From Owenia fusiformis (lineage: Eukaryota; Annelida; Polychaeta; Sabellida; Oweniidae): a stretch of DNA of 64,000 bases. The notes beneath the pieces were generated by a model. That model had not been told where the DNA came from, did not search any database, and saw only the letters and a list, made by a program, of their open reading frames with translations. A program made the position numbers and the translations under genes. The stretch's first letter is position 1. The number at the start of each line of letters is the position of its first letter. Shown here piece after piece: positions 1-64,000 of the stretch. The DNA is taken from NCBI GenBank assembly GCA_903813345.2, contig CAIIXF020000002.1:17553467-17617466 (forward strand), in the 5' to 3' direction.

Positions 1-1144
1 CCACCGTTGATAATACTTTCAAATTAACATTTTGAAGGAAATTAATGGCGTTTGTGTTTAGTGAGGCAATTTCTATAACATCTGAAACAATTGCGTGACT
101 TATATTTAAGAACTCAGAGCCGCATTACGTGAAACTCCGCTACGATATGATATGAAACACAGATGTGATCAAACTTATGAGATCAATGACCGTAGTTATA
201 AAGGATCGATGCCATGATTCTATGAAAAGGGGTAGCTCTTTCCCAAGATGTGCTGATGGCTCACCCTGAATCTGTTTTACGATATCTTATACACTATAGT
301 ATACGATACATGGTGCTAAAACAAGGTTTGATGATTCTGGTAAAGTTGTGAGGGTTTTACAAAAACATGTTTTAAATGACAATTCTAAAGTTAGCCTGCT
401 TTTTATTTTAATTTAGATTATGCTCAAAGTATACTATGTACAGCAAATGGCAGATTCACATTGCACGTTTTTATAAGCAATTACGTACTTCATATTTTAA
501 ACAAAGACAGGTTTATTAGAGAGCATGATGTAATAATATGCCCTTCGTGTAGAGGTTCGCTACGCTCGTCATTACAGAAAACACTTCGTGGAAAGGTTTA
601 AAAGGTGAACAAGAGACAAAATATGATAATCAAATTAAAATTGAGATGTACATAATCGATGCTACATATAACTGTTGTTTATTATACTTAAAGGTAAAAT
701 CAGAGATAAGACGTGAAAAAACGAATGCAACATTCATTTCATCGAACAATGTATTTCATTATCCCAAATATTATATATCTGAAAATATCCGTGCTATTAA
801 ATAGTGAAGATATTTAAGATTTGCGATGCAGAAATCTTTGGAAGTGGTTGCAATTTAAATATTAATGAATATGGGTATCCACATCTTAATAAATGGATGC
901 ATAAATGTTAAAGTCTAATTCTGTAATATTAGTATTTGAGGATTTTTGATACGAACATACGAGCATGATGTTAGCTAAAATATTATTATATTAATATTTT
1001 TCAAAATGTTGCTCGACATCTCTTGTTGCCATTTTATTCTATTGGAGTATTTGTGTGACGCATATTAAATGTACATTACTACTTATGACAAACCCAAAAT
1101 GGGTGACTATGCAATATATAAAAAACAATTTGAATGTATATACG
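1..1144. other. AT-rich intergenic DNA, nothing assigned
   Basis: No open frame of useful length, no recognisable protein and no clear repeat was seen here. The left edge of the window may cut an intergenic region. Confidence 0.5.
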
Positions 1145-1343
1145 TACACTCCCTTCAAAGTTTGGACTCCAAACTGTATCATCACCTCATATACGGTTGT
1201 GCATAATAGGCAACAACACTGTTGTTAATATGCTTTACTGCTTTCATTAAAATAAGCAGATATGAGCCTGAATAAGACTACTTATAAGATATAAATGTCA
1301 ATCGGAATTATTTCCGTGTCATATACTAATGGAGGGGAGTGTA
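1145..1343. mobile_element. Possible small inverted-repeat element (TACACTCCC ends)
   Basis: The left end reads TACACTCCC and the right end GGGAGTGTA, giving a 9-bp perfect inverted repeat about 200 bp apart. A similar CATACACTCCCCT end occurs alone near 14,800. The short arms and lack of a clear target duplication keep this weak. Confidence 0.25.
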
Positions 1344-1362
1344 TGTTTCTCCACAAAGGGAT

Positions 1363-1578
1363 GTTTAAGCTACACGTATTCAAGAGAACGTGAACTTTGA
1401 TGACCCCCAGGGATTCCTCACCCCCTCTCAATTGGTTCGTCCGGGGACCTTATCACAACTCTTTCCTTTACATAATACTCAATCGGGCGAGTAAATACAA
1501 TGAAGGGGGACCAATCCCTATAGGGCAATGATTCTTCAAGTTCGTGTAAAAATTCATTTAAAACGTGTAGCTAAACCT
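1363..1578. mobile_element. Imperfect foldback element
   Basis: The segment from 1363 (TTTAAGCTACACGT) is matched imperfectly in inverted orientation by the segment ending at 1578 (ACGTGTAGCTAAA). The match continues inward through GAACTT and CCCAGGGATT-like blocks. This looks like a decayed inverted-repeat transposon. Confidence 0.3.
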
Positions 1579-1942
1579 TCCTCATGACACGGCATACCAA
1601 GACGGACAGTGTCAAAACATATATAGTATATATATACATACATAAATATCTATGCATAATGCTTTTATAAATATATACAACCTGTACATAATAATTATAT
1701 TTTATATTTTATGATTGACTTATTGTATATAATCCGAATTAAGTAATATATGAATATTATTGTTAATAAATGTGAAGATGATATACAAGAAAATATTTTG
1801 AATTTTGTTTGCGTTTTTGTTCTCTTTTCATCTGGTTATGCAGATACCATCGTTGGTTTAGCTATTCTGAGAAGAATGTGTTTTGACTTAAGTGTGAGCT
1901 TCTCTTCTTTTTATCTGATAAATCAAATATCACCTTGTATTC

Positions 1943-2104
1943 GCGAATGCAACTAACGCCTATCGGCTACCGGATTAACCTACTATTTCATGACCAAGTC
2001 GTTTAAATATGAATGGAATAGTGGCAGGTACTATTCATATTTAATTGAGTTACCCATAAAATAGAAGGTTAATCCGGAAGCCGACAGGCGTTAGTTGCAT
2101 TCGC
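1943..2104. mobile_element. Palindromic MITE, copy 1
   Basis: The left arm starts GCGAATGCAACTAACGCC and the right arm ends with its inverse, GGCGTTAGTTGCATTCGC. The arms continue inward through CGGCTACCGGATTAACC and its partner. No protein is encoded. The element sits directly beside a second, shorter copy, and a decayed relative lies at 38,880-39,231. Confidence 0.7.
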
Positions 2105-2109
2105 TATTC

Positions 2110-2228
2110 GCGAATGAAACTAACGGCTACCGGATTAGTGGCAGGTACTATTCAATATTCATATTTAAATGACTTGCCAATAAAATAGTGGGTCAATCCG
2201 GTAGCCGACAGGCGTTAGTTTCATTTGC
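2110..2228. mobile_element. Palindromic MITE, copy 2 (adjacent)
   Basis: This copy starts GCGAATGAAACTAACGG and ends CGTTAGTTTCATTTGC. It shares the CTACCGGATTA and GGCAGGTACTATTCA blocks with the neighbour at 1943-2104, so it is a second family member placed head to tail only six bases away. Confidence 0.65.
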
Positions 2229-2901
2229 GATAGAAGCTTAGTTAAACCTGAGAATAATTTATTTTGAATTTTCTTCGAGTTTCTATATTCTTTTTATCTG
2301 GTAAATCAAACACAGGGTTGTCAGAAAAACGGTAACCCTGCATATTTTCCTGTCTGTCATTTTAAGGAATTACTCCCTGATATTTTACACATTCGTAAAT
2401 TATTCAATTTCCAATCAGTCTACCCAATTTCGTGACCATCGTAACATTGTGACCATTAGGTTAATGGTTATGAAATGTTGTAGGATGGTAGGAACTTGAA
2501 CGTTGCACAAATGTGCCAAATATCAGGGAGTCACTTTAATTTTTGGAATGATAACGTTATGAGGAAAATGAGCGTTGTCGTTTTTACCACCCTGTATCTT
2601 AGTCAAACCTTTAACTACACTAAGAATTTATTTTGAATATGATTGTGTTTCTCTTTTCTTTTTATCTGGTAATGCAAATATTTTAGTAAAGCCTTTATCT
2701 ACCCTGGGGTTCGTTTTTGGAATGATCGCAACTTACGATTCCGAGAAAACCATTGTCTACTTCGGGGACGATTCCCTTGAATAGATTTGAACACTTCATA
2801 TGTAAAATAGTATCCGTAGAAGTTACTAATTTGAATCAAAGTTTTAAGACTACCTTCTTTTATAATTCCCCTTTTTAAAGAAGACTATATATGAGGCACT
2901 T

Positions 2902-2980
2902 CACACCGGAATAGCCTGCCAACGGTAAAGTCAGATAGGCCTACCGTTGTCACAAATGGCGGACATAACCGTCGCTTCAA
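2902..2980. mobile_element. Half of a CACACCGGAATAGCC MITE
   Basis: The stretch beginning CACACCGGAATAGCCTG and running through GGTAAAGTCAGATA matches one arm of the complete element at 19,825-19,924. The inner segment GTTGTCACAAATGG is also shared. The opposite arm is missing here. Confidence 0.55.
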
Positions 2981-3127
2981 CTGTTTAATCACTTGGTCCT
3001 CATTTCATGGGATTTTATCGCCGCTAATTCTGCGCATGTATGAAGCTCTTGTGATGATGTATCATATGAAATCACAATTTCGATCAAATTGGGTTTTGAA
3101 TCGCTACAATTATACAGCGTCTTCGAT

Positions 3128-3221
3128 ATCGTAAATGACGGGATCTGAATTTGAAATAGTTTAGCAAGACAACGGCGTACGGTAAATTATTTCAAATTCA
3201 GATTCTGTTGTCATTAACGAT
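3128..3221. mobile_element. Short foldback MITE
   Basis: The left arm (ATCGTAAATGAC, then TCTGAATTTGAAATA) is inverted in the right arm (TATTTCAAATTCAGA, then GTCATTAACGAT). The arms are about 38 bp with a few mismatches around a roughly 20-bp centre. There is no coding potential. Confidence 0.5.
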
Positions 3222-3839
3222 AATCGGTGTGCACTTGGCAACTTTAATGTTTTGTCACTTATGGTAATGGGCTTGAAAAGGGTATCAAAAGATACGGCAT
3301 TTGACAATGCATGGTTGTGTCAAATTTCAATGGAAATAAGCAGTATATAAAAGAAAATAAAGCAAAAAGTAGCGAATATATTGATCGACCCATGTATTGA
3401 CTTCCTTCTTGATTTACTTTCGATATCTCGATTCCCGATATGACTGTACCAAGACGGAATGTCGATTTAATTATGACAGTCATCGTCCGAATTTAGGTAT
3501 ATAGTATATGGTTTATATAGTCTGGCGAAAATATATAATACGTTAAAGATACGATTTTATAAACCTCAATACAAGTCATAATGGATTCGTTTGAGCTGGA
3601 ATAATTTAATATAGCAATTTAATTCAAAACGTTTCAACCGGGATGTTGATTAAATTTCTATGAATTTGAAATTTCAAATGAATCATTTTTAGTTTTACAT
3701 GTATGTATAGAATGAATGTTCGTTCAAATGTCTTTGTTACAAACGTGGTAAAATATTTCATTTAACACGACCTTTTCATACCTTCATAAGTAAGTTGGTG
3801 CGTTGCAATATGCTTAAGTTTAATACGTTTTTGAAACTT
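3222..3839. other. Upstream region of the Toll-like receptor
   Basis: AT-rich sequence with no convincing exon. It is the likely promoter-proximal region of the receptor gene; no specific factor site is assigned. Confidence 0.4.
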
Positions 3840-3846
3840 TATAAAA
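3840..3846 (+). promoter_or_regulatory. Candidate TATA box of the Toll-like receptor
   Basis: TATAAAA lies 71 bp upstream of the receptor ATG, which would leave a 5' leader of roughly 40-50 nt. TATA-like strings are common in such AT-rich DNA, so position is the only support. Confidence 0.25.
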
Positions 3847-3916
3847 TCCACTATTTTCTCACGGATTATAAGAGTAAATAATTAGTAAGATGAGAATCCA
3901 TTGACAAGTACTGAAC

Positions 3917-6055
3917 ATGACAGGGACTTTAAACACAGAAGTAAGGTGCGTAATGATGGGGTTCTTTTTAGTAGTACTAGTAGGAACAATATCTGCACAA
4001 TTAGAAGGAAATCGAACAGAATGCAGTGTCACCATTAGTCGTGGAATGGATACATTAAAAGTGCAGTGCAAACCTGGCGAATTCATAAATAACATAACAT
4101 TAAAAAACATAACAAACAAGGACAACGTTAGTAATTTTGATGCATCTTATTGCCACCTCCAATGGATTCCTGATACAATATGCCTTTTTCCAGATTTGCA
4201 GAAGCTCGATTTCTCGCATAATAATATTTCATTTATACCTAGTGACATATTTCACTGTTTCTCCAATTTACGGATACTACACTTGGAATTCAATAAAATA
4301 TCGATCATTCCAACGGGACTGTTCGCTACGCTCGTACGAATTGAAGAATTCTATGTTAGCCACAATGAAATCTCAGTTTTCCAGAAGGGAGCTTTTCTCA
4401 ACAACTTTAATCTATTCGTTTTTGATGCAAGCCATAATAAACTCAAATCTCTAGATACATATATCATTCAACTATTCGGACAGGAAAAACGTCCTCTTTA
4501 CCCACTTAGTCCCAAATATAGGGGGCGCATCAAAAAATCTTTCAATTTTTCTCACAATTCAATCAATGGGTTCCATTTCACCAGTTTTCAAACAGATGCA
4601 CAAAATAAGGTTTATCTCTTTGCATTGGATTTACGACATAACCAGTTTAAATACTTCAACCTGGAAGTGTTGCAACCTTTTCGGTACGTAGTTCGTGTCA
4701 GTGAAGTGGCTGCCTTTTTTTCATTGTTGGGAATATATTTTGATATTCGTATCACTGACAATCCATTAACGTGTGATTGTCATATGTTTGAATTCTTCAA
4801 CATATTTAGGGGAGTTCTACTTGATAAGTTTCCCACCAGGTACACTTCTTGGCTAGATACCTCATTTTTGTGTATGCACCCACCAACTCTACGTAATATC
4901 ACGTTAACGAAAGTGCCTGGACATCAGTTGATATGTAACATCCACGATGGCTGCCCATCGATGTGTTCCTGCACAAGGAAGCCATACTTGAACCGACTAG
5001 TTGTGGACTGCCAGGGGAAAGATTTGGTTAGGCTTCCGAATAACCTTCCAAGCGTCAATGACGACAAGGGCGAACTCATCGATTTGTACTTGGCTGATAA
5101 TGCAATTCGAGATATACCGCAAAGACCATACTTGAAAAACCTTGGTTCCCTATACTTGCAGAGCAACCAAATTGAAGACATAGAGACGAGCGCTTTGGCT
5201 AACCTCTCTTATGTTGAACAACTAAGATTGCACAATAATTCCATTAGATACATTCCAGGTTCTTTACTAGATGTTCCTTTTCCACATCTTCAAAACATCA
5301 CACTCCATGATAACCCATTTGAATGTGATTGCTCTTCACGATCGTTAAAACATTGGCTGACGAGTCTTGTAGAAAGAAGAGTACTTTACGAGTCTCATGC
5401 TGTAATATGTACAAACGGAGATCCTATAATCGTACATGATTTCAACGAGGTTTTATGCGATATGAACTGGGGAGTGGCTGTTGGGGTGCCAACGAGTGTT
5501 ACGGTTGTTATGGTAGCAGCGCTAGTGACGTTGTACTTTTATAAAGACGTTTTTATTCTCCTTATAAGGAAGAAAAAGCGGTACCCCGAGAAACCAGTAG
5601 GAAAGATTTATGATGTATTTGTTGGATACGCCAAGGGAGACATAAGATGGATTCGAGAGACGCTGCTACCAATTCTGGAGCCTAAATACAAACTGTGCCT
5701 CCATGATCGCGATTTCAGTTTAGATATTACCTTTCCAGAAAATATTGCCGAGGCTATTGAGAAAAGTCAAAGAACCATTATGGTTCTTTCATTTAAGTTT
5801 CTTGAAGGTGATTGGTGTAAAGAGCAATTCCTAATGGCCCACAAGCAATACATGCTTCACCCCAGTCAAGCTCTCGTACCGATATTACTCGATGATTTTC
5901 CAAGAAATGGACCTATACCCAACTATATCAGGTGTTACCTCCAATCACATACATACATAGAGGTTGATAACATTCTTTTCGCCAATAGAGTGCTTGTTCA
6001 AATGCCCAAAACAAGCATATTAGAATACCAAGAAGCCGTAGAGAATCGGGTGTAA
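3917..6055 (+). CDS. Toll-like receptor, single exon, 712 aa
   Basis: This is a membrane receptor of the Toll/TLR family, expected to sense ligands through its leucine-rich ectodomain and signal through a cytoplasmic TIR domain. Visible in order: a hydrophobic signal peptide at about residues 13-27; LRRs at about 90-260; a cysteine-rich LRR C-cap (NPLTCDCH at about 282, cysteines to 340); an LRR N-cap (CPSMCSC, about 346-352); a second LRR block at about 386-465; a second C-cap (NPFECDCS, 466 to about 514); one membrane segment at 518-542; a basic stop-transfer (RKKKR, 551-555); and a TIR domain from 563 (box 1 YDVFVGY; box 2 LCLHDRD at 593-599) to about 705. The two cap-flanked LRR blocks match the multiple-cysteine-cluster (Drosophila Toll-like) architecture. 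The first ATG has A at -3; a second start at M13 (3953) would give a more standard signal peptide. It is shorter than many Tolls. The usual BB-loop PG is replaced by SLD. Confidence 0.95.
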   Translation: MTGTLNTEVRCVMMGFFLVVLVGTISAQLEGNRTECSVTISRGMDTLKVQCKPGEFINNITLKNITNKDNVSNFDASYCHLQWIPDTICLFPDLQKLDFSHNNISFIPSDIFHCFSNLRILHLEFNKISIIPTGLFATLVRIEEFYVSHNEISVFQKGAFLNNFNLFVFDASHNKLKSLDTYIIQLFGQEKRPLYPLSPKYRGRIKKSFNFSHNSINGFHFTSFQTDAQNKVYLFALDLRHNQFKYFNLEVLQPFRYVVRVSEVAAFFSLLGIYFDIRITDNPLTCDCHMFEFFNIFRGVLLDKFPTRYTSWLDTSFLCMHPPTLRNITLTKVPGHQLICNIHDGCPSMCSCTRKPYLNRLVVDCQGKDLVRLPNNLPSVNDDKGELIDLYLADNAIRDIPQRPYLKNLGSLYLQSNQIEDIETSALANLSYVEQLRLHNNSIRYIPGSLLDVPFPHLQNITLHDNPFECDCSSRSLKHWLTSLVERRVLYESHAVICTNGDPIIVHDFNEVLCDMNWGVAVGVPTSVTVVMVAALVTLYFYKDVFILLIRKKKRYPEKPVGKIYDVFVGYAKGDIRWIRETLLPILEPKYKLCLHDRDFSLDITFPENIAEAIEKSQRTIMVLSFKFLEGDWCKEQFLMAHKQYMLHPSQALVPILLDDFPRNGPIPNYIRCYLQSHTYIEVDNILFANRVLVQMPKTSILEYQEAVENRV

Positions 6056-6321
6056 TGAAACCAGACGGAGCAGGTATTTAACAGACACATCGTTCCTTCA
6101 TAACACAGACTTGAGCAAACCATGGACTTTCATGGAAGCGAAGGTTATCCAACTTTACTTCCCGGATTCCATATCTCCACATCATTATGAGCATTGCCTT
6201 GGGCTTTTAAAAAATTGAAAAAATGCTTCCTGCACACATTATGTTGTAGACTTAGCCCCTTGGTATCACCACATAAACCAAAAGAAAACTCAATATAACA
6301 GTACAAGTTAGTTGTTTTCTC

Positions 6322-6327
6322 AATAAA
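6322..6327 (+). terminator. Polyadenylation signal of the Toll-like receptor
   Basis: AATAAA occurs 267 bp after the receptor stop codon. It is the first canonical signal seen downstream, so it is the likely 3' end signal. Confidence 0.5.
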
Positions 6328-6781
6328 CAACATTTAATGTGATAGAAATATGACAATATTTTGTAATGTACAAGATGAGAGCTCAAACAAGCATAAAATG
6401 TTAACCTTACAATATTTTCGTATCACAATATTTGTCTCTTACGTTTCAACATTACATCAAGTCCCTAGCCTCACCATGTCATTATATGTTTCCCATCTCA
6501 ACATTATTTTGATTGTGATGCTTTGGGGTGGATGCATTGTTAATTAGTTTACAAGGGTTGTTCCAAAAGTCTTAAACTAATTGTTCATGTTTATTATTCA
6601 AGACTGAGAAGATCAGATATTTTGAAATTCTTTGTATCAATCAGAAATTGTCTTGATATTATACTGCTGCAATCTCAGCCTTGAATAACAAAATACTCGG
6701 GACTTGTGTGACAACCCTCGTAGAATTCACTGACTTCATAAACAGCCTAAATTATGTACCTAACTCTTTTCTGTAACTGAG
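6328..6781. other. Intergenic DNA, nothing assigned
   Basis: Short open frames here have no recognisable domain or splice context. No clear repeat was seen. Confidence 0.4.
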
Positions 6782-6942
6782 TACAGTGAAACCTGTTAAG
6801 TGGAACACCTCTGTTAGTAGATCACTTCCGAATCCAGTGAACCATTAACTTAATGTTAAATTAACCTCTAAAAGAGGAACACCTTCCATGTGGAACACCT
6901 TTTAGAGGTACCAAAGGTATTCCACTTAGACTGGTTTACTGT
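6782..6942. mobile_element. Mariner-like MITE (ACAGTGAAACCTG ends)
   Basis: The element starts TACAGTGAAACCTG and ends GGTTTACTGT. Its interior has repeated GTGGAACACC and AGAGGTA blocks. TA-flanked ends beginning CAGT are typical of Tc1/mariner non-autonomous elements. Relatives are at 7384-7551, 20,103-20,778 and 63,710-63,878. Confidence 0.6.
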
Positions 6943-7383
6943 CATTCTATTTAACATGTAATCCTTTAATGTCCCCTTTATTTCATTCTATGTATGATAT
7001 GTCAGGTGAAATCTTGAATTTCACTGTTTAATACTGTTGATAGAACTGCCCAGGAAAAAAATCGACCAATCCAATAAATCATGCCACCTTTTGATTATGA
7101 TGCCATGCTTGCACTTTCAGGGTAGAGATAGGATTAATTTATTACTATTTTGTTTACATATATAGCTGCCTGCAAAATATGACATCATAAACCTAGCCAA
7201 TATACCATAGTTCAATAGTTCACCAAAAGGGGGCAGGGTTTACTGTTATGGTCTATTGTACTTTAAACCACACATCAGGATGCAAAAACACCCTTCGATA
7301 TATTCACTGTGTAAATTGTGTGACCATCTATATCTTAAGAGCATCTCAAAGGGATTAAAATGTGACATGTATGATTCACAATA

Positions 7384-7551
7384 TACTGTAAAACCTGCGT
7401 AAATCGATCACCTCCGTACTGGCCAAAAGTGTTTCATGTGGAAATGTTTTTCTAATAGAGTGTTCATTTACATGTAATTTAATGGGACTTTGGCCTTCCC
7501 TATGGATCTGTGGTTCCCACAGAGGCGTTCCATTTGACAGGTTTCACTGTA
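7384..7551. mobile_element. Mariner-like MITE, second copy
   Basis: The ends TACTGTAAAACCTG and CAGGTTTCACTGTA form an inverted repeat related to the 6782 element. The interior GGCCAAAAGTGTTT is shared with the 20,103 copy. Its small open frame is not a gene. Confidence 0.6.
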
Positions 7552-8630
7552 CTCAAAAGAAGCTAATTACATGGCCTTATGCTTGGATATATACAAATGC
7601 ATTGATAGATGAAGATCATTTCTGCCTTAATATAAAATATTGTATAAAGAAAGCATCCAATACAGATATTGCACCCAAGTGCTACTCAGTGTTATTGTCC
7701 TTCACAATCTTTCACATGCCAATGTAAATACATGTGCATAAATATTGTGCTAAAATATTCATTTTTATCCACAATTTGTATATTATGCTTATGATTAATT
7801 TTTTTCTTGATTAAAGAATGAGTTGCAAATTTTGAAAAATAGTTCTTGTAAACTGAACAGAATTACAGACTGACAAGGGGCAAACTGACCAGAAGAGATC
7901 AGGGGCCCTGACCTGGGGTACAGACTGGCGAGTTCCAGTTTTTGTTCATTTTTTATTTGAATTAAATTAATGCTTGCTTTAAGTGAAAACATGTAAGTTA
8001 CACATAAACTGCAGATGAATAAATAATGACAACTTGTATATAAAATATAAACTTTTCTAAATGTAGATTTAGCCACCATAGTTTAAATACATGTGAACAG
8101 GTCCCTTATCTGCAGTATGGACATGAAATACTGAATTTCTGTCTGTATTTGAAACACACTCTCCCACCTGAGCCAATTCAAGACACTCATTGTCAGTAGT
8201 ATTGATAAACAATATCTTGGAGTATTTCTAAATAAAATGGCCTGATCGTCTTATATTTCTTATAATTGGAAGTGCACCAAACGAAAACATGTCAAATTCC
8301 TGGGGATTTAGGCGAGTATTTAATATGGCATTTCTTATTTGCCAAATCATGGGCTTTCAATCTGTTATGGCCAAATTAAAACCCTCGTCAGATTAAAGAC
8401 AAATACAGTATTATAAATGAAAATTGTGTTGAATGATTTTAACTTGTAGTTTTGCATTTTAAAAAACCAAAAGTCAACCTCCAATCAATTTTTAGATTAT
8501 CCTGTCCATATTCCAGATTAGGTACTTATGCATGTTTATAATTTACACTAGAGTACTATGTACATGAAACTCATATGTGAGCACTTCAACATACTTTACT
8601 ACATATATTTCACATTTCAATCAAAATTTA
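7552..8630. other. Intergenic DNA, nothing assigned
   Basis: AT-rich sequence without recognisable coding exons. Small open frames here lack any domain signature. Confidence 0.4.
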
Positions 8631-9357
8631 ACTCACAATTAAATCATGTCTTGAGTACTGCTCACAATTACATCATGATTTGAGTACTAATGACCTTAAA
8701 TCATGACTTGAGTACTACTCACAATTAAATCATGTCTTGAGTACTGCTCGTAATTAAATCATGTCTTGAGTACTGCTCATAATTAAATCATGTCTTGAGT
8801 ACTGCTCATAATTTAATCATGTCTTGAGTACTGCTCACAATTACATCATGATTTGAGTACTAATGACCTTAAATTATGATTTGAGTACTACTCACAATTA
8901 CATCATGATTTGAGTACTAATGACCTTAAATCATGACTTGAGTACTATTCACAATCATGATTAATTACTTTAAATGAAGACTTGAATACTACTCACAATT
9001 GCATCATGATTTGAGTACTAATAACTTTAAAAAATCATGAATTGACTACTACTCACAATTAAATCATGATCCGAGTACTAATAACTTTAAATCATGACTT
9101 GAGTACTACTCACAATTAGATTGCGAGTTAACTGACATTTACATCATGGCTTGAGTACTTCTAACTTTAGACCATGACTTGAGTGCCAACTACCAATAAC
9201 ATTTAGATGTAGATTTCAGTACTGCATTTAGATCATAACATGATTTCTGCTCATAATTAGAATGACTTGAGGACCACTCACAATTACATAATGATTTGAG
9301 TCTGCTTACTTTAAATCATGACTTGAGTACTACTCAAGATCATGGACTGAGTACTAC
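8631..9357. repeat. Satellite, about 30-35-bp units
   Basis: Units related to CACAATTAAATCATGACTTG followed by AGTACTACT recur about 20 times with point changes and length variants. Units are more uniform at the left than at the right end, where the array decays. Confidence 0.85.
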
Positions 9358-10855
9358 TTATTTCATTTCCTGACATTTCTACTTTTCACAGACACATCCT
9401 TTTTAAAATGACTGGCCTATGTTAATACAGAACTTCAAATTTTACTTTAAAATAAAGATGACATTAGTTCTTTTTTGAGTTATACCTTTACACTGGAATA
9501 CAACTATTTCAATCTGATTTAATTTTAAAAGTCTCACTTAAATGTAGGGCTTTGCTACTCAAACACACCAGTATGCATACACATAGTACACTGTTGTACT
9601 CAATATCCACATATAAGATAGCCAGTGTCATTGTTTCAACTACCAATGTTAAATAGCATGTCATTCTTATACAATTTATAAGCATGTTAGCCTTTTCTTC
9701 AATACTGTTCAATGTTAAAGCCATAGCCTATAGAAAGCAAGGAACATGTATCAACAACATAAGAGGTTATACATGTACTTGTAGTTACAATTTTTCAACC
9801 ATATCAACTAAGCACATGAAATGTTGGCCTTGAGAGTAAATGTGTTCCATTTTTCATCCTGAACATCCACACAATGTTTGACAGAATACTTTTGCATTTT
9901 ATGTTCATCCTGGATATCATGTTTTCAAGGGGCATTATCTGTGATTCTCATTCAAAATTAATCCATTACATTTTTATTGAGAATAATATCTAACTTGCAG
10001 TATCAATAGACTTATTGATAATAACCTTATTGTCTTTAACAATGAATGCTTGATAAAGTGAAAAGTAAAACATTTAAAAAGGTAAAAATGTAAAATTTAA
10101 TTTTGATGTTTTTATCAGAACCTGTTAATTTATGGTGCACCTTACAATATCATTATACATTGAAAAATAAACTGGATGAGAATTACAAACACTTCTCTTT
10201 AGCAAAACTTCTGCAAACTCAAGCATTTTCTAGCACGATGAATGTCCCATGTATGTACCATAATAACCATTAGTATCTACAAGTAGCTTTCTACATGCAT
10301 TGCATCAGAGTTGCATCATGGCTTAATACAAAATAAACATCCCGGATAATACAGAAAAGAAAGAGTCAGACTGACCTAATACTTTCAATCAAAGCTTCAA
10401 AAGTTAACATTAAATCTCATAATTTCATTTTTGAATTTAACCCTGGTAGGATTACAGATTACATGCAATGAAAGTGGAAACTACACATATTTTTCAAGCT
10501 TTTGTCTGATGTATGAAATACCGCTCTTAGATATATGAACAAAAATTATGTATTTTATTCTCCTGTGCATTTGTATTATACAGTTTAGATTTTGTATGGT
10601 ACAAACACTTTTTAATTTTAATAACGAGAGGCCATGAATAGAAATATTAAATTCAAAAAGAAATTAAACAAAATTCTGAATTATCAAACATTGGAGTTAA
10701 ACCTTTAAGTACATTAAATACATATTTTACAATGCAGTCCTACAAGGGTAAATATTAAAATTATTTTTATGTAGAATATGAAAGAGTTAATATGACAATT
10801 TAAAGAATATAAACATCAATATGTTTCTGTGTAAATTCATCACTCTGGTAATGTA
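9358..10855. other. Intergenic DNA between the receptor and the ligase 3' end
   Basis: No supportable gene or clear repeat. Part of this stretch could be extended 3' UTR of the minus-strand ligase. Confidence 0.35.
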
Positions 10856-10952
10856 TTAATAATAACTTAAGTTCATTTACTTCAGTTTTCACTTCGAAAC
10901 GTCGAAAATAAAACATTTTACTCTGAAGTAAATGAACTTAAGTTATTATTAA
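10856..10952. repeat. Perfect 30-bp inverted repeat (hairpin)
   Basis: Bases 10,856-10,885 are the exact reverse complement of 10,923-10,952, with a 37-bp loop. The outside is bracketed by a 12-bp direct repeat, AACATCAATATG (10,812-10,823 and 10,951-10,962), which overlaps the right arm end. It is either a young foldback insertion or a structured element. Confidence 0.7.
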
Positions 10953-11808
10953 CATCAATATGGATTTTGGTTAATATACCAGTAGTACAAAGTACAGGTG
11001 GACCCCAGTTTCTCTTGAAATATAAGGGATACAATGATGTGGACCGTTTTCTGTATGTTTATCTCTTGTTGTAATCAAATAAGTCAGTTGCTAGGAGATC
11101 CATTGTGTTGCCATGGTAGCTCACATATTATGAAAGTAATTGCTGAATGTTTGATTGGCAGCAATGATATCACATGACCAGGAACCATTTTGTATACTTG
11201 TGTTGAGGGATCATGTGAGATTATCCATTCACACATTTACATAGCGTTTTCCTGGGTATTGGCATTAAATCAGAAATCACAATTTTCTTTAACTGCGATG
11301 AAAAAGCATTTGTAACATTAATTTAAAATAGTTTTTGATAATATGTATCCAGAGAAGAAAAGGACACCAGTAGCATATCAGTCAAATCCATTCAAAAAGT
11401 TTAGAAATCTTTGTATATGTGTCTGACAAATGATACGAGTGAGTGGAGCGTATTGGCTCGAATTGGCAAAAATGATGTCAAAAGCTTAGTATAAGCAACG
11501 AAAACATAACTGGCATGTAGTCTCTCTTCTGGTCATGCTCTCTGTTTATTATATTACTATACATCATATCTCTCTACCTTTCTCATGTCCTCGCATTGCC
11601 ATCAGGGCGCAACATACGCACTTGCCCAGTTGCCAGAGGCTAAAAGCCTGTTACTTCTGCATTGGTCTGGGTGTGTTTATTTTTCCAACATGTATAGGAA
11701 ACATGGCAACTGTTCCATAATTTAAATCTGATCTGTAGATGTGAGAGCGATATAAAGCACCCTGATTGCTGTACAAGTAAGGGTGTTAAATTTACAGACA
11801 TTTTCTTC
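10953..11808. other. Downstream of the ligase gene, nothing assigned
   Basis: No convincing coding segment. It lies beyond the likely polyadenylation signal of the minus-strand ligase. Confidence 0.35.
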
Positions 11809-11814
11809 TTTATT
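11809..11814 (-). terminator. Polyadenylation signal of the PA-TM-RING ligase
   Basis: AATAAA on the minus strand, 78 nt beyond the stop codon of the last coding exon. This would give a short 3' UTR; more distal signals also exist. Confidence 0.5.
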
Positions 11815-11891
11815 CATTTCATTGCACTCCTATTCCACATTATTTTGAGTTTAAAGCACTAAGCATGACCTTCACTTCCTGATATTCAAAT

Positions 11892-12272
11892 TTACTTAGT
11901 ACCTGGCCTGCTACTGCTGGATTTAGTCTTATCATTACAAGACATAAGAGCCTCATATTCACTGCATTCTTGATCAATGACAGATTTGATACTTTCTACA
12001 CTACCAGCACGTTGCACAATCCTGGGGGGTAAGGCATCCAGGGAGGCCGGGGCGGGGGTATGAGCAGGAGGGTGGGGGATATCCCCATCCTTGGAAGGCC
12101 AGCCACGGCCTGAGTCCCTATGGTGCAGCTCAACATCTGCTGGCTGATATCTGATCACCTCAATGCCCATGTTTGCAGGATCTGAACTTGCTGCTGTAGT
12201 TGTAATTGAGAGATCAAACCCAGACACAAGACCACTCTCTGGGTCTACAGGTTCAGGTGGAGAACCTTCAAT
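11892..12272 (-). CDS. PA-TM-RING ligase exon 7 (last coding exon)
   Basis: Acceptor TTTCTAG then ATTGAAGG. It codes residues 329-454, a Pro/Ser/Asp-rich cytoplasmic tail, and ends at TAA. The first 45 nt encode [15 protein letters not shown]. This start, with its acceptor, is repeated twice more just upstream in the intron. Confidence 0.88.
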   Translation of the reverse strand: MEGSPPEPVDPESGLVSGFDLSITTTAASSDPANMGIEVIRYQPADVELHHRDSGRGWPSKDGDIPHPPAHTPAPASLDALPPRIVQRAGSVESIKSVIDQECSEYEALMSCNDKTKSSSSRPGTK

Positions 12273-15200
12273 CTAGAAATATAAAGTTGTTTCACTTATT
12301 ATTGATGTGGATATATACATGACATACCTTTAATATTAATTTATTTACGAGACCACTCTCCGGGTCTACAGGTTCAGGTGGAGAACCTTCAATCTAGAAA
12401 TACAAAGATGTTTCACTTATTTTTATTTACTTGGATAGATACATGACATCCCTTTAATATAATTTATTTACGAGACCACTCTCCGGGTCTACAGGTTCAG
12501 GTGGAGAACCTTCAATCTAGAAAAACAAAGTTGTTTCACTTAATTATTTATTTGGGTATATACATGACTATTATTTATTAGTTCATTATACTTAGAAGTT
12601 TAATGTGGTTCCATCATAAAGGTTTTGTTCTACTTGCTTTTGCGAGCTGAAGATTCGAGGTGGAACTGCCCGTAAAAAGGACAACATGGAAGTACTTGAT
12701 CTAGGGATCAATATGGTGTGAATAGCAAATTATAAGCTAGTTAGTCTTTTAAGGATAATTCTATAAATACATGTAATCAACTTCAATCTGACAATCATCA
12801 ATTTAGTTACATAACTGTGGATTTAAAGAGAACCAATCAATTAGTTCACCTGAAAAGGCAATGGGGGTTTAGCAAAACAGACCTAGAGTCAACAACAGAA
12901 ATCTCTGAAATCTCTGAAATAACGTTCTGAAAAAACAAAATGGCCGACTTAATTAATTTGCCCAACTATCATACCAAGATTAATTTTCCAACAAAAATAA
13001 GAGAACCCAGGGGGCACTTATGGGAGCTGTGGTGATGTGTATTATTAGTCACACATGTCCCTATTTGAACCTATGTTCATGTAAGTTGTTATTGTACAAA
13101 TACAAATGCATAATAATAAGAAATGTTAGTTATTAATTTCACTGGGGACATTATCTGTGAATGTACAGACTCAATAATGTGCTGTCATCAAAATTAATGA
13201 AATTATAAAATAAGCTCTTGAAAAATTTCACGACAGAGCAGATTGCTTCAGGTATCTGAGGCTATCATGTTCTAATACTATTTAAATCTTAAATTCTTTA
13301 AATTGAATAGAATATCTGATCACCTAAATATGTTTACTTTTTAATCTTCATTTATCTGTGATATGAGCATATACCTGTACATCCTTTAAGAAATAAATCT
13401 CTTTCGCCACGCCTTAGCTTTTCTTTTAAAAAATTACCTTTTTTGTGTAACGATTTGACAAGTTTCAATTCTCCATTTATTTTGCTTTTTTAATTTTCTC
13501 ATCATCTTAGCCCATGGGATAATTTTGATTCAAGGATTTGGAATTAAGTATACAAGTAACCATATCTTATCTCATGTCCATTATTTCACTTATTAAATTG
13601 ATGCTATTTTGTTTTAAAACCAATGGCAATTACCTAATTGTATTTTATTTATGTCAATATCAGAAATGAATCCACATTTTCATTTATTTAGAACTGTTAT
13701 CATGATATAAAAGGGGCATTTCCCATGTCATATGTACATGTATATTGGGTTTATTATTCTGATTGAATATGATATCTTTCCTCTGGATAAATCCCATATA
13801 CAGTCCTTCCCAAGGGATAACTTCTATATACATACCTGAACCTGCAAGCCATATGCCTTCAGTATGTCCATCTTACATATAGGGCAACTTCTGTGTTCCT
13901 GTAGCCAAGGATCAACACAAGACTTGTGAAATAAATGGCTGAATATACAAAAATACAAAAAAAAGATATTAACATGACAAACCACAGCACAAATAAGGCA
14001 CCTTAAAGAGTATAGAGAACAATTCGAATTATAAAATGTAGAAAAGATGATCTAAAATCAGTGATCTACTTATTTTGTACTTTTAAAAAGTAGGACATTG
14101 AATTTTCTCATTTTTAAACATTTTATAAAAACATTATTCTCTACATTCTTTTCTATAGGTACAGTACATAAGTGCACTTTTTATGCAAAATTGAAAGATG
14201 AAGACCATTCTAGAAAATGAGTAAGGATCACTGCCATTTAAGAATATTTATAGAAATAGACACCAAGGGGGTCATTAACATAAACAGAAATTATTATAAC
14301 ATCATAATAAAAGAACAATGGGCCTAAGAGTTCCTAACTGTTATGAAGTTTCTGTTAATGACCCCAGGTGCACTTTACTAGTTGTAACCATGGAAATGAT
14401 GATGTCATATAATAATATGACTGTATGAGGATAACAGACTTTGAAATACTTAACATGAATAACCTGACTGCTGCTGATGTACTTCGAAAGTACATAACCT
14501 CAAGTGGACTTCAAGAGTACATTACTTCAAAAGTACATTATTTCAAGAGTACAAAAGAACGTTAATTCAAAAAGTAAATTACTTCAAGTATACATTACTT
14601 CAAAAGTAAATTACTTCAAGAGTACATTATTTCAAAAGTATATTACTTCAGGAGTACTTCAAAAGTACATTACTTCGAGAGTATATCATTTCAAGAGTAC
14701 ATTTAACCAGAACACTTTTAATCATGAATTCTTTAATCTTAATTATAGCCCTGGGAATCAAGATGTCATAAGATTACAATAGACTTTGGAATTAATTTCA
14801 TACACTCCCCTGTTAATAAGCCACAGATTATATTTCGTATTATATGTCATAAAGGTGCATTTGCTAATGAATACATGATGTAGATAAGCTTCATAAGTTT
14901 ATATAATGCATGGCATATTCATAGCAATTCATCTCTGCTTAAAGATCCCAACCTCTAATTTCATGTTTATTCATTCCATTTTCTCTGTATAATATCAAAT
15001 CTCAACATTGCTTGCTCATCAGTGTTAATTTGATACCTGTTCCCTTAATTTCCTGCAAATCCCAATTTATATATTCCGATTCATAAACCTTGACAATAGG
15101 ATGCACTTAGAACACCATAAAGCATGTTTGAAACTACAAGTAATAGAGAGGTTAATTTATACACATTAACACAAAGAGAATTTTGACATAAACATGTAAT

Positions 15201-18200
15201 ATTATGACCCACAGGGATAACTGTCTCCTTTCCAATATATATTTTCAGGGACCTAATTCCAATTTACTATTTTCTTTATAGCTTTACACTCACTTTGGCT
15301 AGTAATAATAACTATGAAGTGGAGAACTTATTCTCAGAGGACCATAATTCTATATGTTAATGTTAAGTTCTTTTAAAAACCTGTTGCTTAGCCCTCCTTA
15401 TATAATACATATGCCTACCTGCACATGTAGCTTAGCCCTCCTTATATAATACATATGCCTACCTGCATGGTAACATGCGCACAACCTCCGACTGTTTATA
15501 CTGCTCAATGCATACTGCACACTGGTCAAATTCATCACCAATTTCCTATAAAACAATAAATTGTGATGTTAAACATTGTTAAATCAAATTAAACAAGGCA
15601 TTATATAAATTGCAAAATCCACCTGCCATTTGTTACAAACGCCAAATGCTTAACACCAAACACCTACTGCCAACTGCAAAATACTAACAGACGAACAGCA
15701 TCCACAAAAATGTTGGAAACTGTAACAATATGTCACCACTTCTGGTGACATAAAAAGGCATATGGTAGACAATATGTTACTGAAAAATGAAAAACTGCCT
15801 CCTTTATATTTACCCAGCATGCCCAAAACCCAATCGGTTCCAATTTTTAAACAATGTATTAGCCACTGAAAATTTCAAATCAATCCATTAAGTGGTTTGA
15901 GCCCTTGACAGTATATTTTATGATCTTAAATGTTCAAAATGATCAATGTGGTCCTGAGCAACAAGAGTAACAAGTTTTAACCTGTCAGCCAATGATATAT
16001 CGTTGTATTTATTGTCTATGTCTATGGAGTAATAAAATTTGAAATACTAATACTACACCATAATCAGTCCTACTGTATCTTCTTTATCAACCAATAATAT
16101 AAGTCACACACGACAGTAAATTCAATAATGTAATGCAAAGATTAAAAGTACAAAAAAATAATAAAGTCTATATCACAATTCATATCTTAAATTCAGTATT
16201 GTATAATCTGTATACTTTATTTATTTGGATATGCAATAGTTTTAAACAGGATCTGGCTCTAGTCAGAGATTGAAATCTTATAAATAAATTAGGACATGTG
16301 AAGGAACTAAAAACAAAACATTTGGCACAGTGCCTCAGTCTATTATATGACAAAGGTTAAACTCAAATTTAGTAAACATCAAAAACAAGGCATCAACATG
16401 CAGAATGAGACCACCAGCCAGTTGTTACAGAGACTGAATGCTGAACACCGACCACCAAACCTCAAACACCGACCAACGAACACTGTCCACAAAAAAATTG
16501 GGGACTTAAACAATATGTTACCACTTCTGAGGTGATGACGTAACTGTATATTGATTGACAAAACCTCATTGGAAAATGGAGTCAAAAAAACAGTTAAACT
16601 CTCAGTAAAACTCTAGGTAACATTCCTTTGACCCAGACGATTAAAACATTCACTGACATATGTCATATTACTTTGCATTTACTTTCTTATTTACCAACTG
16701 ATAGTGATTCACACATTTGAATAATTCATTACAAATATGACATTCACATCTTCTTGTATATACTTTGTATAAACACTGAATAATGTTTTCTTTATATATT
16801 CATATTCAATGCCTATAGCTATTCAAATGTGAGATTTCCCCATAAAAAAATATTAAAATTATTTAAATTGAGGTATCATGTAAAATGTAGTAACACAGAG
16901 GAATGTTTGTGTACATTCTGTTACATTAAGAACCATCTGATTTGAAAGGAGAGTAAAATCTTACTTTATCTCCATTTTTAAGCTGCTTCATTGGAATTTT
17001 GCTGATAGCCTTCTTAGCAGCTATTGTCAGCCGTTTCTGAAACAGAACACCATGAATATAAATCACCCTGTACAACTATATATCTATTCACTTTATTTCA
17101 ACTTGACACCAAAATACTCTGTTGACTTATTTCTAATGGCAAAAAATAATCTTCAACCACAATATACATGTAGTAATGTTTCAAAACTTTTTTAAAGGAC
17201 AAGTCTAGGTTTGGAGAACAGTCTCTTGGGCTAACAATTTTTTTATGAAAAATATAGAAATATCACCCGAATTAAATTATGAATATTCAAAAGAGGACAT
17301 TTAAATCTACAAGATGTAAAAATATCATAATTGTCCGAAGCAGGGATATCAGTGCAGTAGACCGATTCAATAAAATAAAAGTCTCGATTTGGAGAAAGAA
17401 GTTCATCAGTATACTGCGCTAATAATATTTTTATGAAAAATGTAGAAATATCACCCAAATTAAATTATGACTATTCAAAAGAAGACATTCCAATCTATAT
17501 TATGTAAAAAAAATTGAATTTGTCTGAAGCAATGGTAACGCTCAATTAGAGTGATGAACTTCGTTCTCCAAACCGAGAATAGCCCTTTTCAACTGTTGGC
17601 AAATCGATTTTTAACTGGGCATATACTTGGTTGATTGGGTATACATTTGGTTGATTGGGTATACATATTGTTGATTGGGTATATATATGGTTGATTGGAT
17701 GTACATTAGGTTGATTAGGTATACATATGGTTGATTGGACGACATTTGGCTGAATACGTGTACATTGTTGATTGGGTATGCTTATGGTTGATTGGATGTA
17801 CATTTGGTTTACTATGTATACATGGTTGATTGGGTATGCATATGGTTGATTGGATGTACATTTGGTTTATTATGTATGCATGGTTGATTGGGTATGCATA
17901 TGGTTGATTGGATGTATATTTGGTTGATTATGTGTACATGGTTGATTGAGTATGCATATGGTTGATTGGATGACATTTAGTTGATTATGTGTACATGGTT
18001 GATTGGGTATGCATATGGTTGATTGGATGTACATTTGGTTTACTATGTATACATGGTTGATTGGATGTACATTTGGTTGGTTGGTTATAAATGTAGTTGA
18101 TTGAATGTACATTTGGTTGATTGGATGTATTTTTGGTTGATTAAGTATAAATTTAGTTGATTGGTTGTACACTTGGTTGATTGTGGAGAACTTTCCCACT

Positions 18201-21200
18201 GTGTGTATGCAATCAACTCGACAGCAACTTCCTTATCTGAGCAATTCTGACATTCAGGAAAATATATTTGCACAAAATTATTTTCAATGGGTTTTTTCAG
18301 TATGAACAATTCAACAATTGGTCCATAGTGTTTATATAAAACCACAAAGTGGGCCATTAGTCACTTCCTCCGAATCACTTTCAGTTTTCAACGACAAATG
18401 TAAATCTATTGAAATAAATGACATCACTGGAATCAAAAGATTGATATAGTTTTTTTAATTTTTTTGCATGCAGCCTAATATTTGAATTTTGAAAATGTAT
18501 GTAAATGCCAAAGTATGTACAGTTTATTGCTATAGCCATTATATCAAGTCCAATAATGCCAAGAATTGGCAATACTAAATGTATATTTATCTCATGGTAC
18601 AGGCCAATAGATAAAAAATATTGTACTGTTCCAATCCCTCTTTATGCCCCAAAGGCAGAATCAGATCTATAGAGGGTAACATTGCAAGCATAAAATATAA
18701 TTGACCCATCAATGTATCCCTTACAAAAAATAAGCTCAAACATAATATCTCCCAAAAGATCTGTGATATGTATCAATTAGTGAAGTTCAAGATTCAAAGT
18801 ACAAAGATTGGAGAAAAATGTTTACATTCTCCAAAATAATAGAAATGGTAAACATACTTGACAAATGAATGCATTATTGTAAAAATCTTTGGGCATTTTA
18901 AGAAAATAGATGAGGAATGATATGAGCCTGAAATATCCTAAAATTGAAACAATTGTCATCAAGGTCATGATTTTTCTAATGATGGATCATTGCTAGCTCT
19001 GATTCTGCCTTTAATCATATGAACTAACTGATTGTTACCAATTTTCAAATAATCTTACCGATAGGCGCTCTTTAGCATGTGCGTATCTAAACCTCTGTAT
19101 ATAGTAGAATACCAGCCAAGCTAGGGAAATGATCATCAGCACGATAAAGCTGACAGACACAAACAATACGGATGTTTTGTTGATCTGAGTATAGTTGTTG
19201 ATGACGTTGCGTCCAACAGTGATAGACATCATCACCTAATAAAATACAAAAATAATAACACTTTAACCCTTTCCTGACGTGAATATAAGAGGAAAATATG
19301 GGACTGGTGACGGATAAGTAAGAGCAGTTTTTAGGGAAAAACTGTAAATTACCTATATCCCAGGACGTATGCTTTAAATTGTATCACCTGAATACATTTT
19401 TTAAAAAGGACTATCACATTTTAACAACTTGTCAAAATTTGGTGTAAAAATACTGAATAGAACTGGAGATATTGTCATTTCATTGATGCATAGAAATAAA
19501 AATAATGGTGCCAAAAGGAGCCCATCGTCCTGAAAGGTATTATATAGTTGGGCTCCATATGGAGCCTATCGTCGTGAAAGGGTTAAGAGCCAATATTTTA
19601 GGATTAAGATTTTGTATGATACAATATTGAGTGTCAACCTTATTATTAGCTAGATCAGCTGATTACATGTTTTTGTTACAATAGCAATTCAACAAGAAAA
19701 CAGCATCATCATTTTAAGATATTTCTAGATGAAGTAATGGTTGTTATGCTAACTATAAACTTTTGGATTCAATTCTCCCACTTGAAGTGCAATGTAGATA
19801 ATAATGAAAAATAGTACTTGGTATTCACACCGGAATAGCCTGAAAACGGTAAAGTCAGATACCATTATCCACCATTTGTGACAACAGTATCTGACTTTAC
19901 CATTGTCAGGTTATCCCAGTGTGGTATTGCTATAATATTAATTGCTGTGACTATTGTTATCATGTAATGATATAATGTCTACAAAAGTTATATAATATAG
20001 ACTACCAACATTTTGAAATTTGGTTGTATTTGGAGCGAATTTGCAACCATCTGGTACGCAGGCGTACCCAGCGTACCGTACGCTACACCCATGACTTGTA
20101 TATACAGTAAAACTTGACTGATCATAACACCACTAACACAGGGACTGGCCAAAAAGTGTTTGGATTAACAAATTTCTTTTACATGTAATAGTATAGTTTC
20201 CATATAGCCTTTGAAATCTCGCTAAATCTCGTTTCTCGTGAGATTTTAAGAGACTTGCATATTAGACCTCTAATGACTTACATTACCTTCTTTTAAATGG
20301 CATATTTGAATTCAGTGAAATGTTTTCTCCTATAATAGCTTTGATTTACACAGTTATGTAATTTGAATAATTTTCTATAACAATTTAAAAAAACTTGGGC
20401 CAAATGTCCATAGATGCAATGCTAAAATTCTTTAAATCCGTGGATTATTTGTATGTCAATCAACATTTGCATGTTTAATCACAACATGTACGTAAACAGG
20501 GTCATCATGTGGTATATCATTCAGGTTTTATACAGATTCAACAAACACACTTTGATAAATCATGAAATTAAGCCACTTTTCCAAGATTTTAGCATGTAAA
20601 TGAATGGAGCTCTGGCCCGAGTTAAAAGCTGAATAAAAGATGGCAGCACGAAATTTCATTGATTTTTCTGCTATTTAGAAACTATCCTATTCATCACCAG
20701 CTTAAAAAAGACCATATAGTGTTCATATTGGGAGGTATCCAGATAAGAGAGGTGTTGAATTATGCAGGTTTTACTGTACTTAAAGAATTTCTACTTACCT
20801 TTGTGCCATTGTCAACAAGAGCTGCAATTTGTTCACCTTCCTTCTTTCGGATAAATATTGATACCACATCTGGGACTGAAAAAATATATGTATCATCATA
20901 TGAATTATGTATTAGAACAAAGATCATATCATAGAACAAAGATTATATATTAGAACAAAGATCATATCATAGAACACAGATTGTATATTAGAACATATAT
21001 CAGATATTAGAATATAGATCACATGTTAGAACATAGAACAGATATCAGAATATAGATCACACATAAGATCATAGATACTATATTAGGATTTAGATCAGAT
21101 ATTAGAACACAGATCAGATATTAGAATAAAGATCAGTTATTGGAACATAGATCAGAATTTAAAATATCAGATATTAGAAAATAGATCAGCCATTAGATTA

Positions 21201-24200
21201 GATATTAGAACATAGAGCAGATAACATAAAGATCAGGTTTTTGAATATAGGAGAAATAATATAGATCATACATGAGAATACAGATCAGCTATTAGAACAT
21301 AGATCAACTATTACAGCATAGATCAGATATGAGGAAATAGATTAGATAATAGGATATAGACCAGATACTTCAACAACCATTGATCAGATAATTCAGATAA
21401 GATAAGATATAGTTTAGCTTGGATCAAAAATTAGAATGCAATTTGAAATTGAACGAACATATGATAGAAACACCTAAAATAATCATTCTACATACTATTA
21501 GACATCATCAAGGTGTAACAGACACTCAATATTATTTGCTTTTAGAAATTGTTTTTCTTTTTCTTTGTGTAAACTCACATTATATTATAAGGATAACAGT
21601 CAGTCATACAGGAATAACAGTGAAGTCATACTGAGTACATTTATACAGGCATACAGAAGTATAGCAAATCAGACATATAGTAATACAGAAGTACAGTTAT
21701 ACATAATAATACAGGCATACAGTAGTGCAGGCACACAATTATACAGGTATACAGTTGTAAAGTAATATGGTAATATAGTCATATAGGCATAGAGCAGTTT
21801 AGGCATAGAGTAGAACAGTAATATGACAATACAGGCAATTCAGATAAAATACCTTATGGTAGCATAGTTCAAGGCAAATAGAAGTAAAGTAATACCATTT
21901 ACAGTCATTTAGGCATACAGTAATACAAGCATATATTAGTTGAGTAATACAGGCATACAGTAAAACAAACACAGTAATACAGGCATATACTAATATCTGC
22001 ACACAATACAGGCATACAGTAATATAGACATACAGCCATGCAGGCACTCCTTAACAAAGCCATACTTAGGTTGGTCATTAAGTCACAATTTTACAGTAGA
22101 TGCATCAATATTAGACTCATGCTGCATAGTCTTAATAGGAAAAATGACATAACCGATTCATCATTTCTTGTCTCGTGAGAAAAATGCAGACTCGAAGTAT
22201 AATACTTTAAACATCAATTATTCATTTGTAATTGCATTTAATGTTTTCTCAAATATGGTTTTCTGTTATTCTATAGATCTGAACTACAAATATTACATTT
22301 TTAAAAACAATTATGTATGTATGTTTTTGAGCCCTATTTGATACAATTAGGTGTGGCACGTCTTAATGGATTCTTAGGGAGACTCTCACATAGAAACTTA
22401 ACTTTTGGTAAATATTTCACATAGTTTACCCTTTGCATTCATACGACTTCACTTCTTAAAAGAGAGTTTCATCTTCACTCTTTCACTTTACAATTAATCT
22501 CTGATCTCATCGAGTCTATCAGAGTTCGTTGTTGAAATATGGACAACTTTCTACATGGTCATTTCCTCTGACATAACGGGATAGTTAATGAGCACTTATT
22601 CAGCATGTGTTCCTTCCACTTCGCTGATTGGTTGAGAAAGGGTCAGCGTTGTAGATTTGAAATGATTTATTACTTTGACTGTGCAGGCACCAATCTTTGA
22701 GGCAGGACTGCTAAACTGTAATATAGTCTATACTAGGCAGAGGGTAGTTTATAACTAGACTCTGCATACAGGGTATACAAAGTTAGGGTTTGATGTTTAT
22801 CATTTTGAGCCTTATCGAGGGGACATTGTTAAAGAGAAATTTCCTGCGAGTAGATATAATCAAGGGTACCCTTGGGTATTATTCGCATTTGGAGATGTAA
22901 AACATAATTACATGTCGATATTAATAATATATACAAATAATATACATGCATTCATATATAATTTGTATATTGATTCAAAATATATGTTGTCTGGAGAAAT
23001 TAACATTATTTTTATTACTTTTTTACTATAAATAGAAATTAATATAAATGGTAGATAATATTATTAGTTAAACAGTTATCATGGCATTGCTTACTATGAG
23101 GTAGTTAAAAAAATATTTTTCAAGTTGGCGTTTATTTCAATTTATGAACTTATGTGAAGTAGAAGGGATACTGAGTTTGAAAACATCTTTGTTATTAGTT
23201 TAACAATTATCATAGCATTGCTTATTATGAGGTAGTTTAAAATATTTTTCAAGTTTGGATTTATATCAATTTTTGAACTTATGTGAACGTAGAAGGGATA
23301 CTGAGTTTGAAAACATCTTTGTTATTAGTTTAACAATTATCATAGCATTGCTTATTATGAGGTAGTTTAAAATATTTTTCAAGTTTGCATTTATATCAAT
23401 TTTTGAACTTATGTGAACGTAGAAGGGATACTGAGTTTGAAAACATCTTTGTTATTAGTTTAACAATTATCATGGCATTGCTTATTATGAGGTAGTTTAA
23501 AATATTTTTCAAGTTTGCGTTTATATCAATTTTTGAACTTATGTGAAGAAGAAGGGATACTGAGTTTGAAAACATCTTTGTTATTAGTTTAACAATTATC
23601 ATAGCATTGCTTATTATGAGGTACATGTAGTTTAAAATACTAGTATTTTTCAAGTTTGCGTTTATTTCAATTTTTGAACTTATGTGAAGTAGAAGGGATA
23701 CTGAGTTTGAAAACATTGTTGTTTCCCTTTCTATCCTAATTTTCCAAAAAAAGAATTGACTTACATCTGATCAAATACTGAAGACTAACAAAAAACACCG
23801 AACTGTCTGTTAAATACATGGAAATAAGGTTTCCTACAATAGCTTAGCAGAATGAGGATTTGGAATAAGCATAATTACTGTTAAACACACAGTGGATCTT
23901 CAGCATGCACATTTACCACATTACCTCCCACCCACTTGTATTTAGTGTTACTTGTAATTGATCTCTAGTATCATAGAAAATGACTTCCTTGTCTTTCTTA
24001 TGATTAATTGCTACACCTTGGATTTACAGAGCTTATTGTAGCACACATAGAACACAATGCAGAAGATAGAATCTGCCAAAGAAAGGGTGAACAAACTACA
24101 TGCTATAAATACTATTAATATTTCCCCAGATTACAGTATAAACCTTCTTGTTCATTTAAGTCTAAGCAAAAGTAATCAAAGATGAAATATGAGGTTGTGC

Positions 24201-27200
24201 TCTTTATTTCCAACCTTATATTGCATTTCAACCTCCCTCTAAGTAAAAAGTACAAATTTTTGTCATAGAACTGAAACACGTCAACCAGATACGTCAAGAC
24301 ATGTCAGTTCCCTCTAAGTAAAAAGTACAAATTTTTGTCATAGAACTGAAACACGTCAACCAGATACATCAAGACATGTCAGTCCCCTCTAAATAAAAAG
24401 TGCAAATTTTTGTCATAGAACTGAAACACGTCAACCAGATACGTCAAGACATGTCAGTCCCCTCTAAATAAAAAGTGCAAATTTTTGTCATAGAACTGAA
24501 ACACGTCAACCAGATACGTCAAGACATGTCAGTCCCCTCTAAATAAAAAGTGCAAATTTTTGTCATAGAACTGAAACACGTCAACCAGATACGTCAAGAC
24601 ATGTCAGTCCCCCTCTAAGTAAAAAGTACAAATTTTTGTCATAAAACTGAAACACGTCAACTAGATACGTAAAGACATCAGTCATTTAGTCAAGACAGTT
24701 ACAGTGGGGAGCTGTAATGGAACAGGCAATATATATGAAATACACCCAATTTGAATAATGGAAGGTTTCTATGACGTGTTGTCTGGCGTAATCAACTGTA
24801 ATAGGGTATGCTGTAACAGTAACATTGACATTTAAGAACTATGTAATACCTGTATTATTTAAAGGGCTGACAAAGTCTTTTGTTTACTTATTTTTTACTT
24901 TACTTTATTTCATTTTCTTATTTTTTTATTTTCATGATATGCTTTTATTTTCAAGTGATCTGACAATGGAAAATCCTGCATGTTGTATCTTCAATAATTT
25001 TTATATCTACAAGACATTTTTTTCAGCTAATATATTGGAACAAATGGCATACTATTCAGAGAGATTAGCTCCAGAAATTCACTCTCTATTGATTTCTACT
25101 GCTTTAGTGTGTGAACATACATAGTAGATAAATGTAACAACATACATGTATATCCAAGCAAACTGTAACACCTATGTCCCAATTAACATTAATGCAATAC
25201 CTCTATTTTAAGGTTAATAAATATAGCTAATAAATGATAGCTTTTTTAACCCATGTAGGGCAAATCCAGGTCTATATATATAAAAATATTCCAAAGATTA
25301 TTGATGTAGTTTGAATTTCCATTTCTACCAATTCGCTAACAATATAAAATATTGATTGTATTGAATACAATATTTATGTCAGCCCGCCATTACATATAAG
25401 AGAAATAAATCCTAAAAGCATTTGTAAGATACACATAGCCATTTTATAAACCACCAATATACGTATTATGCAATAAAATAACATCTACATTATTTAAGTG
25501 CAACTCTCTTAAAAAGTGTAACACTTATGATAATGATATATAAAACAACATTACTTGAATCTAACACTAACATTAAAACATATAGCATTCATTGTATGAC
25601 ACAAACATGAACAATGTGTGACACAAACATGAATAATGCATAATACAAACATGAACAATGTGTGACACAAACATGAACAATGTGTGACACAAACATGAAC
25701 AATGTGTGACACAAACATGAGCAATGTGTGACACAAACATGAACAATGTGTGACACAAACATGAACAATGTTTGACACAAACATGAACAATGTATGGCAC
25801 AAACATAAACAATGTGTGACACAAACATGAACAATGTGTGATACAAACATGAACAATGTGTGACACAAACATGAACAATGTGTGACACCAACATGAACAA
25901 TGTGAGACACAAACATGAACAATGTGTGGCACAAACATGAACAATGTGTGACACCAACATGAACAATGTGAGACACAAACATGAACGATGTGTGGCACAT
26001 ATATGAACAATATGTGACATGGACATGAAGAATATATGATATTAAAATTAACAATATGCAGTATTCACAACTAACAATATCAACATCCAACATAACAAAA
26101 ACAATGCATAACATCAACATTAACAGCATTAACAATGTGTGACACCAACATAAACCATGTGAAACATCAACATGAATGATGTGTGACGTCAACATCAAAA
26201 ATGTGTAACGTCAACATGAACAAAATGTTACACCAACATGAGCAATGTGCAACATCAACCATAAACAATGTGTGACACCAATACTGACAATGTGTAACAT
26301 CAACATAAACAATATGTGACACCAACATTGACAATGTGTGACACCAACATTGACAGTGTGTAACATCAACATAAACAATGTGTGACACCAACATTGACAA
26401 TGTGTAACATGCTGAGTAAATTACATGGCACTTACAACCTCCATTGTTATCCAGAAAAGAGTGATCTTCGCATTAAAAAACAAAAAATTAATCTAAAATC
26501 ACATCTTTCTGGTTTTAAAATAGCAATATGCAAGATTTAAAAAGAGAGAATAGAAGGCTATGGCCTCTCACTATGGCTAGACCCTATAGTTCAAGAAAGC
26601 ATGTAATCATAGGAAGACACAACATAACTAGACAAAGGCATATATATTTGTGTTACCTCGACTCATCCATCAATTATAATTATAACAAGACACAACATGG
26701 TCTCATACTCCTTTAAAAGCTGATTATTGTATGAAACTTGAGACATCTACTAAGACATTTATGTTATAAAATATTATTTTCTTGTGAATTTCCACTACAG
26801 TTTTTGAACATCCTCGATAATGTAACAATAGAGAGGTGGGGTCAGTCTATCACTTTTCAAGATCTTGATAATCTAAAATTCACCTGGTTTTGAAGTGTGT
26901 CTTTTTTCAAAAACAGTCCTTGAGCTACATATATCTTGATATTCATACTATTTTCTCATATTCATATTGGTTCCTTTTCAATGATTTATAATACATCTGG
27001 ATTGGAAATAGAGACAAAAATAGAGACATTTAAGTTGTTTTTATATTTGCCGCTTATGTATTCATATATATTTATGCAGAATTTTGCTGTGACTTGCACC
27101 ATTTAAGAAACTATTGGATACCTCATACCAAGTGAGCCTTGATTGTAATTACTCATTGTCTTGTTTTAATCCACTCTTATTCCCTTAAACGCAAACTGAA

Positions 27201-30200
27201 CGTTAAAGTAAAATTCAATACAAAATGAAAGAAACTGACTCCAATGCTGTATATGGTCCCATGCTAGTTAACATATTTTTTTATTCTTCCTCGTAAAAGC
27301 ATCCAAATGGTATGATTTTTGATTTATAGGTTGCAAGAAGTATAACAGTGGCTTACATGATCTCACAAGGTGATCCATCAATGATCATGGAGTTTCTTTC
27401 CTTATGAAACCTACCCTGGTCTCAACACCTAGTGTGCTACCCTCTATCATAGTGAAGATTTTGTACTCTGAGCTCACAAGTTTGTACACTGCCCTCTAAC
27501 TAAAAGTGATGAATATATTTTAGCGTTTAACCAATCAGAGAGCACTACACAGCGAATATACTGTACCCAGAGCTAGTAAACTATCCTCTAATAACTAAGA
27601 TCGATCATGTTACAGTTTGATAATCAACAATTCTCTATCCTTGATATGACTTCAAATAGGCAAATAATAACTTAGGATTCATATCCTTGACTGCTAAATT
27701 AAAAGGAAACTAATCTGACAATTGTCGGCTCTGATTTTGCTTGTCAATAAATATACTTGGTTTATATCCTATGCCAAGTAGAAAAAAAAAATGTGAAAAA
27801 TTGAAAAAATGTGAAAAAATTAAAATTTTTCTTAGAAAACTACTAGGTATAGGATAAAGCAGTTATAATGTACGGTCAGTTTGGATATGGGGTTTTAATC
27901 CCTTGTGAGATATGCACATCTACCTTCGGTCCCTAGTCCCTACTGTCCCTCAGGTAGATATGCATATATCCCTCTGGAGTCTGGATATATAAACCCCATA
28001 TCCAAAACCTCCCGGTACATAACCCTTACTATTTATCCGTCAGATAAAAGAGTGATTTTGCATTCTTGGAAAGGGTACATACAAGAGCTAAATAAATGAT
28101 TTATCTGAAGCAAACAACCTGCTTAGCTTTTTACAATTTGATTAATATATAATAAACTACAAAGACACAAATAGTGATGTACATCGCACTTTGTAGAGCG
28201 AAATAGCAGCCATGCAATTTACCCAGCATGCCCAAAACCTAATCTGATTATGGCACTAATCTAAGTTATCTGCTCTTGCATCTGAATTTATACGGATACC
28301 GTATTCTCTGTAATTAGCGCCCAGGGCGTTTAGAAAATTGAAAATACATTATTTAGACCATTCTAATAAGCGCCCATGTATGAAAGAAATCAGAAATCCC
28401 GAGGAATTTCATGTATGGCAATTTTTCTTGACAAGAATGCATTTTCTTCAACATATTTTTATAATAATATGACAAGTGCTGTTATTGGAGAGAATACGGT
28501 AAAGATCGCTTAGACAATATTGACAGTGGTTGAAGACCCGTCTATGTCTAATTTATTTCCGGCACGCCCACTTTGTCATTATCGCCGATTACCTTCAATA
28601 TTTCCACTAGAGACTGCTGGATATCGATCTAAAGTTATACATTATTTCTAATTTGATGAGAGATCATCATTATTCGTGTAAAAGTCGTGCAAAAGTCGAG
28701 AAACATTAAAAAGAAACCAGAAAGTTCACGACCTTGACATGCGCAGAACATCTGCGCAGTAGCTTTTGAAATTTCTGAATGCCGATAAAGAACAATTCCT
28801 TCATTCATTATGGACTATTTGGAGACAATATTAGCATGGTATGGTGTGGGAAGCACCCATCGATAGATATGTATCGAGAGGATGCATAGAATTACAAAAC
28901 GCGTCGTGTTTACAGCAGTTTTAGGGTAAGTACTCTATTATCGCCCGCTCCTGGATTTTGAGAAATATTTTTTTCCTGATATATTCTTCAATTCTTGTTG
29001 ATTCCTCGATGTTTCTTGAACTTTGTGAAGCGGGGTGGGCGCTTATTAGAGAGTGGGCGGTAATTACAGAGAATACGGTAAGTGGTTTTCCTTGGATTTT
29101 GATGGCAAGATGTGGAACTTCAGCCCTTACACACAGACGTGCTCATCAGCACAACATGACAATAATATAGCTTTGAAGTACGATAAAATTTCAAATAGAG
29201 ATATGGCATCCATTTGAGATTATTCAAATCTGTAATCTTTTGATCCAAACACTGGTTTTGGAACCCTAATTGTCTTGTTCATGTTTTGTGACAAATATCA
29301 ACAAGGCATTAACATGACAAAATGTCACCACCCAGTTGCTCACAATATTATTATTTCAATGTTAAGTCAGATATGAATTTCTGAGAACTTGTAGATGATT
29401 TTGAAAAAAAAATTGGTGAAAGGAGAAGGATAACTAGACATGTAAATTGAACAAGTTCAATTTAAGACTCCAGATTTCAGACTTTTTTTAAGCTGAGTCA
29501 TCCAAATACTAGTAAGCTGAGTCATTCAGAATAAGCTGAGTCAGCTAGAATATAGACATTTAGACAACTCTTAAGAATGTTATCTTCGACTCCATTGGCT
29601 TAACATGGGAATATCATCATATCGACTTTTCGAGACTTCAAACCGCTATAACTATCTAACCAGTAGTTGGATCGAAATTTGGTTTGCAGATTCTGATTCC
29701 TGAGAAAATTCTACCCTTAATCGATAACTCATACGTTAAATTTGGAGAACTTTTTATTTTGACCTACTTTTCGGACACCATATCTTAAAAGTGGGTCAAA
29801 ATACTTTCTGACGGCAGAAGGCTAACACTATAAGCACACTCTTTGCTACCTGTATACAAAATTTTGAAGTAAATTATTAAAGTGTAGTGTCAGAATCGCA
29901 AAAATAAGGAAAAACTATGAATTTGACCTAGATTTTGACCTAGGCATTTTGGTGTCCAAATTTTAAAGCTAGATAGCCTTCGAGGTCCCCTTCTTTTATA
30001 GGCTTTCAGAATGTTAAGCTGTACTCAGTTTATATCTGGTATTTTACATTTCAAAAAAATCTTTTTTCTCATTGACATAACATGGGGCACCAAATTTAGC
30101 GATTTTTGAGCTTTCAAAACGCCATAACTTCCGAACCGAAAGTCGGATTGAAATTTGGTTTGCAGATTCAGATTCCTGGGAAAATTCTACCCTTAATTCA

Positions 30201-33200
30201 TAGCTCATATGTCAAATTTGGAGAACTTTTTATTTTGACCTACTTTTGGACACCATATCTCAAAAGTGGGTCAAAATACTTTCTGACGGCAAAAGGCTAA
30301 CACTATAAGCACACTCTTTGCTACCTGTATACAAAATTTTGAAGTAAATTATTAAAGTGTAGTGTCAGAATCGTAAAAATAAGGAAAAACTATGAATTTG
30401 ACCTAGATTTTGACCTAGGCATTTTGGTGTCCAAATTTTGAAGCTATGTAGCTTTTGAGGTCCCTTTCTTTTATAAGCATTCATTATGTTTAGCTGTACT
30501 CAGTCTATATCCTGTATTTTACACTTCGAAAAAGTCTTTTTTCCCATTGACTTAACATAGGCACCAAATTTAGAGATTTTTGAGCTTTCAAAACGCCATA
30601 ACTTCCGAACCGGAAGTCTGATCCAAATTTGGTTTGCAGATTCGGATTCCTGAGATCATTCTACACTTATTTCATAACTCGCATGTTGAATTTGGAGAAC
30701 TTTTTGTTCTGACCTACTTTCCGGACGCCATATCTCAAAATCGGTAAGAGTAATCAAAATTCTGATGTCATATCTTTGCTTCGCCTTTTTCTAAGCTACA
30801 CGATGAAAAAAAGATGAAGGAGTTACAAAGAATATTGACGAAGATATGATGAAGAATGTTGAAAATGTAAGATTTGACCTAGTTCTTGACCTTTGACCTA
30901 GATAAAAATTTGACATAATTTCCCAGAAAGCCAGATACAGTCTTTAGTTAACCATGTAAGTTGGATTAAGTAAGATGCTATAGTTGGAGAGAAAATCTGT
31001 TAGGAGGAAGAAGAAAGAAAGAAAAAGAAGAATAACTAGATTTTGGAAATTGAACGAGTTCAATTTCAGACTCCAGATCTAGACTTTTTTTAGCCGAGTC
31101 ATCCAGAATAAACCAAGTCATCCAAAATAAGCTAAGTCATTAAGAAAAAGAAGGATGGATGGATGGATGGATGGATGGGTGGATAAAAAAGGAAGGATAG
31201 GATAGAATAGGAAGGAACGATAGGATAGAATAGGAAAGAAGGATAGAATAGAATAGGAAGAAGGGATAGAATAGGAAGGAGAGGATACGAAGCAAGGGTA
31301 GATAGGAAGGATAGGATAGGATCAGAAAGGAAGGATGGATGTATTTTCAATATTTTCTTCTCTATTCTTGACTTTCTATCAGGATACCATCAGATCGATT
31401 TTTCTTGAAATTTCAAAACGCCATAACTTCTGAACCGGAAGTCGGATCGAAATTTGATTTGCAGATTCGGATTCCTGACAAAATTCTACCTCTAATTCAT
31501 AACTCAAACATTAAATTTGGCGAATTTTTATTTTGACCCACTTTTCGGACACGCCATAACTTCGGAACCGGAAGTCGGATTGAAATTTAGTTTGCAGATT
31601 CGGATTTCTGAGAAAATTTTATTTTTAATTCATAACTCAAACGTTAAATTTGGAGAACTTTTTATTTTGACCTACTTTTCGGATACCATATCTCAAAAGT
31701 GGGTCAAAATACTTTCTGACGGCAAAAGGCTAACGCTATTAGCACACTCTTGGCTACATGTATACACAATTTTGAGGAATATAATTAAAGTGTAGTGTCA
31801 GAATCACAAAAATAAGGATAAACTATGAATTTGACCTAGATTTTGACCTAGGGATTTTGGTGTCCAAATTTTGAAGTTAGGTAGCCTTTGAGGTTCCCTT
31901 CTTTTATAGGCTTTCATTATTTTAAGCTGTACTTAGTCTATATCTCGTATTTTACACTTCAAAAAAATCTTTTTTCCCATTGACATTACATGGGGCACCA
32001 AATTTAGCGATTTTTGAGCTTTCAAAATGACATTACTTCCGAACCGGAAGTCGGATCGAAATTTGGTTTGCAGATTCGGATTCCTTGGAAAATTCCATAC
32101 TTAATTCATAACTCACCCGTTAAATTTGGAGATTTTTTTATTTTGACCTACTTTTCGGACACCATATCTCAAAAGTGGGTCAAAATACTTGCTGACGGCA
32201 AAAGGCTAACACTGTTAGCACACTCTTGGCTACACATATACACAATTTCGAAGAATATAATTAAATTGTAGTGTCAGAATCGCAAAAATAAGGAAAAACT
32301 TTGAATTTGACCTAGATTTTGACCTAGACCCTGGACCGGATTTGGACCTAGACTTGACTTGGACCTGGACCAACACTAGACTTGGACCTGGACTGGACCT
32401 TGACTTGGACCTGGAAATGGACTGGACTGGCATTTTTTCAATTTTTTTTACTTTTCTTGACTTTCTATAAGGGTACAATCAGATCGATTTTTCGCGAAAT
32501 TTTAAAACGTCATAACTCCTGAACCGGAAGTCAGATTTCAATTCAGTTTTCAGATTCGGAATCCTGAGAAAATTTCCTATAAGACCAATATCCTGGACAT
32601 TGGATTCGGAGAACTTTTTTTTGGACCTCGTTTTCGGACACTGATATCTCGAAAACGGTTCGAGATATCAAAAATCTAAATCGTATTACGTTATTCTACT
32701 TTTTTATGAGGAACACAATGAAAAAAACCTGGATCAAAAATATTGAAGGACGACCGAGATAATGGGAAAAAGTGACAAAGTACTGGATTTGACCTAGTTC
32801 TTGACCTTTGACCTAGATAAAAATTTGACCCTATTTCCCACCAACTAGATACTATACCTAAATTGACCATATAATAGTCTTGAAAAGATACCTTATAGTT
32901 GTTGAGAAAACTTGATCAGTATAAGAATAATAAGAAGAATAAGAATAAGAAAAGAGGCAAAAACAATAGACTCCAGATTTTCAATCTGGAGTCTAATAAG
33001 AAAACAGGCAAAAACAATAGACTCCAGATTTTCAATCTGGAGTCTAATAATGGATATCTTTAACCTTTAGCGTGCTGCCCGCGGACTCGTCCGCCGAGAC
33101 TAAAATGTCTCTCACAACTGCCGGCGGACCCGTACGCCCGATTTCAAACTTTTAAAAACTTTACTTTTTCGCGCCATTCGTATTGTCCAATTAGATTGCC

Positions 33201-36200
33201 CGATTTATTCAGTGCCTAACATGACTTCCTGTTGACCTAGAAATGCGATATTTCGAAAAATAATTCTCAATTCAACAATTTAAACAGTGTTTAAGTCGTT
33301 TTTAGTGAACGAATCGTACAAAATGGTGGACAAATACGATCACAACGAAAATGTGGAGGAAATGGATTACGATTTCGAGCTCTTTAGGCTCTTGGAAGCC
33401 GATAACGGTCATCGAAAATAGAAGCTAGAATATTTTCTGAATTGAAAAATTGAACATTTGATCGCTGCAAATTCAGATTTGGATTCTGACCAGACGAAGA
33501 GGCGGAGCGGCGGATTCCGGAGGAGTATTCATGGTATATTTATGCCCAGTCGTGTTAATGTACGAAAAAATTCATGAGAACATTTATTTCATGAGCCAGG
33601 CCACTGTGTCTTCCCTTTGTGAAAATTTTATCCAGATTCATTCAGTAGTTATTGAGATATTAATTATTTAGTCCAGGCATATCATTTTTTGCACTCTTTG
33701 AAAAATAAGCCAGTTGCGTGGGATATATTTGCTGAAATAAGGCAGCATGGTAAAGGTTAAAACCCCAAAGGAATCACTTATTCCTTTAAAGTGGTTAACT
33801 GTGTGTCAAAACGCAACAAATTGATGCAGCAAAAATTAAGAAGCAGGGGTGGAAGGAGTTGAAAATCAGAACAACATTTCAGAAAAATGTGGGTGGGTTG
33901 ATTGCATCTTTCCTGTCTCAAAGTCGAAATTATTTTATCATCTCTATGAGTGCTTTTCCTGGAGGTAATGCATTGATCTAACATATGCACTTGTTTAAAT
34001 CCTCAGAGAATAGCCAAAATCCAACATATGACATATGATATAATCTTTTTTGACCTTGAGAAGGTCATTGAAGGTCAAACCTCAAATCTAAAGTCAGATT
34101 TGGACTTTTGATAACTTATAGATGATTTTGAAAAAAACTTGAGTCAATTTGAAAAATTGAAAAAATACCTTTTTGACCTTTTTTTACCTTAAAAAGGCCA
34201 TTGAAGGTCAAATATGGTCAGATTAGAACTTCTGAAAACTTGTAGATGATTTAGGAAAAAATTGAAGTCAGTCAAGACAGTATTTGTTAAGTAATTGGAA
34301 GTTGTGATAATTTGTCACAGACGATAACCACCGATCACCAACCACCAAACACCAATCGCCGCCACAGAAAAAAGGGGAGACCGTAACAATATATCTCCAC
34401 TTTTTGGTGGTGACATGAAAATCAAAATATTTTACTGTTGATATGTCCTGGAATATATTAATATATGAGAAAGCATATTCAGTATACGCATATGATTCTT
34501 TTTATGTGTCTACTTATTTTACAGATCCTTAGATATATATACATTATCAGGTACTCCCTGACTGTAGTTTCCATGATTAGCTACCTGTATGGTTGTTTAC
34601 TCGTTGTGGTACTCCCTATTTTGAAAACAACATATATGTAAGGCTGTAAGCAGACATCACACTTCTAAGCTTTAAAAAAGATACTGCAGATTTAGGTGCT
34701 CTCATAGGTACAGATCTTCGAAAATGAATAATTTTCTAATGGACTTGCAATAGACTTCTATATGTTATCAACTGTAAGATATGAACAAATTAAAAGCATC
34801 TAATTCTCCATAAAAATAAGAGATCCAACAGCCAGGAGTGTAATAAGCACTATATACCAAAGTTACATTGCGAGCATTGGCTGATTAAAATACACCTGGG
34901 ACCTATGATAACAAGGCATCCATTTGCATCTCAATTTCTCAGCGTTCAATCTATTAACACTGTCTAATTGACTGAACCAATACCTTGTTTATCTAACAGC
35001 AACTCTCTGTTTGTCTTATATCTAGCACCACATTTAAGACTTCCACCAAGTCCTTATTAGTTTTACATATAACTAACTCAAGTTTGGTACATTTCGTGAC
35101 CCTGTTCATTTATCTTCACGCCCCTAGGCCAGCCTGTTAGTTTAACATCAGTCCCCTAGGCCCTGTTAGTTTAACATCAACGCCCTAGGCTCTGTTAGTT
35201 TTATATCAAGCCTCTAGGCCCTGTTCGTTTTACATAAAATCCCTAGGCCCTGTTAGTTTTACATGAAGCCCCTGGTCCCTGTTAGTTTTACATGAAGCCC
35301 CTTAACCTTGTTAGTTTTACATCAAGCTCCTAAGCCCTGTTAGGTTAAGATCAAGCCCCTAAGCCCTGGTAATTTAACATTAAGCTCCTAGGCCCTGTTA
35401 GCTTTACATCAACCCCCTGCTTTTGTTACATCTAGCAACATTTTGCCAAAATTCAAGTCTCTGTTAGTTTAACATCAAGCTCCTGTTTTAGTTACATCTA
35501 CCTCCATCTTGTCACAATTCAAGTCCCTGTTAGTTTAACATCAAACCCCTGTTTTAGTTACATCTACCTCCATCTTGTCACAATTCAAGTCCCTGTTAGT
35601 TTAACATCAAACCCCTGTTTTAGTTACATCTACCTCCATCTTGTCACAATTCAAGTCCTTGTTAGTTTAACATCAAGCTCCTGTTTTAGTTAAATCTACC
35701 TCCATCTTGTCACAATTCAAGTCCCTGTTAGTTTAACATCATGCCCCTGTTTTAGTTAAATCTACCTCCATCTTGTCAAAATTCAAGTCCCTGTTAGTTT
35801 AACATCATGCCCCTGTTTTAGTTAAATCTACCTCCATCTTGTCACAATTCAAGTCCCTGTTAGTTTGACATCTAGCCCCTGTTTTAGTTACATCTACCTC
35901 CATCTTGTCACAATTCAAGTCCTTGTTAGTTTAACATCAAGCTCCTGTTTTAGTTACATCTACCTCCATCTTGTCACAATTCAAGTCCCTGTTAGTTTAA
36001 CATCAAACCCCTGTTTTAGTTACATCTACCTCCATCTTGTCACAATTCAAGTCCCTGTTAGTTTAACATCAAGCCCTTGTTTTAGTTACATCTACCTCCA
36101 TCCTGTCGCAATTCAAGTTCCTGTTAGTTAAACATCAAGCCCCTGTTTTAGTTACATCTACCTCCATCTTGTCACATATCAAGTCCCTGTTAGTTTAACA

Positions 36201-39200
36201 TCAAGCCCCTGTTTTAGTTACATCTACCTTCATCTTGTCACATATCAAGTCCCTGTTAGTTTAACATCAAGCCCCTGTTTTAGTTGCATTTAGCTCTATT
36301 GTTGCATATTAAGTCCCTGTTCATATTATAATAACATCTCTGCTATGATTACATCAAGCCCTCTAATTAGAATGGCTAAACTGAGAGGGGGAAAGATGAG
36401 GCCACATCAGAATAGATGGTAGGGGATGGGGGGGGGGGGGGTAAGACGAACATTATAAACCTATCACACAGAAAACAGAAAACTGCTACAGATTTCCTAC
36501 CACTAAATGCATAAAGTTAGTATGCTCTCACTTCCAGTTACTAAAATTGTTAGATTTACTCGTTCAGACAGATTGATTATAGATTGCTATTTCATGAAGC
36601 ATCAGTGTGTTAAAATGTTATGCTTTCACACTGCAACTTTCACCAACTGTTAGCAGGTATCTTTGCTCAACATTCCACCTCTATCAGACCATTCAAGCCA
36701 CAAACATTATGATATAAGAAACAGATTTTCAATTGCATTGCAATGATCCTACATCCTATAAGCAAAATTGAATTTTAATCTGATGAGTGCATAAGACTTG
36801 AGATGAATCTGATTGGTTTATAGAATTGACCAAAGTATCTGATTGGTTCAAGGGCTTATTTAATACCCAGGGTTCAAGGAGGATTGGCTCCCAGAATGCA
36901 ACACCGATATTCTGCAAAACAATCACCTAGCGATAGCTTTGTTTGCAGACACGAATAGCAAATGACGCATGCGTGGAGATTAAAGAATATCGAGTTGGAA
37001 CCCTGGCTTCCAATCCTCCTTGCCCAGGGTTTAAAGGGACCCAACACAATGGTCACATGATCAGTCGTGTGGAGGTAAGCTCCCAGTTGAAATAAAAGCA
37101 CTGTCCTCCTTTGGTTTCTGTGAAAAGTAGCTAATACCCTCATGTATTGGTCAGTTTGTGTGTCACACGACTAATCCATATCATATGCTTCATTCAACAC
37201 ATTTTATGCTATTGAGCTGCATATATAAACAGTACTTTGCAACTAAGGTCACACAGTATACTTACCCCTTGCAAATTGTAATTTATTGAATTCACAGTAA
37301 ACCCATCAATTTTTAAGAAGACAAAGAATATTGTTCTCATGGATCTATTATTTATGTAAGACTAACTATGGAAATATAAATATGAAATAATATGTTAGCT
37401 TGAAGTCATATATAAGATGAAAATATATGTTCATGCATTTGCATTTTTCCAAAGGGAATGTTCCCATGGAAGTAAATACAGGTGCAATATATAATTTATA
37501 TGTATATCTATGTCATCTGTCTATACATGCGCGTATAGCCTAGTGTTACATGTGAACAAGATGGTTCTGGAAAGAAATGAGCGTGGCAGATTTGCTAAAA
37601 AGCCACATACACCACAAAAGCAAGACCAATTTGAAAGTAAGTTCATTATTCTCAAGGGTACACTTCAAGTGAAAGCTACATTGCTACAGGGTGGCCTATC
37701 ATTCTGAGACAAATGTATTATCCAACGATTGTGATTTTCGAAGCTAAAATATGATATCTTGAGCAGATGGAAATACATTCCCACGAGATATGTTCTTTAG
37801 TCAAAAGTGATAACTATTTATTGAGTGTAATGAAATGTATCCTTCGCTAACTGCTTTCGTTTGAGATAATTATCATGAAATGTTTTTAAATTAATTTTTA
37901 TGTGTGTCATTGATCCTAATCCACCCTGTAGTCTGGTGTTTGTAGAGCATTGCGACTCGTACAACTTATTCTCACAAATATCAAACCTCATTTACTAATT
38001 TTTTGTGTGAATATGAAGAGCCCAAGCATTGCCTTTTTATGTTTATTGTATAGCTATATTTAGCCTTGATATCCATGATTTTTTAAAACAAAATCTCACC
38101 GTTAGATTTCGAGCTATTCATGTTTACTCATTTGTCTAATTGGAAAACAATGTAAATCTCATTTTTTCAAAGGAAAAAAATTGAAATTCTAAGACGGTGA
38201 AAAATCATTAAAAAATACACAGATTCAGAATCCGGCAAGCATTTTCCCTTATTCCTCTCCGTTAAGAAGTTTTGCAAGGTGTTGGATTCCTTTAAGTTGT
38301 GTACCAAACGAAACGAGACATGACATCCGGGGCTTTGTATGATCTTCATTAGCGAGGTGTATAGAGGGGTCAGTTTTCTCAGACCTAGGTACCTTTTTCT
38401 GTACCGCTTTGCGGTTATTTTACTCTTTGGCATTGCAATCTGTTCATATCATTGATGAACTTATATATATGATATCTAAGTAACGGTTAATATGAACAGA
38501 ATAAAGGGAAATGTAATTTAAGTGGCGATTGTGTTTTTTCTGCTTTTGTGTGTCACCCTGCTTCGGAAATCCCCATAACAATCTATGGCTCACATGATTA
38601 TGCAGATGAGAAGACCCCATTGGTTTCCCGGCAGAACAAGCAAAACAGACACGGACAATCTTTGTTTTAACTATTGTTTCTGAAAGGTTCATCATGACCA
38701 AAATTCACTAAACTATAGAAAATATGTTACGTTAAAAGGAGAGATTATTTTTACTTAAACCAATCATCAACATGTGCTAACATATTCAGCTCTCGACTTC
38801 ATGTCCAAAGGGGGGGGGGGTGTTCACACAATTTGCGAATGTTCCTGGTATTACTTTTGACATTGATTGGTTGTCAGAATGCAACTTTCAGCTGTCAGCT
38901 ACTGGATTAACCTATTAATTTTCATAGATTAACCCGTCATTTTGAAGTTGACTTAACAAACAACATGTTAGTCAACAAACAGTGATCAATGATTGCATGA
39001 TGCCATTGCAATGATCAATTTTAATAAAGCCCCTCGGTTGAAATAGTGAAGATAGGTCATCGTTAATTGCTGCTAAATAGGCAGTTTAACCTATTATTTA
39101 GGTCAGTGATTGGGTTTGAAGCAATAGCTTGCAGCTACAAGGATGTATGGGAGATACTATTCATATTTTAATGAGTTTGCCATCAAATTGTAATCAACCC

Positions 39201-42200
39201 GGTATCCGCGAGTATACATTAGCTGCATTCGTGAATACATTAGCTCAGTGATTCTGATTAGACAACAAATTGACGAATGAATCTGATTGGTTGGCAGAAT
39301 GACCAATGAATTGATTTGTTTCTGATTTTCTCATTAAAGGGGCAACAAGGTCTGTAGAGAAAAAATTCAAAATGTTTTACTTTTTCTGACCTATCAGGGC
39401 AACATTTGGCATAACATCTTCTTTGACATATCTATTTATGGATAACAATGGATAATACATAGTTATGGATAACTATGTATGGATATACTATCTATTTCAG
39501 CATTAAGAAGTGTAAATTCAGTTTAAAGCTTCTATAAAGGGAGTCCCACTTAAAGATTTTTAAGATCCATCATGTTTCAAGAAGAATATCAGCTGAAATA
39601 ATGTTCATCCAGGGGATTTCTTTGGAGAAAATAAAAATATATGTTAGTTTTGATGAAATATCCAAAATTGAATATATTTTGACACTGGTCCATGACTGTG
39701 CAATTTTAAGGGCAAACTAGTAGAGGCCATATTTTTTTATTTCTAACAACAAACAAACCTTCATTTTATGTCCTAGATAAATGATCTGGTTCTCCTAATC
39801 CAGCATAAAAAATGATCACAAATAAAATATATTTTATGTCATATAATGCAGCTGTACAACTAAAGGGTTAAGGAATTCAAAGGAAGTTGAGCTCATGGAA
39901 TTGAATATGTAAACACAGACAGTTTGTTCACTGAATATAGAGTTGGGATGACCTGTTAGTGATGAATGAATGCAACACATGCATTTTGCGACAACTGTCA
40001 ATGGCAGTAAAAATGGCACTATTACAAAAACATACAAACTTGGGGCAGTCTCTCACTAAAGATATGATGCACAGTTTTCTAATGTATCATGATGCCAAAT
40101 ATCTAATAGTGCCCAATATACCCACTCTTGAAACTCAATATTATGATCTAATAACAGTTCACCACAACCCAAATATGGATTGGACAACACAAATTGCAGA
40201 ATATAATACCAAACAAAACATTCCCTTTGTCTTGTTGTTAGACAAAACAGCTTGTCTATGTTTATGTTTATGTTTATTTCCTTTTTAGCTTGAGAAAGGA
40301 CAGATTCATATACCTGACCATTTGACAACAATTTGACAAAAACATCTATCATCGTTGAGGTAGGCCTTCTATTATTTAAGTCTTCTGTTAAGAATATTTT
40401 TTAGTAAAATGACTGGATTTCTGTGAAAATCTACTGGATTTTTGAAAAATCTACTCGAGAATGCAAGATTAAAAAAAATGAACAAAAAATTTCAAATCAA
40501 TTCATATTCTATTTGAGCATTGTTGCGAAATAAACCTCTGTGAACTATATGAACTAATATTCAAGTATATTTCATACAGACAGGAATTGCACTAAAACAT
40601 AATAAAAGTTATTAGTGATGATCTAAATTACCCATGATAATATCTATATTGCGTGATGACTGATATTAAAAAGTAGTATCAATTTTCCCTAGAAAGTTAT
40701 GAAAATAAAATCATGTCATTCTGTATAATAAGCATAAATGAGACCATCGAGATTAAAATAATGTTTTATTGTCAGGCAAAACAGAATACAAGGGTATACA
40801 ATGCTACTGTATCTACATCCTCCGATCACAGGGCTTCAAAATCCAGAATATCTTCTTTCTTTTTACCCCCTGCTATAACCAAGTTGGACGCGCCCGATTA
40901 AACTGAATCACGTGATCTTATTATGCGCCGATGACGTATACATGATTTCTGTTGCAGTGTTGCGACAGCCAATCAAATTGCGAGTTCTTAATCGGGGAAA
41001 TGCTAACTGCTTATAGCAGGGGGAAGAAGGAGGTACGGATTCTGGACACCTGCTTAGGAGGATGCTGTATCTATTTTACAGGAAATGTATATCTACTGGG
41101 AGGATTTGGATAAAGTTTTATTCAGAGGGAATTATGTATATTTACAATCCATACAGACAGACTGTGATAACACATGAATCCATGTCTGCTAAGGTTCTGG
41201 TATATATTTTACTTTCTGAGGTTCCAAAAAATTGAGATTGATATCATAGATTTTCCTTGATTCTCCTTCACTCTGTAAGAATTTACTTAATATTTCATGA
41301 AATTTTGTCTTCTTAGGTGTATTTTCAGTTTCTGCTTCCTCTATGAAAGAATCAGTGCCAATAGCATGAAATCTTACAGCAAAATTCTCATTTTCTGTGG
41401 TACTGTCATTTGTTCATCTCAAAAGACTAGATGCAAGTAGAAAGGCTTGATTTACAAAATTAAATGTTTAAAATTCAGTTAAAGTTTAAGTATGTCATAT
41501 TTGAAATCTACATGCAAAATTACATCTAAAGATATGGTTTCAAAAAATAATTATATTTGAAAATGTGACTTCTAGTTTGGGGAGATTCCCCATAGACCCC
41601 ATGTTATAAAATCAGAAAAAATGAAATATCTCTTCTTATATTGGACAGGAAATATTTTCTTTTACTGAACATATTTTAATTTGCATAACTATTCGACATA
41701 TAATGATTATATGAAAATTAAACCACTAAAACTGATGTATTTAAGATAGAGGTCGTTTATATATATTGCTTTTATATCACTTTTCTATACCAGCATCAAA
41801 ACATATAACTATTATTATAGAAATGTCAGAGTTCAAATAAGCATAATAATATAAAATTATGTTGTTTCATGAACTGTACGCTGTATTTTATCAACACCTG
41901 TTCTTATGAATCCAATAATTTAAAAATCGTCATCACTGAAACTAAGATATAATAAAAAACAGTACTTATGAAATGCCAAAAATATTTTAAAACAGAACAG
42001 TCACGATTCAATATAAAAAAAATTATAAAATGTTCTCCAGAAAAAATGTTGTTAAGAAACATAAAAAAATAAAAAAGCAGTCATAATTCAATATTTTATT
42101 TAAATTCACCAAATTCAATATAAGAACTAAAACACACATACACTGTGTTCATATTATTTATTGACAATGATCAGGGGTTTCATAAGCAGCAGGCAATAGG

Positions 42201-45200
42201 GGCTTTTCATCGGTTGTTTTCACAAAATCACCTGTTGTTTTTAGAAACTTTTCAATTTTTCCATATTAAATTGAATGATTTCCATTAATTTTGCCCTTTG
42301 TTTTAATTTATTTAGCCTTTTGTAAGAAATTCTAGTGAAACCCCTGATGATACATGTACAGTTAAGCAGCATCATCATTTTGAAACAGATTTGGCTATAT
42401 TATGTATATCACTACACTTGTCTTGCAACATATCACCACCCCAATTCTACTTCACATCTTTATGGTGTGGTAAATTAAAATCATGGATGTAAGGTTTGAG
42501 GTATAGATATGAGGTTTTGGCAGTAAGGTGTGTATAAAGTTGAAGCATAGGGGTAAAGGGTAGAGTTGAATTATGGAGTTGAAGTATGAAGGTGGGAATG
42601 CAGATGAGGTGTACAAGGAGAGGTTTAAAGGTAAAGTGTAGGTATGATATATGGATATTAAGGCCGTGCCATTCGACGAACCAAAACTTTTGCTTGAATA
42701 CCAATACCAATACCAGTGTTTCGGAACAAACATCAGAACCTTACCTCTATTGGCTTTGAATCGTTAACTCACACCAAACTAGTTCTTACCCATTCTTGTC
42801 AGTCCTACGAAAACGTCGTAAAACAGGCTCAATCTGGCTATGGTTGGGAGATATGTCTAAAATAATTAGCTACTTCGTTTATAAACAGTCTTCAATACGT
42901 CCATCTCATTCGCAGTTCCTTCAGATTGCACCACGTCGGTGTGCAACGTCGTATAACGTGTCCCTTAGTCTATAAGGTCATCATGACCTGATTACAGAAA
43001 AGTATGGTCGCCATCGAATTTTTAATCGATTCAAAATTCTTAATCACATTCCCCGTCCGAGAAAGTCCATGTAGTTCGTAAACAGACCATAGAACGTTGT
43101 AGCTATGTTCATTCAGTTCGCACACAGTTTAAAACCAGTTTTGAAGACTGCAGTGGCAACTTGTTTGGTGTGATAGCTATATTTTTGCTAACTCGTTCAT
43201 AAGCAGTCTTAAATACGTTCTTAATCAGTTTAAACCCATTTGTTCGAAGTATGTCCAGGTCGTTGTTAGTACGTTGTCACTCGTTCTAATTGTAGAACGT
43301 ATCAACCACGAGAACATTTTGAGCATGTTCTAAGTTCTAGAGGACCTACCCGTTCACTCATTAGATGAAGTTTGTAAATAGACCCCAAACGGTCCTAAGT
43401 ACATCCAGTCCGTTCGTGCACAGTTGAAGAATGTTTTGGAGAACATAGTGAAAACTAGTTTGGTGTGATAGTAGGGTAATATCTTAAGTCCAGTGTTTCC
43501 CAAGTAATCTTTTCCTTCAAATTGTGTCATATATACAAGTGTATTAGTCACATAAATATAGTAAATAACGATGAAATCAAGTTTTGTTTTGATTTGAGAG
43601 AATGCCCTTCAGTTTTCACTGGAACTAGGAATCGACAGGGTGGAATCACTCACAGATAAAAATAAATAAATAAATTTAAGTAGGATCTTAATAATACGAT
43701 ATAATATATCCATCCGGCTTCAAGGAATTTTTCAGTTTAGTGCAGTGTAATGATGCACTGGGGGACTTTTTCAGACGAAAAATTAAAAATAAATCTGAAA
43801 AGTCGGGTTAAATTCTGTAAAAACATGGATACTAGCGATAAAATGACACTAGTTTGAGTGATACAGAAGGAGCTACCAACATAAGATACTGCACAGGGGC
43901 AGATCTGGGAATCAACAAGGGGGGTCCAAATTTCAAGCCAGAGAAAAAAAACGGCCGCACTTGCACGGAAAAAAATTTTGGGCCCCAAAAACCCAAAAGT
44001 GGGCCCAAATTTTGAAATTTTGAGGCCCATTTTCTTCAAAATTTGGCCTGAAATTAAAAAATAAGGCCTTAAAAGGCCCAGTAATGACCAAAAAGGCCCA
44101 CTTTTTGGGGCCTGAAGGCCTTTTTTGGCCCAAAATTTTTTTTGGGCCCAATTTTTTTTTTCTGGGCCCACCCAAGGGGGGGGGGGGGCCTGGGCCCCCA
44201 GCCCCCCCCCCCCCTAACCTGCCAATGCTGCAGGACCAATACAATTTTTTCTCTCAAAAGAAACCTGCTCTTGTGATGTTTTGGAACAAGATCTATTTGG
44301 TCTATCTTCCCCATCATGTATTAATTTGTTTAAAGTTCAAAGTCCTCTTGAGAAAGACTCCACACACATACATGTGGCCATAATAAGCGAGACAATGAAT
44401 ATATGAAAACAACCCTGAGATCATGGACTTATAAATAATCTGTCCTCTGACTATGATCCATCATTTAAATGCCTTGTATTTAATCAACTACCCTTTGCAT
44501 TCATTCAACTTTGCTTCTTTTTCACCCTTTCTGACAATAAATATCTGAGCTCACTGAGCCATTCAGAGTTTGTCATCGAAATAAGGACAACTTTATATAT
44601 ATGGTCATTTCCTCTTATGCCATCGAAAAGTTAATGAGCATGCATTTGATCCTTCCAGCTAACTGATTGGCTGAGAAAAAATCAGGGTGGTAGGTTTGAA
44701 ATGATTTACGACCCGAACTGTCACAGGCATAGGTTGTGGGGGCCAGGCTACTCAATAGCCTATACTAGGCAGAGGGTGACTAGACTGCATGCAAGGTATA
44801 ATATATATACATGTATAACATATATATAATTACAGAAACATATATGAGGGAGAAGTACTACATTCACTAAAAGAGCCAGTGAGTTCATAGGTTTAATGGT
44901 TTTTAAGAGCAAAATAAATGTTTTATTATGCAAAGGGTATGAAAACACTTTATGAGTACCCAAGTCCAAGAGTTTGACTAAGTTTGACTGAGATGACTTA
45001 AGACAATTGTAACATTTAAATGCAGTGATCTCCCCAGCATTAAAGCAAGTGGGCATAGCAACCACCTGAGATTTTGAAAATAAGCTTGCTTGCATCCACC
45101 TGAAAATTCATTTGCACCCAATTGAAGATGAGAAAAATCATGAAAAATTGGCATATTTTGACCAATTTTGGTGAATTGTGAAAGTAAGAATTGTGTTCCC

Positions 45201-48056
45201 ACCTGAGAAAAAGTCCTGGAGAGATAACTGAAATGTATATTTTTAGCACATTTTTTACTTCCAATCATGAAATATCATGGACATCGCCAGGGAAGACGTC
45301 AACTGCTTCTCCGACATTTTAGAGAAAAACTATAACATTTTTTCAACTGAAACTGTGAAATGGATGATAACTTGATGATATTGCCTTTAAATCAAATTTG
45401 CCTCATTTATTATTTGACACTAGCTGTGCCCCTGAATATGAACTAACTAGGAAAGAGCTTCTTCAGAGCAAAAATGTATAAACTATAAAGTCAACTTTTA
45501 TTTAACTAGATTTAAACCCAGGGACCAGGCCAGGGCTCTCTCTTTTTAGTGTTGTAATATCTGATTATGTTCCTGAGTATCAATAAAACTAAATTGAACA
45601 CAATTTCTAAGCTAAGCACTGTTTCAAAATCTAGTCTCAATAGATAACAAGTTGTCCCAGTAGTTTATTTATGTCACCCTAGATGTTAGCTAGATGTTAA
45701 TAGTTCAGTTTACGTACTTATGTTTATTTACAAAATAGCTTACGATTGTAATATTCTAACATGAACTTTAATAAGTACATGTACTTGAAAGACAGATAAA
45801 TAAGAGTTATTTACTTTACTACCTATTCAAAAGTATACATTATTTTAAAGCATTTCCTTCGAGAAAGTAAAATACGAAAACAAAACATAATGTATTAATC
45901 ATAATAGACCTGAGTAATCAAATGTCTATTTTAAAAATCAAATTGGAAAGAATTTCAGTGAACTAGAAAGTGAATTATTTTAAAAGGAAATAAGATATAA
46001 CTTACTCTAATCTAGTGATTTAAAAGCGAAGTTTGAACATTGGATTAATGTCAGTTTGATACCGTTTACGTGATAATACCTAGACCAGCAGACATCTCCT
46101 TCATATATTAAAATGTTTGATTTATAAAAATACTAAAGGTGGATCTCCATTATGAGAAAATTCACATAATTTTCATAATAACTATAGTTATCAATTATTA
46201 ATCTAATTGGTTATATTTTATGTTGATAAATCGAAATGAGATATTCATTTCAAATCAAAATATTTTGTTAAATTGGTACACTCGAGCACGTACTGTTGCA
46301 CCTGCCAACCCGACAGAATATTTATTTCTAATCCTTTTCACTTTTTGATCAGTTAGGAAAGACTAAATATTTCCAGTTGGGAATCCATTAGGATTTATTG
46401 ACATGAATGGAGAAGAAATATTTGACATTGTCATTCAAACAAAAAATAATCATCAAAACAAGCTTTACACTTATATTCTACAGAAGTAAAAATCAAAAGC
46501 TCAACTTTTTATGGTACCTACATATATATCAGAACAGAAGTATACATATCACTTATATACTCGTATATGTGCCTACGATGATATCAAGGAAGTACTCAGT
46601 ATTCCAAGTGGCTAAAAACTCCTGAGTGGCTAAAACATTATGTTCATTTTACAATGACGATATGTTTGAACATTGGCAATGCAAGGAGACATCCTGAGAA
46701 AGGTTCTGTCTGAGAGTGGCATAGCATGGGTATTTTGTGAGTGTATGCCATGAGTTAGTTACCTTCTTCTAAGGCCACTGTATCGTGGCCTTCCAGTACA
46801 GATATATTCCTGCATGAACAACTGGTCATGTCGTAATCATAAAATTTGAAATCATATGTCCGCCATTTTTCCACATCACTATTTGAATTGCGAGTTTTGG
46901 TCTTATTACCTCACCAAAAATTCCAAAACACACATAAAGTGATCAGTGTATTAGTTCACATCTTCTGGATCGCTAACTTAGAATTTACAGCCAGTTACTA
47001 ATGTCAGACGTTAATGACATTTCGTCCAGTTTTCGAACATCACCATTTTTCTTGGAGCCATTTTGTTTTAATTTTAGATGAAATCCTGATGAAATCATGT
47101 CATATCTCATCAAGGAGCCGAGCTGGGTCCGGTTTGATCAATGATTTATTTATCTGGCGATTTTTAGAATATTCAATAAATTTATGACACCCCGGCCAGC
47201 TTTTTTCAAATAGAGTTCACAGTATTCCAGATGAAATCCCCTCTAGCCAAGTATTGGCTAGAGACTCGAGTAATGAGTTAGCAAATGCAACAATCTTTAA
47301 GGGTTGGGGTGGGAATTTTGAAAATGAGATGCATTTGAAGCGTTCTGGGGCTGATTAATTGGACTAATAAAATGTTAACTATTGGCCATGTTTATCCATT
47401 TTTAAAGTGAAGAGCAACTGAATATAGAAAATCAACTTTTCTCTAAAGGTTGAGAGTACGCCATGGCGTTTTATGTGTATATTAAACACTACGCCATTGG
47501 TCTGAGACCCTGACAGACCCCGACAGAGTGCATTGTCTAGTTGAACTGAGAGACAGATCATTAAAAAATGGCATAGATACTCACCAGAATGTTCCATTTC
47601 AACAAGCTTTTGATCCTCCGTATTGTAGATAACCACAGCGGATGCATTGGATTTCTTGGCGTGCATTTCAATTTTTTGTGTAAATTTACATTCTCCCCTC
47701 TTTATTAATGCTATCCACTTAGTGTCTGGTGGGATTTTATTTATGTGAGGTTTGCAGCCATAATGTTTGTGATCTTTGTCTGTGACATGAACGACCATTC
47801 CGTACTCCGCATCTATTCTACTGTTTCGACCATACCTTGCACTTTCCTCTCTTACAGAAACGACTCTACCCGTAATTGGATCCTTGTATGTTGTATTAAC
47901 ATATGCATAGTCACTTCGTTCACTTGGCCTGTATTCTTCACTGCTTACTCTACTGTTTACTCCAAAACAACTCAACCAAAAAATCATGATCCACCATCTT
48001 GAATTTTTCAGATTTTTTATTGCCAATAAATTAAATAATTCCATAAAACCTGCCAT
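11892..48056 (-). CDS. Goliath-type PA-TM-RING E3 ubiquitin ligase, 7 exons, 454 aa
   Basis: Joining 48056-47585, 20875-20799, 19235-19059, 17036-16965, 15545-15463, 13938-13836 and 12272-11892 gives an uninterrupted frame of 454 codons plus stop, with GT-AG borders and matching phases (1,0,0,0,2,0). The product has an N-terminal hydrophobic signal (about 21-35), a protease-associated domain (about 50-190; [18 protein letters not shown]), one membrane segment (about 205-229) and a RING-H2 with ligands C275, C278, C293, H295, H298, C301, C312 and C315. A Ser/Pro-rich tail of 126 residues follows. The order and the sequence around the membrane segment match the RNF130/RNF149/RNF150 (Goliath) family, which ubiquitinates membrane cargo on endosomes. 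Length agrees with the family. I cannot say which vertebrate paralogue is closest. Intron 1 is 26.7 kb and full of repeats. Confidence 0.93.
12328..12393 (-). other. Candidate in-frame cassette exon (duplicated exon 7 start)
   Basis: A second copy of the exon 7 acceptor and first 45 coding bases is followed by 21 further open bases and the strong donor AAG|GTATGT, with the exon end at 12,328. The result is a 66-nt phase 0-0 exon that would insert [15 protein letters not shown] plus VNKLILK before the exon 7 tail. A weaker donor, CTC|GTAAAT at 12,349, would give a 45-nt version. Whether it is spliced is inferred only. Confidence 0.45.
12472..12516 (-). other. Third copy of the exon 7 start (45-nt candidate exon)
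   Basis: The acceptor TAG and the same 45 coding bases are kept. The only donor is the weak CTC|GTAAAT, because the position matching GTATGT in the other copy reads GGATGT. Together with exon 7 and the copy at 12,349 it forms three tandem units of about 123 bp. Confidence 0.35.
13836..13938 (-). CDS. PA-TM-RING ligase exon 6 (second half of RING-H2)
   Basis: Acceptor ATTCAG, donor CAG|GTATGT. It encodes [12 protein letters not shown] and CPICKMD, supplying ligands H295, H298, C301, C312 and C315. The spacing H-x2-H-x2-C-x10-C-x2-C is exactly that of RING-H2. Confidence 0.93.
13939..15462 (-). other. Ligase intron 5
   Basis: It contains a roughly 17-bp satellite at 14,478-14,704 and, next to exon 5, a 44-bp tandem duplication of the exon 5 donor region (second donor CAG|GTAGGC with exon end at 15,419). 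The remainder is unassigned. Confidence 0.7.
14478..14704. repeat. Satellite, AGTACATTACTTCAAA units
   Basis: About a dozen alternating copies of AAAGTACATTACTTCA and AAGAGTACATTATTTC, period near 17 bp. The frame that stays open through it is a product of the repeat. Confidence 0.8.
15463..15545 (-). CDS. PA-TM-RING ligase exon 5 (first half of RING-H2)
   Basis: Acceptor TTATAG, donor CAG|GTAGGC, ending in phase 2. It encodes [13 protein letters not shown] through MLPC, supplying C275, C278 and C293. A tandem copy of the donor lies 44 nt further into the intron. Confidence 0.93.
15633..15765 (+). repeat. Dispersed CCACCAAAC repeat, copy 1
   Basis: CACCAAACACC-like triplets, then CCACAAAAATGTTGG, then GTAACAATATGTCACCACTT. 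The same block order recurs at 16,404-16,535 and 34,313-34,425, and inverted at about 55,975-56,105. Confidence 0.55.
16404..16535 (+). repeat. Dispersed CCACCAAAC repeat, copy 2
   Basis: GACCACCAAACCTCAAACACC is followed by CCACAAAAAAATTGGGGAC and an ACAATATGTTACCACTT block, matching the 15,633 copy. The small open frames here are not genes. Confidence 0.55.
16965..17036 (-). CDS. PA-TM-RING ligase exon 4
   Basis: A 72-nt exon with acceptor TTTCAG and donor AAA|GTAAGA. It encodes 24 residues ([15 protein letters not shown] onward), the basic linker between the membrane segment and the RING. The family has a similar KKAI.KL block here. Confidence 0.92.
17037..19058 (-). other. Ligase intron 3
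   Basis: It holds a satellite of about 20 bp at 17,615-18,186. A locally duplicated segment at 17,200-17,550 repeats the blocks ATGAAAAATATAGAAATATC and AATTAAATTATGA. The rest is unassigned. Confidence 0.6.
17615..18186. repeat. Satellite, GGTTGATTGGGTATACATTT units
   Basis: About 28 tandem units of 19-21 bp built on TGGTTGATTGG with variable TATACAT or TGTACAT spacers. The minus-strand frames rich in NQP and HPIN are repeat products. Confidence 0.88.
19059..19235 (-). CDS. PA-TM-RING ligase exon 3 (membrane segment)
   Basis: Acceptor TTATTAG, donor TCG|GTAAGA, phase 0 at both ends. It encodes 59 residues including the membrane helix ([20 protein letters not shown]) and the [17 protein letters not shown] juxtamembrane block, the best conserved non-RING part of the family. 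Confidence 0.95.
19267..19582. mobile_element. piggyBac-like TTAA MITE
   Basis: Flanked by TTAA on both sides (19,263-19,266 and 19,583-19,586). The ends read CCCTTTCCTGACG and CGTCGTGAAAGGG, an inverted repeat with two mismatches. TTAA target sites and CCCT-type ends are hallmarks of the piggyBac superfamily. At 316 bp it is non-autonomous. Its edge is about 30 bp from the exon 3 acceptor. Confidence 0.72.
19825..19924. mobile_element. CACACCGGAATAGCC MITE, complete copy
   Basis: The arms TCACACCGGAATAGCCTG and its imperfect inverse ending CCCAGTGTGG, plus GGTAAAGTCAGATA and TATCTGACTTTACC, form a near-perfect hairpin of 100 bp. TAT flanks both sides. A half copy is at 2902-2980. Confidence 0.7.
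20103..20778. mobile_element. Mariner-like MITE beside ligase exon 2
   Basis: The ends TACAGTAAAACTTG and GCAGGTTTTACTGTA form an inverted repeat with TA edges. The interior shares GGCCAAAAAGTGTTT with the 7384 copy. Its right end stops 20 bp short of the exon 2 donor. Confidence 0.6.
20799..20875 (-). CDS. PA-TM-RING ligase exon 2
   Basis: A 77-nt exon with acceptor TTTCAG and donor AAG|GTAAGT, phase 1 to 0. It encodes residues 158-183 ([20 protein letters not shown] and on), the end of the PA domain. It is the only coding sequence between 19.2 and 47.6 kb and was found by phase and family fit. Confidence 0.88.
20910..21412. repeat. Satellite, AGATCAGATATTAGAACATA units
   Basis: About 25 degenerate units of about 20 bp mixing AGAACATAGATCA and GATATTAGA blocks. 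The array begins close to the exon 2 acceptor. Confidence 0.82.
21592..22048. repeat. Satellite, ATACAGGCATACAGTA units
   Basis: Degenerate 9-12-bp units (TACAGGCATACAGTAATA) throughout, interrupted near 21,845-21,890 by non-repeat sequence. The open frames on both strands are repeat products. Confidence 0.8.
22425..22779 (+). repeat. Interspersed repeat, copy 1
   Basis: This starts TTTACCCTTTGCATTCAT and ends near CTAGGCAGAGGGTA. It shares long blocks with 44,487-44,800, including GGTCATTTCCTCT, GTTAATGAGCA, TTTGAAATGATTTA and TATACTAGGCAGAGGG. Two collinear copies point to a dispersed repeat of unknown class. Confidence 0.65.
23060..23716. repeat. Satellite, 130-bp units, five copies
   Basis: Units begin GTTATTAGTTTAACAATTAT at 23,191, 23,321, 23,451 and 23,580, with a more divergent first copy at about 23,060. 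The spacing of 129-130 bp is very regular. Confidence 0.9.
24234..24684. repeat. Satellite, 75-bp units, six copies
   Basis: CCCTCTAA followed by AAAAAGTACAAATTTTTGTC and ACTGAAACACGTCAACCAG recurs at 24,235, 24,310, 24,385, 24,460, 24,535 and 24,611. The copies are nearly identical, so expansion is recent. Confidence 0.92.
25595..26412. repeat. Satellite, 22-bp units, about 37 copies
   Basis: The core ACAAACATGAACAATGTG repeats every 22 bp. Units are most uniform at 25,640-25,990 and drift to ACCAACATTGACAATGTG variants after 26,100. The 22-bp period keeps several minus-strand frames open (up to 215 codons), which is an artefact. Confidence 0.93.
28297..28501. mobile_element. TA-flanked MITE (CCGTATTCTCT ends)
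   Basis: It begins TACCGTATTCTCTG and ends GAGAGAATACGGTA, with inner TTAGCGCCC and AAGCGCCCATG blocks. The TA edges suggest a Tc1/mariner-type element. Confidence 0.6.
28927..29080. mobile_element. Related partial MITE
   Basis: The right end GGGCGGTAATTACAGAGAATACGGTA matches the inverse of the left end of the 28,297 element. The left side (CTATTATCGCCCGCTC) is a decayed partner arm. Confidence 0.45.
29446..32520. repeat. Cluster of a roughly 478-bp repeat, seven core copies
   Basis: The core CGCCATAACTTCCGAACCGG recurs, with changes, near 29,640, 30,115, 30,594, 31,420, 31,553, 32,026 and 32,508. Most copies continue through TTTGGTTTGCAGATTC, TTTTGACCTACTTT, AAGTGGGTCAAAATAC and GACCTAGATTTTGACC. 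Four spacings are 473-482 bp; one is doubled and one is short from a deletion. The short frames inside are shared because the DNA is repeated and show no known domain. Confidence 0.8.
31152..31340. repeat. GGAT/GGAAGGATA microsatellite
   Basis: About seven GGAT units grade into purine-rich GGATAGAATAGGAAGG repeats. It sits inside the 478-bp repeat cluster. Confidence 0.85.
32951..33050. repeat. 50-bp direct duplication of a hairpin
   Basis: Two exact or near-exact 50-bp units (32,951-33,000 and 33,001-33,050), each containing GACTCCAGATT, TTC and AATCTGGAGTC, a perfect 11-bp stem. Confidence 0.8.
33064..33756. mobile_element. piggyBac-like element, internally deleted
   Basis: TTAA lies on both sides (33,060-33,063 and 33,757-33,760). 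The ends CCTTTAGCGTGCTGCC and GGCAGCATGGTAAAGG form a 16-bp inverted repeat with two mismatches. The GC-rich subterminal part (CGCGGACTCGTCCGCCG) stands out from the AT-rich surroundings. At 693 bp it is far too short for a transposase gene, but a short reading frame survives near the left end. Confidence 0.75.
33323..33421 (+). pseudogene. Short 5' remnant of a transposon ORF
   Basis: ATG at 33,323 opens 32 codons (acidic [20 protein letters not shown], then [13 protein letters not shown]) before TAG. Nearby bases could also encode a basic [10 protein letters not shown] stretch. The composition suits the N-terminus of a transposase, but no catalytic part remains. Linking it to piggyBac rests on the surrounding TTAA ends. 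Confidence 0.35.
34040..34265. repeat. Two-copy local repeat, GGTCATTGAAGGTCAAA
   Basis: The blocks AAGGTCATTGAAGGTCAAA and AACTTATAGATGATTTTGAA occur at about 34,040 and again about 150 bp later. AACTTGTAGATGATTTTGAA also occurs near 29,388. Confidence 0.5.
34313..34425 (+). repeat. Dispersed CCACCAAAC repeat, copy 3
   Basis: GATCACCAACCACCAAACACC is followed by CCACAGAAAAAAGGGGAGAC and GTAACAATATATCTCCACTT, matching the copies at 15,633 and 16,404. Confidence 0.55.
35110..36320. repeat. Satellite, 66-bp units with a 29-bp precursor zone
   Basis: From about 35,460, CCCTGTTAGTTTAACATC, CCTGTTTTAGTTACATCTAC and CTCCATCTTGTCACAATTC recur every 66 bp, about 13 times. At 35,110-35,450 simpler CCCTGTTAGTTTTACATCAA units of about 29 bp occur. 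Since 66 is a multiple of three, one frame stays open for 88 codons; it is not a gene. Confidence 0.9.
36429..36441. repeat. Poly-G run
   Basis: About 13 consecutive G on the + strand. A second run occurs near 38,811-38,820. Both are length-unstable tracts. Confidence 0.8.
36875..37022. mobile_element. CAAGGAGGATTGG MITE, solo deleted copy
   Basis: The 13-bp perfect termini CAAGGAGGATTGG and CCAATCCTCCTTG are bracketed by a 9-bp duplication, CCCAGGGTT (36,866-36,874 and 37,023-37,031). It is 148 bp and lacks about 40 internal bases present in the 188-bp copies at 48,974 and 49,247. Confidence 0.85.
37561..37636 (+). CDS. Possible first coding exon of an unknown gene
   Basis: ATG with a strong context (AAGATGG) opens 25 codons ([20 protein letters not shown] onward) and runs straight into a near-perfect donor, GAAA|GTAAGT. 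The [10 protein letters not shown] stretch resembles basic N-termini seen in some transposon-encoded proteins, but no family is claimed. It lies antisense within ligase intron 1. No matching downstream exon was found. Confidence 0.25.
38880..39231. mobile_element. Decayed relative of the 1943 palindromic MITE
   Basis: The left part (GAATGCAACTTTCAGC, CTACTGGATTAACCTA) and right part (GATACTATTCATATTTTAAT, TAGCTGCATTCG) match the two arms of the elements at 1943-2228, separated by extra DNA. Confidence 0.45.
42769..43468. mobile_element. 700-bp element with TCACACCAAACTAGTT ends
   Basis: The left end TCACACCAAACTAGTT is exactly inverted at the right end, AACTAGTTTGGTGTGA. Inside are repeated motifs such as GTTCGTAAACAGACC and GTTCATAAGCAGTC. 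There is no open frame of note and no obvious target duplication. The superfamily is unresolved. Confidence 0.6.
43930..44218. repeat. GGCC/AAATTT low-complexity block with G13 and C13 runs
   Basis: GGGCCC, AGGCC and AAAATTTT motifs alternate for almost 300 bp. Thirteen G (44,176-44,188) and thirteen C (44,202-44,214) face each other across the 13-base palindromic CCTGGGCCCCCAG. Open frames across the block on both strands are composition artefacts. Confidence 0.75.
44487..44800 (+). repeat. Interspersed repeat, copy 2
   Basis: Collinear with 22,425-22,779: it starts CTACCCTTTGCATTCATTC and ends near CTAGGCAGAGGGTGACTAGA. Confidence 0.65.
45023..45230 (-). mobile_element. CAGTG-ended MITE, intact copy
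   Basis: It starts CAGTGATCTCCCCAG and ends CTGGAGAGATAACTG, an imperfect 15-bp inverted repeat over 208 bp. The interior has several CAGGTGGG-type and AAATTTCATGA-like blocks shared with the split copy at 54,368-55,143. CAGTG ends recall hAT elements, but only AAATG (5 bp) is duplicated at the edges. Confidence 0.65.
47585..48056 (-). CDS. PA-TM-RING ligase exon 1
   Basis: ATG with A at -3 and G at +4. The exon encodes 157 codons plus one base and ends CTG|GTGAGT (phase 1). A hydrophobic run ([13 protein letters not shown]) at about 22-34 acts as the signal. The PA domain follows with [20 protein letters not shown] near 119-138. A start at M24 is possible but would leave a very short signal. 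Confidence 0.92.
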
Positions 48057-48772
48057 TTTAGATGGTATGTTCTGTCTGTTTTTGCTCTCTGAATATAGAT
48101 AGAATGGTATTATGCATACTTAACCAAGAGTTGTCCGTTTATTGACCAATTTAATGGGCCAATTTTGTCATTTTCTGGCAACTAGCATTTTTCTGTTTTG
48201 GTCAGCTGTCTAATTTCTATGATACAAATGGTGCTGAAAATTACTGTTCAATGTCAAATAAATTGAAATGCGCGTCTATTATCGATTTCTTCAAATTCAA
48301 TCGAATGTGTGATTTAAATAGATACATAACATATCTTTATTGACGTCTCCACTGGTTATTTGAAGCATGCAGGGGATTGGAAAATAAATCTATGCAACAG
48401 TTGTTTCATGAAACTTTCCCGTCACATCCGGGAACCTTGAATTCAATTAGGAGTCTGTCAACTTGTACCTCTTTTGATAAGAACTTATTCGAGCGATTTC
48501 CCGATAAAGATAAACGTTCAAAGTAAATTCTTCATCGACAATTTCAGTATTTGTGAATCATGAAGTAAAACGTTTGAATTTATATCGTACATCTGCTTTT
48601 GTTCTAAAATAATCCGATTTATGACATTTAAAATTAGGATTGACAAGTCCCCACAAAACCCGGAAGTAAACATTATTATTTCAAAACATGTTTTCAAAAT
48701 TGTCACTATAAATCGCATTAATAGATAATTCCAACGATGAAATGTCTATTTAGGCAATCATAGATAACACCA
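48057..48772. promoter_or_regulatory. Head-to-head shared promoter region
   Basis: This 716-bp gap separates the ligase ATG (minus) from the sulfatase ATG (plus). Two ETS/GABP-type cores with opposite orientation are present: CACATCCGGG (48,423-48,432) and CCCGGAAGT (48,659-48,667). Such sites are frequent in bidirectional promoters. No TATA box stands out. Confidence 0.45.
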
Positions 48773-48836
48773 ATGTATTTTACAGATGCATTCGTGATAT
48801 TAAATTGCCTTGTACATCTGCAATGTGCATTAGGAG
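48773..48836 (+). CDS. IDS: IDS exon 1 (signal peptide)
   Basis: 21 codons plus G, then donor G|GTAAAT. It encodes a hydrophobic leader ending [10 protein letters not shown], and the split codon completes as GCC (Ala) with exon 2. It was chosen because phase 1 and a leader are both required; the ATG context is weak. The next coding exon is 3.7 kb away. Confidence 0.72.
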
Positions 48837-51800
48837 GTAAATTTTGCAGATTTTTATCTTTTCTCAAAATTTCTGAATTTTGAAGTTTTCAGTAATTCCC
48901 TCAATTATTTGAATTTGTTTGTTTATTGCATGGCATTAGGATGTATGTAGGATTAGAGATGAGTGTATTTAATCAAGGAGGATTGGCTCCCAGAATGCAA
49001 CACCGATATTCTGCAAAACAATCACCTAGCGATAGCTTTGTTGGAGAGTATCGGGTCATTCTCCATGCAGTCGTACAAATTATACAGACACGAATAGCAA
49101 ATGACGCATGCGTGGAGATTAAAGAATATCGAGTTGGAACCCTGGCTTCCAATCCTCCTTGCTTCCTTGTCAACTTTACAACACGAGGAAGTACGTTTTA
49201 TGCTTGAAATTAGCATTTTTAGTTTTCGAAAAGTTGATCTGGATTTCAAGGAGGATTGGCTCCCAGAATGCAACACCGATATTCTGCAAAACAATCACCT
49301 AGCGATAGCTTTGTTGGAGAGTATCGGGTCATTCTCCATGCAGTCGTACAAATTATACAGACACAAATAGCAAATGACGCATGCGTGGAGATTAAAGAAT
49401 ATCGAGTTGGAACCCTGGCTTCCAATCCTCCTTGGTATTTAATGATTGGGGTAGCAGATGATCAAAATTCAGATGAGGACTCAATTGTGTAAAATTGACT
49501 AAAGTGGGGACCATAGGCTAAGGGTTAAGTAATAGTAAGCTGTATATAGAAGAGACAGGTCAACAACTAGGATTGAAAATGTTTTCAAAAACTTGCCGTC
49601 TTGGTACGAGTTCTCCTTACTGATATCGAGTCGTACCACCAAATCTCCCAAGAATCTTCTCCAAAGTGTTTTCGAAACGTAGATTGTTGAATATTTCAAA
49701 TCTATACCCTAACTCTTCGATAAGACAGCATAAAAAAACACCAACTGTACGAACCTGCAATTGCCCGGCAAGTTGAAACTTCCGGACACATGGAAAGATT
49801 GAATCTTGTAACGATTGATTTGATTGGTTGTAATTAGAAGTTTAAAATTCCAAGAAAAATGGGTTTAAAAATATATTATATGAATCAGATGTTTTGATAA
49901 ATAATTATTAAGTAAACCTTTTATAGTTTTGTACACTTTAATTGATTGTTATTTCTAGAAAATGAATTACATTTTAGAGAGCCAGATAGGTGTCACTGGC
50001 GGCGGTTAGCAGGAACCAATCAAATTCCTTGTTTCAAACTTCCATTCATGATTCAACACGGAAATCCGGGTAACTTGCCAGGCAATTGTAGGTTTTCAGA
50101 ATATCTCGCCTCAAGACGGCTTTATTCACTCTATATCACTTGAATGTGGTTGATTCATAGGTAAGAATTGCAAACTATCAATTTTGGATCAACTCTGCAT
50201 TGTTTTTTGAAAATTATACACAAATAATGTTAAAATCGCCATGTTAACAAGTGGCCTAAATCCTAGTTGTTGACCTGTCTCTTCTATATACAGCTTACTA
50301 TTACTTAACCCTTAGCCTATGGTGGGGACCAAAATTAAACCTCAACCATCAAAAGTCACAATAAGCTAAATTCTAAGTTTCGTGTCTCAAACTCAAGCGA
50401 TAGGAAAATAATTCCCGTTCACTTTAAGTAGCCCAATAAATGAATCCAAAGCTTCATACCTGCAAATGATGGATAAATCCCTACCAAATCGAACGAATGT
50501 TTTCATGAATCGCCATGTTTGTGATCCAAGGGGGATTGACTCCCAGAATGCAACATCAGTTAACCTATTTACTCATGACAGATTTCAAAATGGTGGAATG
50601 GCATTTTGAAAGCTGGCACGTGTCATGTTGCATTCTGGGATCCAATCCACATTGCAGCATCATCGGGCTCCAAAATCACCTCAACATTTGAAGAGTTGGC
50701 ATTAACATGTGAATATCCACTTCAAATGTTTAAGTTCTTATTTGTCATTATGGACACAAATTCCACTATATCTGGACTTTCTAGGACGGAGAAAATTAGA
50801 GCACTGAATACACTGAGGTAAGAATTTATTACATGTGCGACAGCATACATATATGTCATTTTCATAGCTTTTGTAATTCTTTATGTTCCCCACTGTAGAC
50901 TGACATTTGGACTATCCTCACTAATGAAAATATTCAGAGAAGTCAGAAGTTCAATACAATACATGTAAGTAATAGATATGGAAAGCATTTCATTTCTACA
51001 TGGATACTGCACATGCGTCCCGCCATGGGCTTTCAAGTGATTGAAAGCCCATGGTCCCGCAAAGTGATTTTTCACAAGGCTGAGCACAATCATTTGATCT
51101 AATTTGATCTAATTTGACCTATCAGCAACAATTTCATCTCAATACACATTTACATTATAAATTTGTGTCATCTCTGAAGCCTGGGGTTTTCCCCCCGCCT
51201 CTTTCAGTCTTTCAGATACAGACTAATATTAATATGTTATGTCCACTTGCTCATCTTGAGTGTGATGGACACAATTAAACATATATGCACTGCACAATTT
51301 ATAAAATAAAGTAATACTATGTTATAGAATTTCGAATTTATTTAGGCATGGCTTACTTCCTGCGAAAGCTATTTGGATTTTGATATAATAGCTTTCCCAC
51401 GGAGCATTTGGACAGCTCAATGATCGTGACCTTTGAAATCGAATTAAGTCGATCCGCGGCTTACTTTTGGTCTCTAACTGTGTCTTACATCAGTATCATC
51501 AATCCGTGTAAGTATTGGAGCGCTGGAGTACTTCTTTTTCGATCAAGACTTGTAATTGTTAGTCGAGTGAATCGTTTTACTGCCAAATTCCAATATGGCG
51601 GTTTCTGCTCGGACATTTTCGTAAATCTCTGGAGGTTGTCCGAACCTAACTAATTCTCAAAATTCATTTCGTTCGTTGCGTATCTCTCACCTAGCAAACC
51701 GCCATATTGGAAATAGGTCTGTAAAACTTTAACTCGATGAACAATTTACAAGTCTTGATCGAAAAAGAAGTACTCCAGCGCTCCAATACTTACACGGATT

Positions 51801-54800
51801 GATGATACTGATGTAAGACACAGTTAGAGACCAAAAGTAAGCCGCGGATCGACTTAATTCAATTTCAAAGGTCACTATTGATCAGCTGTTCACTTCTCCG
51901 TTTGACAGCCATAAGTTTCAAAATCTAACATGGCTCTCGAAGTGAGTAAGGCATGGCCACTGTGTTATCAGGGCTATCAGACTATATTTATACAAACTAC
52001 ATATATACATTTACAGTACAGTTACATTAATCTTCAAAGATATTGTGTTGTCATGGTTGCGATTCTTAAAGCATATTTCAATGAAATGCAGGACTTCCTC
52101 CATATTTGATTTGTATGAAATAATGTATAGATAGGATATATACACCATTCTAAGAACTTGAGTTTTGTAGCTCAGCAGTAGGGCTTGAGACTCAAGATAT
52201 AGAGGTACATCCCAGATTTTAATGTTGCACAGGGCATTTAAATTTTACATCACACATCAGGCCTCGAGCCTGGGGGGGTTTGACGAGTTCGAGTGAACGG
52301 CCCCCTGGTCAAAATATCTTTCAAAATCATGCAGTTTTTCACCATTCTGAGCACTTTTTAGGTGATTTTGGCCATTTTGGACCAAAATTGTCACAAGTGA
52401 ATGTGAACCCCCTGGAATTTTTCAAAAAGTGAACCCCCCTTGGCAAATCCTGGCTACGAGCCTGCACATTTTGTTATAATGGCATCACCCACCCTTTCTA
52501 TTCAACTGTAGTTAAAATTCGTGAAAAAAGTTGAATTATTATTTTTATTTTCAGCCCCTCACAATGTGCTGCTCCTTGTGGTTGATGACCTTAGACCAGC
52601 GCTAGGTTGCTATGGCGACAGCCTTTTAAAAACACCAAATATTGACCAGTTAGCATCAAAGTCAGTCCAGTTTAATAATGCATATGCCCAGGTATGTTTT
52701 GGAGAAGCCTAACCCCAGAAACTTAGTCCAAAAATTAAGGACCTCACTAAAGATTAAGATGATGTAGATGTGATCTTACAATCAATCAATTCCTTGTCGG
52801 TATCGTATTTTAAGCACTCCACCTATATTTTATTTATTCATCTCACATTGTTGCCATCATCCTTCATGTCAATGGTATCTTTGTTGTCTTAAAATTGTGG
52901 GTATTGTCTTTACATGTAAAATTTATAAAATTGTCAATCATCACTTTAAAAATATTTCTTTTTTCAGCAAGCTATATGCGGTCCAAGTAGGGCATCTTTC
53001 TTGACCAGTCGCAGGCCCGATACTACATACGTGATAGATAATCGTATGTTCTGGCGAAAAGTGGGTGGCAACTTCACAACAATACCACAATATTTCAGAG
53101 AAAATGGCTATCAGACCTATTCCATTGGAAAAATATTTCACCCAGGTTTATAACTTTTCTTCTAGCATTAAAGTAATGGAGTTTCAGGTGCTGTTAGTTT
53201 TTAGGGGCCAGGGGCATCGCTATGATCAGAAAAATGTAAATAGTTGAGGTAAAATTAAACAGGTCAGTCAAAAATGAATAGATGAGGCAAAAGTAAATAG
53301 GTAAGGCAAATGTAAATAGTTGAGCAAAAGTAAATACATGTAGATGTGGTAATTTGGATTTCATTTCCTCAGTTTAAGTAGATCAACCATCAGAAGATAT
53401 ATGTTTCATAAAACTTAAGTGAGACAGTTGCCTTGACTGCCTCATACTTGGCTACACCCATGGCAGGGTCTCATTTTTAAGGAAGGGGGTCAAAGTGTCA
53501 ATATGCCAATTTTGATTGAAAATTGCCAATGCAGAAAAGTAAGATCCACTTTTCTCTATTTATAACTATAAGAAATACTGATATGGGTCTCATTAATTGT
53601 TTGATCAGAACTATAATAGAAAAGGAGAGTTTTAATAAAAAATACTGAAAGTGCTAATCTTTTCAATCATATGATAAGAGAGATGAACTTAATTTTTCCT
53701 ATGACAGTTTTGTTGTTTCCCTATACTAGGAAGAAGCTCCAACTACACAGATGACCTCTACTACAGCTGGTCTGCTCCTACATGGCACCCTCCAACACAG
53801 AGCTACAAACAATCAAAGGTAGGTGATTGTGTAAGTAGACATATAAATAAGATGAAATATTGTTAATAGCACCATTTTGTATGCTGACTGGCATTTCTTA
53901 TTGTCATTTTGCTTCCACATATGTAACAAAGGGTTACTCCTACTTGGTTACACTTGCAGCAAGGGTGACATTTGTTATAGTTTATAATTGCCCTATTTTG
54001 GTTGTTTTAAAATAATACTGAATATATCGCAAGCATTGAACAAATGGGTGCAGTGTCCCTTTCTGAGATATTGAAAATTGTTGCACTTGCTTAAAAATCC
54101 ATTTTTAGAATAATTGAGATGAGAAAAACATGAAAGATCAGCATATTTGGAACAACTGGCCAATCATGTGAAACATGCTGTGCTGTGTAGAAATTTGAGA
54201 AAAAATCTGAGGGATGGCACAGTGCACGTTTTACTTCGGAATGATTATTATGGTTGTAGTTGTTGGATATCTCTTGTTATTCTTGGTGTATGCAGTTGAG
54301 TTTTTTCTTATTTGCTTTTTGAGAGGAAGCAATTACTCCAAGACATCAACTTTTCCAAAACATGTATCAGTGATCTGCCCAGGTTTTTTTTCTCAGGTGG
54401 GTGCAAAATTCTTATTTTCACAATTCAGACCAAAATTGTTAAAATATGCCATTTTTCATGATTTTTCTCATTTTCAAGTGGGTGCAAATGGATTTTCAGG
54501 TGGGTGCAAACCTATTTTTAAAATCTCAGGTGGGTGCTGCGCCTTACTCCCGTCGAGAGCTACTTAGATTTTGAAAGTATAGCTCTCTATCGCTAGAATC
54601 AACAGCTTAAGAATCCTGACTTCAAAGAAAATTTCAGGGAATTCAGCTGACTCATGTTGCACATTATATACCTGAAAATGTATCCTACATCGCCATCTTT
54701 CATTCAGCTCAACTATAGAACGTCTCACTGCCCTATGTATCGATCAGGACTTCATTTATTGGTTGTGTCAAAAGTTTTGGCCAGGTATATTCAATATGGC

Positions 54801-57800
54801 GGCTTGACGTTTCCCAAGTTGCGCATGCGTCGATAGTATTTCCGTTTAACCGCCATATTGGAAATGGGTATCGAACAAAAAACGATTAGAACTCCTGATC
54901 GCCATAGAAGCACATCCGCGATCCTACATGCACGGGGAAAGTAGACACATATGAGCCCATATGTAGGCTATAGTTTGAGACAAACAGCAAGCCGCTGACT
55001 GGCGCTGATCAAATTTAGATGTCACAATTCTTCAGCTGGGAGATCCTCACGATGGAGATCGAGCTATACTTTCAAAATCTAACATGGTAGCTCTCGACGT
55101 GAGTAAGCTGCGCCCACTTGCTTTAATGCTGGGGAGATCACTGTCTATCATCAGGAAGGAAGGAAATACAATGCATCCAGTGTGCAGTGCATGTGCTGTA
55201 AAATGTTTTAGTTCTGTGATTATCAAATTCTTTAAATTTACAAAATCATTCACCAATAAGCTACCATGTTATCATATTTTGATATATTTTCACAAAAGTC
55301 TTCCAAATGAAAAAAATGACAAAATTTAAATATTAAATGCTGCAAAATGAAACCAATTTACAGTAAGCATGGACAACCAATCGCAAGAAATGTAAACTTA
55401 ATGTAGATATATGTACATTTTAGGTATGTCCGAGTGCCAATGGTCATCTCCACCAGAACATTGTGTGTCCTGTTGATGTTGCCAAGCAACCAGGCCAAAG
55501 TCTTCCTGACATTCAGAGCACGGGAGAGGCTATCAAGATGCTCCAACAGAAATCAAGTGAGAGGCAATATGGCTCAACTACTCCATGGTTTCTAGCTGTA
55601 GGATTTCACAAGCCCCATATACCATTGAAATATCCCAAGGAATATTTAGGTAATAGACCTACAAGTCCCATGTATCAGTGGAATGTCCCAAGGGATAACA
55701 AGTTTCTTTGTAATATTACACTTCCAATGTTCATTCAGTATGGAAAACATATATGAACTTGTAACATCAAGACTCAAGATTAAGTCAATCAAGATGGAGG
55801 TAGAATGCACAAAATCTCTAAAAGAGAAATACATTATATTTAGATAAAATGTATTAATCTCCAGTAGACTCTCTCATTCTCTCTCTTCACATAAAAACAC
55901 TGTACATTTACATAAAAACTTTGTTTCCTAACTTTCGAAAAAGAATTACTTTATTATGCTACCACCAAAAGCAGTGACATATTGTTATAGTCTCCAATTT
56001 TTTTGTGGACAGTGATGATCAGCATTTGGTGGTTGGTATTTGGTACTAAGTGTTCGATGTCTGTAACAAATGGCAGGTTGTGACATTTTACATGTTAATG
56101 CCTTGTTTTCATTATTAGAGAACCAATACCATATAATTTAGATAACCAATTTAAAAGGGGAACACTCCACAGTCTCATAATCAATCGTTTTAAATGTTAA
56201 ATGAACCTCCCAAAGTAGAATACCAAAGATGTTTCACTTACAGGTTTTATACAACATTATATTCATTTTATTACAGACCTATATCCATTATCCAAGATTC
56301 ACCTTGCCCCTGACCCTGTGCTGCCCCCTGATCTTCCATCAGTGGCCTGGAATCCTTGGGCTGACCTACGCAAACGTGATGACGTCAAGGCTCTCAATGT
56401 GTCATTCCCTTATGGACCCTTACCTGACAGCTATCAGGTAGATTGTTAACAAGAGTGTGAAGAATCCAAATGACAATTAAAACTTAAAAATTGTGATCTT
56501 AGATCATATTATACTGAAAGGAGTTTTCAGATTAAAAACTTCATGCATTTGTTTAAGCATCAGTATTGTCTCCATTAAAATATTTTCACCACCCACCCTA
56601 GGATTTGGTCTCTAAATAGGATGTTAAACATATAATTATATTTGAATGCCCTAAGGTTAAAAACATTGATTGTTTCCAAGTCCATTGCCAAGCATGAAAA
56701 ATGGTTTCTATTGGCAGCCCTGGGGCAGCTGTGAGTTTGAAAGTCCTTTTTAAGGCCATTTTATGCCAAATCAAATACTGGTCCCAAAACCATAGGCTTT
56801 GCCAAAAACATTGGTTTGACAAACATGCAATGTCACCGCTTCTTGATGATGACGTTAGAAATGGTCCCACCCATTCTGATACTCAGACCATCTCTGCAAT
56901 GCACAAGATAGAAAGGAAACTGAGAGAAGGCTGTGATCTCTCACGATGGGTCCCACCTGACCTTAATGACTTCTGTTTCAGTTATCGGTGAGACAGAGTT
57001 ATTATGCTGCTACATCATACATGGATGACTACCTTGGGCAGGTCTTAGCCACACTCAGCAAAGAGGGATTTGCCAATGATACCATCATAGCGTTAATAGC
57101 TGATCATGGTAGGGTAATGCACTGAAGCATTAATGTATATGTTATTCAACTTACACAAAGATCCATGTACAGTATGGCAAGTGATTTTAGACTGTCATAT
57201 CTTTCACCATGAGTATGTTCTGGGTATAAATACAGTGATTTTTTTATTAAAACAATATGACTGTTTTCTTTAAAGTGATGTCCCCATGATAGTAAAATAT
57301 CAATCCCACTCTCTGAAAAATTATGGATTAGGACCCCACCTTGTCACTTTTTTAAAAATGTAAGGCTTATTTTCTAAAAAGAGCATCTTGTTTTTCTCAA
57401 TTTAAATGTATCAAAAGTTTCTTCTACACTATATTAATAACTTCTGAAAAGGGGATGGGTATTGAAATGTGATAAAGTTAAAAAAACATTTCCCATGTTA
57501 TTTTCCCATAGGGAAAACTCATGCTATCCATTGTTTTCATCATGATTTTGGTCATCGAAAATTGAGATCTTCAAAACTTGACTTTCAATACAATTTTAGA
57601 CCCCTTGTTGAATAATGTTTTCATGCAATAAAAGTCAGAAAAAGAAGATCCTCTTTTGAGCAAATAAGTTTAACATTTTGAAAAAATCGTTGACCTGGGG
57701 TCCCTATTAATAATTTTTCGAATTTTTCGGTTGATATTTTTATCATCATGGGGACTTCACTTGAAAGAAAACGTATTGTTTTGATAAAAAAAAAACTGTA

Positions 57801-59038
57801 TTTAAGTCTAGAAAGTACTCATGGTGAAAGATATGACTGTCTAAAATCACTTGCCATACTGCACATGGGCCTTTTGTATTAAAATGTGTCTTATTGGTCT
57901 AACTAAAACAAATTAATTGTTTTAAACACTTATAACATAATACATATGTTCACCGAGATCATCAAAATGAGCATGAAATATTGTATATGAAGATAGTACA
58001 GTAGCAAATACTAGCCTATTCTTATAAAACTTTGTGATGTTTTCAGGTTGGTCACTAGGGGAGCATCAAGAGTGGTCAAAGTTTAGTAACTTTGATGTGG
58101 CAACCCGAGTTCCCATGTTATACTACATACCTGGTGTAACTGTCAATTTCTCACAGACACACTTCAAACATATTAATCCATTTGATGGCATGAGTGATCA
58201 TGAAGTTGAGAGTGATTTGGCCATTGGCAATGACGTGGATAGTACTGTTGTTCGAAGTGTTAAACACATTCATCCATTTGATGATATGAATGATATCAAT
58301 GCTGAGAATGACTGGGCAATGGATGCCGATGCCAAACGAGATGTGGATAATACTGCTACAAGTGGTGCAAGAAATATGAACTCCTGGCAGAAAGTGTCTT
58401 CAAACTCAAAGTCATTAAAATTATATTTCAAATCTTTATTAAATTCAGAATCTCATAGAGAAAATCTCATTATAAAAAGGAAACATAATACCAAGGTATC
58501 TCCTTTATCATACAGAGTGCCAATGAAAGAAAATGATAGTCATCGGTTCATGACAAATGTGAATGTAGAACTAGTTGACTTGTTTCCTACATTGGTGGCA
58601 GCGGTTGGACTACTTGAGGTAACAAAATGCCCAAAGATATCAAATAACATTACCACATGTACTGAAGGCTCAAATCTTTTACCGCTTATCAAAAACATTA
58701 CCCAAGGACGAGGCTATATGTGGCCAGATATTGCTTTCACTCAGTACCCACGGCCTTCATTAATTCCCCAGGAAAACAGTGACCAACCTCATGTGAAAGA
58801 TCTGAAATACATGGGGTATTCGATACGAACCAAGAGATATAGGTATACAGAATGGGTGAGAATGTATATTGTTGAAAAGGTACACTATCGGGCTGATTGG
58901 GAGAATGTCGCTGCCACAGAACTCTATGATCATCATCACGATTTACATGAAGACAACAACATTGTAAAAGTGCCAAAGTATAGCAAAATAGTTGTAGAAT
59001 TATCTGATGCATTGCGAAAACAATTCAAGAAATATTAG
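48773..59038 (+). CDS. IDS: Iduronate-2-sulfatase, 8 exons, 657 aa
   Basis: Joining 48773-48836, 52555-52691, 52968-53145, 53730-53818, 55424-55649, 56277-56437, 56982-57108 and 58047-59038 gives one frame of 657 codons plus stop, with GT-AG borders and consistent phases. IDS is a lysosomal hydrolase that removes 2-O-sulfate from iduronate in heparan and dermatan sulfate. Visible: a signal peptide of about 21 residues; metal-binding D32-D33 in [17 protein letters not shown]; the formylglycine motif CGPSR with C71; K122 and H125 (GKIFHPG); the HKPHIP block at 218-223; DHG at 326-328; and K339 in [13 protein letters not shown]. The C-terminal subdomain has [15 protein letters not shown] and RYRYTEW. 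It is about 100 residues longer than human IDS (550); nearly all the excess is one insertion in the last exon. LTSRR replaces the usual LTGRR after the active cysteine. Confidence 0.95.
48974..49161. mobile_element. CAAGGAGGATTGG MITE, left member of a composite
   Basis: A 188-bp element with ends CAAGGAGGATTGG and CCAATCCTCCTTG. Its left flank, GTATTTAAT (48,965-48,973), is not repeated at its own right edge but at the right edge of the next copy. Confidence 0.88.
49247..49434. mobile_element. CAAGGAGGATTGG MITE, right member of a composite
   Basis: A 188-bp copy nearly identical to 48,974-49,161. Its right flank, GTATTTAAT (49,435-49,443), matches the left flank of the first copy. The 85-bp spacer (49,162-49,246) has no similarity to the element. 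Confidence 0.88.
49511..50322. mobile_element. 812-bp foldback element (CCATAGGCTAAGGG ends)
   Basis: The outer arms of about 65 bp are nearly perfect inverses, starting CCATAGGCTAAGGGTTAAG. A 6-bp duplication, TGGGGA, flanks it (49,505-49,510 and 50,323-50,328). Shorter inverted blocks near TTGCCCGGCAAGTT and AACTTGCCAGGCAA lie inside. It is non-coding. Confidence 0.8.
50527..50657. mobile_element. Diverged CAAGG-type MITE with longer arms
   Basis: The left CAAGGGGGATTGACTCCCAG, then AATGCAACAT, is inverted at the right as ATGTTGCATTCTGGGATCC, then AATCCACATTG. The arms of about 30 bp are related to the 5' end of the 188-bp family. No clear duplication flanks it. Confidence 0.6.
51352..51950. 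mobile_element. CTTACT foldback element, copy 1
   Basis: A 599-bp element whose two arms (roughly 51,352-51,605 and 51,690-51,950) are extended inverse copies. It starts CTTACT and ends AGTAAG, with a 6-bp duplication GCATGG on each side (51,346-51,351 and 51,951-51,956). The centre holds CCAATATGGCGG and its inverse CCGCCATATTGG. Confidence 0.88.
52165..52235 (+). other. tRNA-like relic (possible SINE head)
   Basis: TAGCTCAGCAGTAGGGC fits a Pol III A box/D-arm. CTTGAGACTCAAG forms a 4-bp anticodon-like stem. AGGTACATCCCAG resembles a decayed T-arm. The acceptor stem is not intact. Confidence 0.3.
52555..52691 (+). CDS. IDS: IDS exon 2
   Basis: Acceptor TTTTCAG, donor CAG|GTATGT, phase 1 to 0. 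It encodes the first beta strand and metal-binding Asp pair ([19 protein letters not shown]) and [11 protein letters not shown]. Confidence 0.95.
52968..53145 (+). CDS. IDS: IDS exon 3 (active-site cysteine)
   Basis: Acceptor TTTTCAG, donor CAG|GTTTAT. It encodes [19 protein letters not shown], containing C71, which FGE would convert to formylglycine. It also holds [14 protein letters not shown] and GKIFHP with K122 and H125. Confidence 0.95.
53730..53818 (+). CDS. IDS: IDS exon 4
   Basis: Acceptor ACTAG, donor AAG|GTAGGT. It encodes [20 protein letters not shown] and on, aligning with the human SNHTDDSPYSWSFPPYHP region. Confidence 0.92.
54368..55143 (+). mobile_element. CAGTG-ended MITE split by a foldback
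   Basis: The ends CAGTGATCTGCCCAG and CTGGGGAGATCACTG form a 15-bp inverted repeat with one mismatch. Removing the foldback at 54,543-55,107 and one 6-bp duplication leaves about 205 bp collinear with the intact copy at 45,023-45,230. Confidence 0.75.
54543..55107. mobile_element. CTTACT foldback element, copy 2
   Basis: A 565-bp element starting CTTACTCCCGTCGAGAGC and ending with the inverse GCTCTCGACGTGAGTAAG, flanked by CTGCGC (54,537-54,542 and 55,108-55,113). It shares the central CAATATGGCGG and CCGCCATATTGG blocks with copy 1. Confidence 0.88.
55424..55649 (+). CDS. IDS: IDS exon 5
   Basis: Acceptor TTTTAG, donor TTAG|GTAATA, phase 0 to 1. It encodes [20 protein letters not shown] and [20 protein letters not shown], the conserved active-site HKPH segment. 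Confidence 0.95.
55975..56105 (-). repeat. Dispersed CCACCAAAC repeat, inverted copy 4
   Basis: GTGACATATTGTTATAGTC, then TTTTTTTGTGGACAGTG and GGTGGTTGGTATTTGG, is the reverse complement of the block order at 15,633 and 34,313. It lies in IDS intron 5. Confidence 0.5.
56277..56437 (+). CDS. IDS: IDS exon 6
   Basis: Acceptor TTACAG, donor CAG|GTAGAT. It encodes [20 protein letters not shown], then [20 protein letters not shown] and [11 protein letters not shown], closely matching human IDS. Confidence 0.95.
56438..56981 (+). other. IDS: IDS intron 6
   Basis: No repeat assigned. The intron includes an open frame of 96 codons without recognisable domains that overlaps the exon 7 border; it is treated as chance. 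Confidence 0.6.
56982..57108 (+). CDS. IDS: IDS exon 7
   Basis: Acceptor TTTCAG, donor CATG|GTAGGG, phase 0 to 1. It encodes [19 protein letters not shown] and [10 protein letters not shown], with the metal ligand pair D326-H327. Confidence 0.95.
57163..57868. mobile_element. 706-bp foldback in IDS intron 7
   Basis: The outer arms (CCATGTACAGTATGGCAAG and its inverse CTTGCCATACTGCACATGG) extend inward for about 135 bp through ATATCTTTCACCATGAGTA and GTCCCCATGAT. The centre is unpaired. No target duplication was recognised. It nearly fills the intron. Confidence 0.75.
58047..59038 (+). CDS. IDS: IDS exon 8 (last) with a large insertion
   Basis: Acceptor TTTTCAG, stop TAG. It encodes residues 329-657: [17 protein letters not shown] with K339, a roughly 126-residue stretch between the first PFD (372-374) and VELVDLFPT (501-509) where human IDS has about 15, then the C-terminal subdomain. 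The stretch begins with two 32-residue repeats and continues Ser/Lys/Asn-rich. Confidence 0.93.
58166..58357 (+). repeat. IDS: Coding 96-bp tandem duplication in IDS
   Basis: Unit 1 (58,166-58,261) encodes [20 protein letters not shown] and on. Unit 2 (58,262-58,357) encodes [20 protein letters not shown] and on. Frame is kept because 96 is a multiple of three. Confidence 0.8.
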
Positions 59039-59335
59039 GTTAGTATAACTTTATCTATGTACAGTTTGACTAGTTGTTTATTTATCAATTATATCAATGT
59101 TCAGTGTACTGGCAGCTGACAACCATGCGGGTGTATATAGTATAGTTACATACGATTATGATGACATATGATGTAAAGGTCAATCAATGTGATTCCAGTC
59201 CCATGTTAAAAACTTGAAATCTGGACACCTCCTAATCTGAACAGTGAACAACCAGGTGTGAAAAACTGACCTGTCTAATCTGAACATTTTTATCAGAAAT
59301 CAAATGTAATCAAAGAACCAATATTGTCCTAATTA
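59039..59335. other. IDS 3' flank
   Basis: Probable 3' UTR start. No canonical AATAAA was seen within 300 bp; the first clear one is inside the repeat cluster near 60,025. Confidence 0.35.
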
Positions 59336-59875
59336 TCCCATCGAACAAAGTTCTGAGGGAGGGAACGCCTCTGTCCGTCCATACGTCTGTCTGTCCAGGC
59401 AACAACTCAAATACCGTTTGCCCGATTTTGTTCATATTTTGTACACATGTGCCCTATGGGAGTACAAGTTGTGCTTGAAAGACGATTTTCAAAATGGCCG
59501 GTCGTTAAAAAATGTTAGCCATTTTAGCACCGATTTTACAATAATTTAGGTACTGCGTATAAACTGTAATAGCAATATGTTTTGAATGTAAAAAGTTATA
59601 TAGGACATCAATTAAGCTAGAAATGTAAATATAGAAGAAATACATGGCAGCCATCTTGCAAAATGGCTGCCTTTGCACCACCATTTTAAGATTTTTGCTG
59701 TAACTTGAAAAGTAGTGGAGCGATTTTGTTCATATTTGCTATGTGAATACTTCAAGCTTGGCACGATGTCTAATGACATTTTGGGTAGTAGGCGGCCATT
59801 TTGAAAAATGGCCACCATTTTTACGTGTGTTATTATTCCAATGAACGAAGTTCTGTAGGGTTATAGTGAAGCCCT

Positions 59876-59907
<32 letters not shown>

Positions 59908-60902
59908 CTGTCCGTCTGTCTGGAAGACAACTCGAATACTAGTCGACAGATTTTCTTCATATTTGGTGGAAAGATGTATATTGGTGAATGGTTTTTCGCA
60001 AAAATCTTATGTTATTACCAAAATAATAAATATTATTATTTGAAATGTTGGTAGTATATTAACAACATCTATCTATTTCACATATATCTTTTTCACCCTG
60101 ATCCCCAGGGGCCGTAAATAGGGGGTTGGGAAAACAGGAATTTGCATTAATTTTGAGATGTTTTTTAAGTATAGCTTTATTATACTCAAATGAAAGGCAA
60201 TTTAGAGTAGATTGCAAATATTGTAGCATTTTTCTGATTGGGGCCTCAAAAAATTCAAAATGGCCGCCTAATGCAGGATTTCGCAATTATTTTATGATCT
60301 CTTAAAAGTATGGCTATATTATACTCAAATTGAAGGAATTTCAGAGTAGATCACAATTATGGCATTGTTTTTTTCTGATTTGTGCCTCTGAAAATTCAAA
60401 ATGGCTGACTAGAGCAGAAATTCACCATTACTTAGAGTTAATATTTATTGAAGGTAAGAGTAGAATTACATTGTGACTGTACAGATTGATGATTTATACA
60501 GTGTTCGTTGGGATTTGCTACTCCGTGGAGTTGCCATTTTCTAGTTTAACATTTTATACTGTTACTCAAAAAGTAGTGGAGTGATTTTGTTCATATTTGA
60601 TATGTGAATACTATAAGCATGGCACACTGTCTAATGACACCTTGGGTAGAAGGCAGCAATTTTGAAAAATGGCCACCATTTTTACGTTTTTTACTATAAC
60701 TTGAAAAGTAGTGGAGCGTTTTGTTCATATGTGAATACTCATGAGATTTTTGAAAAATTGTATATGTGGCTACTTAAAAGCATATTACTTCTTCTGATGA
60801 CAACTTGGCTAGTGAGCAACCATTTTGAAAATGGTGGCCTTTCTTATGATATTTGCTATATATTTTGTTTGTAAAAATGCCAGCCATTCTGTTCGATGGG
60901 AT
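59336..60902. mobile_element. Nested inverted-repeat elements with GTCC/GTCAGTCA tracts
   Basis: The outer left end ATCCCATCGAACAAAG matches the inverse of CTGTTCGATGGGAT (to 60,902). The inner left end TTCCAATGAACGAAG (about 59,834) pairs loosely with GTGTTCGTTGGGA (to about 60,511). Each left end is followed by a CCGTCC/GTCTGTCTG tract. A block of about 130 bp (AACTTGAAAAGTAGTGGAGC to AAAATGGCCACCATTTTTAC) occurs near 59,700 and 60,560. This reads as one family member inserted in another. Confidence 0.5.
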
Positions 60903-61724
60903 TTGCTACGCTTTGGCGTTGCCGTTGTTCTGGTTAATTTTAAGTCTCAGCGAAATCCCTGCTTGTGGAAAACAACAGGATGTTTTGAAAAGGTATGCGG
61001 GATTAAATTGGTTTTATCCTATTAGAAAAGAACTGAATGTTTTATATTTGGATTAAGAGAAAAGTATGAATCAAGAAGATAATTGATTTATCATTATTGG
61101 AAATTACCTGGATATTTTGATTTGGATTAAGAGAAAGGTTGAGAATCGAGGAAATAAATGGTTTATCCTTATTGAAAATGACCTGATGTTCTGACTTGGA
61201 TTAAGAGAAGATGAATCCAGGAGATAATTGGTTCGATAATTCGAAATTAACTGGATGTTTTTGATTTGGATTATGAACAGGTCTTTATATCCAATGGGTC
61301 TGTTATGATAGTGAAGATTGAATCATTAATTGTTCAACCATGCATATCAAAGGCAACCCAGAGACATTTGCAGACAAGATTGTATCGTGAGAAAGAGAAC
61401 AAATTCAACTTCGTTATATGAAAATCCATCCCCCCATCATACCAATTAAAATGCTTTTGGCTGGTCCAATGGGTGTTCGGATTTGACAGGTTCTACTGTA
61501 TTTGGAATCATAACGTATTAGATATTGAAAATTCAAAGTATAGCAGACCAGAGTATTAATTTGAAGAAATTATTTCAATTAACTTAGAATTCAAAGGATG
61601 AGTCTGGGAATGAGTCCTGACATTGACTTAAAAAATTGTAATGTCTGAAGAAAATCATATTTTTTAAATATATCTTAAACCTATTATTGAAAACCTTAAA
61701 ACACGGTCCTTTATGTAATATTGA

Positions 61725-61949
61725 CCAATAGACAAATCGTGCCATCTTTTGATCCATCAGAGAAACCACAATATATTGGCTAGATTGATGATGTCATAGG
61801 TTGTACTTTATAAAATTAGCGTAAAGTTAATACCATTTTTGAATGGGCAGTTTGCTACCTAAAACCAATGACATCATTAATCTAGCCAATAAGTTATAGT
61901 TTCCCTGATGGATCAAAAGAGGGCACGATTTATCAGAAACGTCTATTGG
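61725..61949. mobile_element. 225-bp foldback element (CCAATAGAC ends)
   Basis: The arms of about 85 bp are inverses: CCAATAGACAAATCGTGCC, TTTTGATCCATCAG and TATTGGCTAGATT pair with AATCTAGCCAATA, CTGATGGATCAAAA and GTCTATTGG. A weak relative is near 7080-7240. Confidence 0.7.
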
Positions 61950-62841
61950 CAAACATTTAATGCGAAGATTATTTGTATATATTTGATATAACCATTTTTG
62001 TTAACACATTCTGTTTTTAACTACAATTGTTTTTTGTTCCTCTCTACATGTACCAATTCTTCATGGGTCTTGAATTTATTTCTACTTTATATCTGTCATA
62101 TGTTGCCATTGGTGATGATAATGATTATTTGTTCTCTGTTAGGATTCTTATTGCCACTCTTATGCATCAACTTATCAAATATAGCTAGGACAGTTATAAA
62201 AATAATATTTCACATTCCTCTAACCGAGAGACTAAAAGGGCATATATCCAGACTCATCCTTTTGACATTACCCAAAATACCTCCTCTCTCGATATACACA
62301 TAATTTATCAAAGACCGACTTAAGTTTGTATGGGCAATAGTAAATGAAAATGTTTTTTGTCAAGAATTTTGTCCATCCCATCTGCTGATGAATGTACCAA
62401 CTTTTAGTCATTTAATCTATCATGAACCTCAATAGTTACCAGTTACATATCAAAATTGACAAATCAAGTACTGGTTAATAATAAATGCATGATTTGAATC
62501 TTTGTGCGAGACCCCCTCCACCAGAACAAAAAATGTTGGCCTGTTAAATTCTCAATCTTATGCCTTCGTCACATTTGCTTTGATTTTCAATACAGCGCCC
62601 AGCCGATTGAGTATTCTTTTCAAAATTGAATACAATATTGAACAAAACACTCTGCCGGTGCCGATTGAACAATCGGAGCAAATGTGACCAAGGCATTAGT
62701 CATCTACCCAATTGCTTTGTCAAAATCCCCACCCTGCATGGGGGGGGGATCGCACACAAGTCTTTGAATGGTTCATTACTCTTGATCCCTTTCATCTTGT
62801 ATCATTCACCAAACAGTAAGAAAAAATAACAGTATATTCAA
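61950..62841. other. Intergenic DNA, nothing assigned
   Basis: Short frames on the + strand lack domains or splice context. A G-run of nine lies near 62,740. Confidence 0.4.
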
Positions 62842-62857
62842 TTTATTGCACTTTATT
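62842..62857 (-). terminator. Polyadenylation signals of the right-hand minus-strand gene
   Basis: Two minus-strand AATAAA motifs (62,842-62,847 and 62,852-62,857) lie about 660 nt past the stop at 63,515. They are the best candidates for its 3' end. Confidence 0.35.
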
Positions 62858-63514
62858 TTCATCAGAGACAAACATCACTCCAATAAGCATATACATTATC
62901 ATTATTTACACTTTTATGATGTGATTTGTAATTGAGTTCCTTGTGAAAATTTGTTCTTTACCTATCTTAATAGGTAGTATTTAAGTCTATTGATAAAATG
63001 TATTGTATGTACATTGAATAACCTGGTAATTGATTCTAATATATACAAGTTGCTGTCTATACCTTCATAGAGAAGATCATGATCATCTATTATCTAGTGA
63101 AATAAATTAATTTGAAACTGATGTTCCTGTTGATATTTACAATTCAATTCCCTCAATAAGGAAAGGAGGGAAAATACTTTCCTAGTTTCTTCGAGAAATG
63201 GTCCTCCACAGTGGTTTTTTGTCATTTAAAACTTGAAGATGCAATATAAGTTCCCATGAACCTCTCTAAACCAATTAAAGTATAAAAAGTATTAATTATA
63301 GAGAGCTTTCGATAGAAATCCTCACTTGACTTAACTTTTGAGTGACATTGTATATGTAGTTCACAGTTTCTGATAAATGTTCCAGTTCCAAATTCTCTAC
63401 TTAAGTCATTCTTTGTTTTGGGAATGGTGTATTGTCAACCACGTGTACAATCCCATGTGCCCTGCATACTAGGCACAGCATTCACTGTCGCAACCTGATA
63501 TACAAGTTCATTGT

Positions 63515-63660
63515 TCATGAAATCTGCAACATTTTGTGCATTGTTTGGACAACCGGCCCTTCTGTGGCGTTAAAATGTTGCTCCACCCTATCCTGGCAGA
63601 GGAGTGTCTCACTCAGTTCTTCGAAAAGTATTGGAACTATTTCCACTACCAATGACCGCA
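63515..63660 (-). CDS. Terminal coding exon of an unidentified gene (partial)
   Basis: Good acceptor TATTCTTTCAG, then two bases completing a split codon and 47 codons to TGA. The peptide reads RSLVVEIVPILFEELSETLL, then CQDRVEQHFN and TEGPVVQTMHKMLQIS. The helical, charged, low-repeat composition looks like real protein rather than chance. Earlier exons must lie right of the window or between here and 64,000. I do not recognise the family. Confidence 0.5.
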
Positions 63661-63709
63661 CTGAAAGAATAATAAATACATGGTTCTGTTAATTCAGAAA
63701 GGATGAGTT

Positions 63710-63878
63710 CAGTAGAACTGTAGAAACTATGTAAGTGGAACACACTCGGGACCTCAAAAAAGTGTTCCACTTGAGACGTGATCCACTTAAAGAGGTTTAT
63801 TAACATGGAATAAATAGGCCTTGGGACTTTAAAAACAATGTTACACTTGTGAGATGATCCACTCAGCAGGTTCTACTG
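63710..63878. mobile_element. Mariner-like MITE, right-hand copy
   Basis: The ends CAGTAGAACTGTAG and CAGCAGGTTCTACTG are inverse-related, and GTGGAACAC, GTGTTCCACTTGAGA and GATCCACT blocks match the family at 6782 and 7384. It lies in the intron just upstream of the terminal exon at 63,515-63,660. Confidence 0.5.
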
Positions 63879-64000
63879 TTATCATAACAAAAAAAGTCTT
63901 ACATCTTAATAACTGACTCCCATAAACTCCCATTAAGCACACATAAAACCAATTAATTTTATATCCACTGCATATTTAGGAAATGCAGCACTTGATAAAT

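Follow-up and report, generated by a model that had tools for sequence, protein, structure and literature searches.

Tandem exon duplication has already been described as a source of both alternative splicing and introns, and the array presented here is a partial-exon example of this process. The connection between tandem exon duplication and alternative splicing was reportedly drawn by Kondrashov and Koonin in 2001, and intron gain by tandem duplication is said to have been treated by Zhuo et al. in 2007 and by Gao and Lynch in 2009. In the accessible portion of their article, Ivanov and Pervouchine (2022; PMC9013439) report that tandem exon duplication feeds alternative splicing and that some of the copies are unannotated and possibly expressed. 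Lehmann et al. (2010; PMC2891723), in the available extract, deal with the gain of introns and splice patterns by tandem duplication. Clusters of mutually exclusive exons are likewise made up of tandem exon copies, according to the excerpted text of Ivanov et al. (2018; PMC6071210), and exon clusters of the myosin heavy chain gene (Mhc) are known in other animals, as stated in the available passages of PMC3912159. A limited literature search returned no paper on the frequency of arrays that span splice sites.

The array that we describe is located in a 64,000-nucleotide stretch of contig CAIIXF020000002.1 of the annelid Owenia fusiformis (assembly GCA_903813345.2, positions 17,553,467 to 17,617,466; hereafter the window, to which positions refer unless a contig handle precedes them). 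It lies over the acceptor of the last coding exon of a gene for an E3 ligase of what we take to be the PA-TM-RING class. Local tandem copying of exon sequence within a gene is a property that it shares with the duplications covered by the available text of PMC9013439. It differs from tandem exon duplication in that copying was confined to an acceptor and the 45 nt that follow it and did not extend to a whole exon, in that the donor found in the array adjoins (by eye) the duplication junction instead of being a copied exon end, and in that the intron between the copies would measure 55 nt. In the cases described in the extract of Lehmann et al. (2010; PMC2891723), as in the ligase array, a duplicated splice-site sequence gives alternative patterns at once; their origin is a coding proto-splice site, whereas here an existing acceptor and its intron tail were copied. 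Clusters of mutually exclusive exons also consist of tandem copies, but the last unit of the ligase array is not an equivalent full copy of the others, since exon 7 is 381 nt long and just 45 nt of it are repeated, and no special local RNA fold emerged: the predicted folding of 331 nt across the array was nothing unusual (z 0.02).

The ligase gene and its product

The gene is situated on the minus strand and comprises seven exons, which join into 454 codons without interruption. In the gene model, exon 1 (47585-48056) contains the ATG chosen as the start and encodes the PA domain; it is followed by exon 2 (20799-20875), exon 3 (19059-19235), which by inspection contains a hydrophobic, membrane-spanning-like stretch, and exon 4 (16965-17036). 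Exon 5 (15463-15545), placed by the gene model together with a splice-site scan, carries the first half of the RING, and exon 6 (13836-13938), which ends in the donor CAG|GTATGT, carries the second half of the RING-H2. The last coding exon, exon 7 (11892-12272; 381 nt), contains the stop codon, about 78 nt beyond which a possible polyadenylation signal, AATAAA (11809-11814, minus strand), was recognised by eye.

Within the 454-residue model, the PA domain (PF02225) occupies residues 112-174 (E 2.1e-9) and the RING-H2 domain (PF13639) residues 273-316 (E 3.9e-14), with a hydrophobic stretch of 24 residues, seen by eye in the translation, between them. The top match among solved structures is RNF13 (E 3.1e-17), which aligns with the RING at residues 252-323; RNF128 matches across the PA part, and ZNRF3 is also among the solved relatives. 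PA domain, hydrophobic stretch (as read by eye) and RING-H2 are common to this protein and the PA-TM-RING E3 ligases RNF13, ZNRF3 and RNF128. It is set apart from them by the tail encoded by exon 7, which, including the surroundings of the 15-residue repeat, had no Pfam match at E 0.1. When the ligase protein was compared with the genome, three matches were obtained, every one at its own locus, and hence no processed copy. Elsewhere in the window, an open frame of 716 amino acids on the plus strand (3905-6055) resembles, by inspection, a Toll-like receptor, with leucine-rich repeats, a membrane stretch and a TIR-like end.

Anatomy of the triplicated exon 7 acceptor

Tandem Repeats Finder delimits the array on the minus strand at 12229-12568 (period 121, 2.8 copies, 90% matches), and a repeat search revealed three copies with spacings of 121 and 123 bp, in agreement with an earlier note on this DNA that had proposed three tandem units of acceptor and exon start. 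Each unit joins approximately 76 nt of intron tail, acceptor included, to the 45 nt with which exon 7 begins. The first exon bases of units 1, 2 and 3, numbered from upstream, are 12516, 12393 and 12272; together with 13836 and 12328, the ends of exon 6 and of the candidate exon described below, they coincide exactly with the junction coordinates that the earlier note gave.

Unit 1, the farthest upstream (12394-12516, minus strand), possesses the acceptor AAACAACTTTGTTTTTCTAG|A and the 45-nt copy of the exon start; it lacks a GT where unit 2 has its donor, reading GGATGT instead, and a 1-nt deletion, which the earlier note does not record, brings an in-frame TAA after 20 codons. Unit 2 (12273-12393, minus strand) comprises the acceptor, the 45-nt copy, a further 21 open nucleotides, a donor and a short intron tail, and it is the only unit of the array that combines an acceptor and a donor of its own with an open frame. 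The candidate cassette exon thus delimited (12328-12393, minus strand) would be 66 nt long, encode 22 residues in phase 0-0 and end in AAG|GTATGT at 12328, just as had been claimed, and it would be separated from exon 7, which is itself unit 3, by a candidate intron of 55 nt (12273-12327, minus strand), a length on which the earlier note is silent. By eye, the surroundings of this donor adjoin the duplication junction and are not closely matched by any sequence upstream of unit 1, which makes a copied exon end an improbable source of the donor. The difference between GTATGT and GGATGT may reflect either a gain in unit 2 or, as the earlier note had it, a loss in unit 1.

Across the 45 exon nucleotides, units 1 and 2 are identical, and unit 3 differs at two positions, both synonymous. 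Overall, units 1 and 2 differ by seven substitutions and two gaps, all outside these 45 nt. The contrast between zero differences in the exon part and nine events elsewhere is expected by chance with a probability of 0.013-0.015, or of 0.035-0.039 when seven events are counted; the three-way contrast with the nearest 30, 40 or 50 intron columns gives p values of 0.20, 0.07 and 0.05, respectively. That units 1 and 2 are better kept in their exon part could point to constraint, and their identity may also stem from gene conversion or chance; the indication of coding constraint on the array copies is suggestive only.

Splice-site strength and intron length

Donor and acceptor weight matrices were built from dynein introns of the same assembly; 48 of these introns were cut, and 47 could be placed by reading frame, profile continuity and GT-AG. 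Since the model was fitted on introns placed by maximum score, it flatters real sites; the reference scores are leave-one-out values. The acceptors of units 1, 2 and 3 reach 8.2, 8.4 and 7.7 bits, with 22, 23 and 20 of the 47 real acceptors scoring lower. These values are so alike that the local score does not mark 12272 as the preferred site. It should be noted that acceptor scores offer limited guidance, because five other AGs of intron 6 (12849-12926) score between 8.1 and 11.1 bits, and none of the acceptors in the scanned stretches of a kinesin array (see below), its last copy included, reached 4 bits.

The donor of unit 2 scores 11.5 bits and exceeds 42 of the 47 genuine donors. Intron 1, 26.7 kb long, has 1523 GT sites, every one below 10 bits; the entire window, both strands considered, contains 22 sites at or above this value, among them real exon ends and the unit 2 donor. 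With respect to unit 1, the earlier note had correctly read GGATGT in place of the donor; the weak 45-nt option that it assigned to this unit (CTC|GTAAAT, present in both upstream units) does not hold as a usable site, since at -1.4 bits it ranks below every one of the 47 reference donors. Two further candidates in unit 1 were rejected. CAA|GTAAAT after 12431 (4.4 bits) would produce an 86-nt exon that is out of frame and contains the TAA, and AAG|GGATGT was not counted as a donor even at 5.9 bits (nine of the 47 donors are lower), a value that it attains only because the pseudocount penalises the missing T weakly.

Splicing from 12328 to 12272 requires the 55-nt intron, and the shortest of the 86 dynein introns that we placed measures 115 nt. 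These introns comprise 47 from DHC_N2 (minimum 117 nt, median 293 nt) and 39 from AAA_6 (minimum 115 nt, median 291 nt). The first sample contained all DHC_N2 pairs with a gap below 640 (48, of which all except L024 were placed); the second, from AAA_6 and drawn after the first, contained the 40 shortest gaps (404 or less; all except L060 were placed) and was thus chosen more narrowly than by the criterion of below 640 noted beforehand. Both samples are biased towards short introns, which makes the contrast with 55 nt stronger. Intron lengths were also estimated from the edges of hits in five families (77 + 113 values), and none of these 190 lies below 100 nt (minimum 115). The set overlaps with the 86 placed introns and includes a few pairs in one open frame (C1:57373xxx, C7:17010xxx) that may be in-frame insertions. 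The reference rows used were 76 of 80 for DHC_N2, 73 of 88 for AAA_6 and 44 of 92 for myosin (picked as neighbours), and an uncounted part of the rows for kinesin and TCP1, with the kinesin array deliberately left out. Single hits could conceal very short introns whose length is a multiple of three; of four over-long hits picked by eye, one contained an in-frame, stop-free intron, of 147 nt, and the other three yielded no in-frame candidate intron above threshold.

The upstream intron of the candidate exon (13836 to 12393) has an ordinary length of 1442 nt, so that, of its two flanking introns, the downstream one of 55 nt falls outside the sampled range. Such a length is not impossible, since human introns of 37-65 nt exist: the available text of PMC4463651 lists 22 conserved introns of this size, nine of which its authors say were shown to be spliced, and that of PMC8363638 describes a 56-nt intron of HNRNPH1 in connection with SPF45.

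Duplicated splice sites elsewhere in the genome

Tandem duplications across splice sites were clear in four of the 86 dynein introns, and in five if the borderline case L042 is added, which was flagged by the probe alone and exactly at its threshold (23 of 32); shuffled introns reach this threshold in one of 860 cases. The script count, L042 included, was 4 of 47 in the first sample and 1 of 39 in the second. The clear cases are a 39-bp duplication at a donor (L011), two copies of a 121-bp unit that repeats a donor and 17 nt of the exon end (L054), five copies of a 71-bp unit with five successive acceptors TTTTACAG|GCC (L055), and seven copies of a 30-bp unit at a donor (L098). A duplicated exon in a dynein gene (L059; C12:24489500-24490300) is absent from this base rate, since it belongs to the AAA_6 rows that were dropped; here, the acceptor and roughly the first 120 nt of the exon recur upstream, and the two acceptors score below 4 bits (upstream copy) and 10.2 bits (downstream). 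In a kinesin gene (L058; C2:23266345-23269188), a 159-bp unit consisting of an acceptor and an exon start is present in 17.9 copies that are 97% alike, with 45 bp between the exon-like stretches.

The ligase gene itself contains a second duplication, of 44 bp in 2.0 copies with 97% matches (15382-15467, minus strand), over the donor of exon 5. The two donors CAG|GTAGGC, after 15463 and after 15419, both score 11.3 bits, and the second, by eye, runs straight into a TAG. Two of the six ligase introns are thus affected, for which the chance at a rate of 4/86 is about 0.03 by our own arithmetic, a calculation chosen post hoc. Seen against this background, the ligase array looks like one among many such duplications in this genome. 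We infer a simple cause for the persistence of duplications that span splice sites: when a junction is duplicated, the site and its exon both remain available in an undamaged copy, which is not so when the duplication falls inside an exon.

In the window as a whole, tandem arrays listed by Tandem Repeats Finder cover about 12% of the sequence; one in intron 1 (29637-30740) consists of a 475-bp unit in 2.3 copies with 89% matches. A myosin heavy chain gene (L006; C9:37986009-37994334) gives twelve tandem hits to the same motor-domain stretch, presumably a large cluster of mutually exclusive exons, and most of these hits have splice sites recognisable by eye. Three hits to one stretch of AAA_6 (about 56-164) in a dynein gene (C9:7082562-7087388) are possible full exon duplications.

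Interpretation of the array

Judged from the DNA, it seems to us rather probable that the upstream units are a tolerated duplication whose acceptors serve as decoys, with splicing proceeding mainly from 13836 to 12272. About 76 nt of intron tail and the 45 nt that open exon 7 occur in three consecutive copies, the last of which retains its acceptor intact and runs on into the complete exon 7, and this would have made the event tolerable. Splicing at that acceptor would still yield the 454-residue ligase, with the two upstream copies left as pseudo-exons or decoy acceptors inside intron 6. We infer accordingly little use of these copies and assign the role of main junction to 13836 to 12272. 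Against this interpretation stand the strength of the unit 2 donor, which matches the best real donors, the likeness of the three acceptors in score and the possible constraint on the exon nucleotides of the two upstream units. In an alternative reading, unit 2 would be a cassette exon that some transcripts include by splicing from 13836 to 12393 and from 12328 to 12272, thereby adding 22 residues to the cytoplasmic tail. An average acceptor, a donor stronger than all except five of the 47 real ones, an open frame in phase 0-0 and a continuous product of 476 amino acids are consistent with such an exon, as is the splicing of human introns of like size according to the accessible parts of PMC8363638 and PMC4463651. 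Its 55-nt intron, however, has to be set against the 86 placed introns, none of which is shorter than 115 nt, and a TGA-type branch site, identified by eye, would be just 36 nt from the donor. The cassette would also leave constraint on unit 1 unexplained, because this unit has no donor. We therefore regard inclusion of unit 2 as unlikely. The earlier note had seen here the birth of an exon caught in progress; the duplication of acceptor and exon start, the open frame and the strong donor on which this proposal was based all stand, and it is weakened by the intron length and by the frequency with which splice-site duplications without obvious function occur in this genome (4/86).

The upstream acceptors could, alternatively, be used as terminal ones, with 12516 or 12393 joined to exon 6 and no further splicing. 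The resulting ligase, of 348 or 361 amino acids, would end soon after the RING and lack the normal C-terminal tail. Both read-throughs were computed; they place the stop in the last exon and share the AATAAA, and there would be no trigger for decay of the truncated transcript because no junction lies downstream of the stop. The three acceptors score similarly, 12516 is the closest to the donor of exon 6, and the nearest of several equal acceptors is often favoured. Every transcript that used 12516 or 12393 would, however, lose the tail, and we consider this outcome quite unlikely. A working switch, in which the acceptors would give the normal tail, a tail-less ligase or, via the 55-nt intron, the 22-residue insertion in a genome that habitually iterates splice sites, appears distinctly improbable to us; the iteration frequency behind it is about one intron in 20 in two dynein samples, with up to 18 acceptor copies in the kinesin gene. 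Tandem arrays are a common site of assembly errors, and the extra units might be missing from the animal. This we find scarcely credible: the units have diverged by substitutions and indels, which speaks against a simple assembly stutter, the array is just 340 bp long, and its sequence found one match in the 498-Mb assembly of 525 contigs, at its own locus, with no second copy.

Implications

By itself, the ligase array, in our view probably a tolerated duplication with decoy acceptors, is one more tandem duplication over an exon boundary. If a few per cent of the introns of O. fusiformis carry duplicated sites, this genome would provide a natural series that ranges from 2 to 18 near-identical splice sites. 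Such a series would serve to ask how the spliceosome picks between equal sites, and would show how often the copies turn into exons or introns.
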